From assembly GCA_943736015.1 (NCBI GenBank), contig OX031058.1, positions 14,967,001 to 15,031,000 of the forward strand: DNA of 64,000 nucleotides. Direction: 5' to 3'. Below the pieces are notes generated by a model. It made no database searches. It had not been told where the DNA came from and saw only the letters and a list, made by a program, of their open reading frames with translations. The stretch comes from Tridacna crocea (lineage: Eukaryota; Mollusca; Bivalvia; Cardiida; Cardiidae). Positions 1-64,000 of this stretch are shown here, one piece after another; within the stretch, counting starts at the first letter, position 1; each line of letters opens with the position of its first letter. The position numbers and the translations under genes are program-made.

Positions 1-530
1 AAACGACGAAGAGCTGTGAACAAAATATTATGAAAGGAAGTGTTACCATTTTTGTGTTCTGCACTTCTCCTCAGCTGTGAAGTTAGTTTAGCTCCAGACA
101 AAATTTAAGTATGGAAAATAACAAAATATCAAAGGGCAATAATTCTTAAATTATGCAATCAAGAGTTATGGTTCTTATGCACCACACTCTCTTTGATGAG
201 ATCTATCCATCTGTGAAGTTTCTCAGATAGTTTTTGTGTTATGCTCTAGACAAAATTTAACTGAGAAAATAAAGGGCAATAACCCTTAAAATATGCAATC
301 AAGGATTATGGTTCTTATGCACTGCACTTCTCTTTTATGAGAGCTATCCATCTGTATAGTTTCATGTTTATATCTCAAATTGTTTTTGAGTTGTGCTCCA
401 TACAAGAAATTGGGAAGCGAAGAGGGATAGACAGAATGAAGGAAGAATGGACAGACAGACAAACGGACGGACGGATGGCTACTATTATCATATACCTAGC
501 CGCCTTTTTGGCGGGGGATAATGTATGCTA
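1..530 (+). repeat. Degenerate tandem/dispersed repeat, about 140-bp unit
   Basis: The phrase TTATGGTTCTTATGC recurs at about 166 and 306, a 140-bp period, together with CTATCCATCTGT and GGGCAATAA blocks. The right end carries GGACGGACGGATGG followed by a short GC inverted repeat (CCGCC...GGCGGG near 500-517). A related end (GGACGGACGGACAG, then TATACCCCC) recurs near 45530-45570. This is a non-coding dispersed element; short open frames in it are spurious. Confidence 0.6.
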
Positions 531-539
531 CTTTATGAA

Positions 540-2340
540 TGAAAACTAACATGCCATGAATTATATATAGAAGGGTATGAACATTCTTAATTGTTGGTCA
601 TTCTATTTGATAGATAATTGTATTTTCTCAATCTTAACGATATGTTGCCACTTTGGCTGCCATAGTAACCTGGAGTATGATATGACAATTGTGCCCATTG
701 TTATTTTTTCATGGACAACACATAAGATTAAGGTAAGACCTGTGTAATGGAAAACAGCTATTTCCACCAAAATATCATCCTGCAAAATTAGCTATCATTG
801 AAAATGAGTATTATTTAACTACTTTCACCTTTTCATCTTTTCCATTTTTTCCTTCTTTGAATTATCATTTATAAATCTAAAACCACTATATTCTCAATTC
901 AAAAAGAGATAATAATTACCTCCCCTTTCAGAAAACTAACAAAAGTATCAAAAAATAATTTCAAGACAGACAAACTGAATTTCTGATCCGTTAAAAATGT
1001 GCAAAAATATTATTTCTGCATAAATCCTTATTTATCCTTATTTATCAACCAATTAGAATTTTCATCGGAAGTGCATTACACAGGTCTTACCTTAATAGCG
1101 ATTTCTAAAACCAAAGTTATTCAGTTTACTTACTCTTGTCTCTACAATTTTGCCTTGAATATAAGCAAAAATTGCAGTTTTATGCCAGTGTCGAGATTAA
1201 AGTTGCCATGGAAATCAGAGTTCTTAAAGGAATAGAATTCTTTCTAAAAGATTCTGAAGATGATAATGGCAGGATCTTTTCTGTGAAGTTTCATCAAATT
1301 TGGATGGGTAGTTTCAGAGAAGATATTTGAAATAAAATTTAAAGTATACGCGAGCGTACGCACGCACACACGGATAGTCACACAGACGCAAGACGGATGC
1401 TTGGCCATGACATAAGCCCGCTGGCCTTCTGCCAGTGGAGCTAATGAAACTGACATGCCATGAACTATATATAGAGGGGTTTGAAGATTTTAAATTGTTG
1501 TTCATTGTATTCGACAGATAATGTTTTTTTTTTTTCAATTTTACCGATACATTACCACTTTGGCTGCCATGGTTACCTAGAGAATGATATGATATGCTCA
1601 TTGTTAATTTTTCATCGACAAGATGTTAGATCAATAGCTATTTCTAAAACCAAAGTTATACAATTTACTTACTCTAGTCTCTACAATTATGCCATAAAAA
1701 TAAGCAAAAATTGCAAATTTATGCCTGTGTCGAGATTCAGGTTGCCATGGAAACCTAATTTAGACACATAACCAAAATATCTTGTTTGCAGCTTTTCACA
1801 TTTGTATTAATACTTCATATGTCATATTAACTGATGTTCAAATATTTGTGTTTAGTGGTCATTTTTTTTTTTGCATAAAATACAGCATTTTACAAATTTT
1901 ACAAATCTGTTGTCACTTTGGTTGCCATGGTAACCTACCTAAAAACATTTTGACCTTTTTTTTTTGTTTATTTGTAACCCAATACTTTAGTCTTTATGCC
2001 CAATGTTGAAACCTTAAATCCTAGCTTTGCTGTTAGGTGATAATTGAGATAGAAATTTGTCAATTTAAGCCACCAGCAGAAATGCGAAATACAGCCTTTG
2101 TTCGTTGCCATAGAAACACATTCTGCAAGCTTATATTTGCTATTGCATTCTTGATATTGTAAGCCAATACATGGGTGATTATGTTATAATAACACAACTG
2201 ACTGGACTTTTGGTGACAAATATGTTGTATTAACTTCAAAGTGCTTAATTTTTCAAGTTTTAAAAAGCAAAAAAAATATTGTTCTGGGGGCAAAAACTTT
2301 CTGAAGCCCTTGCCATAGTAACAGCATGACAATAAAAGTT
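540..2340. repeat. Degenerate direct repeats with CCATGGTAAC-type motifs
   Basis: Blocks recur in direct orientation: ATGCCATGAA plus TATATATAG at about 551 and 1455; TTTCTAAAACCAAAGTTAT at about 1103 and 1641; and CACTTTGGCTGCCAT followed by a TAACC-type motif at about 650, 1556 and 1915. Spacings are unequal (904, 538 and so on), so this is a scrambled set of decayed copies, not a clean array. Nothing here reads as a gene. Confidence 0.55.
1375..1450 (-). repeat. Dispersed repeat fragment, also present in the intron of BTB gene A
   Basis: The reverse complement contains GGCCAGCGGGCTTATGTCAT followed by a CGTCTTGCGTC block. It matches 7320-7400 on the + strand (GACCAGCGAGCTTATGGCAT). This is a short relic of a dispersed family. 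Confidence 0.5.
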
Positions 2341-2589
2341 TCCCTTCGGCTTTTTAACTTTTGTGACTAAAGGAATCAATTGCACTAACTTTTTTTGGTA
2401 TTCTGAAAAAGTCACTTATCACCATTTCTACAGGGACTGCATGATTCTAAGGGAGAATGCTAGTTAACACAATGTTTCCTACCCTTACTCAGTCATATGT
2501 ATTTTGTCGTCTGCAAAAACCTCCAATTTAGATCAGCCTGAAATTTACTGAGTGGTAAAGAGTTTTAGTGTATAAACGTTATGAAGAAT

Positions 2590-2777
2590 ACCTTTTATTC
2601 TAGGGATCGTATATACACATTTCTCTACATACGATCCATGCTCATATCCAACTAAATGACTGTTGTATATATTGTTGTTTTTTACCTGACCACATATTTG
2701 TTTATATTATCCTCATGTTTTCCTTTACTGGCACTGAGAGAATAAAATACTTTTGTATTTGTATTGTATTGTATTGC
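2590..2777 (+). mobile_element. 5'-truncated retroelement 3' end with (TTGTA)n tail
   Basis: A polyadenylation-like AATAAA at 2741 is followed by TTTTGTATTTGTATTGTATTGTATTG-type sequence (about 2752-2775), a pentanucleotide TTGTA tail. This is typical of the 3' end of a truncated non-LTR element. The upstream edge is uncertain and no coding sequence remains. A half copy of the M MITE family (see 39588-39808) may lie just upstream at about 2450-2575. Confidence 0.5.
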
Positions 2778-2968
2778 TCTCATAGGATGTCCTACCTATT
2801 GGATTTTCAATTAACAAACACTAATTAATACAAAGAAACTTTGGTGGTTTCAAAGTGATTGGAGTGAAATCCAAAATCACTATTAGCTTCACTGGTTGAA
2901 AGCCAGCAGAGCGTATGTCATGGTGTGGTTTCAGCCCGATAATCTTTTCTTGTTTGTAAACGGGATAG

Positions 2969-3424
2969 AGTCTGCATTTGTGGTCGGATTTTCGTGAAAA
3001 TGGTACTTTGTTCATCAATAGCTTAAAACTATCATTTTTTGTTCATTTTAAAAATCTGAGCATAGGTATAGGAAAAGTCATTTGAAGTTGATAATTTCCA
3101 TTTCTAGTTTACACGATCAAGTCAGCATTTGTGGTCGGGTTTTCATCAAACTTGTACGCTTTGTTGTTTCTTCCAAGATACCTTGAACCTTTTAAGAAAA
3201 AATCCGAGAATCAGCATGGAAAAAGTAAGTATTTGAAGTTGAAAATTTCCTTTTCTTGTGTACACGATAAAGTCTCCATTTGTGGTCGGCTTTTTTGAAA
3301 CATACACTAATTGTTTTGTAATATCAACAGTTTGAACCCATTGATTTGTAAGTCGGAGAATAAGTATGGAAATAGTAGCCATTTAAGGTTCAAAATTACT
3401 ATTTCTTACATTGATAATAAAGTC
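2969..3424 (+). repeat. Tandem repeat, 151-bp period, about three units
   Basis: The phrase GTCNNCATTTGTGGTCGG begins at 2970, 3121 and 3272, with a diverged fourth start (GTCCGCATTTT) at 3422. The period is 151, 151 and about 150 bp. Units share GAAAATTTCC and GGAAAAGTAA-type segments. A weaker relative (AAAGTCCACATTAGTCACA) lies near 5110. Open frames here are by-products of the repeat. Confidence 0.75.
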
Positions 3425-4982
3425 CGCATTTTAGCTTACCTGAGCACGAAGTGCTAAAGTGAGGTATTGTGATGGGTCATTGTCCGGCATCCGGCGTCAA
3501 TTTCTTAAAACATCTTCTTCTCCTAAACCAATATTGATGAAACTTTACAGGGATATTCCTTGGGTTGATCAAAATTGAATTCCACCCATAACTCTCTGGT
3601 TGCCATGGCAACAAAAAGGGAATAACCTATTTGAAAATCATCTTCTCTGAAACTAGGAGGCGCAGAGCTTAGATGTTTTGTATGTAGCATCTCCTAGCGG
3701 ACCTCTACACAGTTTGTTCATAATGATGCCCGTGGGATCAAAACTGGCCCAGCCCCAGGGGTCACAAATTCAAACATAGGAACAAAGACCTAAAAATTTA
3801 AAATCCTTTTTTTCTGAAACTTGAAGGCGTAGGGCTTAAATTGATATTTGGCATTCAACATTTCCATGTAGACATCTACCAATTTTGTTCATGTGATGCC
3901 CCTGGGGTCAAAACTGGCCCCGCTCCAGTTGTCACGATTAAACATAGGAACAAATAAGGAAAACTTTAACTCCTGTATAACTGGAAGGTGTGGAGCTTTG
4001 ATACTTCCTATGTATAGATATCTACCAAGTTTGTTCAAATGATTCCGCTGGGGTCAAAACTTGCCTTGCCCCGGGGTCACAAGTTCGAATAAAGGAACGA
4101 AGAAGGAAAACTTAAAAATTCTTCTTTTCTAAAACTGGAAGGTATAGAGCTTTGTTATTTGATATGTAGTGAACCTGTTCTAAGTTTGTTAGCCTGCCTT
4201 AGCAGAAAGTGTTCAGTCAGTTCAAAGTTGGGTCACCTGGGGTCAGAAACTAGGTTTCTAGGTCAAATTAAAGTAATACCTTGTGGGCACTCTATAGGCC
4301 ACAGTTTTTGCTTAATTGACTTGAAAACTGGTTAGAATGTTTGTCTTGGTTAAATCTCACATGAGTTTGAGTTTGGGTTATGCGGGATTTTAAACTAGGT
4401 CACTAGGTCAAGTTAAAGAAATACCTTGTTGGCACTCTAGAGACCTCATTTATCGTTAAATTAATTGGAAAATTGGTAAAAATGTTTGTCTTAATGTAAT
4501 GTAGGATACGTGTAGCTTCAAAATTAGGTCCCCTGGGGTCATAATCTAAGTCACTAGGTCGTATTAAAGAAATAACTTGTGGGAACTTCAGAGGTTAAAT
4601 GTCTCGCTCAATTGACTTGAAAATTGCTCAGGATGTTTGACTCAATAAAGTGTAAGATTGGTTCAAATAGGATCGCTTCAAAACTGGGTGACTTGGTCAA
4701 ATTCATGAAATACTTCGTGGGCACTCTAGATGTCACATTTATTGCTTAACCAACTTGAAAACTATTCAGAATGTTTGTTTTGATAAGTTTTTTTAAGGAG
4801 TTGTAAATTGGGTCACTTAGGGTGATGAATAAGGTCACTAGGTCAACTTACGGAAATTCATTGTGGTAACATCTTAAGCTCCATTGACCTGACAATTTGT
4901 CAGAAACTGAATTACACATGTGGAGTGAATTTCGCCTATTGATTCAGGGAAGCAATCCAGGGCCATCATGGCACTGTTGTAT
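3425..4982 (+). mobile_element. Family S element, copy S1 (core types 1 and 3)
   Basis: The 5' end has the family hairpin sequence TTAGCTTACCTGAGCACGAA with the mirror GTGCT...GAGGT after it. Next comes a leader shared with other copies (CTTCTTCTCCTAAACC, TTGCCATGGCAACAA). The core changes midway: units with GGCGTAGAGCTT, TGGGGTCAAAACTGGCCC and CATAGGAACAAAGAAGGA (3650-4190), then units with CACTAGGTCAA, ACCTTGTGGGCACTCTA and GAATGTTTGTCTTG (4195-4880). A diverged 3' family hairpin (CAGGGCCATCATGGCACTG) is at about 4957-4975. It is non-coding. Confidence 0.65.
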
Positions 4983-5321
4983 ACCCAATTACTTAGAAAC
5001 TTGCAAAGATAGTTTAGTTCATCAAGGGACTGAACTCTCTTAAAGGTGAAAAAATCTACCAGTTTAGGAAAAACAGCCATTTGATGATTTAGTATTGTTT
5101 ACCAAACAAAGTCCACATTAGTCACAATTCTGTGAAATTTGCTAGGAATGCTGAATACCATATGTAGTGAAACCCGATCAAATTTCGCTGGAATTCAAAA
5201 AAGTGGTTTTGAGAAATTGTACATCATGGTTTTTTTTTCACTCTTTGTTCATTTTACCATATAGATTAATTATGCTGTCTCAGTGGGTTCAAGCTCAGCT
5301 GAAAAAGGATCCCGCCTTTAT

Positions 5322-6570
5322 TTAGCTCACTTGAGCACAATGTGCTCATGTGCTCAAGGGAGCTTTTAGGATGCGTCGTCCATCGTAAACAATTATTTAA
5401 CATCAACTCCTCCTACATCAATTGGCCAATTTGGACAAAACTTATCTGGAATACTCCTTGGCAGATCTTCATAAAATAATCACAGAATTTGATTCCATCA
5501 AAAACTCCGGTTACCATGGCAACCAAATAGAATTTTCTAAGATTGAAAAAAAAAAAAACTTTTCTGTAACCGCTGGTCAGATTTTGAAATTGAAATAATG
5601 TCAAAGAACTGTTCCTTTGGAGATCTTTTTAAAAAAGTGTTCGCGAATTTTCTATCCGTCAAGAATTATGGCGCTGGTGAATTGGGGGCTTCTTGCACCT
5701 TACGGACATAAAGAAATTCTTAAAAATTCTTTTTCTCTAAAACAGCTGGGCAGATTTTGAAATAATTTTACAGAGATACTCCTTTAGTATTCCTTTTCAA
5801 AATGTGTTCGCTAAATTTTGATTCGCCAAGAAAAAAATATGGCTCTGGTGACTCGGGGCTACTTGCACTAAAAGAAAATGAAGAAATTCTAAGAAATCCT
5901 TCAACTCTGAAACGGCAGGTCAGATTTTGAAATAATTCCGCTGACATACTCGTTCGGTGACCTATTTCAAAATTTGTTCGCGAAATTTTGATCTGTCAAA
6001 ACAAATGGCTCTGGTGACTGGGAGCTACTTGCACTATACGGAAATGAAGAATTTCTTAAGAATTCTTTTTCTCTAAACGGCTGCTCAGATTTTAAAATAT
6101 TTTCACGAAAATGTTCCTTGGATGACCCTTTTCAAATTGTTGTGAAATTTTGATCTGTCAAGAAACATGGCTCTAGTGACTGGATGCTACTTGCGCCATA
6201 TTATAGCCACGAAGAAATTCTTATCTGAAACCGCTTGTCAGAATTTGAAAAAAAAATACATGAATGTTTCTTTGGTGACCCTTTTCAAAAATGTTCGAAA
6301 GATGCTGAATCGTTATGAAACATGGCTTTGATTGGGAAGGCCAACTTGCAATATATGGCCATGAAGATGTTCTTAAAAATTCTTCTTCTCTGAAACGGCT
6401 TGTCAGGTTTTGAAATAATTTCGTAGAAATGTGTTTTGGGTGACCCTTTTCAAAAATTGTTCGCAAAAGTTTGACATTTATTGCAAATTGTTCGAGAAAG
6501 TTTGATCGATCAAGAAACATGGCTGTGATGGTTGTGGGCTATTTACACTATACGGACATGACACGATATA
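5322..6570 (+). mobile_element. Family S element, copy S2 (core type 2)
   Basis: The element starts with TTTAGCTCACTTGAGCACAA and the mirrored GTGCTCAAGGGAGCT. The core is a tandem of about 150-bp units containing AAACGGCAGGTCAGATTTTG, TTGGGTGACCCTTTTC-like, GCGAAATTTTGATC and GGGCTACTTGCACTATA. About seven decayed units are visible. The same core recurs at 37020-38180 and 49330-50830. No convincing 3' hairpin end is visible, so the right boundary is approximate. Confidence 0.65.
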
Positions 6571-6965
6571 TGTAAAGTTCCATGTTCATTTACTTTCAAA
6601 AATAATCTCTTCTGTCCTTTTTAATGGAAATCATAAACTGAAAAAAATATGGTACAGGCTACTCAATGTGTTTGTCTAGTGGGCGCCATATATATATAAC
6701 TTCGGACAAACAAAGTTTTATTGGGTTTTAGATGAAGAAACTCTTGCCAAACTTTGGTTTCTTATTGGACGAAAAGCACGGTCGATCACCTACCATGCTA
6801 TGAAACTATATTTAGAAATGCCCGCTTAAAATGTAGCATAGTATGCTTGTTGAGGCCTTGGAATTATGATAACACCGCAACAAAAGCTTAACATGTATAT
6901 TGCCTGACACATTTGTTTTCAATAAAACAGCATTAATATTGAAATAACTTTCTCTTCTGTTGTAG
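6571..6965. other. Sequence upstream of BTB gene A; ends in a splice acceptor
   Basis: No coding sequence or repeat was recognised. The stretch ends in a pyrimidine-rich acceptor (CTTTCTCTTCTGTTGTAG, AG at 6964-6965), so at least its right edge is intron. The next exon therefore begins at 6966 and one or more upstream exons of BTB gene A should lie further left. Confidence 0.5.
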
Positions 6966-6988
6966 ACTACGGATCGGTTTACGACAGA

Positions 6989-7287
6989 ATGGACACAGCT
7001 TCAACCCCACTGCTTTTGAACAACTCGCTGGATGACGGATGGCAGTCTGACCAGCCACTCAGCAACTGCATCCTTATGTTGTTTGAATATCAGATTTTGA
7101 CGGATGTTACTTTCTGGTGCAAGGACCAAGACATAAAAGACCCAACTGAAAGAATTCATGCTCACAAAAATATTCTTGCTGCCCGCAGTCCTGTGTTTCG
7201 GGCAATGTTCAGTGGTTCCTTTAAAGATGGTGAAAAAGAAATATATCTCACTGACATCGAGAGTAAAGATTTCAAAGTATTTCTTAG
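6989..7287 (+). CDS. BTB-BACK protein A, exon 1 (BTB/POZ domain)
   Basis: This exon encodes residues 1-100 of a predicted 463-residue BTB-BACK protein. BTB hallmarks are visible: LTDVTFWCKDQD (about residues 35-46), IHAHKNILAARSPVFRAMFS (about 56-75) and the IYLTDIESKDFKVFLR strand-helix (about 85-100). BTB domains dimerise, and BTB-BACK proteins of the BTBD/KLHL type commonly act as Cullin-3 substrate adaptors. That role is inferred from the family. The donor AG|GTGAGA after 7287 splits an Arg codon (phase 2). The first ATG in the exon is 6989, but the exon begins at 6966 and reads in frame upstream (VYDR before the Met). Paralogue B has VYDK at the same place, so translation may start in an earlier exon. 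A retained intron after 7287 would soon hit a stop. Confidence 0.9.
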
Positions 7288-9606
7288 GTGAGAATCATTT
7301 CTTATCATCATCAAATGTGGCCGAAGACCAGCGAGCTTATGGCATGGTCTTGTGTCTGTCGTGCGTCTATGCGCCAGTCCGTCCACAAGCATCGGTGAAC
7401 GGTGAGCAACATTGTTTCAAATAATGGATTACACACTGTTATACTGAAAGGTAATCAACGCGTATCTTCAATTGCTTTAGTCACGGACTTCACGCCTTTT
7501 ATGAGTCATTTCACAACCAACCTTTGCATTTTGGATATGTCAAATACTAAGAAATATCCAGCTTGAAACTGTCAAACAAACCAACTCGGAAGAGATCTGA
7601 CTGCATCGATTCACTTAAATCTATAAGAGACAAACCCAATTTAAATATGAAACTAGTTCAATATCCGACAAGCAAAAGTTCAGATCCATCAGTTTTAAAC
7701 TATATCAACCTCATAAACCTCAAACCTTAACCAATTTCCTGTAAATAGACTGTGCGAACCCTTTTTCTATCAAGACAATTGTCAAGCGTGCGAGCTTCCA
7801 ACGTCCTGACATATTTAGGTTATTTTGAAACGCGTACTTTCAGTGGTAATACACGGAGATGTGTTTGACCTCCAGCACTGAAAAAACGACAAACAAAATC
7901 CGCAAAGAAAACCAAAATGGACTAACGCTAAGGCGGCTTGCCGTTTTCAGAGGGAAAAGAAGGTTCGTACATTCGATAAATACATTTATGTTCAAACTTA
8001 AGTGCTTATACCTTAAAGGATGCGGACTTGAAGCGTACGTTTCACAAAAACGGAATTCTTTCGCGCTTTAGTTTTTTTGAGAGTTTTCGCGAATCTATGC
8101 AATTAAATCGTTTGTTTGACTTTTTTTGCGCTAGATATTTCTTGGCAATTTGAAATGTCTGAAATTGTGGTAGGTATTTCTTGCATAGTAACGTTTCTGC
8201 TATCCATTATTACTATGGGCGTCTATATTAGTAGTAAAATGACTTGTAAACGGCCTGAAACCTGCGATTAAGGTATTGAAAATACATTCCGAGTTATTTA
8301 CTTTTCAGTATATTAGTAAGTAATACATGATTTTAGACACTGTCCCTCGCCATTTACCTGTGTCCGCGCGTAATTGCGTTAGCTTTTATAACAAATATAT
8401 TCTTGTATGTAACTACTGACGAGGTCTTTCTGGAAACTTCACAGAAGTAATCCAGCAATTGACTTCTTCAGGATGTCTGCAAAGAACTTGATTCCAGCAA
8501 GAAAAACTCTGGTGGCTAAGGTATCAGAGGACAAACAATAATGAAACTCTTTCGAAGTTGCAGTACAACCTCTCTCTGCAAAAGAAAAGAAATGAAAATC
8601 TTTGAATATTTATTTGTCTGACACTGTAAGGTATAGGGCTACCAAATCTGGTCTGTACCTCCACCGAAGTTTTTTTTTTTTCAAAATTGGCCCCATCCTG
8701 GAGGTCGCAAGTTATAAATTTGGCTCATATAGTGAGCACTTTATGAAAATATTCCTATTCCTAACTATAAAGCATTGGGCTACCAAAAGTGTTATGTAGC
8801 TTTATCTAGTAAACCCTACAGTTATCCGAATTTCTAGCCATGTGTCCGTGCGTGGGTCAAAATGCTTGTTCACTCCTGGATATTGCAATATTCCATGAAA
8901 ATGAGAAATTGATGACAGTTGCTTGCATATATATCGATGCAATCTTTCCCTAGGGACCACAAGATTTACACGTGCTTTTATCGTGAAAACTGCAAAAAAT
9001 ATCATTTTTACTTACCATAAGACATAGGGCCAACAAAACTTGGCACGTAGCTTCGTGTAATAGATCCAAGAGATTACAAATTTTAGCTCAATCCGGAGGA
9101 TCGCAGGACCTACACGGTCTTACATTGTGAAAACTTAAAAATAAGTTTCCTACAGCACATAAACTCAACATAACTCAAGATTATATCTACTGATAAGGGG
9201 AAATAATCCCATTTTCTCATAACAGATATACAGTTTGTTGCCATTTACCTCCTTTGATAATCAAATTGCTCTTTACAAGGTTGTTGTCGGGTATTCATGT
9301 TTTTTGGATTTACAGAAAGAAAAAGCTCTGTCACCATTGAGACTGATGTATATTGATGTTATTTATTATGCTGAGATAAGTCGAAAATTTCACTAGGAAG
9401 CGAATCTAGGTTTGCTTCATGCCGTTTTCCGTTACACGTCTAGAAGAAAAAAGAAACTGAAGGATAATATATTGTCCCTACAGCATAGCGATTTATAAAT
9501 AATTACTGATTTGATAAACTTAATAAAGTTTATGTAACGATAATAGAATGCTCATTATTGTACAAGAGATAAAAGAAATAGCAGAAGACGACTTCTCTCA
9601 TTTCAG
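7288..9606 (+). other. Intron of BTB gene A (2,319 bp) with repeat fragments
   Basis: The intron is bounded by GTGAGA (7288) and a pyrimidine-rich CTTCTCTCATTTCAG ending at 9606. Contents: a dispersed repeat fragment at 7320-7400 (GACCAGCGAGCTTATGGCAT); S-type-1-like pieces between about 8615 and 9125 (TAGGGCTACCAAA, repeated); and a duplicated piece of exon 2 at 8860-8942. An open frame running into exon 2 from 9548 is intronic up to 9606, because the paralogue aligns only from the acceptor onward. Confidence 0.85.
8860..8942 (+). pseudogene. Orphan copy of part of the BACK exon inside the intron
   Basis: This segment matches exon 2 at about 9741-9820. By eye about 70 of 78 aligned bases agree, with no indels, so it still reads as the BACK-domain stretch NACSLLD...AIFHENEKLMTVAC. 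It lies about 880 bp upstream of the genuine copy. No AG acceptor precedes it directly and no GT donor follows it directly, so it is unlikely to be an alternative exon. It is closer to gene A than to gene B (gene B differs through the ACGACATCAGCC stretch). It is probably a partial tandem duplication relic. Confidence 0.75.
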
Positions 9607-10699
9607 ATCCATATACAGCGACAAACTCCCTTCAGAGGTCGAAAGTCTTGTGCAAACTCTCACAATCGCCCATAAATATCAAATAAACTATATAGTAGAT
9701 AGATGCTTTGATAAGCTTTCAGAAAAACTTACAACTGAGAATGCTTGTTCACTCCTGGATACTGCGATATTCTATGAAAATGAAGAACTGATGACAGTTG
9801 CTTGCAGATATATTGATACGAATTCAAAAGACATTTTGGAAAGCGAGGGATTCATTAAAATTTCCCCGCAGTGTCTTACATTTATACTGAAGGGTGATAC
9901 CTTTTTCACAGATGAAACCCAAATATTCGAACGATCTATGCAATGGGCTGAGAAACGATGTAGTTCCAGTGATGTGGAAAATCTTCGAAACACTCTTGGT
10001 GATGCTTTCTTTTATCTTAGGACCCCCGCTATGACTTTGAAAGAATTCATGAGCTGTACAAAAAGGAAAGGTTATTATACATTGCAGGAAACAGAGGATA
10101 TTATGGAAGCCATCGCAAACAAAGATGACGAAGAATACGATAAAATACTTTGTAATTCAAGGACTTCACGTATTCCTCTAGAAGTATGTGTAGGTACCGG
10201 GATATCTGAAAACAAACCTCGTTCATCTACTTATGTGTCATGTGCTACTGCTCAGCTAACACTGACCCCGAAAATTGACATACTTTTGACGGAAATCAAG
10301 TTTTCTGAACTTCACAAAGGAGGGATTAAAAACAAGATTTATTCAAACCACTATGATGAGTATGGTATGAGTGGACGCCAACTTAAAGCCACAGTTACGA
10401 TTGAAGCAATCGGTATAGATCAGGAATATACTTTTACTGTCCAAAAGACTCCCATATGTTTAAAGCTGAAAAAGCCTGTCTTACTTCAGTCGTCAAAAGA
10501 TGGCTATTGTCTAAAGATTGAGTTAAAGCCCACCAATATGAGTTTTTTCGAGTTGAAAGCACAAACAATGGAAGCTGATTCATTCTCAGATGACTTTGGA
10601 AAAATAACAATACGATGCGACTCTACATGCCACGCAATTATCAACGGATTGACATTTCATCATTTGTCTCATAGGAAAGGCAATAGCATTTCACTGTGA
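9607..10699 (+). CDS. BTB-BACK protein A, exon 2 (end of BTB, BACK, C-terminal domain)
   Basis: This terminal exon completes the split Arg codon (AG|A) and encodes residues 101-463. Order: SIYSDKLP plus the helix VESLVQTLTIAHKYQ closing the BTB domain; a BACK-type helical region at about residues 140-215 (ENACSLLDTAIFYENEELM, ILKGDTFFTDETQIFERSMQ, WAEKRC); a linker through YYTLQETEDIMEAIANKDD; then a beta-rich C-terminal region (about 285-463) with spaced strands such as QLTLTPKIDILLTEIKFSEL and DGYCLKIELKP. That region resembles a divergent PHR-type domain of BTBD proteins, which is only an inference. The acceptor at 9605-9606 was chosen because paralogue B has the same acceptor and equal exon length (1,093 bp). 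The stop is TGA at 10697-10699. Confidence 0.9.
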
Positions 10700-12641
10700 T
10701 TTGGAGTTTTGAAGCAGCTCCTTCTGTCTGTCCAAAGATTTCATGAGTTGGCTATTTCAAAATCGGATAAAATTGTATGAGTTTTTTTTTTTATAGTGTT
10801 GATGACCTCGTATTGTGCCTCTTTAAGCTAACACAGGATCACAAGAAAAATGGATAGTTATTTTGTTTGAGATGTGTTTAACGCCTTTTCGACATTATGA
10901 TAGTCTTACGAACATGAAAGTTCGCAACAAAAGTATAGCTGAAATACAAACCTTCCCGGTTTGGATTCAAACTCGTTCGGCAAAAATCCTCATTTATTGA
11001 GGCTCAAAAGACCAATGCACTAACCCATGATCTACAGAGAATCCATATTATCGCCGTTGCTTGGCTTCAATTTTGTACGGGAAGAAGCTATGCGGTATAA
11101 TGAGATAACGCTGGACTTGGAGATTTTAATTGTGATATAATATCTATGAAGAGAGGTAGACCGTATCGATAAATTGATTGTTGTTAGAAAAATCTTTGTC
11201 CGCTATGGAAATCTTACCCTAAGATCCGAAAGATAAAATATTGCTCGTTCTTTTCTAATCAGAAATTAAGGCATTCTCCTATGGGTTGTCTGATTGGGGG
11301 ATTGGTACATTCGTAAAACAATAGTGGCCCTCGATAAATCACTTGTTGCCTGTTGTTTGTCAAACATGTATAGCAGATAAAACGGGTAACAGTTTAATCT
11401 TAGACTGCACACAGCTCATTCGTCACAATTAGGCCGATTCCGTTCCAACATCTTACCTCATCTGTATAATGGTATTTTTCATTTAAACTGCGGGTAACGT
11501 AATATGTATACATGGCAGCGCCACTGAAAGTCGTTTAGCAACGACATAAACAGCCCCGATGAACTTATTCACATCTGTATATCTGCTGGTAAAAACTTTA
11601 AATGGAACTGATAAAACACATTAAAAAATGAATGCATGATATGTAGTTAGAAAGATTTTGATCAAAACAATTGAGACTCAAGTTTTCTTTTTTTAGCGGA
11701 GCCTTACAATTTTCAGAACGGTACACCGGCGTATTTCAAGCAAAGAAATGTACTGTGTAGGTGCATATCAAGGTACCAGATACAGCCGAGGAACTTGATC
11801 ACCAGATCACCTGAGGTATGCCGAATGCACACAGCTGTGTTGAACTTACGAACAATCCAGGTTAATCAGGTATCCAAAAATTCTATATGACACATTTACT
11901 TGGAGATGGTGTAATCTGGGATCACAGCCAGTTCACAGGTCTAACACAGTTCCTTTATTTTGTACACATCTAGCTAGTCCTACAACTACTAATACCGTCA
12001 TTATTAATATTAACATTAGGCTATTATTATTCATTCTGATAGTTGTTTAAATTTACAAAATTTAGTGAGTTGTTTAAATTTACAAAATTTAGTAATAGAC
12101 TAACATGCAAATAAATTGCCTAGAACTGTTGTGCATGACTTACTCCAATCACTAGATTTGAACCTTTTCATGTTTTAAGATTAGACTGCCTTCTGCGGAC
12201 AGTGCATAGTGCAGTCTGAATTTCGTCTTACACTGTGCGTTGAAGGTAGTAGAGAGATCAGACTGCATGAAGAAGCGTGTACTGACAATGGCACTCCACT
12301 ATCTTGTATTTTTAGGAAATAATTTTGGGAAATCACTCCATATACAGTATTGCTTTTTTACTCTGAGGCGTACATCTAGTTCAATTTGTGCACAAATATT
12401 CCATTCGCACATTTCTTTTAATGACAGCTAACCTATAATAGTTAAAATATGAAAGTTGGCTGCACTTTTTCTTAATTTAAAATCCATCTATTTCTCTCCA
12501 TGTATTTGTTATTTGTGTGGGGGTGTGAGGGGTGTGTGTGTGTGATTGATGTAAAAATTTGTCTGCTTACATTGTGTGTGACCGTGCTTGTAGGGCCTAT
12601 TGAGGTTATTGCTGTGCTTCTCCTTTTTCTTTTCTTTTATT
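10700..12641. other. Intergenic stretch, no gene recognised
   Basis: This holds the presumed 3' UTR of BTB gene A and unique-looking DNA. AATAAA occurs at 12110, too far from the stop to call with confidence. A 27-bp direct duplication (AGTTGTTTAAATTTACAAAA start) lies at 12041-12067 and 12068-12094. No conserved open frame was seen. Confidence 0.5.
12041..12094. repeat. 27-bp tandem duplication
   Basis: Two back-to-back copies begin with AGTTGTTTAAATTTACAAAA at 12041 and 12068. They differ only near the final base. This is a small local duplication. Confidence 0.85.
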
Positions 12642-12653
12642 TTCATACCTGGA
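12642..12653 (+). repeat. Target-site duplication of the LINE, left copy
   Basis: TTCATACCTGGA occurs here and again at 19201-19212, immediately flanking the retrotransposon. The match is 12 bp. Part of the first few bases could also belong to the ATTC-type tail on the right side. Confidence 0.85.
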
Positions 12654-13275
12654 CCCCCCCCCCCAGCCGGGTAGGGGGAATAGAAAAAATCCCGGTTGTA
12701 GTCCTGCAGAGTGGTAAAACCCCACCGAAAAGGACCTGCCCGTTTGCCGTGGGCTGCGACCCGTGTCGCCTGATGACGGGATCCTGGTGGTTGAGTGACA
12801 TCAGGGATTGGCTAGACCCTGTACTTGCAACACACCACTTTGGCCCTAAGTTGGGCTAAACGGGAGGTCAGGAAGGCCCGTCCTGATCAATCGGCTGGTC
12901 ATGCCTTGCCCTAGGACATCTGATATACTCCTTCTTTTACATCTTTTTCTCAATTAAATTTACCATCTTCTCCCCATAATTACATCACACTCTTTCAGAT
13001 GTTATATTTCTTGTTTAGCCCTAGAAGGCGGTGGCTCATGGGTCAATCGGGTGAAAGTTATTGGTATTTGGCTGACATTTGTAACTTCTCAATGATCGTC
13101 TAAGCATGGTAGGACTTTCTGCAAGAAAGCATCTGTCCAGTCTAGCCCTTTCATACCGAGTATACCATTGATGTATCCCTGTCATGGTCTGCGAATGGGT
13201 TTTCCCCGGACCATGTCCCCTCGTTGGGCTCCATGGTGGGTGGGGAGCATCGGTGGTGAAACTAAACACACAAAC
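12654..13275 (+). promoter_or_regulatory. 5' UTR / presumed internal promoter of the LINE
   Basis: This is about 620 bp between the C run and the ORF1 ATG. It is markedly GC-rich compared with its surroundings over its first 250 bp and has no long open frame in phase with ORF1. Full-length non-LTR elements normally carry their promoter here. That is family knowledge; no promoter motif was identified. Confidence 0.5.
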
Positions 13276-14783
13276 ATGGCATCCCAAAAAAAGGCCAAGC
13301 TCAACGAAAGCAAGCGCCCCCTTTCTGATAGTGAATCTGAAACGGAACCTATTTCTAGTTCTTCTTTTAACTCTCCACGTTTATTGTCATTCAATCCAAA
13401 GATCTTTCAAAACCTATCACAAAAATATCTCCTTTTATTATTGAAAGACAAATATCTTGCTTCCTTGGAACTCCAAAATCTGTCAAAAAACTGAAAGATC
13501 AGACTCTCTTAGTTGAATGTTTTACTAATCAGCAAGCACTAAATCTCTTGAAAAACACAAAATTCTTTGACATGGACGTTAAAATTTTCCCACATCCTTC
13601 CCTCAATTCTTGCAAAGGAGTAATAAGATGCAAAGAGCTTACTTACTGCAGCTCCTTACAAGAAATTAAAGATAACTTAAAACAACAAGGTGTATCCGAT
13701 GTTCAGCGGATTTCTGTACGCAGAGATGGAGAACAGAGACTTACAAATACGTTCATTTTAACTTTTTCTTCACCTGTTCTTCCAACATCTATCAAGATAG
13801 GCTTCCAAGTAGTCAAAGTAGATGTGTATGTGCCAAACCCCTTGCGATGTTTTAAATGTCAGAGGTACGGCCATCACATCAGTAAATGTCCGAACCAAGA
13901 AACGTGCTCAAAATGTGCTCATCAAGGACCTGACCATGACAGTACTACTTGTTCTAATCCTCCTCTCTGCATTAATTGCAAATCTGCACACTCTACTTTT
14001 TCAAGAGAGTGTCCAGTATGGAAGGAAGAAAAAGAAATTCTTTCAATTAAATATAACAATAATGTTAGCTTTCCAGAGGCAAGGAAAATATTTGAACAAC
14101 GCAAGAAAACCTCTTCTGGTCTTAGTTATGCAGGTGTTGTTGGCTCGTCAACTGAAAAGGACGACTGCAGCACTTGTAAAATTCTTGCAAAAGTTCTACT
14201 TCAAAAATATCCTGATGTAGCTTCTGAACTGAAAGAACTTCTTCCTCCATCCACCTTGTCCAAACTAATTCCTGACTCTCCATCTGTATCTAAAACAAAC
14301 ACAACCTCTTCGGCATCCTCAAAACCCACAAACTCTCAAAATAGTTCGTCACAAAAAACTTCAAAGCCATCTACACCTTCACAAAATTATTCACGGAAAA
14401 CTCCAAAGCCATCTACCTCTTCACAACCACCTCCTAAGAAACCACAACCTCCATCTTCACAGTCTACAACAAAATCTAACGTCTCATCCAAGGATAACAA
14501 TCCCAATCATACACCCCGACCTCCTAAAAGGTCTTCTTCCAAATCTAAACCACAATCTAAAGATAACCAAGGATCTTGTGAGATCACAGTCAAAGTAAAT
14601 GATCCTGTCCCTACCTCCAACAGATTTTCGGAGCTAGAGGACATGGATGCAGATACTGAAAACCTGGAAGGTGAGGCTTCAGATTCAGAAGCCTCTATCT
14701 GGTCCACTTCCAAAGATCTTTGGAACAAGGATTTTGACGCTTGGCAATCATCCAAAGCCGAGACATCTGTAATTAAATCTTAA
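13276..14783 (+). pseudogene. LINE ORF1 (nucleic-acid-binding, triple CCHC), one frameshift
   Basis: ORF1 proteins bind the element RNA and assemble the retrotransposition particle. The likely start is ATG 13276 (MASQKKAKLNE). Reading continues in frame 1 to about 13380 and then in frame 0 from about 13383 to the TAA at 14781-14783. The switch falls at the T run 13380-13382 and fits loss of one base. After the shift there is an RRM-like segment, then three zinc knuckles at 13848-14012: CFKCQRYGHHISKC, CSKCAHQGPDHDSTTC and CINCKSAHSTFSREC. A long Ser/Pro/Lys-rich low-complexity tail follows and then an acidic end. The ORF2 ATG lies 15 or 72 bp downstream, so the ORFs do not overlap. A downstream reading from 13548 uses a TTG and is not a true start. 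Confidence 0.85.
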
Positions 14784-14798
14784 CCAGTCTATTTTAAA

Positions 14799-17700
14799 AT
14801 GCATTGGTTTACGGCCTCATTTTTTACTCTAGTCTTTATACTTTCCTCATGCACTATGGATACCATAATCCAGTGGAATTGTCGAGGTCTGAAGTCAAAC
14901 TTTGACGAACTTTCACTTTTAATCAATGATAACAAACCAGTTGCTGTTTGTTTGCAAGAAACCTTCCTTAAACGGAAAGATGATATCACTATAAAATATC
15001 ATTCTATTTACAACAAGATCTTTACCGAAGGCGAAAAAGCCAGAGGTGGTGTTTCTATTGTTATTAACAACAACATTCCTCACAAAGTTATCTCTTTAAA
15101 TACAAACTTGCAAGCTGTTGCCGTCAGGTTATCTTTACACAGTGCTGTTACACTGTGTTCTGTATACCTCCCCCCAAGCACACCTATCAATGAGACCAAT
15201 CTGAATGATCTCATTTCCCAATTGCCATCCCCCTATATTCTAGCTGGGGACTTTAATGGTCACAATGTTATGTGGGGTTGCAATGACACCAACCAGAGAG
15301 GTCTCCAGTTGGAGAACTTCATTTTGAACAACTCTCTGTCTTTCATGAATGATAACAAATCCAAAACCTACTTGCATCCAGCAACTGGATCTTACTCTTC
15401 CATTGATTTAACATTATGCAGCCCAGTCTTACTTCCCAATTTTACTTGGAAAGTGACTGAGGATTTGTGTGGAAGTGATCACTTCCCCATTATCTTTTCA
15501 TCTACACAACCGTCCAGTAGTGTACGACCGCAGAAATGGAAGCTTTCCAAAGCCAATTGGAATAAATTTGAAACCCTATGTGAACAGACCATTACACATG
15601 ATAAATTTGGAAATTTCGATGATCCTGCAAAACTTTTCACTTCCCTATTAATTGATGCAGCTGAACAGTCCGTCCCTCAGACCTCGACAAACCCAAAACG
15701 TCCTGACAAGCCTTGGTACAATGATGATTGCAAACAAGCTGTCAGAGACAGAAAACAGGCCCTTAGAAAATTTAATCTCAGGCCTACCAAAGACAATCTT
15801 AACTTATTCCGTATTTCCAGGGCAAAAGCCCGTCGTACCATTAAAGAAAGTAAGCGCAAGGCCTGGAGACAAAATGTCTCTAAGTTGAATAGTAGAACTA
15901 CTACTAAAAAAACCTGGGATATGATCAGAAAGATCAATGGCAAAGGCCAGACCCCTGTTAGTCACCTTGAGGTTAACAATACTTCGTTGGAATCTTCCCA
16001 GGATATAGCTGATGCTCTTGCTAACACCTTTTGCAAAAAGTCTTCCTCTGCATCTGCAAACTATTCAGAAAAGTTTCAGAGGAATAAAGCTAGAGAAGAA
16101 AAGAAAAAGCTTAATTTCAAGTCTTCGAATTCAGAGCATTATAATAAACTCTTCACTTTTAAAGAATTAAAATCTGCCCTGAATAAAACTCATGATTCTT
16201 CTCCTGGCCCAGATAAAGTTCATTACCAGTTTTTAAAACACTTACCTTTTACTTCCCTCTCAGTTTTACTTGATATTTTTAATGATATCTGGCAGTCAGG
16301 TGATTTTCCTGCATCCTGGCGGGAGGCACTTGTCATTCCTATCCCAAAACCTGGCAAAGATGCTAGTGACCCGGCTAACTATCGGCCAATAGCTCTTACT
16401 AGTTGTCTCTGCAAGACCCTAGAACGTATGGTCAACGACAGGCTTGTCTGGTTTTTAGAGAAGAACAACCTTATCGTTGATGTACAGAGTGGATTTCGTC
16501 GCCAGCGCGGCACCATAGATCATCTTGTCCGCTTTGAAACCTTTGTCAGAGAAGCCTTTATTAATAGACAGCATGTAGTATCTTTTTCGACCTTGAAAGC
16601 GCTTACGATACAACTTGGAAATACGGAATTCTGAAAGACTTGCATGACTTTGGTCTTCGAGGCCGTCTTCCTCTTTTTATTTCAGCCTTCTTGGATGAAC
16701 GTCTTTTCCGCGTCCGAGTTGGTAATACTGTCTCGGGAGCCCGTGAACAGGAGATGGGTGTACCCCAAGGATGTATTCTCTCTGTTACACTTTTCAGTGT
16801 AAAAATAAACAGTATAGTTAAAGCTATCTGTCCTGGTGTAGACTGTTCCCTCTATGTTGATGACTTCGTCATATGCTTCAGATCTCGAAATATGAATATT
16901 ATTGAGAGACAACTTCAGCAATGTCTCAACAAATTGCAAACATGGTCTGATGAAAATGGCTTCAAATTTTCAGTCCAAAACTAAGTGCATGCACCTCTGT
17001 AATCTACGAGGTGTTCATCCAGATCCTGAACTTTATCTGGACAAAACTAAAATTGAAGTCGTTTCTGAGTTTAAATTTCTTGGAGTCATCTTTGACAGAA
17101 AGCTTTCTTTCCTTCCTCACATCACTGCACTTAAAAAGAAGTGCAAGAAGGCTCTTAATCTTCTTAAGGTTGTGGCTCATTCTGAATGGGGAGCAGACCG
17201 TAAAGTCCTCTTGCGGCTTTATCGGTTTTTAGTTCGCTCCAAGTTGGACTATGGATCTGTTATATACGGATCAGCCCGTAAATCCTATCTGAAAATTCTC
17301 GATTCTATACATCACGAAGGTCTACGTCTTGTACTTGGAGCTTTCAGAACTTCTCCCGTCAATAGTCTTTATGTTGAGGCTAATGAACCTTCTCTTTCTT
17401 ACAGGAGAGAAAAACTCTCACTTCAATATATTTTAAAACTTAAGTCGAATCGTTTTAATCCAACTCATAACGTTGTCTTTAAACCTGAATATAAATGCCT
17501 TTTTGAAAGGAAACCAAATGTTATTCCTCCATTTGGTATCCGCATGGAGCCCATTGTAGATAACCTTGGCCTAGACACCGAATCTATTGCCGACTATAAG
17601 ATCTCTGAAATCCCTCCATGGACACTAAACAGTGCAGAATTCAGATTTGACCTTGCATCTGACAAAAAGTCTGTCACGGATAGAACTGTATTTCATGCTA

Positions 17701-18533
17701 GATACAACGAGATAAAGGAGCATTATTTTTCCTTCAAACCCATCTATACAGATGGATCTAAAGAAGGCAATTCTGTAGCAGCTGCCGCTGTTTATGGACA
17801 AAGGAGCTTAAAATGCCGCCTTCCAAACAACTCCTCTATCTTCTCTGCTGAAATTAAAGCAGTAGATCTGGCCCTTAATCTAGTTGAAAGTTCTAATTCC
17901 AACCGTTTTATTATCTTTTCAGACTCTTTGTCAACATTACAGGCCCTTTCAAATCAACGACTTGAGAATCCTTTAATCTGCAGTTTACTTGAAAGAATCT
18001 CACAAATTTCTTCTAAGAATAGACTGGTGTTCTGCTGGCTTCCAAGTCATGTAGGCATCAAAGGCAATGAAAATGCCGATAGGTCTGCCAAATCTGCACT
18101 TAACCTTCCCATTTCAGATTTTAAAGTTCCACACACTGATTTTAAATCCTCCGTTTTATCACATATCCAATCTTCTTGGCAATCCCAGTGGGATGCTGAT
18201 ATTTTCAATAAACTGCATTCAGTTAAACCATCCCTTGGTGAATGGTATCCCGTTTACAGATCCGTTCGTCGAGAAGAAGTGATAATTGCACGACTTCGAA
18301 TTGGCCATTCACGCATCACACATTCCTGGCTCTTGACAAGAGATGATGCCCCTGAATGTATACCATGCAATGCAACCTTTTCTGTAAAACATATCCTTCT
18401 AGATTGCATTGACTTTCAGCCAGTTCGTTCAAAATATTTCAATGTCAATAGTTTGAAAAATCTTTTTGATTCTGTCAGCGTTGAATCTATTATTGCTTTC
18501 ATAAAAGAGATTGGCATTTACAATAAACTGTGA
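14799..18533 (+). pseudogene. LINE ORF2: endonuclease, reverse transcriptase, RNase H; two frameshifts
   Basis: This polyprotein carries out target-primed reverse transcription. The in-frame ATGs are 14799 and 14856; the second starts directly at the endonuclease (MDTIIQWNCRGL) and is preferred. The APE endonuclease shows CLQETFL, LAGDFNGHNVMWG, SSIDLTLCSP and GSDHFPI (14860-15490). The RT shows SSPGPDKVHYQFL, YRPIALTSCLCKTLERM, QSGFRRQRGTIDHL, MGVPQGC and the catalytic YVDD at about 16854. RNase H shows YTDGSK, SAEIKAVDLAL, FSDSLSTLQAL and WLPSHVGIKGNENAD, so the D-E-D-D set is present. The C-terminus has a Cys-Cys-His-Cys motif (CIPC...HILLDC). Reading shifts at the T run 16583-16587 (fits loss of one T) and back at the T run 16967-16970 (fits one extra T). 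The RT palm is thus split, and this copy is not expected to make active protein as assembled. Confidence 0.9.
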
Positions 18534-19200
18534 TATTTACTCTGGAGTTTCTTACCCATCTTTTTACAACATTCTTTACTTCATTAATATTCAGTTTGCA
18601 TCTCCTTAATGGGAGGATTGCCTCTCTTGGAGACATCTTATCTCATTGGAGACAGGACCTCTTTAATGGGAGTATCTGATCCCATTGGAGGCTCCAATCT
18701 TTATCAGTTTTAACCTCATTTCCAAGGAAAAACAATATTATCAGTCTTGCCTTTTAATATAAAACTGTTGAGTAGGCAGGGAATGCCCAGCCACTCAATA
18801 TCATATTTTATGCACATTATAAATGACACATATTTCTTTTTCATTTAAAAAACTTCTTTTTATCAAACCAGCATTGAGTTTAAAACTTTTTATCACATTC
18901 TTAAATCTTATCATTTAAAACTTTTGAGTGTATAGGGATTGCCCTGTAACTCGATAATGCCCTTTATGCATTATTCTTAATTCAGTTCTTATCATTTAAA
19001 ATATTTGAGTATATAGGGATTGCCCTGTAACTCGATGATGTTCTTTATGCATTAAATTTTCTTAATTCAATTCTTTTATTGTCATTCAAACTTTATTCAG
19101 TTTAAACAACTCCACGTTTATTATCTTTTAACATACTGTAGATATGCGCGCTAAATGACCAAAGTTGTCGATGCGCCATAAAACAACATTCATTCATTCA
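18534..19200 (+). other. LINE 3' UTR with internal repeats and tail
   Basis: Three related units occur at about 18763-18822, 18918-18975 and 18996-19050, each with TTGAGTRKRYAGGGAWTGCCC-like sequence and ending near TTTATGCA. Upstream (18600-18700), CTCCTTAATGGGAGGA, TTGGAGAC, TCATTGGAGACAGG and CCCATTGGAGG form alternating complementary blocks. The tail is (ATTC)n. Such 3' UTR structure usually guides recognition by the element's own RT, which is an inference here. Confidence 0.7.
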
Positions 19201-19212
19201 TTCATACCTGGA
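19201..19212 (+). repeat. Target-site duplication of the LINE, right copy
   Basis: TTCATACCTGGA is identical to 12642-12653. The following bases (AGGAAC) differ from the element's first bases, which closes the duplication at 12 bp. Confidence 0.85.
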
Positions 19213-20726
19213 AGGAACAAAAATGTATGTTGTCTGTCTGTCATTATGAGACCCATAGCAATATTCATACTATAAAATGGTATAAATTGAATGATTAAAA
19301 GCGCATCGAACATTGTTTTCTACGTCGTTTCGCATTGCTGTGCTTGATTTTAATTCATATTAGATGATCAGGTTCTCTTTGATGTCATTTTTCAAGTTTT
19401 GAGGAGCAAACCGACTTAAACACGATTAGAATGGCTGCATGTTTAGGAAAAATGCTTAGTGTGTTTTACAGGACTCAAGCCCAGACAATAGAATAACGCC
19501 CCCACGTAAAGAAAATTTTCGAAACAGAAATATTGTATGAATAACAACGATTATAAATGTAAAAGGTGCATGAATCTAATCAACGCCACTGTGGCGTCAC
19601 AGCTCATTTGGTGTATCGCGTATATCTGTCAAACGTTAAGCAGGATGTTGCAGAACGCTAGGATAATTTGCTGACTGACTCCTCTCAGACCTCACTGACA
19701 GCACATGATCAGGATGAGTGGATACGGACGTCATGTTCACGTAAATGGCTCTTGACAGTTTCAGCAACAGCTATTGAGACGTGAAAGATTAAGAACAACA
19801 TAATTTGTGAAAATATATTTTGTCAGATAATTTCGTTGAGTACAGCTTTACAGCCAGGCGTCGGTACAATATGCAAACGTTTACATTACGTCATCAACCC
19901 AGTTAGACACAGTGAGCCTTGCAACACAATCTTTAGACCCATCAGTAAATCTTAAACCCCGAATCATTTGGAACGGAAGGATCGAAGTGAGCTGGTTCAC
20001 CAACAACGCGCAAAACCTTTTGCATACGCACGTGGCGGTGAAATGAAAACGACGTCGCTACAAAATTGGAGTATTAATACTTCAACCATCTGGCGGTGAC
20101 TCACTATTGCACAACGTAACCAGACATTGGTGCGTTTTCGTGTAAATGTTCTTTTACCAGTTGACGTTCCGTTGATGAGACCATTTCATAGCTAACGTCG
20201 TTCAATCACGTCATCTTCGGATGTCCCGTGGTAAAAATTTCGATGGAACTTCTCCAGCAGAAGTCGTCAGTAAGCAGGATGGACCCCAATCCCTATGAAT
20301 AAGGTTCAGGCACATGCCCAGTAAACGACACGTTATTCTTCATTTGTGAGAGATGCAAATAATGGCCTCAAAACATAAAGACAATCTGAGTAACTTTGTG
20401 TTGTGACCCGTGCTGATTTTAAGCAGTATTACTTCAGACGATACAAGTAAAACTTTGACGTATTGCTAATACAATTTACCACAGTCTATAACAGGTTCAG
20501 ATATGTAACTTCCTTCTTGCATCTACAAGAAGTTTTATGCTTTTAATTGTATGTATCATTTCTTTTCGAAGGGAGTACATTTTGTAATGTCAAGAAGTTG
20601 CTTGCACCAGTAGTTCCAGGTGGTATTTCGCAATGACCGCCTAAATTCTCGGAAAGGTAAGACCTGTTGTGTGTCACTTCATCCTTAGATTTTCTCCTTT
20701 TAATTCGCTGTGAATTTTAGTACACA
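19213..20726. other. No gene or repeat recognised
   Basis: This is unique-looking AT-rich sequence with frequent stops in all frames. No splice-site-bounded coding block with recognisable homology was seen. Confidence 0.4.
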
Positions 20727-22140
20727 AGAGGGTCACGATGGCCCTGAAGTCGCTCACCTGAGCCTTTTGGCCAAACAATTTGGCCTCTAGGTCGTACTCA
20801 AGCTTTTTCCAAACGTATCCATAATGTTATTAAGACAAACATTTTTACACAGTATCTTAAGTACTGAACTTCAATTGTGGCCTCTAGAGTCTAAACAGGG
20901 TATTTTCTAAGATTTTACCGAATGCCTAGTTTTTCACCCGACCTGACATATTTACAAACTCATTCAAGATAACATCAAACAAACATTCTGACCAGTTTCA
21001 AAGAGTACTGGAACGTTAAATGTGGTCTCAAGAGGGTTAACAAGGTTTAAACAAAATCTGACCTATAGACCTAGTTTTTGACCTAACATCACCCAATTTC
21101 AAACTCGTCTAAGCTATTATCAAAGCAAATATTCTGACCAAGTTTCGTGAGTATTGGCCTCCAGAGCGTACACAAGGTTTTTCGAAGATTTTACCTAATG
21201 ACCTAGTTTTCGACTGGACATGACCCATTTTCAAAGTCGTACAATATATTAGCAAGACAAACATTCTCACCAACTTGCAAGAGTATTGGACTGAAAATAT
21301 GGCTTCAAGAGTGTACACAGGGTTTTTGTAAGATTTGAATTAGTAATCTACTTTATGACCAGACATGACCCATTTTGTTATTCGTGTAAGATATAACCGA
21401 GACAAAAATTGTTGTCTCTAGAGTGTACACAATGTTTGTTTTTTTGTTTGTATTTTCAAAGTTTGGCCTAGTGACCTAGTTTTTGACAAGACATGACCCA
21501 TTTTCAAAGTCGCCCGAGCTATCATCAAGACAAACATTCTGACCAACTTTCAAGAGTATGGGACTGAAACTGTTGCCTCTAGAGTGCTCACAATGTTTTT
21601 CTAAGGTTTGACTTGGTGTCCTAGTTTTCTAAGATTTGGCCTAATGACCTAGTTTTTGACTAGACATGACCAGTTTTCAGACTCGTCCGAGATATTATTA
21701 AGAAAACAGTCTGACACACTTTCAAGGGCATCGGAGAGAAAATGTGGCCGCTAGACTGTACCCAAGGTTTTTTTCTAAGATTTGTCATAGTGACCTAGTT
21801 TTTTACTCAACCTGACTCGTTTTCAAACCCGTCCGAAATATCAGCTAGTCAAACATGCTGACAAATTCTTAAAATCACTGTACTGAAAAGTGAAACTCTA
21901 GAGCGTACACAAGGGTTTTCTAAGATTTGACCTTGTAACATAGTTTTTGTCCTGAATTGACTCATTTTCAAATCGTCCAAGATATCATCAAGACAAACAT
22001 TTTGACAAAATTTCAGACTAAAAATATGGCATTTAGAGCGTATGGAAGGTAAAGTTGACGACAGACAACACGCGACGCATGACGGACGCCGGACACAGCA
22101 CGATCACAAAAGTTTACCTTGAGTACTTTGTGAGCTGAAA
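20727..22140 (-). mobile_element. Family S element, copy S6, reversed (core type 3)
   Basis: The 5' end of this copy is at the right: the reverse complement of 22075-22140 reads AGCTCACAAAGTACTCAAGG and then a GTGTCCGGCGTCCGTC stretch. The left end shows the 3' family hairpin sequence (GGGTCACGATGGCCCTG, 20732-20748). The core is eight units marked by ACCTAGTTTTTGAC variants at about 20927, 21068, 21204, 21345, 21473, 21647, 21793 and 21937, with spacing 130-175 bp. The same unit occurs in the opposite orientation in S1 (4195-4880). Confidence 0.7.
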
Positions 22141-23250
22141 AACGATTATGAAACACTTTTTGAATAGGTTGATTGATAAATACATGTACATAAAAAAAAC
22201 CGTCCTTCCAAAGGTTCTTACTCTTGTTTCTTGAAGGGGAATTAAATGATTTATGTAATCAGCTTTTTCATACACTCCTATATTTATGCAGTTGAAAAGG
22301 TTGTCCACATAAAAACAACAATTTAAGAAAAAGTCTTATAACAGAAAATATGAGCAGATAAGCTCATATAGTCTTTTCTCATTTCTCCGTTCATTCTCTT
22401 ATCTCTGTTTATGTACTAAAGCGAATAGCATAACCCGTTCGTGACGTTTTGTTCCACCCGATTTCTATTCTACTATACGTCAATAGTATTTTTTTTTTAA
22501 TCAAACATGGCACAAAAATGCTGCAAAAGCGTGTAATTTTCACAATTTGAGAGAAAATATTACATTAGATACATTCAAAAGCAAATTTTCAATGCTTTTT
22601 CCACATTAAATACGCCTTAATCGATTGTTGTGTCGCCGCTTGAGCGGCGGCACTATATTTTATTCGGTTTTGTAAAGTGCCTATGGAGGCATATTGAACT
22701 GGTTCCATGCTTTGTTTTAACATCCATCTATATCTACTGTACTTTGATTACCAGATCGGGGTCCATATTAACTTTTTTATTTATTTGTGGGATTTTTTTA
22801 AAATATATAATATCTTGCACTTTCATTGTTAGATGGATAAAAATCCGGATCGTAGACATATCAACATTTTCCTTTCGAAAAATAATACTCGTAATATAAA
22901 TAAAGATCCATTTCGAAAAATAAGTCACGTGATAAAAAATTATGTCACAAATTTTCGAAGCCGCAATTTTGAATATCTTACGCTGGAAAGGGTTAAGAGG
23001 TATTTTCAAGCTCCTTGACCTAGAGCACCCTATGTGGTACTTGTGACCCCGTTATATTTTTGTTCTAGTGTTGTATGAAGTGTAGAAATATTGTTTTTTT
23101 CTATGGCGATCGTGTAACTGTAACTAGATCAATGTTGGAGCGCCTGGAATGACTGGTGTCATACCACCCCTCTAGTCTATATAGATATAATAAGAACTTC
23201 ATTCAGGTCTTTATTATATCTATAAAGAGGGATTGTATTGTTGGTTGGTT
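22141..23250. other. AT-rich stretch, no gene recognised
   Basis: Open frames on both strands at 22630-23018 mirror each other and lack family motifs. Nothing else was supported. Confidence 0.4.
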
Positions 23251-23251
23251 G

Positions 23252-23500
23252 TATTGGGGTTTAACGCCACTTTAACAGCTAAGGTCATATCATGGCGGTC
23301 GGTGACGCACATGTGTTTCCTGGCTTTCTCATACTGGTACTTACACTACTTTCTTTCCAAAGCCACCGACTACTTTTCTCACATGCTTCAGCAGAGGTGA
23401 GAGGCAAAAATACGCCGGAAAGAAAGTTCGCCTCAACCGGGTATCGAACTCACAACCATCAGGTCAGGGATTGTATGATACCAGACGTATGTGTTTGAGT
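23252..23500 (+). repeat. Dispersed GGGTTTAACGCC-type repeat
   Basis: The signature TTGGGGTTTAACGCCACTTT is followed by GGCGGTCGGTGACGCACATG and CTTTCTTTCCAAAG, ending near GGGTATCGAACTCACAACC. Related copies are at about 52790-52905 (+) and 55480-55612 (-). I associate this signature with dispersed SINE-like elements of molluscs. It is non-coding. Confidence 0.6.
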
Positions 23501-23960
23501 GTCAGATTTAGCACAATCCGATAACAGACTTTTTTTTCGTTAATGTATTATAATTCATTGCCGACATATGCTTGTTTGTGTAGACAAAATCTTACAAGGG
23601 CGACGACTTTCTCCACATATGCAAATATTGGATGTTAAACGTGACAAAACGAGTCACATGATCAACAATGTGATTCCTACTGAGTTGTTAAACGATCACG
23701 TGATTTTCATAAACGGTTTAATGCGGCCCAATGTATTGTGCCCTGTTACAGAAATAAGTGGTTTGCGGCGCCATTGATGTTCAGCATCAATATTTTCTTA
23801 TATTTACCCTTTATATTGTAACCTGTAGCTGAAGCGGATAATCTATTTCCTACTCGACAGAAGCTTGAATCAAGCGGAAATCTAGAAACTGTCAGAATTA
23901 CACTCCAGTTCAAAAATTGTGTTCCACGTTTTAGCCAGCCAAAGTAATGCGATAACTTTA
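23501..23960. other. No gene recognised
   Basis: Short open frames occur without motifs. Nothing supported. Confidence 0.4.
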
Positions 23961-23961
23961 T

Positions 23962-25882
23962 TAGCTCACCTTAGCACAAAGTGCTAAAGGTGAGCTATTG
24001 TGACCGAATTTCTTTAAACATCTTCTCTTAAACCACAGGGCCAATCTTCATGAAACACGGCAGGAATGTTTCTTGGGTGAAGCTCAACCAAAATTGTTCA
24101 AAGAATTTAATTCCACCCATAGCTCTCGTTGCCATGGCAACAAAACGTAAAAAAAAACCGAAATCTTTGTGAATCGTCTTCTCTAAAACTAGAAGGCGTA
24201 GAGCTTTGATATTTGGCATCTCCTAATGGACCAAGTTTGTTCAAATTATGCCCATAGGGTCAAAACTGGCCCCGCCCCGGGGATAACGAGTTTAAGCATA
24301 GGAACAAGAAAGGAAAACTTTAAAATTCTTCTCCTCTGAAACTTGAAGGCGTAGAGCTTTGGTATTTGGTATGTAGCATCTCCTAGTAGACCTCTACCAA
24401 GTTTGTGCAATTTATATCCCTGGGGTCAAAACTGGCCCCGCACCAGGGGTCACAAGTTTGAGCATAGGAACAAAGAAGGAAAACTTTAAAAATCTTCTCC
24501 TCTAAAACTTGAATGCGTAGAGCTTTGATATTTAGTATGTGGCATCTCCTAGTGGACCTCTACCGAGTTTTTCAAATTATGCCCCTGGGGTCAAAACTGG
24601 CCCCACCCCAGGGGTCACAAGTTTGAGCATAGGAACAAAGAAGGAAAACTTTAAAAATCTTCTCCTCTGAAATTTGAAGGCGTAGAGCTTTGATATCTGG
24701 TATGTGGCATCTCCTAGTAGACCTCTACCAAGTTTGTTCAAATGATGTCCCTGGGGTCAAAACTGGCCCCACCCCAGGGGTCACAAATTTGAACATAGGA
24801 ACAAAGATGGAAAACGTTAAAATTCTTTTCCCCAGGAACTACAAAGCGTAGAGCTTTGATATTTAGTACGTTGCATCTCCTAGTGGACCTCTACCAAGTT
24901 TATTCAAATGATGTCCCTGGGGTCAAAACTGGCCCCACCCCGGGGGTCACTAGTTTGAGCCTAGGAACAAAGAAGAAAACTTTAAAATTCTTCTCTTCTG
25001 AAACTAGATTGCGTAGAGCGTTGATATTTGGTATGTGGCATCTCCTAGTAAACCTTTACCAAGTTTCTTTAAATCATGCCCGTGTGGTCAAAACTGGCCC
25101 CGCCCCGGGGTTCACAAGTTCGAACATAGGAACAAAGAAAGAAAATTTTAAAATTCCTCTTCTCTTAAACTAGAAGGCATAGAGCTATGATATTTGGCAT
25201 GTAGCAATTCCTAGTGGACCTGTGCCAAGTTTGTTCATATTATGCCCTTGGGGTCAAAACTGGCCCTGCCCCGGCGGGTCACAGGTTGGAACATAGCAAC
25301 AAAGAAGGAAAACTTTAGAAATCTTCTCTGAAACTTGAAGGTGGAGAGCTTTGATATATGGTATGCAGAATCTTCTTGAGGACTTCTACCAAGTTTGGTC
25401 ATATGATGTCCCTTGCGTCAAAACTGGCCATGCCCCGGAGGTCACAGGTTGGAACATAGGAACAAAGAAGGAAAATTTGAATTTTTTTTCTCTTAAACGG
25501 GAAGGTGTAGAGCTTTGATATTTGGTATGTAGCATCTTTGAGTGGACCTCTACCAAGTTTGTTCCAAGGATGCTGCTTTGGTTAAAACTGACCCAGCCCC
25601 GGGGACCACAAGTTCGAACATAGGACAAAGAAGGAAAATTTAAAATTCTTCTTTGAAACTGGAAGGTGTAGAGCTTTGATATTTGATTGCCCTATGTCCG
25701 GCGTCTGTCGCCCGTCAACAATTTCTTTAAACATCTTCTCCTAACCCACTGGGCCAATCTTGATGAAACTTGGCAGGGATGTTCCTTGGGTGAAGCTTTA
25801 CCAAAGTTGCTCAAAGAATTGAATTTCACTCATAAGCTATAGTCTAAGGTGAGTGTTCCAGGGCCAATGGCCTTCTTGTTTT
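23962..25882 (+). mobile_element. Family S element, copy S3 (core type 1, best array)
   Basis: The 5' hairpin is TTAGCTCACCTTAGCACAAA with GTGCTAAAGGTGAGCT. The leader includes TTGCCATGGCAACAAAA. The core comprises about nine tandem units of roughly 165-170 bp, each with GGCGTAGAGCTTTGATATTT, CCTCTACCAAGTTTG, GGGGTCAAAACTGGCCCC and CATAGGAACAAAGAAGGAAA. The leader-like sequence is repeated near the right end (25725-25840). The 3' hairpin CCAGGGCCAATGGCC is at about 25855, followed by TTCTTGTTTTT. It is non-coding. Confidence 0.75.
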
Positions 25883-26136
25883 TATAGATAAATATTGGTT
25901 GATTTTACAGGCGCCTATTAGTCATCAAAGCATCAAATAAACGAAATGCGTTTTCTCAATCAGGAAGAGACAGAATCCTCTCAATTTCAAAATTTCTTTT
26001 CCTAGACGATAAAAACTACCAAAGCGGATAATGTGGATCAAAGAACAGAATGCACTTTCTGTTTAGTCTGATCTTGATCTAAATTGTCAGCAAGATGCAG
26101 CTTGATCTTGAATGACTTTGTCCGATATACATGTAG

Positions 26137-26757
26137 AATAATAACGCGGCCAATTTGTCCTACGAAAACTTAATCCTGGCTAGAAAAGTGGACGTTTTAA
26201 TTGACTAATTTCGACTTTTCAACTTTTCGACTTTTCTGGGTCGAAAAGTGGAAGTTTTATTGACAATTGTCAATTGAAAAACTTCCACTTTTCTACTTTT
26301 CGACCTAGCAGTTTAACGCGAAAAGTTGAAATTAGTACTTCCTAATTTCTACTTTTCTAGACAAACATGAGGTTACGGAATCCTGTTTCCGCCATCCACT
26401 TTTCGACCTACGAGGAACTCGAAAAGTGGAAATTAGGCTCTCTAACTTCCACTTTTCTAGCAAAAAAGTTACCTCGAAAAGTTGAAGTTTTTGACCTGAC
26501 AATTGTCATAAAACTTTCCACTTTTCGACCTCACGTTTGTCTAGAAAAGTAGAAATTGGGAAGCACTAACTTCCACTTTTCAACTTAAAATGGTAGGTCG
26601 AAAAGTAGAAAAGTGGAAGTTTTTCACATGACAATTGTCAATAAAACTTCCACTTTTCGACCTAAAAAAGACAAGGTCGAAAAGTCGAAAAGTTGAAAAG
26701 TGGAAGTTAGGCTTAAAACTTCCGCTTTTCTAGTTAGGACTGGTTATCACGGGATGT
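26137..26757 (+). repeat. Foldback element Q, copy 1
   Basis: The element begins AATAACGCGGCCAATTTGTC and is packed with AAAAGTGGAAGTT and its complement AACTTCCACTTTT, interleaved with TCGAAAAG/CTTTTCGA, so it can fold into several stacked stems. GACAATTGTC palindromes recur. It ends near TTTTCTAGTTAGGACTGG, complementary to the start (AATCCTGGCTAGAAAAG). Copy 2 is at 39524-40580. The site TTAA at 26197-26200 is uninserted here; copy 2 has an M MITE at the same place. Confidence 0.75.
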
Positions 26758-26991
26758 TTGTTTATCAGCACCGAATAATATTGGAGCGGGTGTAGGGGTA
26801 AAAATTCCTGTGTCACCTATTTTGTCCCGGTGAAGGCTAAACGTCTACCGAATAAGTATACATGTACACTGTTTAAGTGGGACGTCTATCTTTATCCGAT
26901 ACCGCCTATGAGCTGAGTTTATAGTAACACAAATCTAGTCAGGAACTGCGCGTTCAGCGTGCGCCCAATTTGACATTTTCAAACCACGTTC

Positions 26992-27209
26992 AACCCATTA
27001 CGAGATGACAAGAAATAAAAGACTGTCCAAATTTAAAGAAACTGCAGACGACATTCCAAAGTGTGTATTGAAATCTAAGTGTAATATTGAGTAGACAACA
27101 TTGTGAGAGAAATAGTTTGTAAAAAGCTATTTCTCCTTTTCGAATAATGTTTTCCGAAATAATATTTTGCAAAGGTGTCAAAAACAGGAATCAAGTGGTA
27201 ATGGGTTAA
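26992..27209. mobile_element. Family M MITE, degenerate copy
   Basis: The ends AACCCATTACGAG and GGTAATGGGTTAA are inverted repeats. Internally AAATTTAAAGAAACTGCAGACGAC and the CTATTTCTCCTTTTC hairpin half match the M family pattern. It is more decayed than the 39.6 and 40.3 kb copies. Confidence 0.65.
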
Positions 27210-27227
27210 AATATGTGACTTGTTAAC

Positions 27228-27295
27228 ATCTGGGTCGCTGGTTCGAACACTGGCTTGGTGTGGGCACCGGGATCCTTCATAATCTTTGCAAGGTT
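27228..27295 (+). repeat. Possible tRNA-derived SINE relic
   Basis: GCTGGTTCGAACACTGGC resembles a pol III B box (GGTTCGANNCC) in a short context ending GGGCACCGGGATCC. No convincing A box was seen, so this is weak. Confidence 0.3.
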
Positions 27296-27921
27296 AATAA
27301 AAATGTCGATGTAGGCCTATCTATGATGCTGATCGGTGTCGATTATGAATTTATGTTCTCTGAACTCGATTACGGATTTCTGTCCTCGGAACTCGATATT
27401 TCCCCCATTGTTACATTAACATCAATATGACCTCCCCGAATCTGCCGCGTTGGTATTTCGGTAGAGTAATGTCTAATAGTATCATTTCATGATATGCAAC
27501 TCGTCGCATGAAAAGGGACCATCTCGATCTGGTCAGATTGCAGGAATTGTGCAGGCTACCATGTTGAAAATTTTCGCCTATAGCAGGTTTTCTTAAAGTA
27601 AGTCTGAATTGGATAAGATCCCTTTAAAAAAATGGTTTAACGGACGATCTCTCGGCAATCTATCCGAGATTTTCCAGATCGCACAGAGCGCAGCTTAGTT
27701 TTTTGACATGTCAAAAACCTAGTTTCGATCTTTATTTTGGGAATACTTTCCCTCGACCTTGTGCGACTACAGAAGACCAAGGTGCGTTCAACCGCCGATT
27801 ACTTGTGATCAGCGGCGATCAAGCCACATTTTGAGATCGCAACTCAATCTTCAGGGAAGATTTTTGGTGAAATGGGTCCATTAAACTTTAAAGACTAATC
27901 AGGGTCCAAAGTATCAACTAT

Positions 27922-28173
27922 ATATGGCTTGCAATATGCGAAAAAGGGCATTCCGACATTTCCATAATGGGTCGTCTCGGATCAGCCTGCGTAGATCGCA
28001 CAGGCTGATCCGACACGGCACTTTAAGACCACATTAGATTTTGTGCCACAGTAGACGCGCTAAATTGAAAATTACATAAACGTAAAGTGTGGAACTGCGC
28101 GGCCTTATACGAAACGACACTTTAAGCAAATGTCCGAATGCCCCTTTTCGCGTGTTGCAGGCCACATGCTTTC
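27922..28173. mobile_element. MITE with about 35-bp terminal inverted repeats and internal hairpin
   Basis: The left end TGGCTTGCAATATGCGAAAA pairs with the right end TTTTCGCGTGTTGCAGGCCA; GGGCATTC and GAATGCCCC lie just inside. Internally GGATCAGCCTGCG and CGCACAGGCTGATCC (27978-28012) form a strong stem. A related AGCCTGTGCAG hairpin is at 54286-54316. Total about 250 bp, non-coding. Confidence 0.8.
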
Positions 28174-28199
28174 AATACATCTAATAATGTGTACACCGT

Positions 28200-28317
28200 T
28201 AACACGGGTAGGAAACTTCATATTCAGAGCCAATGGCTCCGACGAGGAAATGTTGTGTTGGTCTTCCGTTTCTGAAGATGTCGGCTGAAAAACAATCCCA
28301 AAACAGGTAGGCATGTC
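28200..28317 (+). repeat. Inverted duplication, left arm, distal piece (cut off by element E)
   Basis: This piece matches the reverse complement of 39249-39366 (shared AGAGCCAATGGCTCCGACGA, AACAATCCCAAAACAGGTAG). It ends in GCATGTC directly at the left end of element E and resumes at 35605 beyond E. Confidence 0.85.
28312..28317 (+). repeat. 6-bp target-site duplication of element E, left
   Basis: CATGTC immediately precedes the left terminus TATGGAACGCCG and is repeated at 35605-35610 immediately after the right terminus CGGCGTTCCATA. The other arm of the inverted duplication has only one CATGTC at this site (reverse complement of 39249-39254). Confidence 0.9.
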
Positions 28318-29283
28318 TATGGAACGCCGTAGCTGTCTTTTCTTCAAAATAGTTATGTTGCTCAGTTCACTTTTAACTTGTATGAGTGAATTGAAATGAT
28401 GATCAGTCAGACAGGATTAAAGTCTTCTCTAAATATCATTTTGTTCCGTTGCCAAGCCATTAAGAAGTATTGGTTGGACATTTTGTTCTGTCTATTTCTC
28501 ATGATGTCAAGTTAGATTAACATTTTGTTCACTTCACTTTTATCTTCTTGGGTTGAATTGAAATGATAATCAGTCAGATGGGAATGAAAGTCTTCTCTAG
28601 ATATCATTTTGTTCGGTTATCAAGCCATTAAGAAGTGTTGGGTGATCATTTTGTTCTGTATATTTCTCATTATGTTCAGTTAGATTAACATTATGTTCAG
28701 TTCACTCTTATCCTATTGGGTTGAATTGAAATGATGATCAGTCAGCTGGGACTAAAGTCTTCTCTATATATCAATTTGTTCTGTTGCCAAGCCATTTAGA
28801 AGTATTGGGAAGACGTTTTGTTCTGTTTATTTCTCATTATGTCCAGTTAGATTAACATTATGTTGGGTTAACATGTTATTTGATTCCATCAACTGGTAAT
28901 GAAGTTCAGCTGACATAGCAATAGTTTTGCTTTACTATAATATCTTGTTCATTACTAGGGTATTTTATTCAGTTTATTGTTTATCATAATATGTTTACTC
29001 GTTAATATCTTACATCAGAGAGACTGGAATTATGTTAAGTGCTCATTTAGTTTACAAAGTACACATCATATTTGACAGTCTTATCATTGTATCTGGGTAT
29101 AAACAATTAAGCTTAGAAGGGATGATGCTATGTTTAGTTGAGTGAATATTACGTCCAGGTAGGATAGTATTATGTTTCGTTACCCCGATATTCTGTTTGG
29201 TTGATTGTCATTGTATCGAGTTGAAGTAACATTATGTTGAATAAACTTATGTGCATTTGGAAAACCTCGGTTTTAATCCGCAA
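28318..29283 (+). repeat. Element E left terminal inverted repeat (966 bp)
   Basis: This pairs with 34641-35604. It contains three tandem units of about 168 bp marked by TTGAAATGATNATCAGTCAG at 28391, 28558 and 28726, each with TTGCCAAGCCATT-like and ATTTCTCAT blocks. The inner edge is CTCGGTTTTAATCCGCAA. The TIR presumably carries transposition signals and may drive the ORF at 29313, but no specific motif was identified. Confidence 0.9.
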
Positions 29284-29312
29284 TCCGAACTTTTCCTCTT
29301 GTCCGGCGAAAA

Positions 29313-29543
29313 ATGGCGGTAAACGAGGAAAATACTCGGACAATTTTAAAGAAAGTCCTGCAAGATTTAGGACTGCCATCATTGATAACTTCATTTATAA
29401 TGGAGCGGATCGATGATGAAACAGCTGTTTACGTAAGCGACAGGGATCTGGTCAGACTTGGGATCGAGACAATGGGCGATCGACACTGGTTCCGTTCACA
29501 CTTGAAAAGTTGCAAGGCGGTCTACAAGTCGATTATTTTCTAG
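29313..29543 (+). CDS. SAM-domain-like small protein in element E
   Basis: This 76-residue ORF starts at ATG 29313, 30 bp inside the left TIR of element E. The pattern KKVLQDLGLPSLITSFIMER, then IDDET, LSD-like VSDRDLVRLGIETMGDRHWF and RSHLKSC fits a sterile alpha motif: five short helices with conserved Leu/Gly spacing. SAM domains mediate protein or RNA binding by oligomerisation. The protein covers little beyond the domain, so it could be a stand-alone adaptor, or the first exon of a longer spliced product with a donor not identified here. A decayed inverted copy of the 3' two-thirds lies at 32402-32717. No transposase motif is present. Cargo or accessory function is inference. Confidence 0.6.
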   Translation: MAVNEENTRTILKKVLQDLGLPSLITSFIMERIDDETAVYVSDRDLVRLGIETMGDRHWFRSHLKSCKAVYKSIIF

Positions 29544-29732
29544 ACGTATCCAGCATGAATTATAAACTCCGGTGCAGCCCGATGATCTCTAGTTCCACCA
29601 CTCTTAACATTTAAAATCTCGCATTTGTTTGAAGGATTTCATTTACCAAAGGATTATTTTTCATTCCTCAAAGTATATCAAGTCCGTTTGCCCTAAAACA
29701 CGTTCGCCTTATTAGGCCTATGAAAAAAATCA
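29402..29732 (+). repeat. Internal inverted repeat of element E, left copy
   Basis: This pairs with the reverse complement of 32388-32717. It includes the 3' two-thirds of the SAM-like ORF, its downstream region (AAACTCCGGTGCAGCCCGAT, GAAATCC/GGATTTCATTTACC) and ends at TAGGCCTATGAAAAAAATCA. The two copies differ by point changes and small indels. Confidence 0.85.
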
Positions 29733-30540
29733 AAGTACTGATAGTACTGAAGGCCAGGAAATTGAGGATATGAAACAACACATGAGGTCAATTTCAATTA
29801 ATACAAACAGGTAGACGGACAGGGATACAAGCGGATTCCACTAAGCCCCTGGAATTCTTGGTTTTATCAGGAAATTTTGAACTGATACTAGAAACCACCT
29901 GCCAGAAACTAATTAAGCCAGAGTTAGGCATGTGCTCACAGTTATGGGGTGCTTGATAATGGCTTAGAATACTTAGTAATTTGTCGTGCTTGTAAACAAT
30001 CCCAAGTCAAAATTGAACTGTATTCAATCAGCGCAATACCAACTTTTGTTATCTAAATTTTTTGAGACATGTGATGTCTTGTAGTCCTGAATGACTTTAT
30101 TTTTTACATTTATGACGCAAGAACATTTATTTTTATTGATTTCAATGAAAATACATGTAAGATAGATATCAAGGTAAAATGTAATGAATAATAAAAGATT
30201 GGAGTGATATGGCAGTTGGTCATTTTGTCTCTACCTTCCACAAGTCGACCAAATTTTGAACTGGTCATATTTGAAGGAAGTTGTAGATGAAAATCCAAAG
30301 TAGTTCTTCCTGAATATTGAAAAGTAAGATTTTGGGGAAATTGGGAGTTGCTTGTTACAAGCAAATTCTCTTCTAGCCAAAATATTTTTATCATAAAATA
30401 CTGTGAAAAGGTTGGATTGTTTTAGGAAAACGATTAGGCTTGGTTTTCCTATTTTACTTGCCTATTTTACGGACAAGTCACAATGACTTGAGCTTCGATA
30501 CTTATATCTACATAATATAAAAAGATGTTAATCTTAATTC
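29733..30540. other. Element E interior, no gene recognised
   Basis: No coding signature was seen. Part (30235-30420) vaguely recalls family M halves (AATACTGTGAAAAGGTTGG) but is too diverged to call. Confidence 0.4.
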
Positions 30541-30544
30541 ATAA

Positions 30545-30890
30545 TCGTTGTCCAAGGACAACTTGTGTCAAGCCCGCGAACACTTGACTCTCAAGCTTGA
30601 CCTAGACCCTGGACCTGAATAAATGTTTCAAAGGGAACTTCTGCTCATGATGGAGAACAATGCATTATGCTAATTTATATCGGAATCTATCCAAAAATGT
30701 AGGAGTTATGGTTCGGACGATAAATTGGCCTTCAATGTGGCCTTAATCTTGAACCTACTTGAACAGATGTTTCAAATGGCACATCTAACCATGATGTAGG
30801 TCAATTGTGCCAAATTATTTTGAAATCCATCCACAATTGTAGAAGTTATGGACCGGAAATTTTCGGATGCACACAATCCCTAGTGAACAC
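30545..30890 (+). repeat. Dimeric dispersed repeat inside element E
   Basis: Two related units share AATGTTTCAAAGGGAAC/GATGTTTCAAATGGCAC, CATGATG, CAAAAATGTAGGAGTTATGG/CACAATTGTAGAAGTTATGG and TTCGGACG/ACCGGAAA. The period is about 150-155 bp. Non-coding. Confidence 0.6.
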
Positions 30891-31343
30891 TAGAAATATG
30901 TGTGTCAGAAACACTGATGCCTCTGCTAAATGGTATTGGTCACAGGTATGTCATATGACACTAGTAGAGAGAGAGAGAGAGAGAGATGAAAAAAATACAT
31001 TAAATGACAAGCGAGCGACTACAGAAAAAAATTATAAGCATTTATTTGGTTTCAAATCAAAGTTAATCAAAGACATTTTTAAGAATCACACAGGTGTAAT
31101 CTATTTGTGACAGGTGTAAAAGGTGTGAAATACATCCTATCAGTGTGAAATAGGCAGTATAAACAATGACAAAACTACCAAATAACTCTTGGATAAAGGT
31201 AAATAATACACATAATGTACATGTATACTAAAGACAACGAAATTTCAAAAATATTTTTATAGACAACTTGATTAACGATATGAATGAAATTTGATGTTGG
31301 GGTCGATTTTTCTAAAATTTTATTTGGGGAGACGATTTCTCCG

Positions 31344-31478
31344 GAGTGATAAACATAACACGGGCCAAGCAGTTTGGGGACGATTTCTCCAGGGGCCAAT
31401 TTCTCCAGCATTCCGCTGAAGTACCCTAGATTTAGTCGATGTACATAAGAAAAAGTGATAAACATAACACGGGCCAAT
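31344..31478 (+). repeat. Short direct repeat pair (24 bp)
   Basis: AGTGATAAACATAACACGGG followed by CCAA occurs at about 31344 and 31455. CGATTTCTCC and CAATTTCTCC also repeat between them. Confidence 0.7.
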
Positions 31479-31997
31479 ATTCTATATGTAGTTTGCTTTA
31501 TTTACTATCGCATTTTAGCTGAGACGTGTTTTGTAACACATATGTTCAAATGTCAACACAACGTTATAGACAAACTCCGAGCAGAGTCGTCGTTCGTTAA
31601 TCTCACCATACCTGAATGTGATTGATCCGGAGTGCAAGAGAGAGCGTTATAGATATTAACCGTATAAAGCGCGTAAGAGTACACAACTGCCGGATAAAGC
31701 CAAGTTCATTAGGTTACGCCTTTATTAGGTCAGTGTTAATGACAAAAACGGGATGAAAAACACACACTCGTCAGTTATTAAAGAATTGTAATACCCTTGC
31801 AATTCCATGGCATTTTGCAGATGAAAGCTTTGAGGATAGGAAAGCATTTACACCGTGTGATAAGCAATCTCTGTAATATACTTGGGAAACTAGTTGTTTT
31901 GGCGGACTCAGCGATATAGAGTGGACACACCGTCCAACATTTTTGTCTGAATAGGCAGCTTACGATCCCTATAGGCAAGGGAATCCCTTGAGAGGGA

Positions 31998-32405
31998 TTC
32001 CCTGGCCTAAAAATCAGTCCGAGATGCCATAGGTAGGGTAGGTAGGGTTTTCTTTTTTCTCTAAATTTCTTTTACATGGACCATGTACTGAAATGCCACC
32101 TAAACATTTGGGACCGGTTTGACCTCCCCGGGGATCATTTGATGACAGGCCGGTTTGATTGCTGCCCAAATAAGGCCTAAGAAAACAAAGTTCTGTGTTT
32201 TGGGTTTCCAAACCCTACCTGAAAAATGCTGTCGACCCTAAACTTTTTACCCTACAGTTGAAATAATATTTTTTTCAGGTGGCATTTCAGTACATGGTCC
32301 ATGTAAAAGAAATTTAAAGAAAAACAAAAACACATGACAACCCTACCTACCCTACCTATGGCATCTCGGACCGAAACCCTAAACACTGATTTTTTTCTTA
32401 GGCCT
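31998..32405. mobile_element. Foldback MITE N inside element E
   Basis: The left GGCCTAAAAATCAGTCCGAG and GATGCCATAGGTAGGGTAGG pair with the right CCTACCTATGGCATCTCGGA and CTTAGGCC. Further in, TTTACATGGACCATGTACTG pairs with CAGTACATGGTCCATGTAAA. The arms are about 105-130 bp with a spacer of about 170 bp. A small hairpin AGGGAATCCC/GGGATTCCCT abuts it at 31977-32000. Confidence 0.75.
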
Positions 32406-32717
32406 AATTAAGGCGAACGCGTTTTAGGGCGAACGGACTTGATATACTTTGAAGAATGAAAAATAATCCTTTGGTAAATGAAATCCTTCAAACAAATGCG
32501 AGATTTTAAATGTTAAGAGTGGTGGAACTAGAGATCATCGGGCTGCACCGGAGTTTATAATTCATGCTGGATACGTCTAGAAAATAATCGACTTGTAGAC
32601 CGCCTTGCAACTTTTTAAGTGTGAACGGAACCGGTGTCGATCGCCAATTGTCTCGATCCCAAGTCTGACCAGATCCGTCGCTTAGGTAAACAGCTGTTTC
32701 ATCATCGATCCGCTCCC
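32388..32717 (-). pseudogene. Inverted, broken copy of the SAM-like ORF region
   Basis: This is the reverse complement of 29402-29732. It retains RERIDDETAVYLSDG-like sequence, but the first 30 codons of the ORF are absent (replaced at 32718) and an indel after the VSD/LSD segment shifts the frame (GSGQTWDRDNW instead of the SAM ending). It is therefore non-functional as a SAM domain. Confidence 0.8.
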
Positions 32718-33060
32718 TTAAAAATGGACTTAGTCTTTGTCCTACTTTTCTATCCAATCAGAACGCTCATATTTGAAAATTTTTGACCGTCTATCTTCCA
32801 TAAACTACCCAACGCAGGTTTATTTTGATCATTTATTCATTTAAACGTCGCAGTTTATCTGGATTTACTGCGCATGCGTACATAAACCCTACGCCCTCAT
32901 TAATATTCAACAGTTACTTAGATTAGATGTAGCACATGCCAAGTGGTAAAACACAGATCTATACAAATTATGTAATAAAAGCCGATCAATCTAGATGGTC
33001 GGTTTTCCTCTAAAACCATACCACCTGCAGTTTGAAACAAGCTGTAGTTACAAGGTTTAA

Positions 33061-34127
33061 AGGTTGGTATTTAGAGTTTTCATATCTCACCAAATTAAAA
33101 AAAAAAACAGATCTATATATCACTGAAATTTATATGAAAAAAAAAATCATCATTGATTGAGAATCATAAAATTACCAAAAAAAAATTTTTGGTGGTATTC
33201 CCTTAAAGGTGGCCTTTAGAATTTGGGACGAAAATTTTACAAAAGTACAAAAAAATCATCATTATACTCCCAAAGCCTTTCAATTTTCATTCAATAAACC
33301 CAAGTGGTTGAAACCATCAGACAATTAGAGAATTCAGAGATTTACTACGGCCAAGGTCAACACCGACGGGAAACACGGTCTATTTTTACATGAGCAGCTA
33401 CCTCATTTACATACCTGAAATAGACAGACATAGCGTCAAACATAGCGTCCGAAGAAGACATTATGGAAAGTAATTATATGTTTGTTATGTTATGGAATTT
33501 AAGCGTCATTAGTCACGTGTTAGGAGCATAACATTCCAACAATGCCTTTTTGATTTTTGGCGGGAAATCTAAAAACAGCTTAAGAGGCTACGTGGCCTTT
33601 TAAGGGAATACCATAAAAAAATGTTTACTGTGACTTTATGAGTTTTAATTAATGATGATTTTCTTTTCATATAAATTTCAGTGATATATTTATTTTTGAA
33701 TTTGATGTGATGTTAAAAACCTAAATACCCACCTTTAAAAGGCTACGTAGCCTATTAAGGTATTTAAAGATTTCGCGCCAAAAATGAAAAAAGGATTTTG
33801 GGAATTTCAAGTGACTGTTACGTGACTAATTCCATAACATAACAAACATGCAATTATTTTCTATAATGTCTTCTTGGGACGCTATATTTGAAGCTTCGTC
33901 TGTGTAGTTCTGGTATGTAAATGAGCGAGTTGCTCATCTAAAAATAGACCGTGTCTCCCGTCGGAGTCAACCTGGGCCGTAGTAAATCTCTAATTTCTCT
34001 TGTTGTCGGGTGGTTTTGGATTACAGGGGTTTTATGGATGAAAATTAAAAGGCTTTGGGAGTACAAAGATGATTTAAAAAATGTGTATTTTTGTAAAATT
34101 TTCGTCCCAAAACCTGAAAGGCCACCT
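33061..34127 (+). mobile_element. TTAA MITE P, outer copy, interrupted
   Basis: The ends AGGTTGGTATTTAGA and GAAAGGCCACCT are flanked by TTAA at 33057-33060 and 34128-34131. Its own sequence is 33061-33206 plus 33739-34127 (about 535 bp). It is split by a second P in opposite orientation at its internal TTAA. The uninterrupted version, ATTCCCTTAAAAGGCTACGT, is seen in the copy at 59672-60211. Confidence 0.88.
33207..33734 (-). mobile_element. TTAA MITE P, inner copy nested in P
   Basis: This 528-bp complete copy runs AGGTGGCCTTTAGA...TAAATACCCACCT. It is flanked by TTAA at 33203-33206 and 33735-33738, and lies in reverse orientation to the host P. TTAA duplications point to piggyBac- or Kolobok-type mobilisation. 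It carries no transposase. Confidence 0.9.
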
Positions 34128-34328
34128 TTAAGAAGTAAATCGACGATATGTTGAAATTTAAAGAAAAAATATTGCTGTACATAGATCTAGTAAATCAGTA
34201 GACATTTCCATTAGTTGAGTCTAGCCGTTACTTCCTCAAAATCTTGGTCAAATTCTGCCATATTTGACATTGTTTAACACTGGCGATAGTCAAGTGTGAA
34301 CTGGAAAAGATGCTGATAATGAAGGTTT

Positions 34329-34567
34329 ATTAATCGTTTCCCGTACGACAAATTTTAGACCATTCCAAATTGAAATCATCTGCAGATTGCAGATGTCAAA
34401 TTTTGAAAGTGGAACAAATGAAGTTGAGGTTTTTGACAGGGAAGAAAATATTGTAGGAAAAGGAAAAAATGCTGGCAACCAGAATTTTCTCCTTTTCCAA
34501 CAATAATTGCAATAATCTTCCTCCCCAGGGTCGTTAAAACAATGGATTGTTTGGTAAAGGGTCAAAT
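34329..34567 (+). mobile_element. Family M MITE inside element E
   Basis: The features TTTTAGACCATTCCAAATTG, GGAAAAGGAAAAAATGCTGG, CCAGAATTTTCTCCTTTTCC and GTTTGGTAAAGGGT match the M pattern. The terminal TTAA on the right is mutated (GTCAAA). Confidence 0.75.
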
Positions 34568-34640
34568 ATCACGTGGTCGTGTGCGAGTTGTTTAGCCCCG
34601 ATTACGTCATATTTTAGCGATGATGCAATGATGACGTTTC

Positions 34641-35604
34641 TTGCGGAGTAAAACCGAGGTTTTCCAAATGAACATAAGTTTATTCAACATAATGCTACTT
34701 CAACTCGATACAATGACAATCAACCAAACAGAATATCGAGGTAACGAAACATTTTACTATCCTACATGGACGTAATATTCACTTAACTAAACATAGCATC
34801 ATCCTTTCTTACTATAATTGTTTATATCCAGATACAATGATAAGACTGTCAAATATGATGTGTACTTTGTAAACTAAATGACCAGTTAACATAATTCCAG
34901 TCTCTCTGGCGTAAGATATTGACGAGTGAACAAATTATGATAAACAATAAACTGAATAAAATACCCTTGTAATGAACAAGATATTATAGTAAAGCAAAAC
35001 TATTGCTATGTCAGCTGAACTTCATTACCAGTTGATGGAATCAAATAACATATTAACCCAACATAATGTTAATCTAACTGGACATAATGAGAAATAAACA
35101 GAACAAAACGTCTTCCCACTACTTCTAAATGGCTTGGCAACAGAACAAATTGATATTTAGAGAAGACTTTAGTCCCAGCTGACTGATCATCACTTCAATT
35201 CAACCCAATAGGATAAGAGTGAACTGAACATAATGTTAATCTAACTGAACATAATGAGAAATAAACAGAACGAAATGTTCACCCAACACTTCTTAATGGC
35301 TGATAACCGAACAAAATGATACCTAGAGAAGACTTTAATCCCATCTGACTGATTATCATTTCAATTCAACCCAAGAAGATAAAAATGAACTGAACAAAAT
35401 GTTAATCTAACTTGACATCATGAGAAATAGACAGAACAAAATGTCCAACCAATACTTCTTAATGGCTTGGCAACCGAACAAAATGATATTTAGAGAAGAC
35501 TTTAATCCTGTCTGACTGATCATCATTTCAATTCAACCCAACAAGTTAAAAGTGAACTGAGCAACGTAACTATTTTGAAGAAAAGACAGCTACGGCGTTC
35601 CATA
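34641..35604 (-). repeat. Element E right terminal inverted repeat
   Basis: This is the reverse complement of the left TIR (28318-29283), including the three 168-bp subrepeats. The outer end CGGCGTTCCATA is at 35593-35604. Point differences from the left arm show the two have diverged since insertion or are maintained imperfectly. Confidence 0.9.
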
Positions 35605-37019
35605 CATGTCAATATTTGTAATTATGTGTTCTTATGTCTTTGAAATTCAAAAAAAGGAGAATGTCATTCGATGCTTTGGTCTTTCAACGTGTTTTCTGCA
35701 CTATGGAAAGTTGGAATAGGTGTACAATGTTGTCTGAATCATTTGTGGCGTGGATTGACCGTAGCCAAAATAATACGTCCCGGAGATAAATTCAGTCTGT
35801 TATTACCATTTAATTGGCATGTAAGAGAGAGTCTTACTGTCCCAAAGCCGTGAACTAATGTCCCGAAATGTTACATTCACTACTGGTCAAAAATTGAAAA
35901 GAAAAGCACAAGAATTGATTAAAATAAAGAAGGGCTCTGATTGTGTGGACCGGCTCTGACTATGTTACTCGGCACTGATTCAAGAGGGCTCCCTTTCAAA
36001 GTTTTAGTTTTCTGTAAATAATTAGTCAGGACGTAAATTTTGGTTTTCCATCAATATCTTTCTGTCCAAAATTTAGTTCATTTGTTGGATGGAACATGAT
36101 TGCATGTATGAAAATACAAAGGACTGGTATTGTCACGTTAGAAAAATGCTGTTTAACATTAGTCTATCTAAATTTTGAAAATACTTCTGCAAAGATTTTG
36201 ATTAGACCGAATGGTCTATATATAAAATTGTTCGTGCTTTTGTCGCAAATGCAGCCCACACATAAGCACAAATAATGAAACATATTTTCTTTTAGAAGTA
36301 CGAGAATGATAAACACAGCACGTGTTTGAGTGGTCTAGATGCATGAATTTGCATTATGAAGTTTATGAATCATTTTTCAGCCATCAACATAATTCTTTAC
36401 ATATAATTGAAACTTTAGAAACAAAATCATTGTTTTGCGAAACAATTTAAAAAGGTCACATGTAAAAGTCATTTCGAAATCTGTCACCACCCCTACTATC
36501 ATCACCACATCAATGACTTTGATGAATCAGAATTCTGCAAATAAACTTTGGATAGATCACCCAGCAACAGTTTCTTGCAGAAGAGCACATGCTCGAAAGT
36601 GACTAAAATCATGAGTCCAACGAGAGAACCACATGCAGGTGCCAACAATAAGATGTTGTTTTTCGACGGATTAAAAATTTCCAAAACGATTTTTGAAAAG
36701 GGTCACCCTAGACATATCTATGAAATTATTTCAAAGTGTGACCAGCCATTCCAGAGAAGATTTCTTTTTAACTTCTTCATGTACATACAGTGTTAATATC
36801 CCACAGCCATCAGAGCCATGTTTCTTGATGGATCAAAATTTCTTCAAACACTTTGCGAAAAGGGTCAACCAAGGAACATTTCTGTGAATGTATTTCAAAA
36901 TCTGACAAGCCCTTCCAGAGAAGAATTTTTAATAATTTCTTCATGGCTGTACAGTGCAAGTGGCCACCTGCACCCCAGTCAGAGCCATGTTTCTAGACAG
37001 ATCAATTTTCGCGAACAGT
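35605..37019 (-). repeat. Inverted duplication, left arm, proximal piece
   Basis: This is the reverse complement of about 37839-39254, symmetric about 37429.5. The left tip CATGTCAATATTTG is the right flank of element E. Near the centre it carries family S type-2 core units in minus orientation (36670-37019). An open frame at 35671-35853 recurs in the other arm at 39006-39188 (-) with one residue changed, but recent duplication alone explains this. Confidence 0.9.
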
Positions 37020-38450
37020 CTTCCGAGTCCGTCGTCAATAATTTCTTTAAATTTCTTCTCCTCTTAAACCACGGGCTGATATAGACCAAACTTGGCTGGA
37101 ATGTTTCTTGGGAGGACCTCTTTGAAAATTGCTCACAGAATTTGGTTCCATCAAAAACCCTGGTTGCCAGGAAATTCTTTCAAAATCTTCACCTCTGAAA
37201 CTTCTCGTCAGATTTTGAAATCATTTCACAGAGATGTTCCTTGGGTGACCCTTTTCAAAAATTGTAGGCGAAATTGTAACCCCGTAAGAAACATGGCTGT
37301 GGTGAATGAGGGCTACTTGCACTGAACGGAAATGAAGAAATTCTTGAAAATTCTTCTTGAAACCGCTGGTTAGATTTAAAATAATTTCACAGAAATATTC
37401 CTTGGGTTAACCTTTTCCAAAATTGTTCGCGAAATTTTGATGTCAAAAGATCTGGCTCTGTTGAATGCCAATGAATTGGGGCTACTTGCACTATACAGAA
37501 ATGAAAAAAAAAAAATTCTAAAAAATGTTCTTTATTTTGATCAGTCAATAAAACACTGCTCTGATGAATAGGGACTACTTGCACTATGGCCATGAAGAAA
37601 TTCTTAAAAATTCTTCTTCCCAGAAACCGATGGGTCAGATTTTGGAATCATGTCACAGAGATAAATTCCTTGGGTGACCTTTTTCAAATATTGTTCGCGA
37701 ATTTTGATCCGTCAATAAATATAGCTCCCGGTGAATGGGGGCTACTTGCACTATACAGAAAATTCTTCTTCGCTGAAACGGCTGGTCAGATTTTGAAATA
37801 ATTTCAGAGAGATGTTCCTTTGGTGACCCTTTTCAAAAACTGTTCGCGAAAATTGATCTGTCTAGAAACATGGCCCTGATTGGGGTGCAGGTGGCCACTT
37901 GCACTATACGGCCATAAAGAAATTATTAAAAATTCTTCTCTGGAAGGGCTTGTCAGATTTTGAAATACATTCACAGAAATGTTCCTTGGTTGACCCTTTT
38001 CGCAAAGTGTTTGAGAAATTTTGATCCATCAAGAAACATGGCTCTGATGGCTGTGGGCTATTAACATTGTATGTACATGAAGAAATTAAAAAAAAAAATC
38101 TTCTCCGGAATGGCTGGTCAGACTTTGAAATAATTTCACAGATATGTCTAGGGTGACCCTTTTCAAAAATCGTTTTGAAAATTTTTAATCCGTCGAAAAA
38201 CAACATCTTATTGTTGGCACCTGCATGTGGTTCTCTCGTTGGACTCATGATTTTAGTCACTTTCGAGCTTGTGCTCTTCTGCAAGAAAATGTTATTGGGT
38301 GATCTATCCAAAGTTTATTTGCAGAATTCTGATTCATCAAAATCATTGATGTGGTGATGATAGTAGGGGTGGTGACAGATTTCGAAATGACTTTTACAGG
38401 TGACCTTTTTAAATTGTTTCGCAAAATAATGAATTTGTTTCCAAAGTTTC
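37020..38450 (+). mobile_element. Family S-like element S5 (core type 2), inside the inverted duplication
   Basis: A leader lacking the 5' hairpin (AATAATTTCTTTAAATTTCT, CCACGGGCTGATATAGACC) is followed by type-2 core units. The distal part 38200-38450 matches 50820-51070 of S4 (CACCTGCATGTNGT, ATCTATCCAAAG, TTTGCAGAATTCTGATTCAT, ACTTTTACAGGTGACC). The 3' half also forms the right arm of the inverted duplication, so the duplication broke inside the S core. Confidence 0.65.
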
Positions 38451-39366
38451 AATTATATGTAAAGAATTATGTTGATGGCTGAATAATGATTCATAAACTT
38501 CATAATGCAAATTCATGCATCTAGACCATTCAAACACGTGCTGTGTTTATCATTCTCGTACTTCTAAAAGAAAATATTTTTCATTATTTGTGCTTATGTG
38601 TGGGCTGCATTTGCGACAAAAGGACGAAAAATTTTATAAATGGACCATTCAGTCTAATCAAAAGCTATGCGGAAGTATTTTCAAAATTTAGATAGACTAA
38701 TGTTAAACAGCATTTTTCTAACGTGGCATCACCAGTCCTTTGTATTTTCATACATGCAATCATGTTCCATCCAACAAATGAACTAAATTTTGGACAGAAA
38801 GATATTAATGGAAAACCAAAATTTACGTCCTGACTAATTATTTAAAGAAAACTAAAATTTTGAAAGGGAGCCCTCTTGAATCAGTGCCGAGTACCATAGT
38901 CAGAGCCGGTCCACATAATCAGAGCCCTTCTTTATTTTTATCGATTCTTGTGCTTTTCTTTTCAATTTTTGACCAGTAGTGAATGTAACATTTCGGGACA
39001 TTAGTTCACGGCTTTGGGACAGTAAGACTCTCTCTTACATGCCAATTAAATGGTAATAACAGACTGAATTTATCTCCGAGACGTATTATTTTGGCTACAG
39101 TCAATCCACGCCACAAATGATTCAGACAACATTGTACACCTATTCCAACTTTCCATAGTGCAGAAAACACGTTGAAAGACCAGAGCATCGAATGACATTC
39201 TCCTTTTTTTGAATTTCAAAGACATAAGAACACATAACAACAAATATTGACATGCCTACCTGTTTTGGGATTGTTTTTCAGCCGACATCTTCAGAAACGG
39301 AAGACCAACACAACATTTCCTCGTCGGAGCCATTGGCTCTGAATATGAAGTTTCGTACCCGTGGTT
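37839..39366 (+). repeat. Inverted duplication, right arm (uninterrupted)
   Basis: The arm of about 1.53 kb corresponds to 28200-28317 plus 35605-37019 in reverse. At 39249-39254 it shows the pre-insertion target of element E: one GACATG between CAAATATT and CCTACCTG. The spacer between the arms is about 820 bp. Confidence 0.9.
39281..39352 (+). other. Possible orphan exon in the inverted duplication
   Basis: After the acceptor-like TTTTGGGATTGTTTTTCAG (AG at 39279-39280) a 72-bp open stretch reads PTSSETEDQHNISSSEPLAL and then NMKF, ending before GTACCC. The same stretch, reverse-complemented, lies at about 28214-28285, where the donor G is replaced (CTACCC). There is no homology call. This could be chance. 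Confidence 0.2.
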
Positions 39367-39587
39367 AAAGTCTGTTCCCTGAAGGACGTAGCAATGCGAT
39401 AAGGGCGGGTTTAAAATGAAAACTAGGGAGTTGCCGTATTATGGTTGACATCAGACTTATTCGGTGTACATTTAACCTCTACCATTCGCTCCCGCCATCT
39501 TCCTTTGACCGGTGTACATTTAAAATAATAACGCGGCCAAGTTATCCTGCGAAAAATTAGTCCTAACTAGAAAAGTGGAAGTTTTAA

Positions 39588-39808
39588 CCCATTACCATAC
39601 AATCCCTACTTTTGACGCCCCTGAGAAAGAAGCCTTTCGAAAACACTATGGGAAAAGGAGAAAATGCTGGTAACCAGCATTTTCTCCTTTTCCCACAATG
39701 TTTTCTACCCTTCCCAGAACAAATTTCTATATTTTAGTCACGTTTATTTTGTCGTCTGCAAATGCTTTCAATTTGGATCAGTCCAAAATTTTCTCGTGTC
39801 GTAATGGG
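39588..39808 (-). mobile_element. Family M MITE, 221 bp, TTAA duplication
   Basis: The ends CCCATTACC and GTAATGGG are flanked by TTAA at 39584-39587 and 39809-39812. The sister Q copy has a single TTAA at 26197-26200. The centre is a long palindrome (GGAAAAGGAGAAAATGCTGG / CCAGCATTTTCTCCTTTTCC). It also contains GTCGTCTGCAAATGCTTTCA, a motif conserved across M copies. Non-coding. Confidence 0.9.
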
Positions 39809-40212
39809 TTAATCGGCTAACTTCGACTTTTCTACTTTTCTACTTTTCAACTTTTCAACTTTTCGACTTTGTCTTTTCTAGGTCGAAAAGTGGAAGTTTT
39901 ATTGACAATTGTCATGTGAAAAACTTCCACTTTTCTACTTTTCGACCTAGCATTTTAAGGCGAAAAGTGGAAGTTAGTGCTTCTTAATTTCTACTTTTCT
40001 AGACAAACGTGAGGTCGAAAAGTGGAAAGTTTTATGACAATTGTCAGGTCAAAAACTTCAACTTTTCGACTTTTCGAGGTAACTTTTTTGCTAGAAAAGT
40101 GAAAGTTAGAGAGCCTAATTTCCACTTTTCGAGTTCCTAGTAGGTCGAAAAGTGGATGGCGGAAACAGGATTCCGTATGAGGTTGAAAAGTCGAAAGTTT
40201 TTTGACAATTGC

Positions 40213-40440
40213 TAACTCTTTACCACACAAGAAAAATTTAGACTGGTCCGAATTGAAAGCATTTGCAGATGACAAAATAAAGGTGACTGAAAAACTGAAA
40301 TTTGTTTTGGCAAGGCTTGAAAACACTGTGGGAAAAGGAGAAAATGCTGGTTACCAGCATTTTCTCCTTTTCCCACAGTGTTTTCAAAAGGCTTCTTTCT
40401 CAGGGGCGTCAAAAGTAGGGATTGTGTGGTAATCGGTTAA
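40213..40440 (+). mobile_element. Family M MITE with 34-bp perfect hairpin arms
   Basis: CTAACTCTTTACCACACAAG starts it and GTGTGGTAATCGGTTAA ends it. The central arms 40318-40351 and 40353-40386 are perfectly complementary over 34 bp around a single T. TTTAGACTGGTCCGAATTGA and GCATTTGCAGATGAC are the conserved left-half blocks. It lies in the opposite orientation to the copy at 39588. Confidence 0.9.
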
Positions 40441-40580
40441 GCAAAAACTTCAACTTTTCTACTTTTTGGAGTAACTTTTTTTGCTAGAAAAGTGGAAGTT
40501 AGTGTGCCTAATTTCTACTTTTCGAGTTCCTCGTAGGTTGAAAAGTGGATGGTGGAAACAGGATTCCGTACAGTTCTCTT

Positions 40581-41064
40581 CTTTTCACATCTTCTGGGAA
40601 TTTGTAGAACGATTTTTTCAGTTATATTTACATTTTCCACGGCTATTACAGCATCGGGGAACGCAACAAAAATCACTGGTGTAATGCTTTACTTTTCTAT
40701 GTAATCTAGGTGATGAAACAGTTTCCATTTTAGCGGAAGTCCTGTTAGAGTGATGCTTTATGGTCCTGAAGATTAAAGCACTTTGGTATCAAATGATCAG
40801 TTCTTATAAGTTGTACCTGTGAAAGGTAATTCTTAGTATTTATGTCTGAAACTTTACAATTTGGACCATTTCAATTCAATACCCTGTCATTAATCGTATT
40901 TTACAGTTAAATGTTTTTGATATGATCCTTTGTACTCGGTCTAACATACAGATGTTATTTTTTAAGAAAAAAGGTTTGAAAGGTGGGAATCTGTTTTACT
41001 GTACTTCCATACTTATTGTAAATATGGGGTAATTACAAAAGGGAGTTCACTGTAGAAGTTGTTT
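40581..41064. other. No gene or repeat recognised
   Basis: AT-rich sequence without long open frames or recognised motifs. Confidence 0.4.
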
Positions 41065-41350
41065 CCAGTGGATTCGAAGGTTATGTAGGTCAAAATTTTT
41101 GCTATTGCTCCTGTTTAATAGAAACATTTTGTCGCATAATGGGTGAATCGCAGAGAAAGATTGCGATAAAATACCAAGGCAGGTGATATATCAATAAACA
41201 AAAGCACATGCACACTCGGTAAATTTAGAGTTGAAAAACTGAGGTGGACGGCGAATTTTTGTCGCCAGGGGGTGCTTATCAAAAGGCGCATCGAAAAAAA
41301 TCCAAACAGTTCAAAACCTACATTATCAAAATAGCGATTACCTAATCGCT
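41065..41350 (+). repeat. Duplicated segment, copy 1 (mate at 44827-45115)
   Basis: Both copies share AAGGTTATGTAGGTCAA / AAGGTAATGTAGGTCAA, then CTATTG...CTGTTTAATAGAAA / CTGCTTTGTTGAAA, a CATAATGGRTG start-like context, ACACACTCG / CACACTCGG and a GGTSGACRGC block. Each holds a short ATG-led frame of about 15-18 codons (MGESQRK here, MDASRRK in the mate). The nature is unknown. Confidence 0.6.
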
Positions 41351-41523
41351 GTTTTAAAAAGCGAGCTGGCGATTAATTACTTGGTGACAGGTTTTAAGCT
41401 ATAATTCCGGAAAGAGTCTTATAACTGCTCCAAAAGGAGTGCATCAAATAAGAACAAGTCTAATTTCTTTTCTTGTTAAAAGAATTCTATGTTGATTCCA
41501 ACTGAACAATACACCACGCTTGA

Positions 41524-41749
41524 ACTCTTTACCAAACGACAAAATTTTGGACTAGTCCAAATTGAAAGCATTTGCAGACGAGAACATAAATGTGAATGAA
41601 CAATTGAAATTTGGTTTGGAAAGGGTAGAAAACATTGCGGGAAAAAGAGAAAATGCTGTAACCAGCATTTTCTCCTTTTCGCGCAATGTTTTCAAAAGGT
41701 GTCTTTCTCAGGGTCGTTAAAAGTCGGGATTGTGTGGTGAAGGGTTGAT
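41524..41749 (+). mobile_element. Family M MITE
   Basis: The run ACTCTTTACCAAACGAC, TTGGACTAGTCCAAATTG, AGCATTTGCAGACGA, AAAGAGAAAATGCTG / CAGCATTTTCTCCTTTT, GTGTGGTGAAGGGTT. A complete copy with diverged TTAA ends (TTGA on the right). Confidence 0.85.
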
Positions 41750-42935
41750 ATTCAGATATGAATATCTGACGAAGAAACCATGTACAGTATCTGGTCATTA
41801 GATTTGCAACAATACTTAGAAAATGTAATGTGTTGAGGTGGTGCTGTACAGCTGAAGATCATTTAGAAAGTCAACATGTTTCATCTTATTTTATTTACTA
41901 AAACCGTTGAACACAAGTATTATCACTCTTCAAATTGTCAGTAAACATATGGGGTAAATGGAGATATGTATTAGCTACCACCCTTTTCATTCAACTATGT
42001 TACTCAATTCGTCACTCCAGTAGAGGTAAAAGGTGTTATGTGTGCAGATATCTCCTCCTTCCATCCGACTGCAATTTGGTTTGCTACCCAAATCATTACT
42101 GGTAAAAGGGGTTATCTACATTTTTGCCCATTTATGGCTAAACTTTGGACTTTCTCAGAGTGTGAGTACATGCAATTAAAAGATATAATTATGCCCTACA
42201 ACATTCCCAAATATCATTTCAATCGATTAAGAACCTGATTTTTTGAAACAGTTCAAAGTTGTTTTTTCAATTTCCCGAAAGTTTTGAAAAATGCAGATAC
42301 CCCCTTTTACCTGTAACCCCTCGATTTGATAAAGATGTGGTGTGACTTCTCAGAGTTGTTTTGGCAATCACTGAGAAATCATATTTTGTAAATTATCAGT
42401 TCCTTAATAAGTGTTGCTAAGTATTATATCCAAAGTTCATTTAAACATCTTTTAGTTGAAAACTGTCTAGGTGTAGGACTGAAAATGAAGGAAGGAAATC
42501 TTTACATTTGAAAACATCATCAACAATAAGCAGCTAACACAATATGACAGACAGTTGAGTATTGTACTAGTAGTAAAGGGAGATAAGTAAAAATCGGTAG
42601 CCGGTAATCAATGTATTCTATAGAATCATTTGAGGCTAAGTTTTCAAGATGAATATACAAATACACTATTTAGAGTGTTTCAACTCAATTCATCTGCCTT
42701 TAAATGTATTTTATCTTTAATCGATCTATCTACAATTGATAATGTTCTATTTGCCTAGCAGGTAAAAAATGTTGATAAGACCACTTTTTTTTTCACGATA
42801 GTTCGATAACGTTGAATATTAAAAAGGGATCCCACTCTGCAATGTCTTTAAGGAGATATCGAAGGTATGTGATGTTAATTCTGTTCTAAAAAAAACTCTA
42901 TATTATTTAACAAATGATTCGGGAAGAGAGGCTAT
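41750..42935. other. No gene recognised
   Basis: GGTAAAAGGTGTTAT and GGTAAAAGGGGTTATC recur near 42026 and 42102 and CCCCCTTTTACCTGTAA is near 42300, suggesting a small inverted or direct repeat. The 66-codon open frame at 42038 has no family motif. Confidence 0.35.
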
Positions 42936-42939
42936 GTTA

Positions 42940-44575
42940 TACGAATGCCTACAAGGGTCAAAATGTTTCAAAAAACTCGTAATTCAACGCGAATTTAAAA
43001 CACGTATTACAGAAAAAAAATCGCACAAACTCGAAAAGTCTCGTGATTATGTGTTTTAAAACACGAAATAATGTGTTTAAAAGTCGTAGTAAAGTGAAAA
43101 ACATCGTTATAACGTGAATTTAAAACAAGTAATAACGCACAAAACGTCGCACTAACGTGAAAATGTCGCGTAATAACGAGTTTTAGTAACGCGAATCGAA
43201 AACTCGTAGTGACTCTTTTGACTAGATGTACTGCCTTTTATTATGGTTGAGTACAGTGAAGTCCAGTCAAATCTCCTAATGCAAATTTGTGTGTTTTGAT
43301 GCACTACGCCGCTTTCAATGATACATATGTTTAGGTTACATCATAGCTTTAACTCTTTTATTCCCGATCTTTCTAGGATACATCAGTATAAATCTGCAAC
43401 TATTCTGTTCCCTGATACACCTAGCGTGACTAGTGCCGGCAGAAGTGATCGAACATAGTCCTGACCACTTAACCACGGAAGATTGTCCTATGAAAACTAC
43501 ATTATGAAACAACCAGTTCAACTTCCATAATGTCAGAGTATGGTTTGTTTCTTTCGAATTTACTCCGTTTTCATCAGAGCTAAAATCATTGAAAATGCTT
43601 TATTTCATGATGATTTTCCCTTAAAGAATATCGACTCGATAAACATTTGATGGAGACCCTCGCTGAGCTTGGTTGGTCTGTTTGTAACATATAAGGCTTA
43701 AAACATGAGGGAGTGGGGAGGGGAGGGTTCGATGGCTCTATTCACAAACTCAGCCAGATTCTTTTCGTAAATTGATGATCGTCATTGCAAAAGGTGTAAT
43801 TCCTCGTTCACCATATGTCATTTTTCGGAATGTTGATCTAGGAGCGCAGCCAGTACCTTTCAAATATATTTGTGCAAATTATTGGTAGTTATTGGCGAGT
43901 TACTGGTGCAAGGAAAAGTAAAGATACAGTCGTAATACCAGTGAACTCTAGTAAGATCATGAATAAGAAAGTGATAACTGTGATGTGACTGAAATAAAGC
44001 TAAAAAGCAACAAAACTCACAACACGGTTAAAACTTTTTTAAGAATTTCAAATGCATGTCAAAGACTTATTGCACATGCATATAAACTGTTCTCATCTAA
44101 TGTTTATTAAGTTAGAAAAAAAGCTCGTCACTGTGGGTTTTCAATTTGCGTTACTTCGACTTTTAAATGCGTAATAATGTGTTTTCAAACCCATTATTAA
44201 AAGATTTGTTTACGTTTGTGCGACTTTCTTTTGCGTTATTAAAACGTGTTTTGAAATCACTTTATTTCGAGATTTTTCGCGTCACTACGACATTAGTGTG
44301 TATTTCAAACGTGTTATTACGAAATTGTTCGTGTTATCACGACCTTTTTTCATAATAACGTGTTTTAAAACAGGTAATTATAAGATATTTCGTAGACTAC
44401 GACATTTCAATACGTTAATATTAAATGTTTTAAAACACGTTATTACGAGATACTTCGCGTTAGAGCGACTTTCTAGAGTTATAACGTGTTTAGAATTCAC
44501 GTTAAATATTACGTGTTTTTGATAAAAATATTTTACTTTCATTTTGATCCTTATAGGCTATCGTTGTATACTAGT
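42940..44575. mobile_element. Foldback transposon with modular arms
   Basis: The outer ends GCCTACAAGGGTCAAAATG (about 42945) and CATTTTGATCCTTATAGGC (44541-44559) are inverted repeats. Inside, both arms are arrays of short modules rich in AACACG and CGTTATTACG (left arm 42965-43210; right arm 44120-44525). The middle (43210-44120) is unique-looking, without a clear ORF. This fits Foldback-type elements, which have long TIRs made of subrepeats. A clean target duplication was not identified. Confidence 0.75.
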
Positions 44576-44826
44576 AGTTACAGAACTTTGCACTTTGGAT
44601 CGTTCCAAATTACGGCCCCGTCGTAAAGTGTATTTTACTTTTAAATTGCTTATGTACAAACGTTAATGCTAAGTCTGCCATACAAATATTACTTTCAAGA
44701 GGAAAGAGGAAATGAATTAAAGGCTCGGCTTCTGTCTCACTGTGTTTCTATAACAATTCTTTTCATCCGGTTAATTAACGGGGGAAAGGGGGGGGGGGAG
44801 GTGTGTTAACTGTCACAGATGTTTAT

Positions 44827-45115
44827 CGGAGATTCAAAGGTAATGTAGGTCAAGATTTCTACTATTGATTCTGCTTTGTTGAAATAATACGTTACATAAT
44901 GGATGCTTCGAGGAGAAAACTGGTGTCGAGAAATGAACAAAACGAAACAAGGTGATACGACCACTAAGCAACAGTAATACACACTCGATAATACTAGTTA
45001 TGAAGAAAATAGAGGTCGACAGCAAATTTTACAGCCAGAGGGAACCTTTGAGAGTGGCGTATTGAAAACTGAAAAATCTGAAAAAAGTATAATTATAACG
45101 TTATCGCTATTTAAG
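44827..45115 (+). repeat. Duplicated segment, copy 2 (mate at 41065-41350)
   Basis: Same blocks as the mate. Downstream an open frame (45062-45259, ending VIKKGYMNFRG) runs on without homology that I recognise and is not matched in the mate. The two copies flank the foldback element and the 41.5-kb M copy, so one duplication may predate those insertions. Confidence 0.55.
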
Positions 45116-45394
45116 ATCTGTGAAATACTGAAACAATTGCAACGTTGGGGTGCTTTCACTTTCACTGCAGACGGTATTGTAGTTCCCATGTCTTTCGTAG
45201 ATGACGAGGATAATGCCAACACTGTAATTAAGAAGGGTTATATGAATTTCCGAGGATGATTTCATTCCAATAGCAAAAGTAATGAAAATTGGAGCTATCA
45301 CTAAACGTGATTATACCCCCACCAGCTCTTTGTCACAAAAACAGGTCTGTCACAGAATGCAGAATGGTCAAGTACAAACGCTAGAGTTGAAAAA

Positions 45395-45575
45395 AGTTCA
45401 AAGGGAGATAATCCCGTAAAAAATCGCAGCAGGATCATAAAAATTGCACATGCACAACATTATATATATAGAAACTCTGTGTGTAAATTTGAGTTCAGTA
45501 CGTGAGAAACTGTAGGAGTATTGCTCCAAATTTGGACGGACGGACAGCCATGGCGATTCCAGTATACCCCCTCCA
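45395..45575. repeat. Dispersed repeat related to 1-530
   Basis: AAAGGGAGATAATCCCGT, TTTGGACGGACGGACAGCCA and CAGTATACCCCCTCC resemble the arrangement at the right end of the 1-530 element. Non-coding. Confidence 0.5.
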
Positions 45576-45899
45576 CTAGCAAAGTTCACTTTCAGGAATG
45601 TCTACACTCTGACTATAATCTTTTCCTTGTAAGGTCCATTTCAAAAGGTGCACAGCCCCAGTGTCAGGAGAAACACAAGAGCTTAAAGTTGCCATCAAGA
45701 AAAAGAAAAGATAGGGGAGGGGGAGGGGAAGAAGGGAAAATACGCAGACATTTTATGCAAAATGTCACGATAAACTCGATGTCATAACTGCTCAGAGTGG
45801 ACGCCATTTTTGGCAATTTATTGTTCTAAAATGTATTTCTCAGTAGAAATAAAATGTATTGATTATTATTGAAGTAATGGATATGTCCTAGATATGAAG

Positions 45900-46078
45900 T
45901 AACTTTTGAATACATCGATGGAAAAGGAGAAAACATTTGTAACCAGCATTTTCTTCTTTTCTCACGATGTTTTCTACCCTTCCAAAATAATAAAATTTCA
46001 TTTTTTGAGTCACGTTAAGTTTGTCGCCTGCAAATGTTTTCTATATGAAACAGTTTTTTGCCGTTTGTTAAAGAGTTA
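45900..46078 (-). mobile_element. Family M MITE, truncated at one end
   Basis: GGAAAAGGAGAAAACATTTG / AACCAGCATTTTCTTCTTTT hairpin, TTTTCTACCCTTCC, GTCGCCTGCAAATG and TTAAAGAGTTAG. The left terminal inverted repeat is missing. Confidence 0.75.
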
Positions 46079-46205
46079 GACTGTGTATTTAGCGGCAAAG
46101 AACGGCAGGCTATCGATAAATTTATGACATTATCTGCAAGAGTTAGACTGTGTATTTTGCGGCAAAGAACGGCAGGCTATCGATAAATTTATGACATTAT
46201 CTGCG
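46072..46205. repeat. 67-bp perfect-looking tandem duplication
   Basis: AGAGTTAGACTGTGTATTT starts copies at 46072 and 46139. They differ at a single base (TTTAGCGG versus TTTTGCGG). The first copy begins at the right end of an M MITE. Confidence 0.95.
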
Positions 46206-46554
46206 TTTGCTACACAAGTGTTTGACAGTTGATTTGACTTTATTTATAGTAACAGGAAGAAAAAATGTTCGCCTGAAATCTAAAATTGCATATTTTCAAG
46301 CAATTGACATGGAGCATTTTTTTTCACCTTAAAATAGAACCAATATTAAACCATAAGTAAACTATAGCAAATCTCTGCTGAAGATCATAGTTTTTGTTTC
46401 ATTCAAATAGATTCACAGTAAAGTCCAAATGTAAAAAGGTTGGTTTATAAATTAAAAGTAATTTTCATTTTTATCATTCAAAAATATGGCAATTATTATG
46501 ACTTCAACGATATGTTACGGTGGCACTGAGGTGACATGTGCATTTGTTTTCTCT

Positions 46555-46775
46555 ATTTTTCTCGTTTCCACGAGATAATATTTGTTTTCCTGAGATTTTT
46601 CTTTTGTAAAGAAAAATTCAAAATAAATGCGTTTTCCCAAGGTTTTTTTATATGCAAAAACGAAATATTATTTCGTTCCCACGATTTAATTAGCCAATCA
46701 AATTCACCATCATATCGTTCGAACGAGATAGTAAGTCGTAGAAACGACATAATTATCCAATCTGATTCTCCCTAA
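46555..46775. repeat. Short palindromic TTTCGT/ACGAAA-type repeats
   Basis: TCGTTTCCACGAGATAATAT, CGAAATATTATTTCG, TCGTTCGAACGAGATA and GTCGTAGAAACGACATAA give several small hairpins. Related ATTTCGT/ACGAAAT clusters are at 51436-51500, 54062-54115 and 61588-61615. Confidence 0.55.
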
Positions 46776-47435
46776 TAATTCAAATTCTCCTATTTGTGTT
46801 GGATACATTAAGCCATATTATCTTTCGACTGAATCTACAAATACAGTCGTGTATGTTTAGCTTAGCCCACATTTCGTCGTAAATCTCCTCAGTGACGTAA
46901 TACTGACGTCAACGACACGTGATAATTCAATGTGTTGAAAGAAAACTTTTATTCACTTGATCTTTTTGTCCTCTTTTTGTCCTCATTCTTGGCTTAAGAA
47001 AGTTAGCGTATCGACATTGTAAACAGAAACAGGTTCGATCCTGAAATCGAAGGGCTTCTCCATGAGTAGTATACAATTTACCTGATTTGGACCATTTCGA
47101 CCAAATTATAGTGATTCATTTTTCATTTACCCGATCTAGTTCAAAATGTAATGATTTTTTGAATAAAAATTCAACCTCAAAAATTCCCTCAAACCCTCAA
47201 ATTTGCAATTTTATAGTGAAACCAGGCTAGGACGTCTATCAATTTTGATATCATCAGAACACTCCGTATATATATCATGACCGCGACTTCTCAATACACA
47301 CATATTTCTATACTGAACCTTTCCTGTAAGCAAACATTCTTTGCAATAGTCGAAATTTATTTCATTCTAAATTACTAACTTTTTTTATCCCTTTAAATCT
47401 TTTTTCTTCCATCTGTTGTAAGCCTAAAAGGGTAA

Positions 47436-47996
47436 CTATATTTTTTTTATTTTGTCAAAGCCATAAACGTTTACACTAATTTCTGAATTTTGTTTCTCAA
47501 ACTTATCTATATCTTTTAAAGATACAGGATACATTATTCCCCACATGGTTACATTATTTTCCTTTGCTTGCAAATCTCTCTCAGCTCTCTCTGGATGATT
47601 TTCTTCAGGATTTAGCGGTCTTAAAACACACCATAAAAAGCATTTGTTATCTTGATTTTTCATGTTGATAACTGTTCTTTTATTTACAATCCACTTTGGT
47701 AAAAGTAAGTGACCTCTAGCACGTAAAGGATCATAAACAGCTGTGTGTAGTTCGAACTGCACTTTACTTGTAAAAGTAAAACCGCTACCTTCTTTTTGAA
47801 ACAAAGCTAACTTTTCTAAATTTTCATCTATCACATATTGCACAAACGTATCTATACCTTCCTCATTTAAGTTTACCTGTTGCCTAGAGTGAAAAGCATG
47901 TTCCCTCTCTGAGTTAGGGTCTCTGGGCAAATGTAATCTACACCTAAGTACTAACTTTACCTTTGTCGGTTTCTTCGAAGAGAACATCCCTCGCAT
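47436..47996 (-). CDS. Fragment of a polymerase-B-linked mobile-element protein
   Basis: This open frame of 186 residues on the minus strand contains KVKLVLRCRL, AFHSRQQVNLNEE, FTFTSKVQFELHTAVYDPLR, LLLPKWIVNKRTVINMKNQD, NKCFLWCVLRPLNPEENHPE and YPVSLKDIDKFEKQN. I recognise this as the conserved region that precedes a type-B DNA polymerase in large virus-like mobile elements of invertebrates. That link is from memory of the family, not from this window. The frame stops right after the NVYGFDK region where family members continue, so the polymerase part is missing. The ATG at 47994-47996 directly follows an acceptor-like TTTTTCACAG, and the same frame upstream is interrupted. Likely a decayed remnant; the biochemical role is unknown. 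Confidence 0.6.
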   Translation of the reverse strand: MRGMFSSKKPTKVKLVLRCRLHLPRDPNSEREHAFHSRQQVNLNEEGIDTFVQYVIDENLEKLALFQKEGSGFTFTSKVQFELHTAVYDPLRARGHLLLPKWIVNKRTVINMKNQDNKCFLWCVLRPLNPEENHPERAERDLQAKENNVTMWGIMYPVSLKDIDKFEKQNSEISVNVYGFDKIKKI

Positions 47997-48002
47997 CTGT
48001 GA

Positions 48003-48300
48003 AAAACATAGGGGATAAATAACCTTCTCTTCCCTCTATGACATTTGGGTAACATGTCCTCCAAATGCGGCCTTGGGGTGGGGTGGGGGGTAACTTTCTC
48101 TAACATGTTGTAAAATTTCATCTAACACTTGTGGTATCTGTGTTGTCTCTACATTAGCAGTAAGCTAATTGCTAAAATCAGTTATTCTTCTCTGTATGGG
48201 TTCTGGATCAACGGCTGACGCCAGGCGCCTTGCTCCAGAGTAGATATTAGATGCAGCCTGTCTAGCTACGTTACCAATATTACGTGTAGATTTTTTTTTT
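48003..48300 (-). pseudogene. Upstream remnant of the same mobile-element protein
   Basis: The reading frame shared with 47436-47996 continues upstream and is coding-like: Arg/Ala-rich (VARQAASNIYSGARRLASAV), then TTQIPQVLDEILQHVRESYP. It is broken by an in-frame TAG at 48165-48167 and another near 48040, and by a G/C homopolymer stretch (48070-48090) after which the reading loses sense. Either a pseudogene or exons whose splice sites I cannot place. Confidence 0.5.
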
Positions 48301-48376
48301 AAATATAGCAGGAAAAAACTTAAGCTATTTTATTTTTTCATTTCAAAGATTTTATTATGACTATATCATAATAAAA

Positions 48377-48670
48377 TTACTGAATGCTAATCCTGTATTT
48401 ATTTTTCCAAACCCTTCCATTCCAGTTTGTAATCGTTTGGGGGTAATGTTCTATAGATTTACCTGCCTTGTAAATCGATGGGAACGTTTTTATTTCCTCA
48501 TTTTCAACATCCTCTTGACTAACTTTTCTAGGATTTTTCATAACAGTCTTTAACCTATCAAACCTAGAATCTATTTTATTATTTGGTTTAGGTGGCTCCT
48601 CAGGCAACAAACATTGTTCTATAACCAACTCAATTAACTGCTTTTCATCCCAGTAATAGGGAAGTTTTAT
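48377..48670 (-). CDS. Small open frame adjacent to the mobile-element fragment
   Basis: The open stretch from about 48670 reads YYWDEKQLIELVIEQCLLPE, a Lys/Glu-rich middle, then TFPSIYKAGKSIEHYPQTIT and NGRVWKNKYRISIQ before the stop. The end looks like a small helix-turn-helix-like module of the kind found in selfish-element DNA-binding proteins (tentative). There is no ATG at its start; the first residues are open back to a TAA near 48670. It has the same strand and spacing as the fragment downstream, suggesting one former element. Confidence 0.4.
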   Translation of the reverse strand: MKLPYYWDEKQLIELVIEQCLLPEEPPKPNNKIDSRFDRLKTVMKNPRKVSQEDVENEEIKTFPSIYKAGKSIEHYPQTITNWNGRVWKNKYRISIQ

Positions 48671-49090
48671 TTATTAATATATCTTTTTTAAGAATTTCTT
48701 TTTTAAATCTGAAATTTTTATCATGTTTTATAAAAAAAAATCTTAATACACTTCATTTATTTTATTTCCATCAGACTGGAAGTCAATTATCCACGTTATA
48801 AAACTAAATAATCTAGATAACGCAACACCACCAGAGGCTCTTTTAAATTGATGACTAGGGAATGAAAGATTGTAGTCAACCGCAGGATATCATATGGAAT
48901 TTAACATAACATAAATATTTTCAGCGTTTACGTTGTCGAATAAGGATGGATTTTGCTCTTTGCTCTTGGTTGCCATTTTTATCAGTCTGAAAGCCAACGA
49001 TGAGACGATTTAACGGAAAGTGCCCAGGTAAATGTTGTTGACAGAGCAAATGAGATAGAGTCGGATTGTATCATTCTATATCCAGATGGT
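48671..49090. other. No gene recognised
   Basis: Very AT-rich with poly-A/T runs, possibly the eroded remainder of the mobile element above. Confidence 0.35.
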
Positions 49091-49093
49091 ATT

Positions 49094-51172
49094 TTTAGCT
49101 CACCTGAGCACAACATGCTCAAGGGGAGCTTTTAGGATCACCCGTCGTCCGTCGCGCGTCGTAAACAATTCTTTAAACATCAACTCCTCCTAAACCGCTG
49201 GGCCAATTTGGACCAAACTTGGCTGGAATATTTCTTGGGAGGTCCTCTTTAAAAAGTGTTCACAGAATTTGATTCCGTCAAAAACTCTGGTTGCAATGGC
49301 AATCAAATGGAATTTCTTTAGCAAATTCTTTAAAAATCTTCTTCTCTGAAACCACTGGCCAGATTTTAAAATAATTTCACAGAGATGTTCCTTGGGTGAC
49401 CCTTTTCAAAAAGTGCTCGCGAAATTTTGATACGTCAAGAACCATGGCTCTGGTGAATGGGGGCTATTTGCACTATAGGGAAATGAAGAAATTCTTAAAG
49501 ATTCTTCTTCTCTGAAACCAATGGTCAGATTTTGAAATAATTTCACAGAGGTGTTCGTTGGGTGACCCTTTTCAAAATTTGTTCGTGAAATTTTGATTTG
49601 TCAAGAAACATGGCTCTGGTGAATGGGGGCTACTTGCACAATGGGGAAATGAAGAAATTCTTGAAAATTCTTCTTCTCTGGAACGGCCGATCAGATTTTG
49701 AAATAATTTCAGAAATGTTCCTTTGGTGACCCTTTTTAAAAATTGCTCGTGAAATTTTAATTCGTCAAGAAACATGGCTCTGGTGAATGGAGGCTACTTG
49801 CACTATAGGGAAATGAAGAAATTCTTAAAAATTCTTCTCTGGAACGGCAGATAAGATTTTGAAATAATTTCACAGAGATGTTCATTGGGTGACCCTTTTC
49901 AAAATTTGTTCGTAAAATTTTCTTTTCTTAAACAGCTGGTCAGATTTTGAAATAATTTCACAGAGATGTTCCTTGCGTGACCCTTTTCAAAATTTGTTTG
50001 CGAAATTTTGATTCTTCAAGAAACATGGCTCTGGTGAATGGGGGCTACTTGCTCTATTCAGAAATGAAGAAATTCTTAAAATTTCTTCTTCTCTTAAACA
50101 ACTTGTCAGATTTTGAAATAATTTCACAGAGATGTTCCTAGGGTGACCCTCTCCAAAAAATGCTAGCGAAATTTTGATCCGTCAAGAAACATGGCTCTGT
50201 TGAATGGGGGCTACTTGCACCATAGGGAAATGAAAAAAAAAAAATCTTAGAAATTCTTCTTCTCTGAAACGGCTGCTCAGATTTTGAAATAATTTCACAG
50301 AAATGTTCCTTTGGTGACTTTTTTTCAAAACTTGATCGCAAAATGCTGATTCGTATTGAAACATGACTCTAATAGGGTCACTTACACTATATGGACACGA
50401 AGAAATTCTTAAAACTGCTTCTTTGAAATTGCTGGTCAAATTTTGAATAATTTTCGAAAAATGTAAATTGTTCGAGAAATCTAGATCCATCAAGAAACAT
50501 GACTCTGATGGTTGTGGGCTATTTACACTATACGTACATGCACTATACAAAAATGAAGAAATTCTTAAAAGTTCTTCTCATCCGAAAATGCTGGTCGGAT
50601 CTTGAAATAATTTCACAGCAATGTTCCTTGTTTGACTCTTTTCAAGAAGTGTTCACAAAATTGTGATCTGTCAAGAAACATTGCTCTGATGGTGGGGGCT
50701 ATTTACAATACAGGAACATGAAGAGGAATTTGAAAACTCTTCTTCTCTGGAACGACTGTTCAGATTTTAAGATTATTTCACAGAAATATTCCTAGGGTGA
50801 CCCTTGTCAAAATTTTAAGAGAAATCTTTATTGGTCGAAAAACAACAGCCAATTGTTAGCACCTGCATGTAGTGCTTTTGTTCGACTTTTGTTTTATTCA
50901 CTATCGAGCATGTGCTCTTCTTCAAGAACTTGTTCTTGGATGATCTATCCAAAGATTTATTTGCAGAATTCTGATTCATCGAAATCATTGCTGCGGTGAT
51001 GGTTGTAGGAGTGGTGATAGATTTTGAAATGACTTTTACAGGTGACCTTTTCAAAATTACTAGGCCAAAATATTGATTTTGTTTCCAACGTTTAAATACC
51101 TAAAAAAAATGGCTATGGTCCTTTAATAAAATTCATATAAGCGATCCAGGGCCATCTTGGCCCTGGTTGTTT
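49094..51172 (+). mobile_element. Family S element, copy S4 (core type 2, most complete)
   Basis: The 5' hairpin is TTTAGCTCACCTGAGCACAA with ATGCTCAAGGGGAGCT, then the leader (CCCGTCGTCCGTCGCGCGTC, TTTGGACCAAACTTGGCTGG). About ten core units of 150-160 bp follow, each with TGGTCAGATTTTGAAATAAT, TGGGTGACCCTTTTCAAAA, TTTTGATNNGTCAAGAAACA and GGGGGCTACTTGCACTAT. A unique tail (50820-51120) is shared with S5. The 3' hairpin CCAGGGCCATCTTGGCCCTG is at about 51148, then GTTGTTTT. Non-coding. Confidence 0.75.
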
Positions 51173-51346
51173 TAATATGCAAATTGCTCACTTTATTTCG
51201 TTTTTAGTTTAAACATACTTATTTTACATCGATTGAGAAACAAGTTCTTAGAACTTACGCTAATCTCTCTAGATTCTGCTTCCTGGGAACTACATCAGTA
51301 CTCGCGCAAAATGTGTGAGCCAATGAAAAATCTCAAAGTTTACACC

Positions 51347-51411
51347 CGCTCCCGGGTATCGAAATCAGGACCTTATGGTTACGAGGCCGACGCTCTACCT
51401 CACAGCCACGG
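51347..51411 (-). repeat. tRNA-derived SINE relic
   Basis: The reverse complement reads CCGTGGCTGTGAGGTAGAGC (A-box-like), then GGCCTCGTAACC in the anticodon-loop position, then GATTTCGATACCCGGGAGCG (B-box-like). The spacing fits a tRNA head. There is no intact acceptor stem pairing with flanks, so it is more likely a SINE than a tRNA gene. Confidence 0.6.
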
Positions 51412-52469
51412 ATACCATTTTCGGTTTTTATGGACTAATATTTCGAAATAGTATTTCGTAAAAAGAGATAATTATTTCGTAAAAACAAATTAATCTGATT
51501 AAATGAAATACAGGCATCCTCAGTTCGACTCGGGGTCGACGCTCTTGGATTGCCTTGCAATATGCCTGCATTGTAGGGTGGAGTTCGGCTGTTTTATTTC
51601 TGAATCGCTTACAACATATTCGATTTTGGGTTCTGTTTCAAGGAAGCTACCATTTAAAGTCATTGATCTAAGTTGTGCTTTTCCAGAATCGATGTCAAAT
51701 AAATAAGCTATATATCGGTACATTAGACAAAAATAGACAGACATAAGTAATATGACTGACTGATAGACTTGTGATTGGCATGGTTAACTCAAATCTATTT
51801 ATTCATTCAATCAGTCAGTCAGACAGAACGTCAGTCAGTCTCTCTTCTATCCGTCCGTCTGTTATTTCTTCTGTTTATGAATTGTGTACGCACAATTGTC
51901 TTTCATAATTGAAAGGTAATTACAATATTCAGTTTGTTTTGAAGATGGTCAAATCAAAAGCTGGAGGTTGAGGGTCCGATCCCCTGCTGAGTCATTCTTC
52001 AGACTTCAGAATTAGAATTTACAGCTCTCTTTCTTATCACTCGGGTGCAGAAATCATACAGGCTCAAAATTGTTATGGTGAGGGACCGATTGGTTGGTCG
52101 ATTGATGGCGGGCTAAATAATCATCAATCAAAATGACGAATATCACTTATTCATGTATTCTTAGGTTTCACAAGTAGCCGGATGCGGCTCTGATATGCCT
52201 TGCCAAAGAATCGACACTCAAACAGCCCCGCCAGTGGGATTCTAACCCAGAACCTCTTAGTTATAAATAATGTACCTCAACCGCCGTATATAAGAGAACT
52301 CCTAATGGTCAGGGATCCGCAAATGCGTCTTAACAGATGTACAAATCAGCGTCGATGTATTTGCGAGCAGATATGCAGCCTGTTGATTTTCAATACTTTT
52401 GTATAAAGGTACAGAACTTTAATATAGTGCACCCTTCAAAGCACTGCTATATCGAGAGCTTAAACCGCT

Positions 52470-52535
52470 TCTTTAGCCGAGAGGTTAGGCTGTGCTACTT
52501 GAGAACAGAAGGTAGCGAGATCGATGCCCCACAAA
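52470..52535 (+). repeat. tRNA-like SINE relic
   Basis: TTTAGCCGAGAGGTTAGGCTG (A-box-like) is followed about 35 bp later by GGTAGCGAGATCGATGCCCC (B-box-like). The stems are imperfect, so this is not called a functional tRNA. Confidence 0.5.
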
Positions 52536-52673
52536 TCCATTTTAAGGCTAATGAAATGGTAATAATAGAGCGTTTCTTATTCTTTTCCTTCCTTGCACTT
52601 GGAAAGACGAGATAAAATTACGACTGTTGCTTAAGTATCAGGGTAAGAGATTTTACAGAGAAATGATTAAGAG

Positions 52674-52679
52674 AGAGAT

Positions 52680-52722
<43 letters not shown>

Positions 52723-52770
52723 CCAGCCAGCCAGCCAGCCAGCCAGCCAGACCGACAGACAGACAAACAG
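52674..52770. repeat. Microsatellites (GA)n and (CCAG)n
   Basis: GAGAGA runs over about 40 bp to 52720, directly followed by seven CCAG-type tetramers (52722-52749) and GACAGACAGAC. Simple repeats; open frames through them are meaningless. Confidence 0.95.
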
Positions 52771-52789
52771 GCAGCTAAGGCAATATCAC

Positions 52790-52905
52790 GGTGGTTTGGT
52801 GATGCTACCTTGTGTTTCCTGGATTTCTCACACCAGTACTGACAGAACTTTCTTTTCAAGGCTGAGAGAGGGAGACCAGATTCTTTAAAGACTGCCAAGA
52901 AGATA
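52790..52905 (+). repeat. Dispersed GGGTTTAACG-family fragment
   Basis: GGTGATGCTACCTTGTGTTTCCTGG, CACACCAGTACTGACAG and CTTTCTTTTCAAGG align with 23300-23365. GCGACGTTAAACTC near 53122 may be its detached end. Confidence 0.5.
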
Positions 52906-53149
52906 GAAAACAGCGAGGGGTAGTGTTTTCGTTCTCATAGAAATAAATCCATATATAGTAGGAATGGAATTCTTTACTTGGTACTCGGGGTTTCCAGGGC
53001 AACACAATGACTGCCACACCAGTGTAAGAATTATGGGATTTTTAATAGCTAGCTGGTGCTGATATCCCAGGAAAAATGTTTTGTTAACTATTGTCGTGAA
53101 AATACTGAAATAGAAGATTGATGCGACGTTAAACTCTAATCAAATATAA

Positions 53150-54500
53150 TTCAGTCATGCTCTGTGAAAAAGGGGCTTAATGCATCTCTGTGATTTATGT
53201 TGCCAATCAAATTATGCATCGGTGGACCAACAGACGTTGGGGGGTGGGGGGTGGTTCAGTGGTGTCCGGACCAATTCCTCTTGATTTTTTTTTTTAAAGT
53301 AACGACTTTCTGTCAAAAAATTTGACCAAGTATAGAAGTGTCATACAAATTCTAGATCTATTCCAAAACATAAGTCAAATCCACAAAGAACTTCTAACAA
53401 ACTGAAATGCGTTAAAAATTAATGTTTAAATTTATACGCAGATGCAAATTTGAAATTGAGCCATGCTCTAACAAAATGAGGCTAATGAATCTCTGTGATT
53501 CATGACACCAAGTAAACCATCACATACTGATGGATCCATAGTCGATCTATCCACTTTTTGTAAAATTCGGCTGAATTGTATGGTAGTTCTAGTCCTTAGA
53601 CATACAGAAAATATACTGATTGTGATCTGCGCAGGCTGGCCTGGGTCGATACGTTACGCAAATGCATCAAGCCCCTTTTCACAGGACATGTCTCATACAT
53701 AATGGCCTATTCTGGAGCCCGTCTTGAAAAAAATCCTTGATCCACCCTTCTTATGGATCCATAAAATGCATTTTGTCTTAAGCGCGAACGAATTATGACT
53801 TCGAATATCACTTTGACATGCAGAAATATTGAACGTATCGAAAAGCTTTGGCTCGTATCAGCTTGCAAGGAAGGTGCCAGCTGACATGGGTCGATTCTTC
53901 TCTCAAATACACCAAGCTCCCTTTTCACGTAGCACGTTTCATTATGTTTTTGCCTAGATATAGATAAAATAATGATGACAGCGGCGATACACCAGTCAAT
54001 AATGGAATTCAATGCTACGTGGTCCTTTTTTAATATACAAACTGGTAAAATTATTTTTTAATTACAAAGTAACTATTTCGTATATACGAAATAATTATTT
54101 TGTTTAAACGAAATATTAAAACGAGTATAATCAAAGCACTGACGCACTGAAAGCAGCTGGTTTGTGCCAGCTACATATCTTATTATTTTCTTTCCACAGA
54201 ATTCCTTTATACTTGACTCTAAAAAAGTAAAAAGGTGCCTTAATCAATCTGAAAACAGTATAGACCTAGGTCAGCCTGTGCAGACGGTCAGCCTGTGCAG
54301 TCTGCACAGGCTGACCTGGGCTGAAACTTTTCGCCGTTGGTCAATTTTCTGTACTTCGAAGGATCGGTCTACCCAAAAACCAAGCGGGTTGTTAAAGGAA
54401 GAGGCTATTATGGATCAATAATTATTTATGTCTTGCCTGGTTTAATCCATCACGAGGATGCAAGAAGCCCCTTTTTGCCAAAGCACATCTCGTTTGTTTG
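53150..54500. repeat. MITE remnants and hairpins, no gene
   Basis: Repeated phrases: CATGCTCTGTGAAAAAGGGG (53157), CATGCTCTAACAAAATGAGG (53463), AAGCCCCTTTTCACAGGACA (53668), AAGCTCCCTTTTCACGTAGC (53908) and AAGAAGCCCCTTTTTGCC (54461). A perfect 15-bp-arm hairpin GGTCAGCCTGTGCAG / CTGCACAGGCTGACC lies at 54286-54316, with an extra direct copy of its left arm at 54269. These are decayed relatives of the 27.9-kb MITE. Confidence 0.6.
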
Positions 54501-54815
54501 TGGCTAAAACAAAGATATAATTTAGTACATGAGCACAAGCAGAAAACAAGAACTTGAATAAATGATATAAATCCTTTCCAAAACAATCCCAAGTTTTTAT
54601 GACCATGTGGAAGAAGCCTTTAAAGACACTTGTGGAAATGGAGAAAGTGCACCTAACCAATGTTTTCTATCTTATCAATCTGTAACAATAATGCAATTGT
54701 TGAAAGGTATCTTACAGTACTGAATACCAGTTTTAGTATAATTTTGAGGTTTTACAGCTCAAAATCCTTGTAGGCCGAATGATATGTATTATAAAAGTTT
54801 TGCCGATCCCTTTAA

Positions 54816-54885
54816 TGGAGTGGTAGCTCAAAGACTTGAAATCAGGGTCGTTGGTTTGAATTTCCAGCATGGTCTTTTTTCTGAT
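54816..54885 (+). repeat. tRNA-derived SINE relic
   Basis: GAGTGGTAGCTCAAAGACTTG (A-box-like) and GGTCGTTGGTTTGAATTTCC (B-box-like) lie at tRNA spacing. Decayed. Confidence 0.5.
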
Positions 54886-55234
54886 TCACTTGTCATTTAT
54901 GTCTTATTGTTATTCAGTGCATGACTTAAAGGAAACTTGTTGGAATGTCCAAAATTATGAACAGCAACAGCTGAAGTAGAAACAACAACTAATACTTAAT
55001 CTGCACTTTTACAAATTTATTTTTAAATCCAACATTTTACTAGCCTGCTGAAGAAGTCCAAAGAAAACTTTGTGAGAAGTGGGAAAATTGCCTGTAATAA
55101 GCAAGTTCACATTTTCCACAATGTTTTTCACCATATTAGACTATTTGATTTACAGATAAGTACCAATTTTTAATTTGCTTCAGCAGATTTGGTTTAAGGT
55201 CTGATAGGGAACAAATCAATTCATGAGCATACTC

Positions 55235-55460
55235 TTAACTCATTACTACACAAAGAAGTTTTAGACCAGTCCAAATTCAAAGCATTTGCAGATAACGAAT
55301 TAAACATTCAATTAGTTCAATTTGTTTCTGAGAGAATAGGAAAAAAATGTTGGAAAAGGAGGAAATGCTGGCAACCAGCATTTTCTCCTTTAACTACAAT
55401 GTTTTCAGAAGGCCTCTACCCGAGGGTCCTTAAGTCTTCATTGTGTTGCAAAACTACCCG
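55235..55460 (+). mobile_element. Family M MITE
   Basis: ACTCATTACTACACAAAG, TTTAGACCAGTCCAAATTCA, AGCATTTGCAGATAAC, GAGGAAATGCTGGCAACCAG, CATTTTCTCCTTTAACT and GTGTTGCAAAACTACC. A complete but diverged copy. Confidence 0.8.
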
Positions 55461-55479
55461 GTTCAGCAAACTTTCTTTT

Positions 55480-55612
55480 ATGTGATTTATTGCCTCTGAC
55501 CTCTGATGCCTGGTTTGGAAAGAAAGTTGTGTCAGTACTGGTCACTGGTGTGAGAAGGACAAGAAACGCATGCATAGGTGCACTGGCCGCTGTTAAATGA
55601 CCCAAGCTGTTT
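55480..55612 (-). repeat. Dispersed GGGTTTAACG-family fragment, reversed
   Basis: The reverse complement contains CCAGTGACCAGTACTGACAC, AACTTTCTTTCC and the CATGCGTTTCTTGTCC block, in the same order as at 23300-23370. Confidence 0.5.
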
Positions 55613-55639
55613 AAATTGCATTAAATGCTAATAAATTAC

Positions 55640-55830
55640 ACTGAAAGAAGCCATTTGCAGACAAAAATTTAGACATGACTCAAATAACAGTGTACATCTT
55701 TGATAAGGTAGAAAACATTGTTGGAAAAGGAGAAAATGCTACTTACCAGCATTTTCTCCCATTCCTAAATGTTTGTAAATAGTTAACTTCTAAAGGTCGT
55801 TAAAACGTGGGAGTGTGTTGTACAAGTAAA
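55640..55830 (+). mobile_element. Family M MITE, truncated
   Basis: GCCATTTGCAGACAAAA, AAAGGAGAAAATGCTACTTA, CCAGCATTTTCTCCC and CGTTAAAACGTGGGAGTGTG. The left terminus is degenerate. Confidence 0.75.
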
Positions 55831-55846
55831 TGTATAACATAATCAA

Positions 55847-55905
55847 TAGGGTCCGTAAGTCACGTCACGTGACCGCGAAAGTTCATCACTTCCGGGATCC
55901 ACCGT
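55847..55905 (+). promoter_or_regulatory. Inverted-repeat block with E-box and ETS-like motifs (left)
   Basis: It starts ATAGGGTCCGTAAGTCACGT, includes the palindromic GTCACGTGAC (USF-type E-box) and CACTTCCGGGATCCACCG (ETS core CCGGAAGTG on the reverse strand). A related block lies inverted at 60818-60873. It could be a promoter or the end of a 5-kb mobile element. Confidence 0.45.
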
Positions 55906-56460
55906 AAATTTATCGCCTTTTCATCACAGTATGTGGAGAGATACACGAAGCAATTACGAATGATGAAGTAAGATTTAAGAAGTCCGAGCGATTTGAAAAT
56001 TTCGGTAGTCGATCAGAGAACGATATGTGACTATGAATACGCCACAGTAAAGAAGAGATCGTGTTCAGCGCAGCTAAACAGGTTGATGGTTCAACCTACT
56101 TTCGGTTTCGTATTCAATAGAATCATGCTTTTTTGACACAGTTAAATCAAAAAAGGTGAATCACGTTTCTTTCACAAAACTACAGCTGTGTGAAGGCATA
56201 AAATGAAAGCAAAAGGACGACACAAGACGTTTTAAAGCAGATATTTATAGATCCATTTGTAATACGCAATTTGCCGAGGGCGATCGTGCAGCGAGATCTA
56301 CGTTGAGCCGCTGTTAATTTCAGCCTTTGGTAAAAGTATTTTCAAGACAGCCACTCCAGTATTATGTCTTTAATATCAAATATAAGAGAGTTCAAATTCA
56401 AGATCAGACTGCATGTTCATTGCAGTCTGACTCTAGATCGACACTTTGCTGAAAGGTATG
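55906..56460. other. No gene recognised; contains a 13-bp-arm hairpin
   Basis: AGATCAGACTGCA and TGCAGTCTGACTCT (about 56400-56433) form a hairpin. GATCAGACTGCA also occurs at 12256 and its complement near 59545. No ORF with recognisable motifs. Confidence 0.4.
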
Positions 56461-56464
56461 TAAT

Positions 56465-56707
56465 TATCTTCTTAGCACAAGACAGAATCTTTGACTGATC
56501 CAAATTAAAAGGATTTGCAGATGACAATTAATGCCGTATAGAATAAAGATCTAGTACTCAAATGATGGAAATTTATTTGAGAGGGTAGAAAATATTATTG
56601 GAAAAGGAAAAAACTGCTGGTTACCAGCATTTAATCCTTTTCCTACAATGTTTTCATAAGGCTTCCTCCGGGTCTTTAAAAATCAGGATTGTGTTGTAAA
56701 GGATTAA
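56465..56707 (+). mobile_element. Family M MITE
   Basis: ACTGATCCAAATTAAAAGGA, TTTGCAGATGACAATTAA, GGAAAAAACTGCTGGTTACC, AGCATTTAATCCTTTTCC and ATTGTGTTGTAAAGGATTAA. Complete and moderately diverged. Confidence 0.8.
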
Positions 56708-56847
56708 TTGTGCTTCAAAAGCCAAGAGTCATTTAAGAAAAATGCAATATGCTTGTTTCACTATGCACACTGAATATTACGGTTGTGCATAGTACTTTGG
56801 AAAGATACCCATGACCAATTGCACTAACTGGCACATGAATGAAATGT

Positions 56848-57005
56848 TTAACCCTTTCTGTACAGAAAACAGTCTATGAAAACAATGTGGAAATAGGAGA
56901 AAATGCTGGTAACCAGACCAGCATGTCTTCTTTTTCTTACCGTTCCAAAAATAAATTTCAACTTTTTAGCCACTCTTACATTTTTGTCTGCTAGTGCTTT
57001 CGATT
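56848..57005 (-). mobile_element. Family M MITE, partial
   Basis: AACCCTTTCTGTACAG end, GGAGAAAATGCTGGTAACCA, CCAGCATGTCTTC and TTTTTGTCTGCTAGTGCTTTCG. It runs into the next copy without its second terminus. Confidence 0.75.
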
Positions 57006-57009
57006 TGTA

Positions 57010-57225
57010 CAAGTCATTTACCCTAGTGCTTTCAAGGAAGAAGCCTTTTGATAACATTGTGGGTAAAGGAGAAAATGCTGGTAACCATCATTTCCTCCCT
57101 TTTCCACAATGTTTTCTACTCATTCAAAGACAAATTCCATTCTTCCAGCCACATTTAAATTGTTTCCTAATGTTTTCAATTGGACAAGTCTAGGACCTGT
57201 CCTGTGATAAAGAATTAAGCAATTT
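57010..57225 (-). mobile_element. Family M MITE
   Basis: AGAAGCCTTTTGATAACATT, AAAGGAGAAAATGCTGGTAA, CCATCATTTCCTCCCTTTTC and TTTCAATTGGACAAGTCTAG, ending GATAAAGAATTAAG. It lies head-to-tail with the copy at 56848. Confidence 0.75.
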
Positions 57226-58110
57226 TTGCTCTAGTGAGCTAAAAACTTGTATTAAGAAATACTATACATGTATTTACAAACATCTCTTCCTAATATACTT
57301 TCAGAGCTTTCTCCTGCCAGAAGAATGACACTAAAAAGGAACCATGATTCCAAGACAACAGTTACTGCACCTTACATGGACCACATGTTATGCAATGGTG
57401 TTCTTGTAATATGTATAATTGGACATGCAGTCATTTAAACATTCAATTAAAGAAAAATAGTGCTGTATAGTATTAATATTCTATGTTCACCATCTTTGCA
57501 CGGCAAAGACGTTCATGCTAATATTTACCGGTACTACTCAATAGTTAAAAGGGTATTAAAATCCTCACCGAGAAATGACACTAAATTAAAACCGCATTGC
57601 AGTAGACTGCTTTTGAAAATATTGTGATCAAATATGTTGCTCACAGTCAGCAATATCTATTTGCCACAATGTTTTCATCTCATTCTTTCAATTATTTTTC
57701 TCCATTTGCCTCAAATTTTATCTAGTGTTAAAAGTAAAGTTAGGTTTCATGACTTTGTTAAATAAAGGACAAGCAATATTCTTGTTTATGTTTAGAACAA
57801 AATCCTTAATGCTCCTTGAAGAGTGAAAGCAATATACATGTAGTAAAATTCAGTCATTGACATTGTGTGGAAAAAGAAATTTCGTTACATATAAGTCTTA
57901 TTAGCTGCACAAAATTAATAGTCCTTTGAAAACATTGTGAGAAATGGCAAATTAAGAAACAATTTTGCATTTTTTACAATATTTTTCTCTGAAGCAGAAA
58001 TTTGCTTCATCAAGGGACCCAAATAACATGAGAATAATGCAAAAGTGTTTTGTTACTACAAGTGAAATACAGATAAATATCTACAGAACTTTTAAGACTT
58101 CTCATGTTTT
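57226..58110. other. No gene; strongly decayed M-like pieces
   Basis: Fragments such as GAAAATATTGTGATC, CCACAATGTTTTCA (57665) and GAAAACATTGTGAGAAATGG (57918) look like eroded M halves. Nothing coding was recognised. Confidence 0.4.
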
Positions 58111-58114
58111 TCTT

Positions 58115-58316
58115 ACTTAATTTTTACCAACTGATAAAACTCTGGACTTCTTCAAATTCAAAGTATTTGCAGACAACTGATTGATTTTGACTCACATTTT
58201 ACAATTTACCTATTAAAGGGTAGAAAACATTGTGTTGAAAGGAGAAATTGTTAGTTGTCTTTTCACACAATGTTTCCTAAAGTAGGGTTGTTAAAACTCA
58301 GAATTTTTGGTAAAGA
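58115..58316 (+). mobile_element. Family M MITE, diverged
   Basis: CTGGACTTCTTCAAATTCAAAG, TATTTGCAGACAAC, GGGTAGAAAACATTGTGTTG and TTTTCACACAATGTTTCC. The hairpin core has lost its centre. Confidence 0.7.
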
Positions 58317-58654
58317 CTTGCAATTCATCAAATATATTAGAATTGCTTCTGAAACATATTTGCAGCATGAAACTTCAGAAGCATCCTTGTGAATGTGAAA
58401 AAAATTAATCAAGGAGTAGAGCTTGAGTATTCGTTAAATCATGTCAAAAGCAGATATTACTTATAAATTTGGACCAATTTGTCCTTAGGTCAAAATGTTT
58501 TCAAAATTAGTCTGCTGCAAGACACAAACAGTCATTTACAGGAGACAGCCCATTGACCCCTTTATCTGCTGGTATAAAATCACTGGGCTATCTCTGGTCC
58601 AGCAACACTTGCTAAGCGGAATTAAATAAGGGCTGTATAAGAAGACATGCAACC

Positions 58655-58882
58655 ATTTTAACCTTTTACCACCTAAAAAAATTTTCATCATGTCTACTTT
58701 GAAAGCATATTTGGGGGATGAACAATTGTAGCCTAAATGATTAGGTTTATGTCTGAAAGGAAACATTGTGAGAAATGTATAAAAAGCTGATGACCAGCTT
58801 TTTTCTCCTCTTCCTCCAATGTTTTCAAAAGCCCTCTGCTTCAGGGTAATTAGGAACAAAATTGTTTTGTAAAGGGTTAACT
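58655..58882 (+). mobile_element. Family M MITE, diverged
   Basis: ACCTTTTACCACCTAAAAAA and TTTTGTAAAGGGTTAA are the inverted ends. Internally GAAACATTGTGAGAAATG, AGCTGATGACCAGCTT and CCAATGTTTTCAAAAG. A further eroded copy follows to about 59080. Confidence 0.75.
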
Positions 58883-59082
58883 CACAGAACAAAATTTCGA
58901 ATGGTTGAGAGGATTAGCATGTGATATGCAGCTGAACTGTTGAAATTTGTCTTTAAATGGGTACAAAACACCGCAGAAAAAATGGTTTCCAATATTTTCT
59001 CTTTTTCTCACAATTATTGTCTTGGTTTCCCTCCCCCTGGCTGTTTTGACACAAGCTTTTTTGATAAAGAGCGAACTAGATG

Positions 59083-59667
59083 CCTACTCTTCTAAGTAGA
59101 GGAAAATGCCCTGCAAATCATATCTTCTGGTAGATCTACATCTTGTTGCATTTGCTGTCATTTGGACTGTCATGAACTAATCTTGTGCTTTAGTGGTTTG
59201 GCATTTCCACTGAGTCAAAAATTGGTGATGTTTCATGTGGCACTGTACAGGTGTTTTGGACAGTTATTGGCATTTTTAAGATTTCATGGCCTATCTGCCC
59301 TCCTGAAGAAAAAAAAAAAAAAAACAGGATAAAGCAATGTAGGCCTATTCAAAAAGAGTTTCTGCAGAATATTTCATCATTAGAAACATTACACTTGTAA
59401 AGGCTACATCAAAATGGGCAAGGACAAGTACTGATTCTGAGTATTCAAATAGTCTACAGTTCTTTGTTATGGCCCTCAAAGTGCCTTTGACCACTATAGT
59501 TGCTTTTGTGATCAATGTACGTCATGACTAGACTGTACAAAGTCTGCAGTCTGATCTCTGATTTATTGATCGCTTTACTAAGGCAGTCCAGACAAGGGCA
59601 ATTTCAACATTATTCTCACGATCTTATTTATAGAATGAAACGCGTCTTTGATTTATTCCGTGCTCTT
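59083..59667. other. No gene recognised
   Basis: Includes an A run (59311-59328) and short frames without motifs. Confidence 0.4.
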
Positions 59668-59671
59668 TTAA

Positions 59672-60211
59672 AGGAGGGTATTTAGAATTTTTACATCTCA
59701 CCAAATTTAAAAAAATATATATCAATGAAATTTATATGAAAAAATAATACAAATCATCAATAATTAAGATTCATAAAATTACAAAAAAAATTTTTTTTGA
59801 TGGTATTCCCTTAAAAGGCTACGTAGCCTCTTAAGCTATTTTTAGATTCTGCGCCAAAAATCAATAGAGCATTGTGGGAATGTCAAGTGACTGGCACGTG
59901 ACAAATAACGCTTAAATTCAATTGCATAACAAACATGTAATAATTATTTTCCATAATGTCTTCTTCGGACGCTACGTTTGAAACTTCGTCTGTGTATTCC
60001 TGTATGTACACGAAAGAATTGATAATCTAAAAATAGAATGTGTCTCCCATTGAGGTCAACCTGGGCCGTAGTAAATATCTAATTTCTCGTGTGGTCGTGT
60101 GGTTTTCGACTACTGGGGTTTTATAAATGCAAATTAAAAGGCTTTGGGAGTATAAGGATGATTTTTTTGCATTTTTGTAAGATTTTCGTCCCAAATTCTG
60201 AAGGGCCACCT
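59672..60211 (+). mobile_element. TTAA MITE P, intact solo copy (540 bp)
   Basis: AGGAGGGTATTTAGAATTTT starts it and CTGAAGGGCCACCT ends it, flanked by TTAA at 59668-59671 and 60212-60215. The internal ATTCCCTTAAAAGGCTACGT is the site where the element-E copy was hit by a second P. Short open frames are not conserved between copies, so it is non-autonomous. Confidence 0.9.
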
Positions 60212-60215
60212 TTAA

Positions 60216-60817
60216 GGGTTAAGCCTATGTATACCTAGTTTCTAAAAATGACGAATTTACCTGAAAATAATTCGACAAAAGATGCAAAAATAGGTTTTGA
60301 AGCCAATAATTCACGGTCGTTAAGAATGGCTGTCTGAGGCAGTTCAATGAATAAAATGAGGCCGAATAATTCCAACTGTCAATATCGGCATCATTCAATA
60401 CGGTGCAAAGGAGACTTAGGTGCGAAATGCATTGGTGCGAAACATATCACCGCAATATGTTTCTAAACGCCCTGAAGATGCGATCTGAGTGCATTTCTAG
60501 AATGAAATGCTAAAAAAAAATATTATTTTATTGCCATAACTAGGTTAATTTGACCTTTTTAGATTAGAAATCAACCGAGTACATGTCTATTGCAACGATG
60601 TACGAAAACTGGGTTACGGATTTTCGCTGATTTCCACGGTCTGTATTTAAATCACAAAATTATTGCTAAGCATTATTTTAACCCTTACCAACATCTTTCA
60701 TCTCCAGTTTTTCCTCTCCAGACCCATTTTTGAGAATTTAAAGAACATATACATCGGTGTAGCGTCACGAATGTCGGTACATGCGTAAGCAAAATAGTGG
60801 AAAATATCTCAATATGG
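60216..60817. other. No gene recognised
   Basis: GGTGCGAAATGCATTGGTGC and GAAATGC repeats are present but no coding signal. Confidence 0.4.
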
Positions 60818-60873
60818 CAACCGGTGATCCCGGAAGTGCATTTCATCTAAACGAGACTTTCTGACCCTATAAC
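60818..60873 (-). promoter_or_regulatory. Inverted-repeat block with ETS-like motif (right)
   Basis: The reverse complement reads ATAGGGTCAGAAAGTCTCGT, then CACTTCCGGGATCACCGG, matching both ends of the block at 55847-55905 with a diverged middle. The + strand core is CCCGGAAGTG (ETS-like). Confidence 0.45.
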
Positions 60874-60874
60874 T

Positions 60875-61112
60875 ACTTTTTACTGTTTACCACCCAATAC
60901 TGACTCTTACAACCATGAGAAAGAAGCCTTGTGAAAACAATGTGGGAAAGGAGAAAATCCAAGAAACCAGCATTTTCTCCATTTTCCACAATGTTTTCTA
61001 CCCTATAAAATAAAAATTGTACCATTTGAGCCACAATTAAATTGTCGTCTGCAAGTGCTTTCAATTTGAACACAGCTGAAATTTTGTCGTCAGCTAAAGG
61101 CTTAATCCTACT
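60875..61112 (-). mobile_element. Family M MITE
   Basis: CCACCCAATACTGACTC end, AGAAGCCTTGTGAAAACAAT, GGAGAAAATCCAAGAAACCA, GCATTTTCTCCATTTTCC, TTGTCGTCTGCAAGTGCTTT and TAAAGGCTTAA. A complete but diverged copy. Confidence 0.8.
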
Positions 61113-61123
61113 GCAGGTGACTT

Positions 61124-61191
61124 TTCGTGTAACATCGCCTTTCATAGCCGAACCCGTACGACTTTGGCGATAAAAGGCGATGTTACACGAA
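61124..61191. repeat. 68-bp hairpin with 19-bp perfect arms
   Basis: TTCGTGTAACATCGCCTTT (61124-61142) pairs with AAAGGCGATGTTACACGAA (61173-61191). CATAGCC and GGCGATA extend the stem imperfectly toward the loop. Confidence 0.9.
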
Positions 61192-61783
61192 TTCCATTAG
61201 GGTGCCCTATGCTTAAAATTCATCATGCAAACAAACACTGATATAAGCGTTTGCTCTGAAAATATTTTCTTTTGCACTTTCTCGGTCTATATAGATACCG
61301 ACTCCCTCTTTCCGTTTCTATTCTACATTACAGATAAACTCGTAAAATGTAAGGCGGTGTTGAAGGGTGTCGTCTGCGCGAGAAGCGCGTATTTATACAT
61401 GATCGTTTGGTTATTCATAGAGGAAATATTTAGTCACACGTAGGAATCAAGTTTTGTTTACCTCGCGTATCCAGGAAAAAGCTGCCGGATGCAAGAATTC
61501 TAGACCTAGATCAATATCGTAGGCGTTGAAAATCAGTTACTCATACCCGGGGACTATGACAGCGGGTTTCACCCGCTGCCAAAAACTAAATATTACTTCG
61601 TAAAACGAAATAAAGTGAGAAATTTGCCCAATAAAAACAAAGTCGAGCAAGTTACTTTTAAGGTTCCGTATGAAATAATGTTCATACATGAATATTAACT
61701 TTAATGAAAATTGACCTTTGTTCTAAGAAATGTTATCACAAAAGAAAAAGCCCTGACTTTGAAATAACTTTGATCTTTTACAG
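61192..61783. other. Upstream region of BTB gene B exon; ends in a splice acceptor
   Basis: A small palindrome GCGGGTTTCACCCGC lies at about 61561. ATTTCGT/ACGAAAT-type repeats (ACTTCGTAAAACGAAATAAA) are at about 61594. The acceptor TTGATCTTTTACAG ends at 61783. No upstream exon was identified. Confidence 0.5.
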
Positions 61784-61806
61784 TCTTGGTAACAGTGTAT
61801 GACAAA

Positions 61807-62105
61807 ATGGACACAGAGTTATCCTCACCGCTCCCAGAAGTCTCTCCAACTGATGACAGGCAATCTGAACTGCCACTCAGCAATTGCATCCTTATGCTGT
61901 TCGAATCTCAGATTTTGACAGATGTTACTTTCCGATGTAAGGACCAAGACATAGAAGACCAAAATGAGAGAATTCACTCACACAAAAATATCCTTGCGGC
62001 CCGCAGTCCTGTTTTTCGGGCAATGTTCTCTGGTTCTTATACAGATGGTGAAAAAGAAATACACCTCAGTGACATCGAAAGTAAAGACTTTAAGATCTTT
62101 CTAAG
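61807..62105 (+). CDS. BTB-BACK protein B, exon 1 (BTB/POZ domain)
   Basis: This exon is the paralogue of 6989-7287 with identical coding length (299 bp). BTB motifs: LTDVTFRCKDQDIED, IHSHKNILAARSPVFRAMFS and IHLSDIESKDFKIFLR. Variation is concentrated in the first 25 residues (SSPLPEVSPTDDRQSE). The acceptor ends at 61783 and the donor AG|GTGAGA follows 62105, splitting an Arg codon as in gene A. The first ATG is 61807; the exon reads in frame 7 codons further upstream (LVTVYDK), so an earlier start in an upstream exon is possible. Cullin-3 adaptor or other BTB scaffolding function is inferred from the family. Confidence 0.9.
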
Positions 62106-62876
62106 GTGAGATATGTTTCTAGTTTCTTTTAACAAAAGTGACATTTTTCCATAGAAATAAATCCCAACAACCACATTAGCTTACTTTAAGTACTCGTATG
62201 TAACATTACCAATATTTCTTTGCCTGTGCAATAGCACCATTGACTTGTTTCATTACATCAATCTTGAGTAAATCTGTTGTCTTAGTTTAATGAAGTATAT
62301 AAAAACTAGTGAACATAAATTTTGTTTTTTATAAATTATCGTTTAAGAATTGAACATGCTTTTTCTGAATTTAGAGTGCATAATTGCAAACTTTGTAAAA
62401 GCTTATATTTTAGTTCGGCTAATAACGAAGACGACGTCGAGGTTTTGTCATTGACCATTCATGCGCCTCGGGCGTTTTCTTCAAAATTTTACTAGCTGTT
62501 GAGTATCATGAGTATCAAAAGGGAAACCATACCAGAAAGATGGGTAACCCTCGAAACATATCTGACACAGTTTTACCCGCCACCCCACTTTCGAGTTAAA
62601 ATTAGCTCTTAAAGTGCAACTACTGTCAGCATGGGCTACACCTGTTTATTATTTTCGTCTATTGGTATAGTATATTGAGACACAAACTTTATAGATCCAT
62701 CGTTTTCAGACAAGTCGAATATCTACAAGGAAAAAAGGCTGCTGGGTAACTCATCATACTTTCAGCCCGGTAATTTTTTAATCATCGCTGATATAAGGAT
62801 ATAAATATTGCAAATAAAGAATGCTCTGTATATGAACAAGGGATAACACCATAGATATTACTATCTCTCATTTCAG
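62106..62876 (+). other. Intron of BTB gene B (771 bp)
   Basis: GTGAGATATG donor and CTATCTCTCATTTCAG acceptor. No repeat was recognised. It is three times shorter than the gene A intron, which has gained repeat fragments. Confidence 0.85.
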
Positions 62877-63969
62877 ATCCATATACAGCGATGAACTTCC
62901 ATCAGATGTCGAGAATCTTGTGCAAGCTGTCAAGATCGCCCATAAATATCAAATACACTATGTCGTAGATAGCTATTTTACCGGACTATCGGAAAATCTT
63001 ACAATAGAAAATGCTTGTTCACTCCTTGATCTGGCGCTATTCTATGGAAATGAAGAACTGACGACATCAGCCTACAAATTTATCGATGAGAACTCAAAAG
63101 ACGTTCTTGAGAGCGAGGGATTTCTTGAAATTTCCTTGCAAGGTCTTAAATCTATACTTAAGGGTGATACCTTTTTCACAGATGAAACTCAAATATTCGA
63201 AAGATCTATGCAATGGGCTGAGAAGAGATGTAACTCTAGTAAGGGAACTATTCTTAGAAATACCCTTGGTGAGGCTTTCTATTATCTCAGGACCCCATCA
63301 ATGACTTTGAAAGAATTCATAAGCTGCACAAAAAGGAAAGGTTATTACACATTGCAGGAAACAGAGGACATCATGGAAGCCATCGCAAACAAAGACGACA
63401 AAGAATGCGATAATATACTTTGCAATTCTAGGACCACACGTATCCCTCCACAGATAGATATCCAGATAACAGAATGTGAGGTCAGTGCATCTGAATATGC
63501 ACTACATGCTACTACTAGGCTGATATTAGTGCCTAAAATTACAACCATTTTGACAAGCATCCAGTTATCTGACCTTCAAAAAGGAGGGGTCAGAAACACA
63601 AGCGGTAGGTATGGCAATACTTACCTAAGGTATGATGGGGTTGAACGTCAAATTAAAGCCACAGTTGCAATTGAAGAAATTGATATATTTCAGGAATATA
63701 TTATTACTGCCGAAAAGAACCCTGCAAGTATAAAGTTGAAAAGCCCAATTTGGCTTAAGCCTTCTAAGGATGAGTACTGCCTAAAGATTGAGTTAGAACC
63801 GATCAGCTTGATGTTTATTGAGCTTGGGGTACAACGTATAGATGAAGATTCATTTGAAGATATAACAGATGACTCTGGAACAATAACAATACGATGCGAT
63901 TCAAACTCTACATGTCACGCAATTGTTGACAGTTTAACATTTCAACATTTATCTCACAGGGAAGACTGA
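62877..63969 (+). CDS. BTB-BACK protein B, exon 2
   Basis: This exon of 1,093 bp has the same length as its gene A counterpart. Encoded in order: SIYSDELPSDVENLVQAVKI (BTB end); the BACK-type region NACSLLDLALFYGNEELTTS, ILKGDTFFTDETQIFERSMQ and WAEKRC; the linker YYTLQETEDIMEAIANKDD; and a beta-rich C-terminus (TRLILVPKITTILTSIQLSD, DEYCLKIELEPI). The stop TGA at 63967-63969 comes after HLSHRED, whereas gene A ends HLSHRKGNSISL. Small indels elsewhere (for instance the extra SN before STCHAI) offset this, so total length stays 463 residues. The C-terminal half is more diverged than the BTB and BACK parts. The PHR-like assignment of that half is tentative. Confidence 0.9.
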
Positions 63970-64000
63970 AACATTTGAAATCAGGTAATTTTGGAACTCT

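Follow-up and report, generated by a model that had tools for sequence, protein, structure and literature searches.

A transposase-less transposon of Tridacna crocea with IS3EU-like ends, TIRs largely of 21-bp units and giant relatives in the same genome

Transposons of the IS3EU superfamily (Repbase) are recognized by TAYGG..CCRTA ends and 6-bp target-site duplications (PMC12730594), a pattern that the available text of a second account gives as TA..TA ends and, usually, 6-bp duplications (PMC10045372). Insofar as the accessible parts of these sources go, such elements encode an IS3/IS481-like DDE enzyme without the HHCC pattern, carry extra genes beside the transposase and, in a rust-fungus set, have terminal inverted repeats (TIRs) "longer than 30 bps". 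Other systems are similar in one respect or another, again judging from the portions of their descriptions available. GingerRoot, from a clubmoss and compared by description alone, has 6-bp duplications and mostly TA..TA ends (PMC10045372); Styx of Zymoseptoria is a multi-gene element with an IS3EU-like transposase and 36-bp TIRs, whose copies its authors searched for at a 6-bp duplication setting (PMC10853768). In Tetris and other Drosophila foldback elements the TIRs are long and contain tandem subrepeats of ~220 bp, and a transposase is lacking; Tetris, however, has 8-10-bp duplications and is assigned by its authors to Mutator (PMC4079207). Teratorn and Starships span tens of kb between their ends and carry cargo, but the former is a piggyBac plus a herpesvirus (PMC6431247), the latter use a tyrosine recombinase, and neither has an IS3EU-type DDE enzyme.

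Element E, described here, lies in a 64,000-nucleotide stretch of the Tridacna crocea genome (the window). E and its relatives of 32-34 kb in the same genome, at least three in number (the giants), have the ends and duplications of IS3EU, and the giants also have its type of enzyme and genes beside it. They differ from the IS3EU elements of the accessible accounts in size (the giants), in the missing transposase (E) and in ~1-kb TIRs; relative to that text, what is new is the 21-bp units that make up much of the TIRs of E and the giants, and a separate SAM gene in both lineages. A literature search, mostly of titles and the openings of abstracts, returned no IS3EU element that has a SAM gene or arrayed TIRs of ~1 kb, or that reaches ~30 kb. 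We consider E to be a non-autonomous IS3EU-like element moved in trans by the transposase of the giant lineage or of a closer relative, and put the probability of this reading at about 0.8.

Borders, repeats and interior of element E

E occupies 28318-35604 (7.3 kb) and is flanked on both sides by CATGTC. In the surrounding inverted duplication the sister arm, read as its reverse complement, crosses the insertion point uninterrupted with one CATGTC, which bears out the description of E, in an earlier note on this DNA, as a transposon with its own empty site. The sister arm matches 28199-28317 with 98.3% identity over 120 columns and the match ends left of 28199; the evidence for the empty site thus extends over ~119 bp to the left and 1.4 kb to the right. 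With up to three mismatches allowed, an 18-mer of the E end has exactly two occurrences in the window and none in 100 shuffles.

28312-28317, unstranded: left target-site duplication CATGTC, perfect copy
28318-29283, plus strand: left TIR, 966 bp, largely degenerate 21-bp units, starting TATGGAACGCCGTAGC
28362-28864, plus strand: three higher-order subrepeats of 168 bp (8 x 21 bp) in the left TIR, 3.0 copies
34641-35604, minus strand: right TIR, 964 bp
35060-35560, minus strand: three subrepeats of 167 bp in the right TIR, 3.0 copies
35605-35610, unstranded: right target-site duplication CATGTC, perfect copy
37836-39254, minus strand: sister arm of the inverted duplication, right half of the empty site, 96.5% identical to 35605-37022
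39249-39368, minus strand: sister arm, left half of the empty site, with the single CATGTC (GACATG at 39249-39254)

The measured TIR lengths and subrepeats agree with the 965-bp TIRs and 168-bp subrepeats reported earlier. Left and right TIRs are identical at 925 of 964 aligned bases, position 39 being the first mismatch. The 21-bp units, in E and the giants alike, are degenerate, lie on one strand and correspond to about two helical turns; lag-21 periodicity reaches z 7.5 and 6.3 in the E TIRs and z 5.9-8.0 in the six giant TIRs. Lag 21 is the top lag also outside the 168-bp arrays (z 4.9), although strict 21-bp phase beyond these arrays is not above shuffles (0.136 vs a mean of 0.101 and a maximum of 0.174).

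Between the TIRs lie the following parts:

29313-29543, plus strand: SAM-like ORF, 76 codons, stop codon at 29541-29543, with a relative in the giants
29733-32008, unstranded: 2.28-kb segment (element coordinates 1416-3691) present in the 7.3-kb form of the family and not in the 5.0-kb form
32014-32374, unstranded: nested palindromic repeat, arms 32014-32104 and 32274-32374
32387-32732, minus strand: second copy of the SAM region, inverted, truncated and frame-broken, 96.5% identical to 29386-29732
33056-34137, unstranded: nested palindromic dispersed repeat, with a relative at 59659-60218
34337-34566, unstranded: dispersed repeat with several relatives in the window

Two further observations of the earlier note hold: the SAM-like ORF starts 30 bp inside the inner TIR edge at 29283, and no recognizable transposase is present. 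When 29284-34640 is scanned with Pfam in six frames up to E=1, the one match is that to SAM (E=0.19, in a long read-through). Rfam and tRNA scans of the window give no matches. The ORF itself matches Pfam SAM_1 at E=0.0013, and its best solved-structure sequence match is a SAM domain (E=0.0096); its single-sequence structure model (pLDDT 80.5) has weak Foldseek matches, SAM domains included, none of them at E <= 0.001. It has no relative in a large protein collection; the giants were reached by using it as a query against the genome. The SAM label is a prediction from sequence, with the E ORF below the Pfam cut-off and the giants' SAM gene above it. Between E and the giants the SAM genes share 58% amino-acid identity over 67 codons, with a dN of 0.27; no dS value was returned, which we take as saturation. 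Within the E family the ORF looks to be evolving neutrally, with 10 synonymous, 19 replacement and 2 stop changes (expected fractions 0.25, 0.71 and 0.04) among 18 gap-free copies, a count that leaves out L012, L013 and L022 (gaps or rearranged).

The E family in the host genome

Exact matches to the outermost 15 bp of E number 135 in the host genome, against 0 and 0 in the reversed control, and the 20-bp E end finds no match in viral contigs. TIR matches at 97-100% identity number at least 41, window included, a lower bound from the 40 scored of 144 candidates. The earlier note proposed to look for other copies and their 6-bp duplications, and these exist: 18 of 20 further copies fetched have both ends, the same 16-bp ends in every case, and the 6-bp duplication is perfect in 13 of the 18, carries one mismatch in three (by reading) and is absent from two. 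Among the 100 places listed, out of 135, there are 39 facing end pairs, 27 of 4-6 kb and seven of 6-8 kb; the family consists mostly of ~5.0-kb and ~7.3-kb forms, with TIRs that differ by about 2% between copies. TIR divergence is no insertion clock here: across 14 copies, left TIRs diverge from one another by 2.0% and right TIRs by 2.1%, and left from right within a copy by 3.4%. Terminal TAYGG..CCRTA is found in the window E, in all 18 two-ended copies and in all three giants. The earlier note had considered 6-bp duplications with very long TIRs uncommon and the TAT..ATA termini unlike usual Polinton ends; in themselves, 6-bp duplications with TAT..ATA ends are nothing odd and are the published IS3EU signature.

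Giant relatives and a possible source of the transposase

If E encodes no transposase, what moves it? The three giants, of 32.4-34.4 kb (C17, C2 and C16), have the outer 27 bp in common with E, TIRs of ~1 kb and perfect target duplications of 6 bp (CTAATG, TACAGA, CCCATC). A DDE exon of IS481/IS3-like type, open in all three, is located close to one end, and a small SAM gene close to the opposite end; the giants are longer relatives with an integrase-type exon between the same ends, such as the earlier note had hoped to find. That note also held that sequence shared beyond the ends would speak against a transposon; homology of the giants' flanks ends within 3 bp of the element ends. An upstream SAM-HTH exon is complete in the C17 and C2 giants and mostly deleted in C16, where residues 156-188 only remain of the upstream ORF (this giant was read except for 12.3 kb). 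As far as sequence can tell, the C17 and C2 giants carry a gene that looks complete for a transposase, with a predicted intron GTAAGT..TTTCAG. The C17 DDE exon matches PF24764 (5e-71), rve (1.2e-7, just under its cut-off) and the NCBIfam models for IS481 (4e-12) and IS3 (3.6e-5), both far under their curated cut-offs; its catalytic pattern is D-56-D-32-E, and the HHCC pattern is absent. The best solved-structure match of the DDE exon is HTLV-2 integrase (E=0.0069), and named relatives of the transposase include several bivalves. A 701-bp cargo piece has three genome matches, one per giant. That PF24764 stands for IS3EU is our assumption, which ends, duplications and IS481/IS3 matches support.

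The transposase would be supplied in trans by the giant lineage, or by an unsampled relative closer to E, and would recognize the outer bases common to E and the giants; it may also bind the 21-bp units as repeated sites on one helix face. It would then excise E and insert it at a target cut with a stagger of 6 bp. The E lineage, for its part, would descend from an autonomous ancestor whose SAM end it retained and partly copied inwards, while the transposase was lost and nested repeats accumulated. A plain internal deletion of these giants is ruled out: the TIRs of E and the giants are 78-81% identical over aligned columns, and the interior of E shares with the giant parts compared (L029, L033, L037, L039 and L040) the SAM region and short dispersed repeats only; for the same reasons, the true helper may be closer.

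It is possible, if rather unlikely, that the helper of a non-autonomous, IS3EU-like E is a different autonomous element, closer than the three giants. The ~20% divergence between E and giant TIRs fits this, as does a SAM ORF located some 0.94 kb inward of an exact E-type end at C8:55999387; this ORF is 72% identical to E's (residues 1-54), vs 59-61% for the giants' SAM. However, of the 147 PF24764 matches listed (from 150 scored of 228 candidates) none is within 100 kb of C8:55999387 and the nearest is about 129 kb from it, and the sole facing pair of 12-60 kb among the 100 places listed, out of 135, is a giant. As a separate candidate, a multi-copy PF24764 gene beside the E copy at C5:37828573 is not supported as helper; the left end of that copy falls within a pre-existing repeat, and L031 shows this repeat without the interruption (left half only).

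Polintons can have long TIRs, and E might be a degenerate Polinton/Maverick. Target duplications of 6 bp are, in the accessible text, common to Polintons (PMC10045372). This origin is nonetheless very improbable: the ends are TATGG..CCATA, the giants' DDE enzyme matches IS481/IS3 models, and six-frame Pfam scans of E and of the giant interior stretches L039 and L040 find no polymerase domain (protein-primed DNA polymerase B included) and no capsid or protease gene. The 6-bp duplication of E fits Polinton/Maverick too, but is common to IS3EU and so not diagnostic. Equally hard to credit is a Mutator-type foldback element whose TIRs resemble a satellite. In its long TIRs, which contain tandem repeats, and its lack of a transposase E recalls Tetris, as the available description of the latter has it (PMC4079207), but duplications of 6 bp, not 8-10, already contradict this, and the related DDE exon is IS481/IS3-like. 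That E is an artefact of the inverted duplication whose arms it adjoins is next to inconceivable, already refuted by the same ends with different 6-bp duplications at other loci.

Giant transposons and their possible dependants

A bolder reading, speculative and in our view doubtful, would go further. Giant IS3EU-type transposons of 32-34 kb with cargo may form an animal lineage in which the ~1-kb TIRs are arrays of sites on one strand, in phase with roughly two turns of the helix, and the transposase starts with a SAM domain that pairs with the separate small SAM protein; SAM-SAM assembly on the arrays would either join the far-apart ends or restrain transposition, and E-type elements, with their SAM ORF and arrays, would parasitize or repress the giants.

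A puzzling transposase-less element now has a plausible helper lineage. The giants indicate that mobilizing ~32 kb between two ends is within the capacity of an IS3EU-like element, and the design of TIRs from 21-bp units, together with the SAM partner gene, is open to direct testing.

Boundaries, empty site and family of E

Element E, which the earlier note had described as a 7.3-kb transposon with terminal inverted repeats (TIRs) of about 965 bp and CATGTC on both sides, is confirmed at 7,287 bp (window 28318-35604): its TIRs, of 966 and 964 bp, align at 95.95% identity, with the first mismatch at base 39, and CATGTC is present at both ends. The uninserted site claimed for the sister arm of the surrounding inverted duplication also stands: in reverse complement, this arm joins the left and right neighbors of E through a single CATGTC, matching 28199-28317 at 98.3% and 35605-37022 at 96.5%. 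This match goes no further left than 28199, so the left side of the empty site is supported by about 119 bp of sequence and the right side by 1.4 kb.

E inserted with a 6-bp duplication and belongs to a multiplied family. With 40 of its 144 candidates scored, the left TIR has at least 41 matches in the host genome (1.049 Gb, 31 contigs) at 97-100% identity, the window among them. Both ends were found at 18 of the 20 best TIR places outside the window; of the other two, L021 has no partner end inside the fetched stretch and L022 is a rearranged copy. All 18 two-ended copies have identical 16-bp ends; as the earlier note expected of other insertions, 13 carry a perfect 6-bp duplication and three (L018, L023, L027; by our reading) one with a single mismatch, the duplication being absent in L013, which adjoins a second TIR piece, and L024, in which the right TIR is interrupted. 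The main size forms are ~5.0 kb and ~7.3 kb, the larger having an extra 2.28 kb (29733-32008). The exact 15-bp end occurs 69 + 66 times genome-wide (reversed control, 0 + 0); of the 135 places, 100 were listed, and they include 39 facing pairs (two <300 bp, 27 of 4-6 kb, seven of 6-8 kb, two of 8-12 kb, and one of 32.7 kb) and 22 places partnerless within the list. Very short facing pairs, at G000 (host genome) C9:46212917-46213105 (189 bp) and C7:36650288-36650626 (272 or 339 bp), are possibly MITE-size derivatives.

Among 14 copies, window included, divergence between copies is 2.0% for left TIRs and 2.1% for right TIRs, and the two TIRs of one copy differ by 3.4%; since the within-copy value is the larger, the left-right difference is mostly inherited and does not reflect insertion age. 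In one exception, L028, the copy's own two TIRs cluster together.

TIR arrays and interior of E

The 168-bp subrepeats reported earlier are present as three 168/167-bp units in each TIR and are a higher-order unit of a 21-bp repeat (168 = 8 x 21). Self-comparison peaks at lag 21 (z = 7.5 left, 6.3 right); lags 42, 63, and the subrepeat length also give peaks, and lags 5 and 16 minor ones. Folded at period 21, the whole left TIR scores 0.127 and a single 168-bp unit 0.468, each higher than any of 500 shuffles (maxima of 0.069 and 0.335). In the TIR stretch inside of the subrepeats (bases 548-966), the strongest lag remains 21 (z 4.9) and folding (0.136) falls within the shuffle range (mean 0.101, maximum 0.174); thus, the 21-bp phase is loose there. 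The motif ATTNTGTT is confined to the inward-pointing strand of the E TIRs (12 and 10 occurrences, 0 on the other). Scanning the left TIR with one observed unit, TTCAGTTAGATTAACATTATG, at ≥13/21 matches finds 15 sites (other strand, 5); 200 first-order random sequences give a mean of 2.2 and a maximum of 7. Twenty-one bp is about two helical turns of DNA, so these sites would share one helix face. The window also holds 166-170-bp arrays; none is similar to the 168-bp units of E in window self-comparison.

Features of the window (window coordinates)
5628-6194, 24230-25685, 37780-38169, 49323-50318: arrays, period 166-170 bp; the 5.6-, 37.8-, and 49.3-kb arrays mutually related, the 24.2-kb one related to 3.6-4.2 kb
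6926-7291, 9527-10699, 62836-63969: pieces coding for BTB/BACK domains; two are duplicates (76% DNA identity)
13371-18533: non-LTR retrotransposon, frame broken between ORFs; endonuclease and reverse transcriptase domains (scan of 14784-16631)
32387-32732: second SAM-region copy in E, inverted and frame-broken
47436-48035 (-): 199-aa ORF without a Pfam match, which we take to resemble invertebrate Polinton polymerase proteins

Just inside the left TIR, where the earlier note placed a SAM-like ORF, 76 codons encode a SAM-like protein; the remaining interior is made partly of palindromic and dispersed repeats. The earlier note saw no transposase: none is recognizable in a six-frame Pfam scan of E, the one family member so scanned, and inspection of ORFs of ≥110 aa in E, the 18 copies, L021, and L022 revealed no transposase-like ORF.

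Giant relatives and their transposase

If E lacks a recognizable transposase, which elements encode one? Besides family copies, a genome search with the SAM ORF finds 59-61% matches on contigs C16, C17, and C2, lying 27-29 kb away from open 296-aa frames with a PF24764 integrase domain, a 72% match on C8, and weaker ones. The first three mark giant elements, longer relatives of the kind that the earlier note proposed to look for, with an integrase-type frame between the same ends.

Giant elements (lengths derived from end coordinates) and a cargo piece
C16:37486040-37518407: 32,368 bp, duplication CTAATG
C17:32241679-32276077: 34,399 bp, duplication TACAGA
C2:7933796-7966449: 32,654 bp, duplication CCCATC
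L039:4589-4909 (-): HECT-domain piece in the giants' cargo (ORF 8.4e-8; read-through 6.5e-6)

The outer 27 bp are common to E and both ends of all three giants; homology beyond the ends, which the earlier note held would speak against a transposon, stops ≤3 bp out in the giants' flanks. A 701-bp cargo piece has three genome matches, one per giant. In six frames of L039 and L040, the stretches of the C16 giant's interior that were scanned, the HECT ubiquitin-ligase piece is the only over-cut-off match. The C17 and C2 TIRs are ~990 bp (left vs. right, 94.3 and 93.2%); the left TIR match of C16 breaks off after ~611 bp. All six giant TIRs have the same 21-bp periodicity (z 5.9-8.0), with 6-8 occurrences of ATTNTGTT on one strand and 0 on the opposite; in the aligned TIR part, the giants have one 168-bp unit and E three.

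The transposase would span two ORFs. The upstream ORF (188 aa in C17 and C2) combines SAM-like and HTH-like regions (in C17, SAM_2 E = 4.2e-4, just above its cut-off, and several weak HTH matches); in C16, residues 156-188 alone are left, the remainder falling within a stretch missing from that copy. The downstream 296-aa ORF matches PF24764 (5e-71) and rve (1.2e-7). The C17 inter-ORF gap contains splice-site motifs, GTAAGT as donor and TTTCAG as acceptor, from which we infer that the two ORFs would be joined by splicing. A protein collection contains 981 relatives at E ≤ 0.001, and the 120 listed have named sources that include Mytilus, Dreissena, Mercenaria, Mactra, and Solemya; the four inspected are predicted as uninterrupted proteins, 435-503 aa long, in which the parts keep their order, and one, P0085, has a precomputed SAM_2 label alongside integrase labels. 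Against NCBIfam, the DDE part matches IS481 (4e-12) and IS3 (3.6e-5), both far below curated cut-offs; in C17, the catalytic spacing is D-56-D-32-E, and the HHCC pattern was not found in this sequence. An intron-split PF24764 gene with in-frame stops (L031, L032, L030) occurs at dozens of places, and the left end of one E copy sits within it.

The giants' SAM gene (67 aa) is over the Pfam cut-off (SAM_1 2.1e-5) and shares 58% amino-acid and 64% nucleotide identity with that of E over 67 codons. With dN = 0.27 and a missing program dS value that we take as saturation, the comparison suggests that selection kept the gene between the two lineages; recent changes inside the E family look neutral. 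At G000 C8:55999387, an exact E-type end accompanies the SAM ORF 72% identical to that of E, closer than the giants'. A third giant lineage may be represented at G000 C4:58250375-58271573, where ~21 kb separates PF24764 exons from a remote SAM match (38%).

Superfamily placement and mobilization

IS3EU, a DNA transposon superfamily, is described as having TAYGG..CCRTA ends and 6-bp duplications (PMC12730594), or TA..TA ends, 6-bp duplications as a rule, and no HHCC (PMC10045372). Every published mark tested here is found: TAYGG..CCRTA ends, 6-bp duplications, and, in the C17 giant, an enzyme without HHCC. Two C. gigas satellites were labeled IS3EU earlier (PMC8268682). Comparison with the giants shows that E did not arise from them by simple internal deletion; Polinton and Mutator-foldback readings are contradicted by ends, genes in the stretches scanned, or duplication length.

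E is a sister lineage of the giants. It has no recognizable transposase and shares its ends with elements that encode one; E may be mobilized in trans, its TIR arrays may be bound, and SAM-SAM contact could play a role. The superfamily is already known; in the accessible parts of the IS3EU literature searched we found no report of arrayed ~1-kb TIRs, a 32-34-kb size, or a partner SAM gene.
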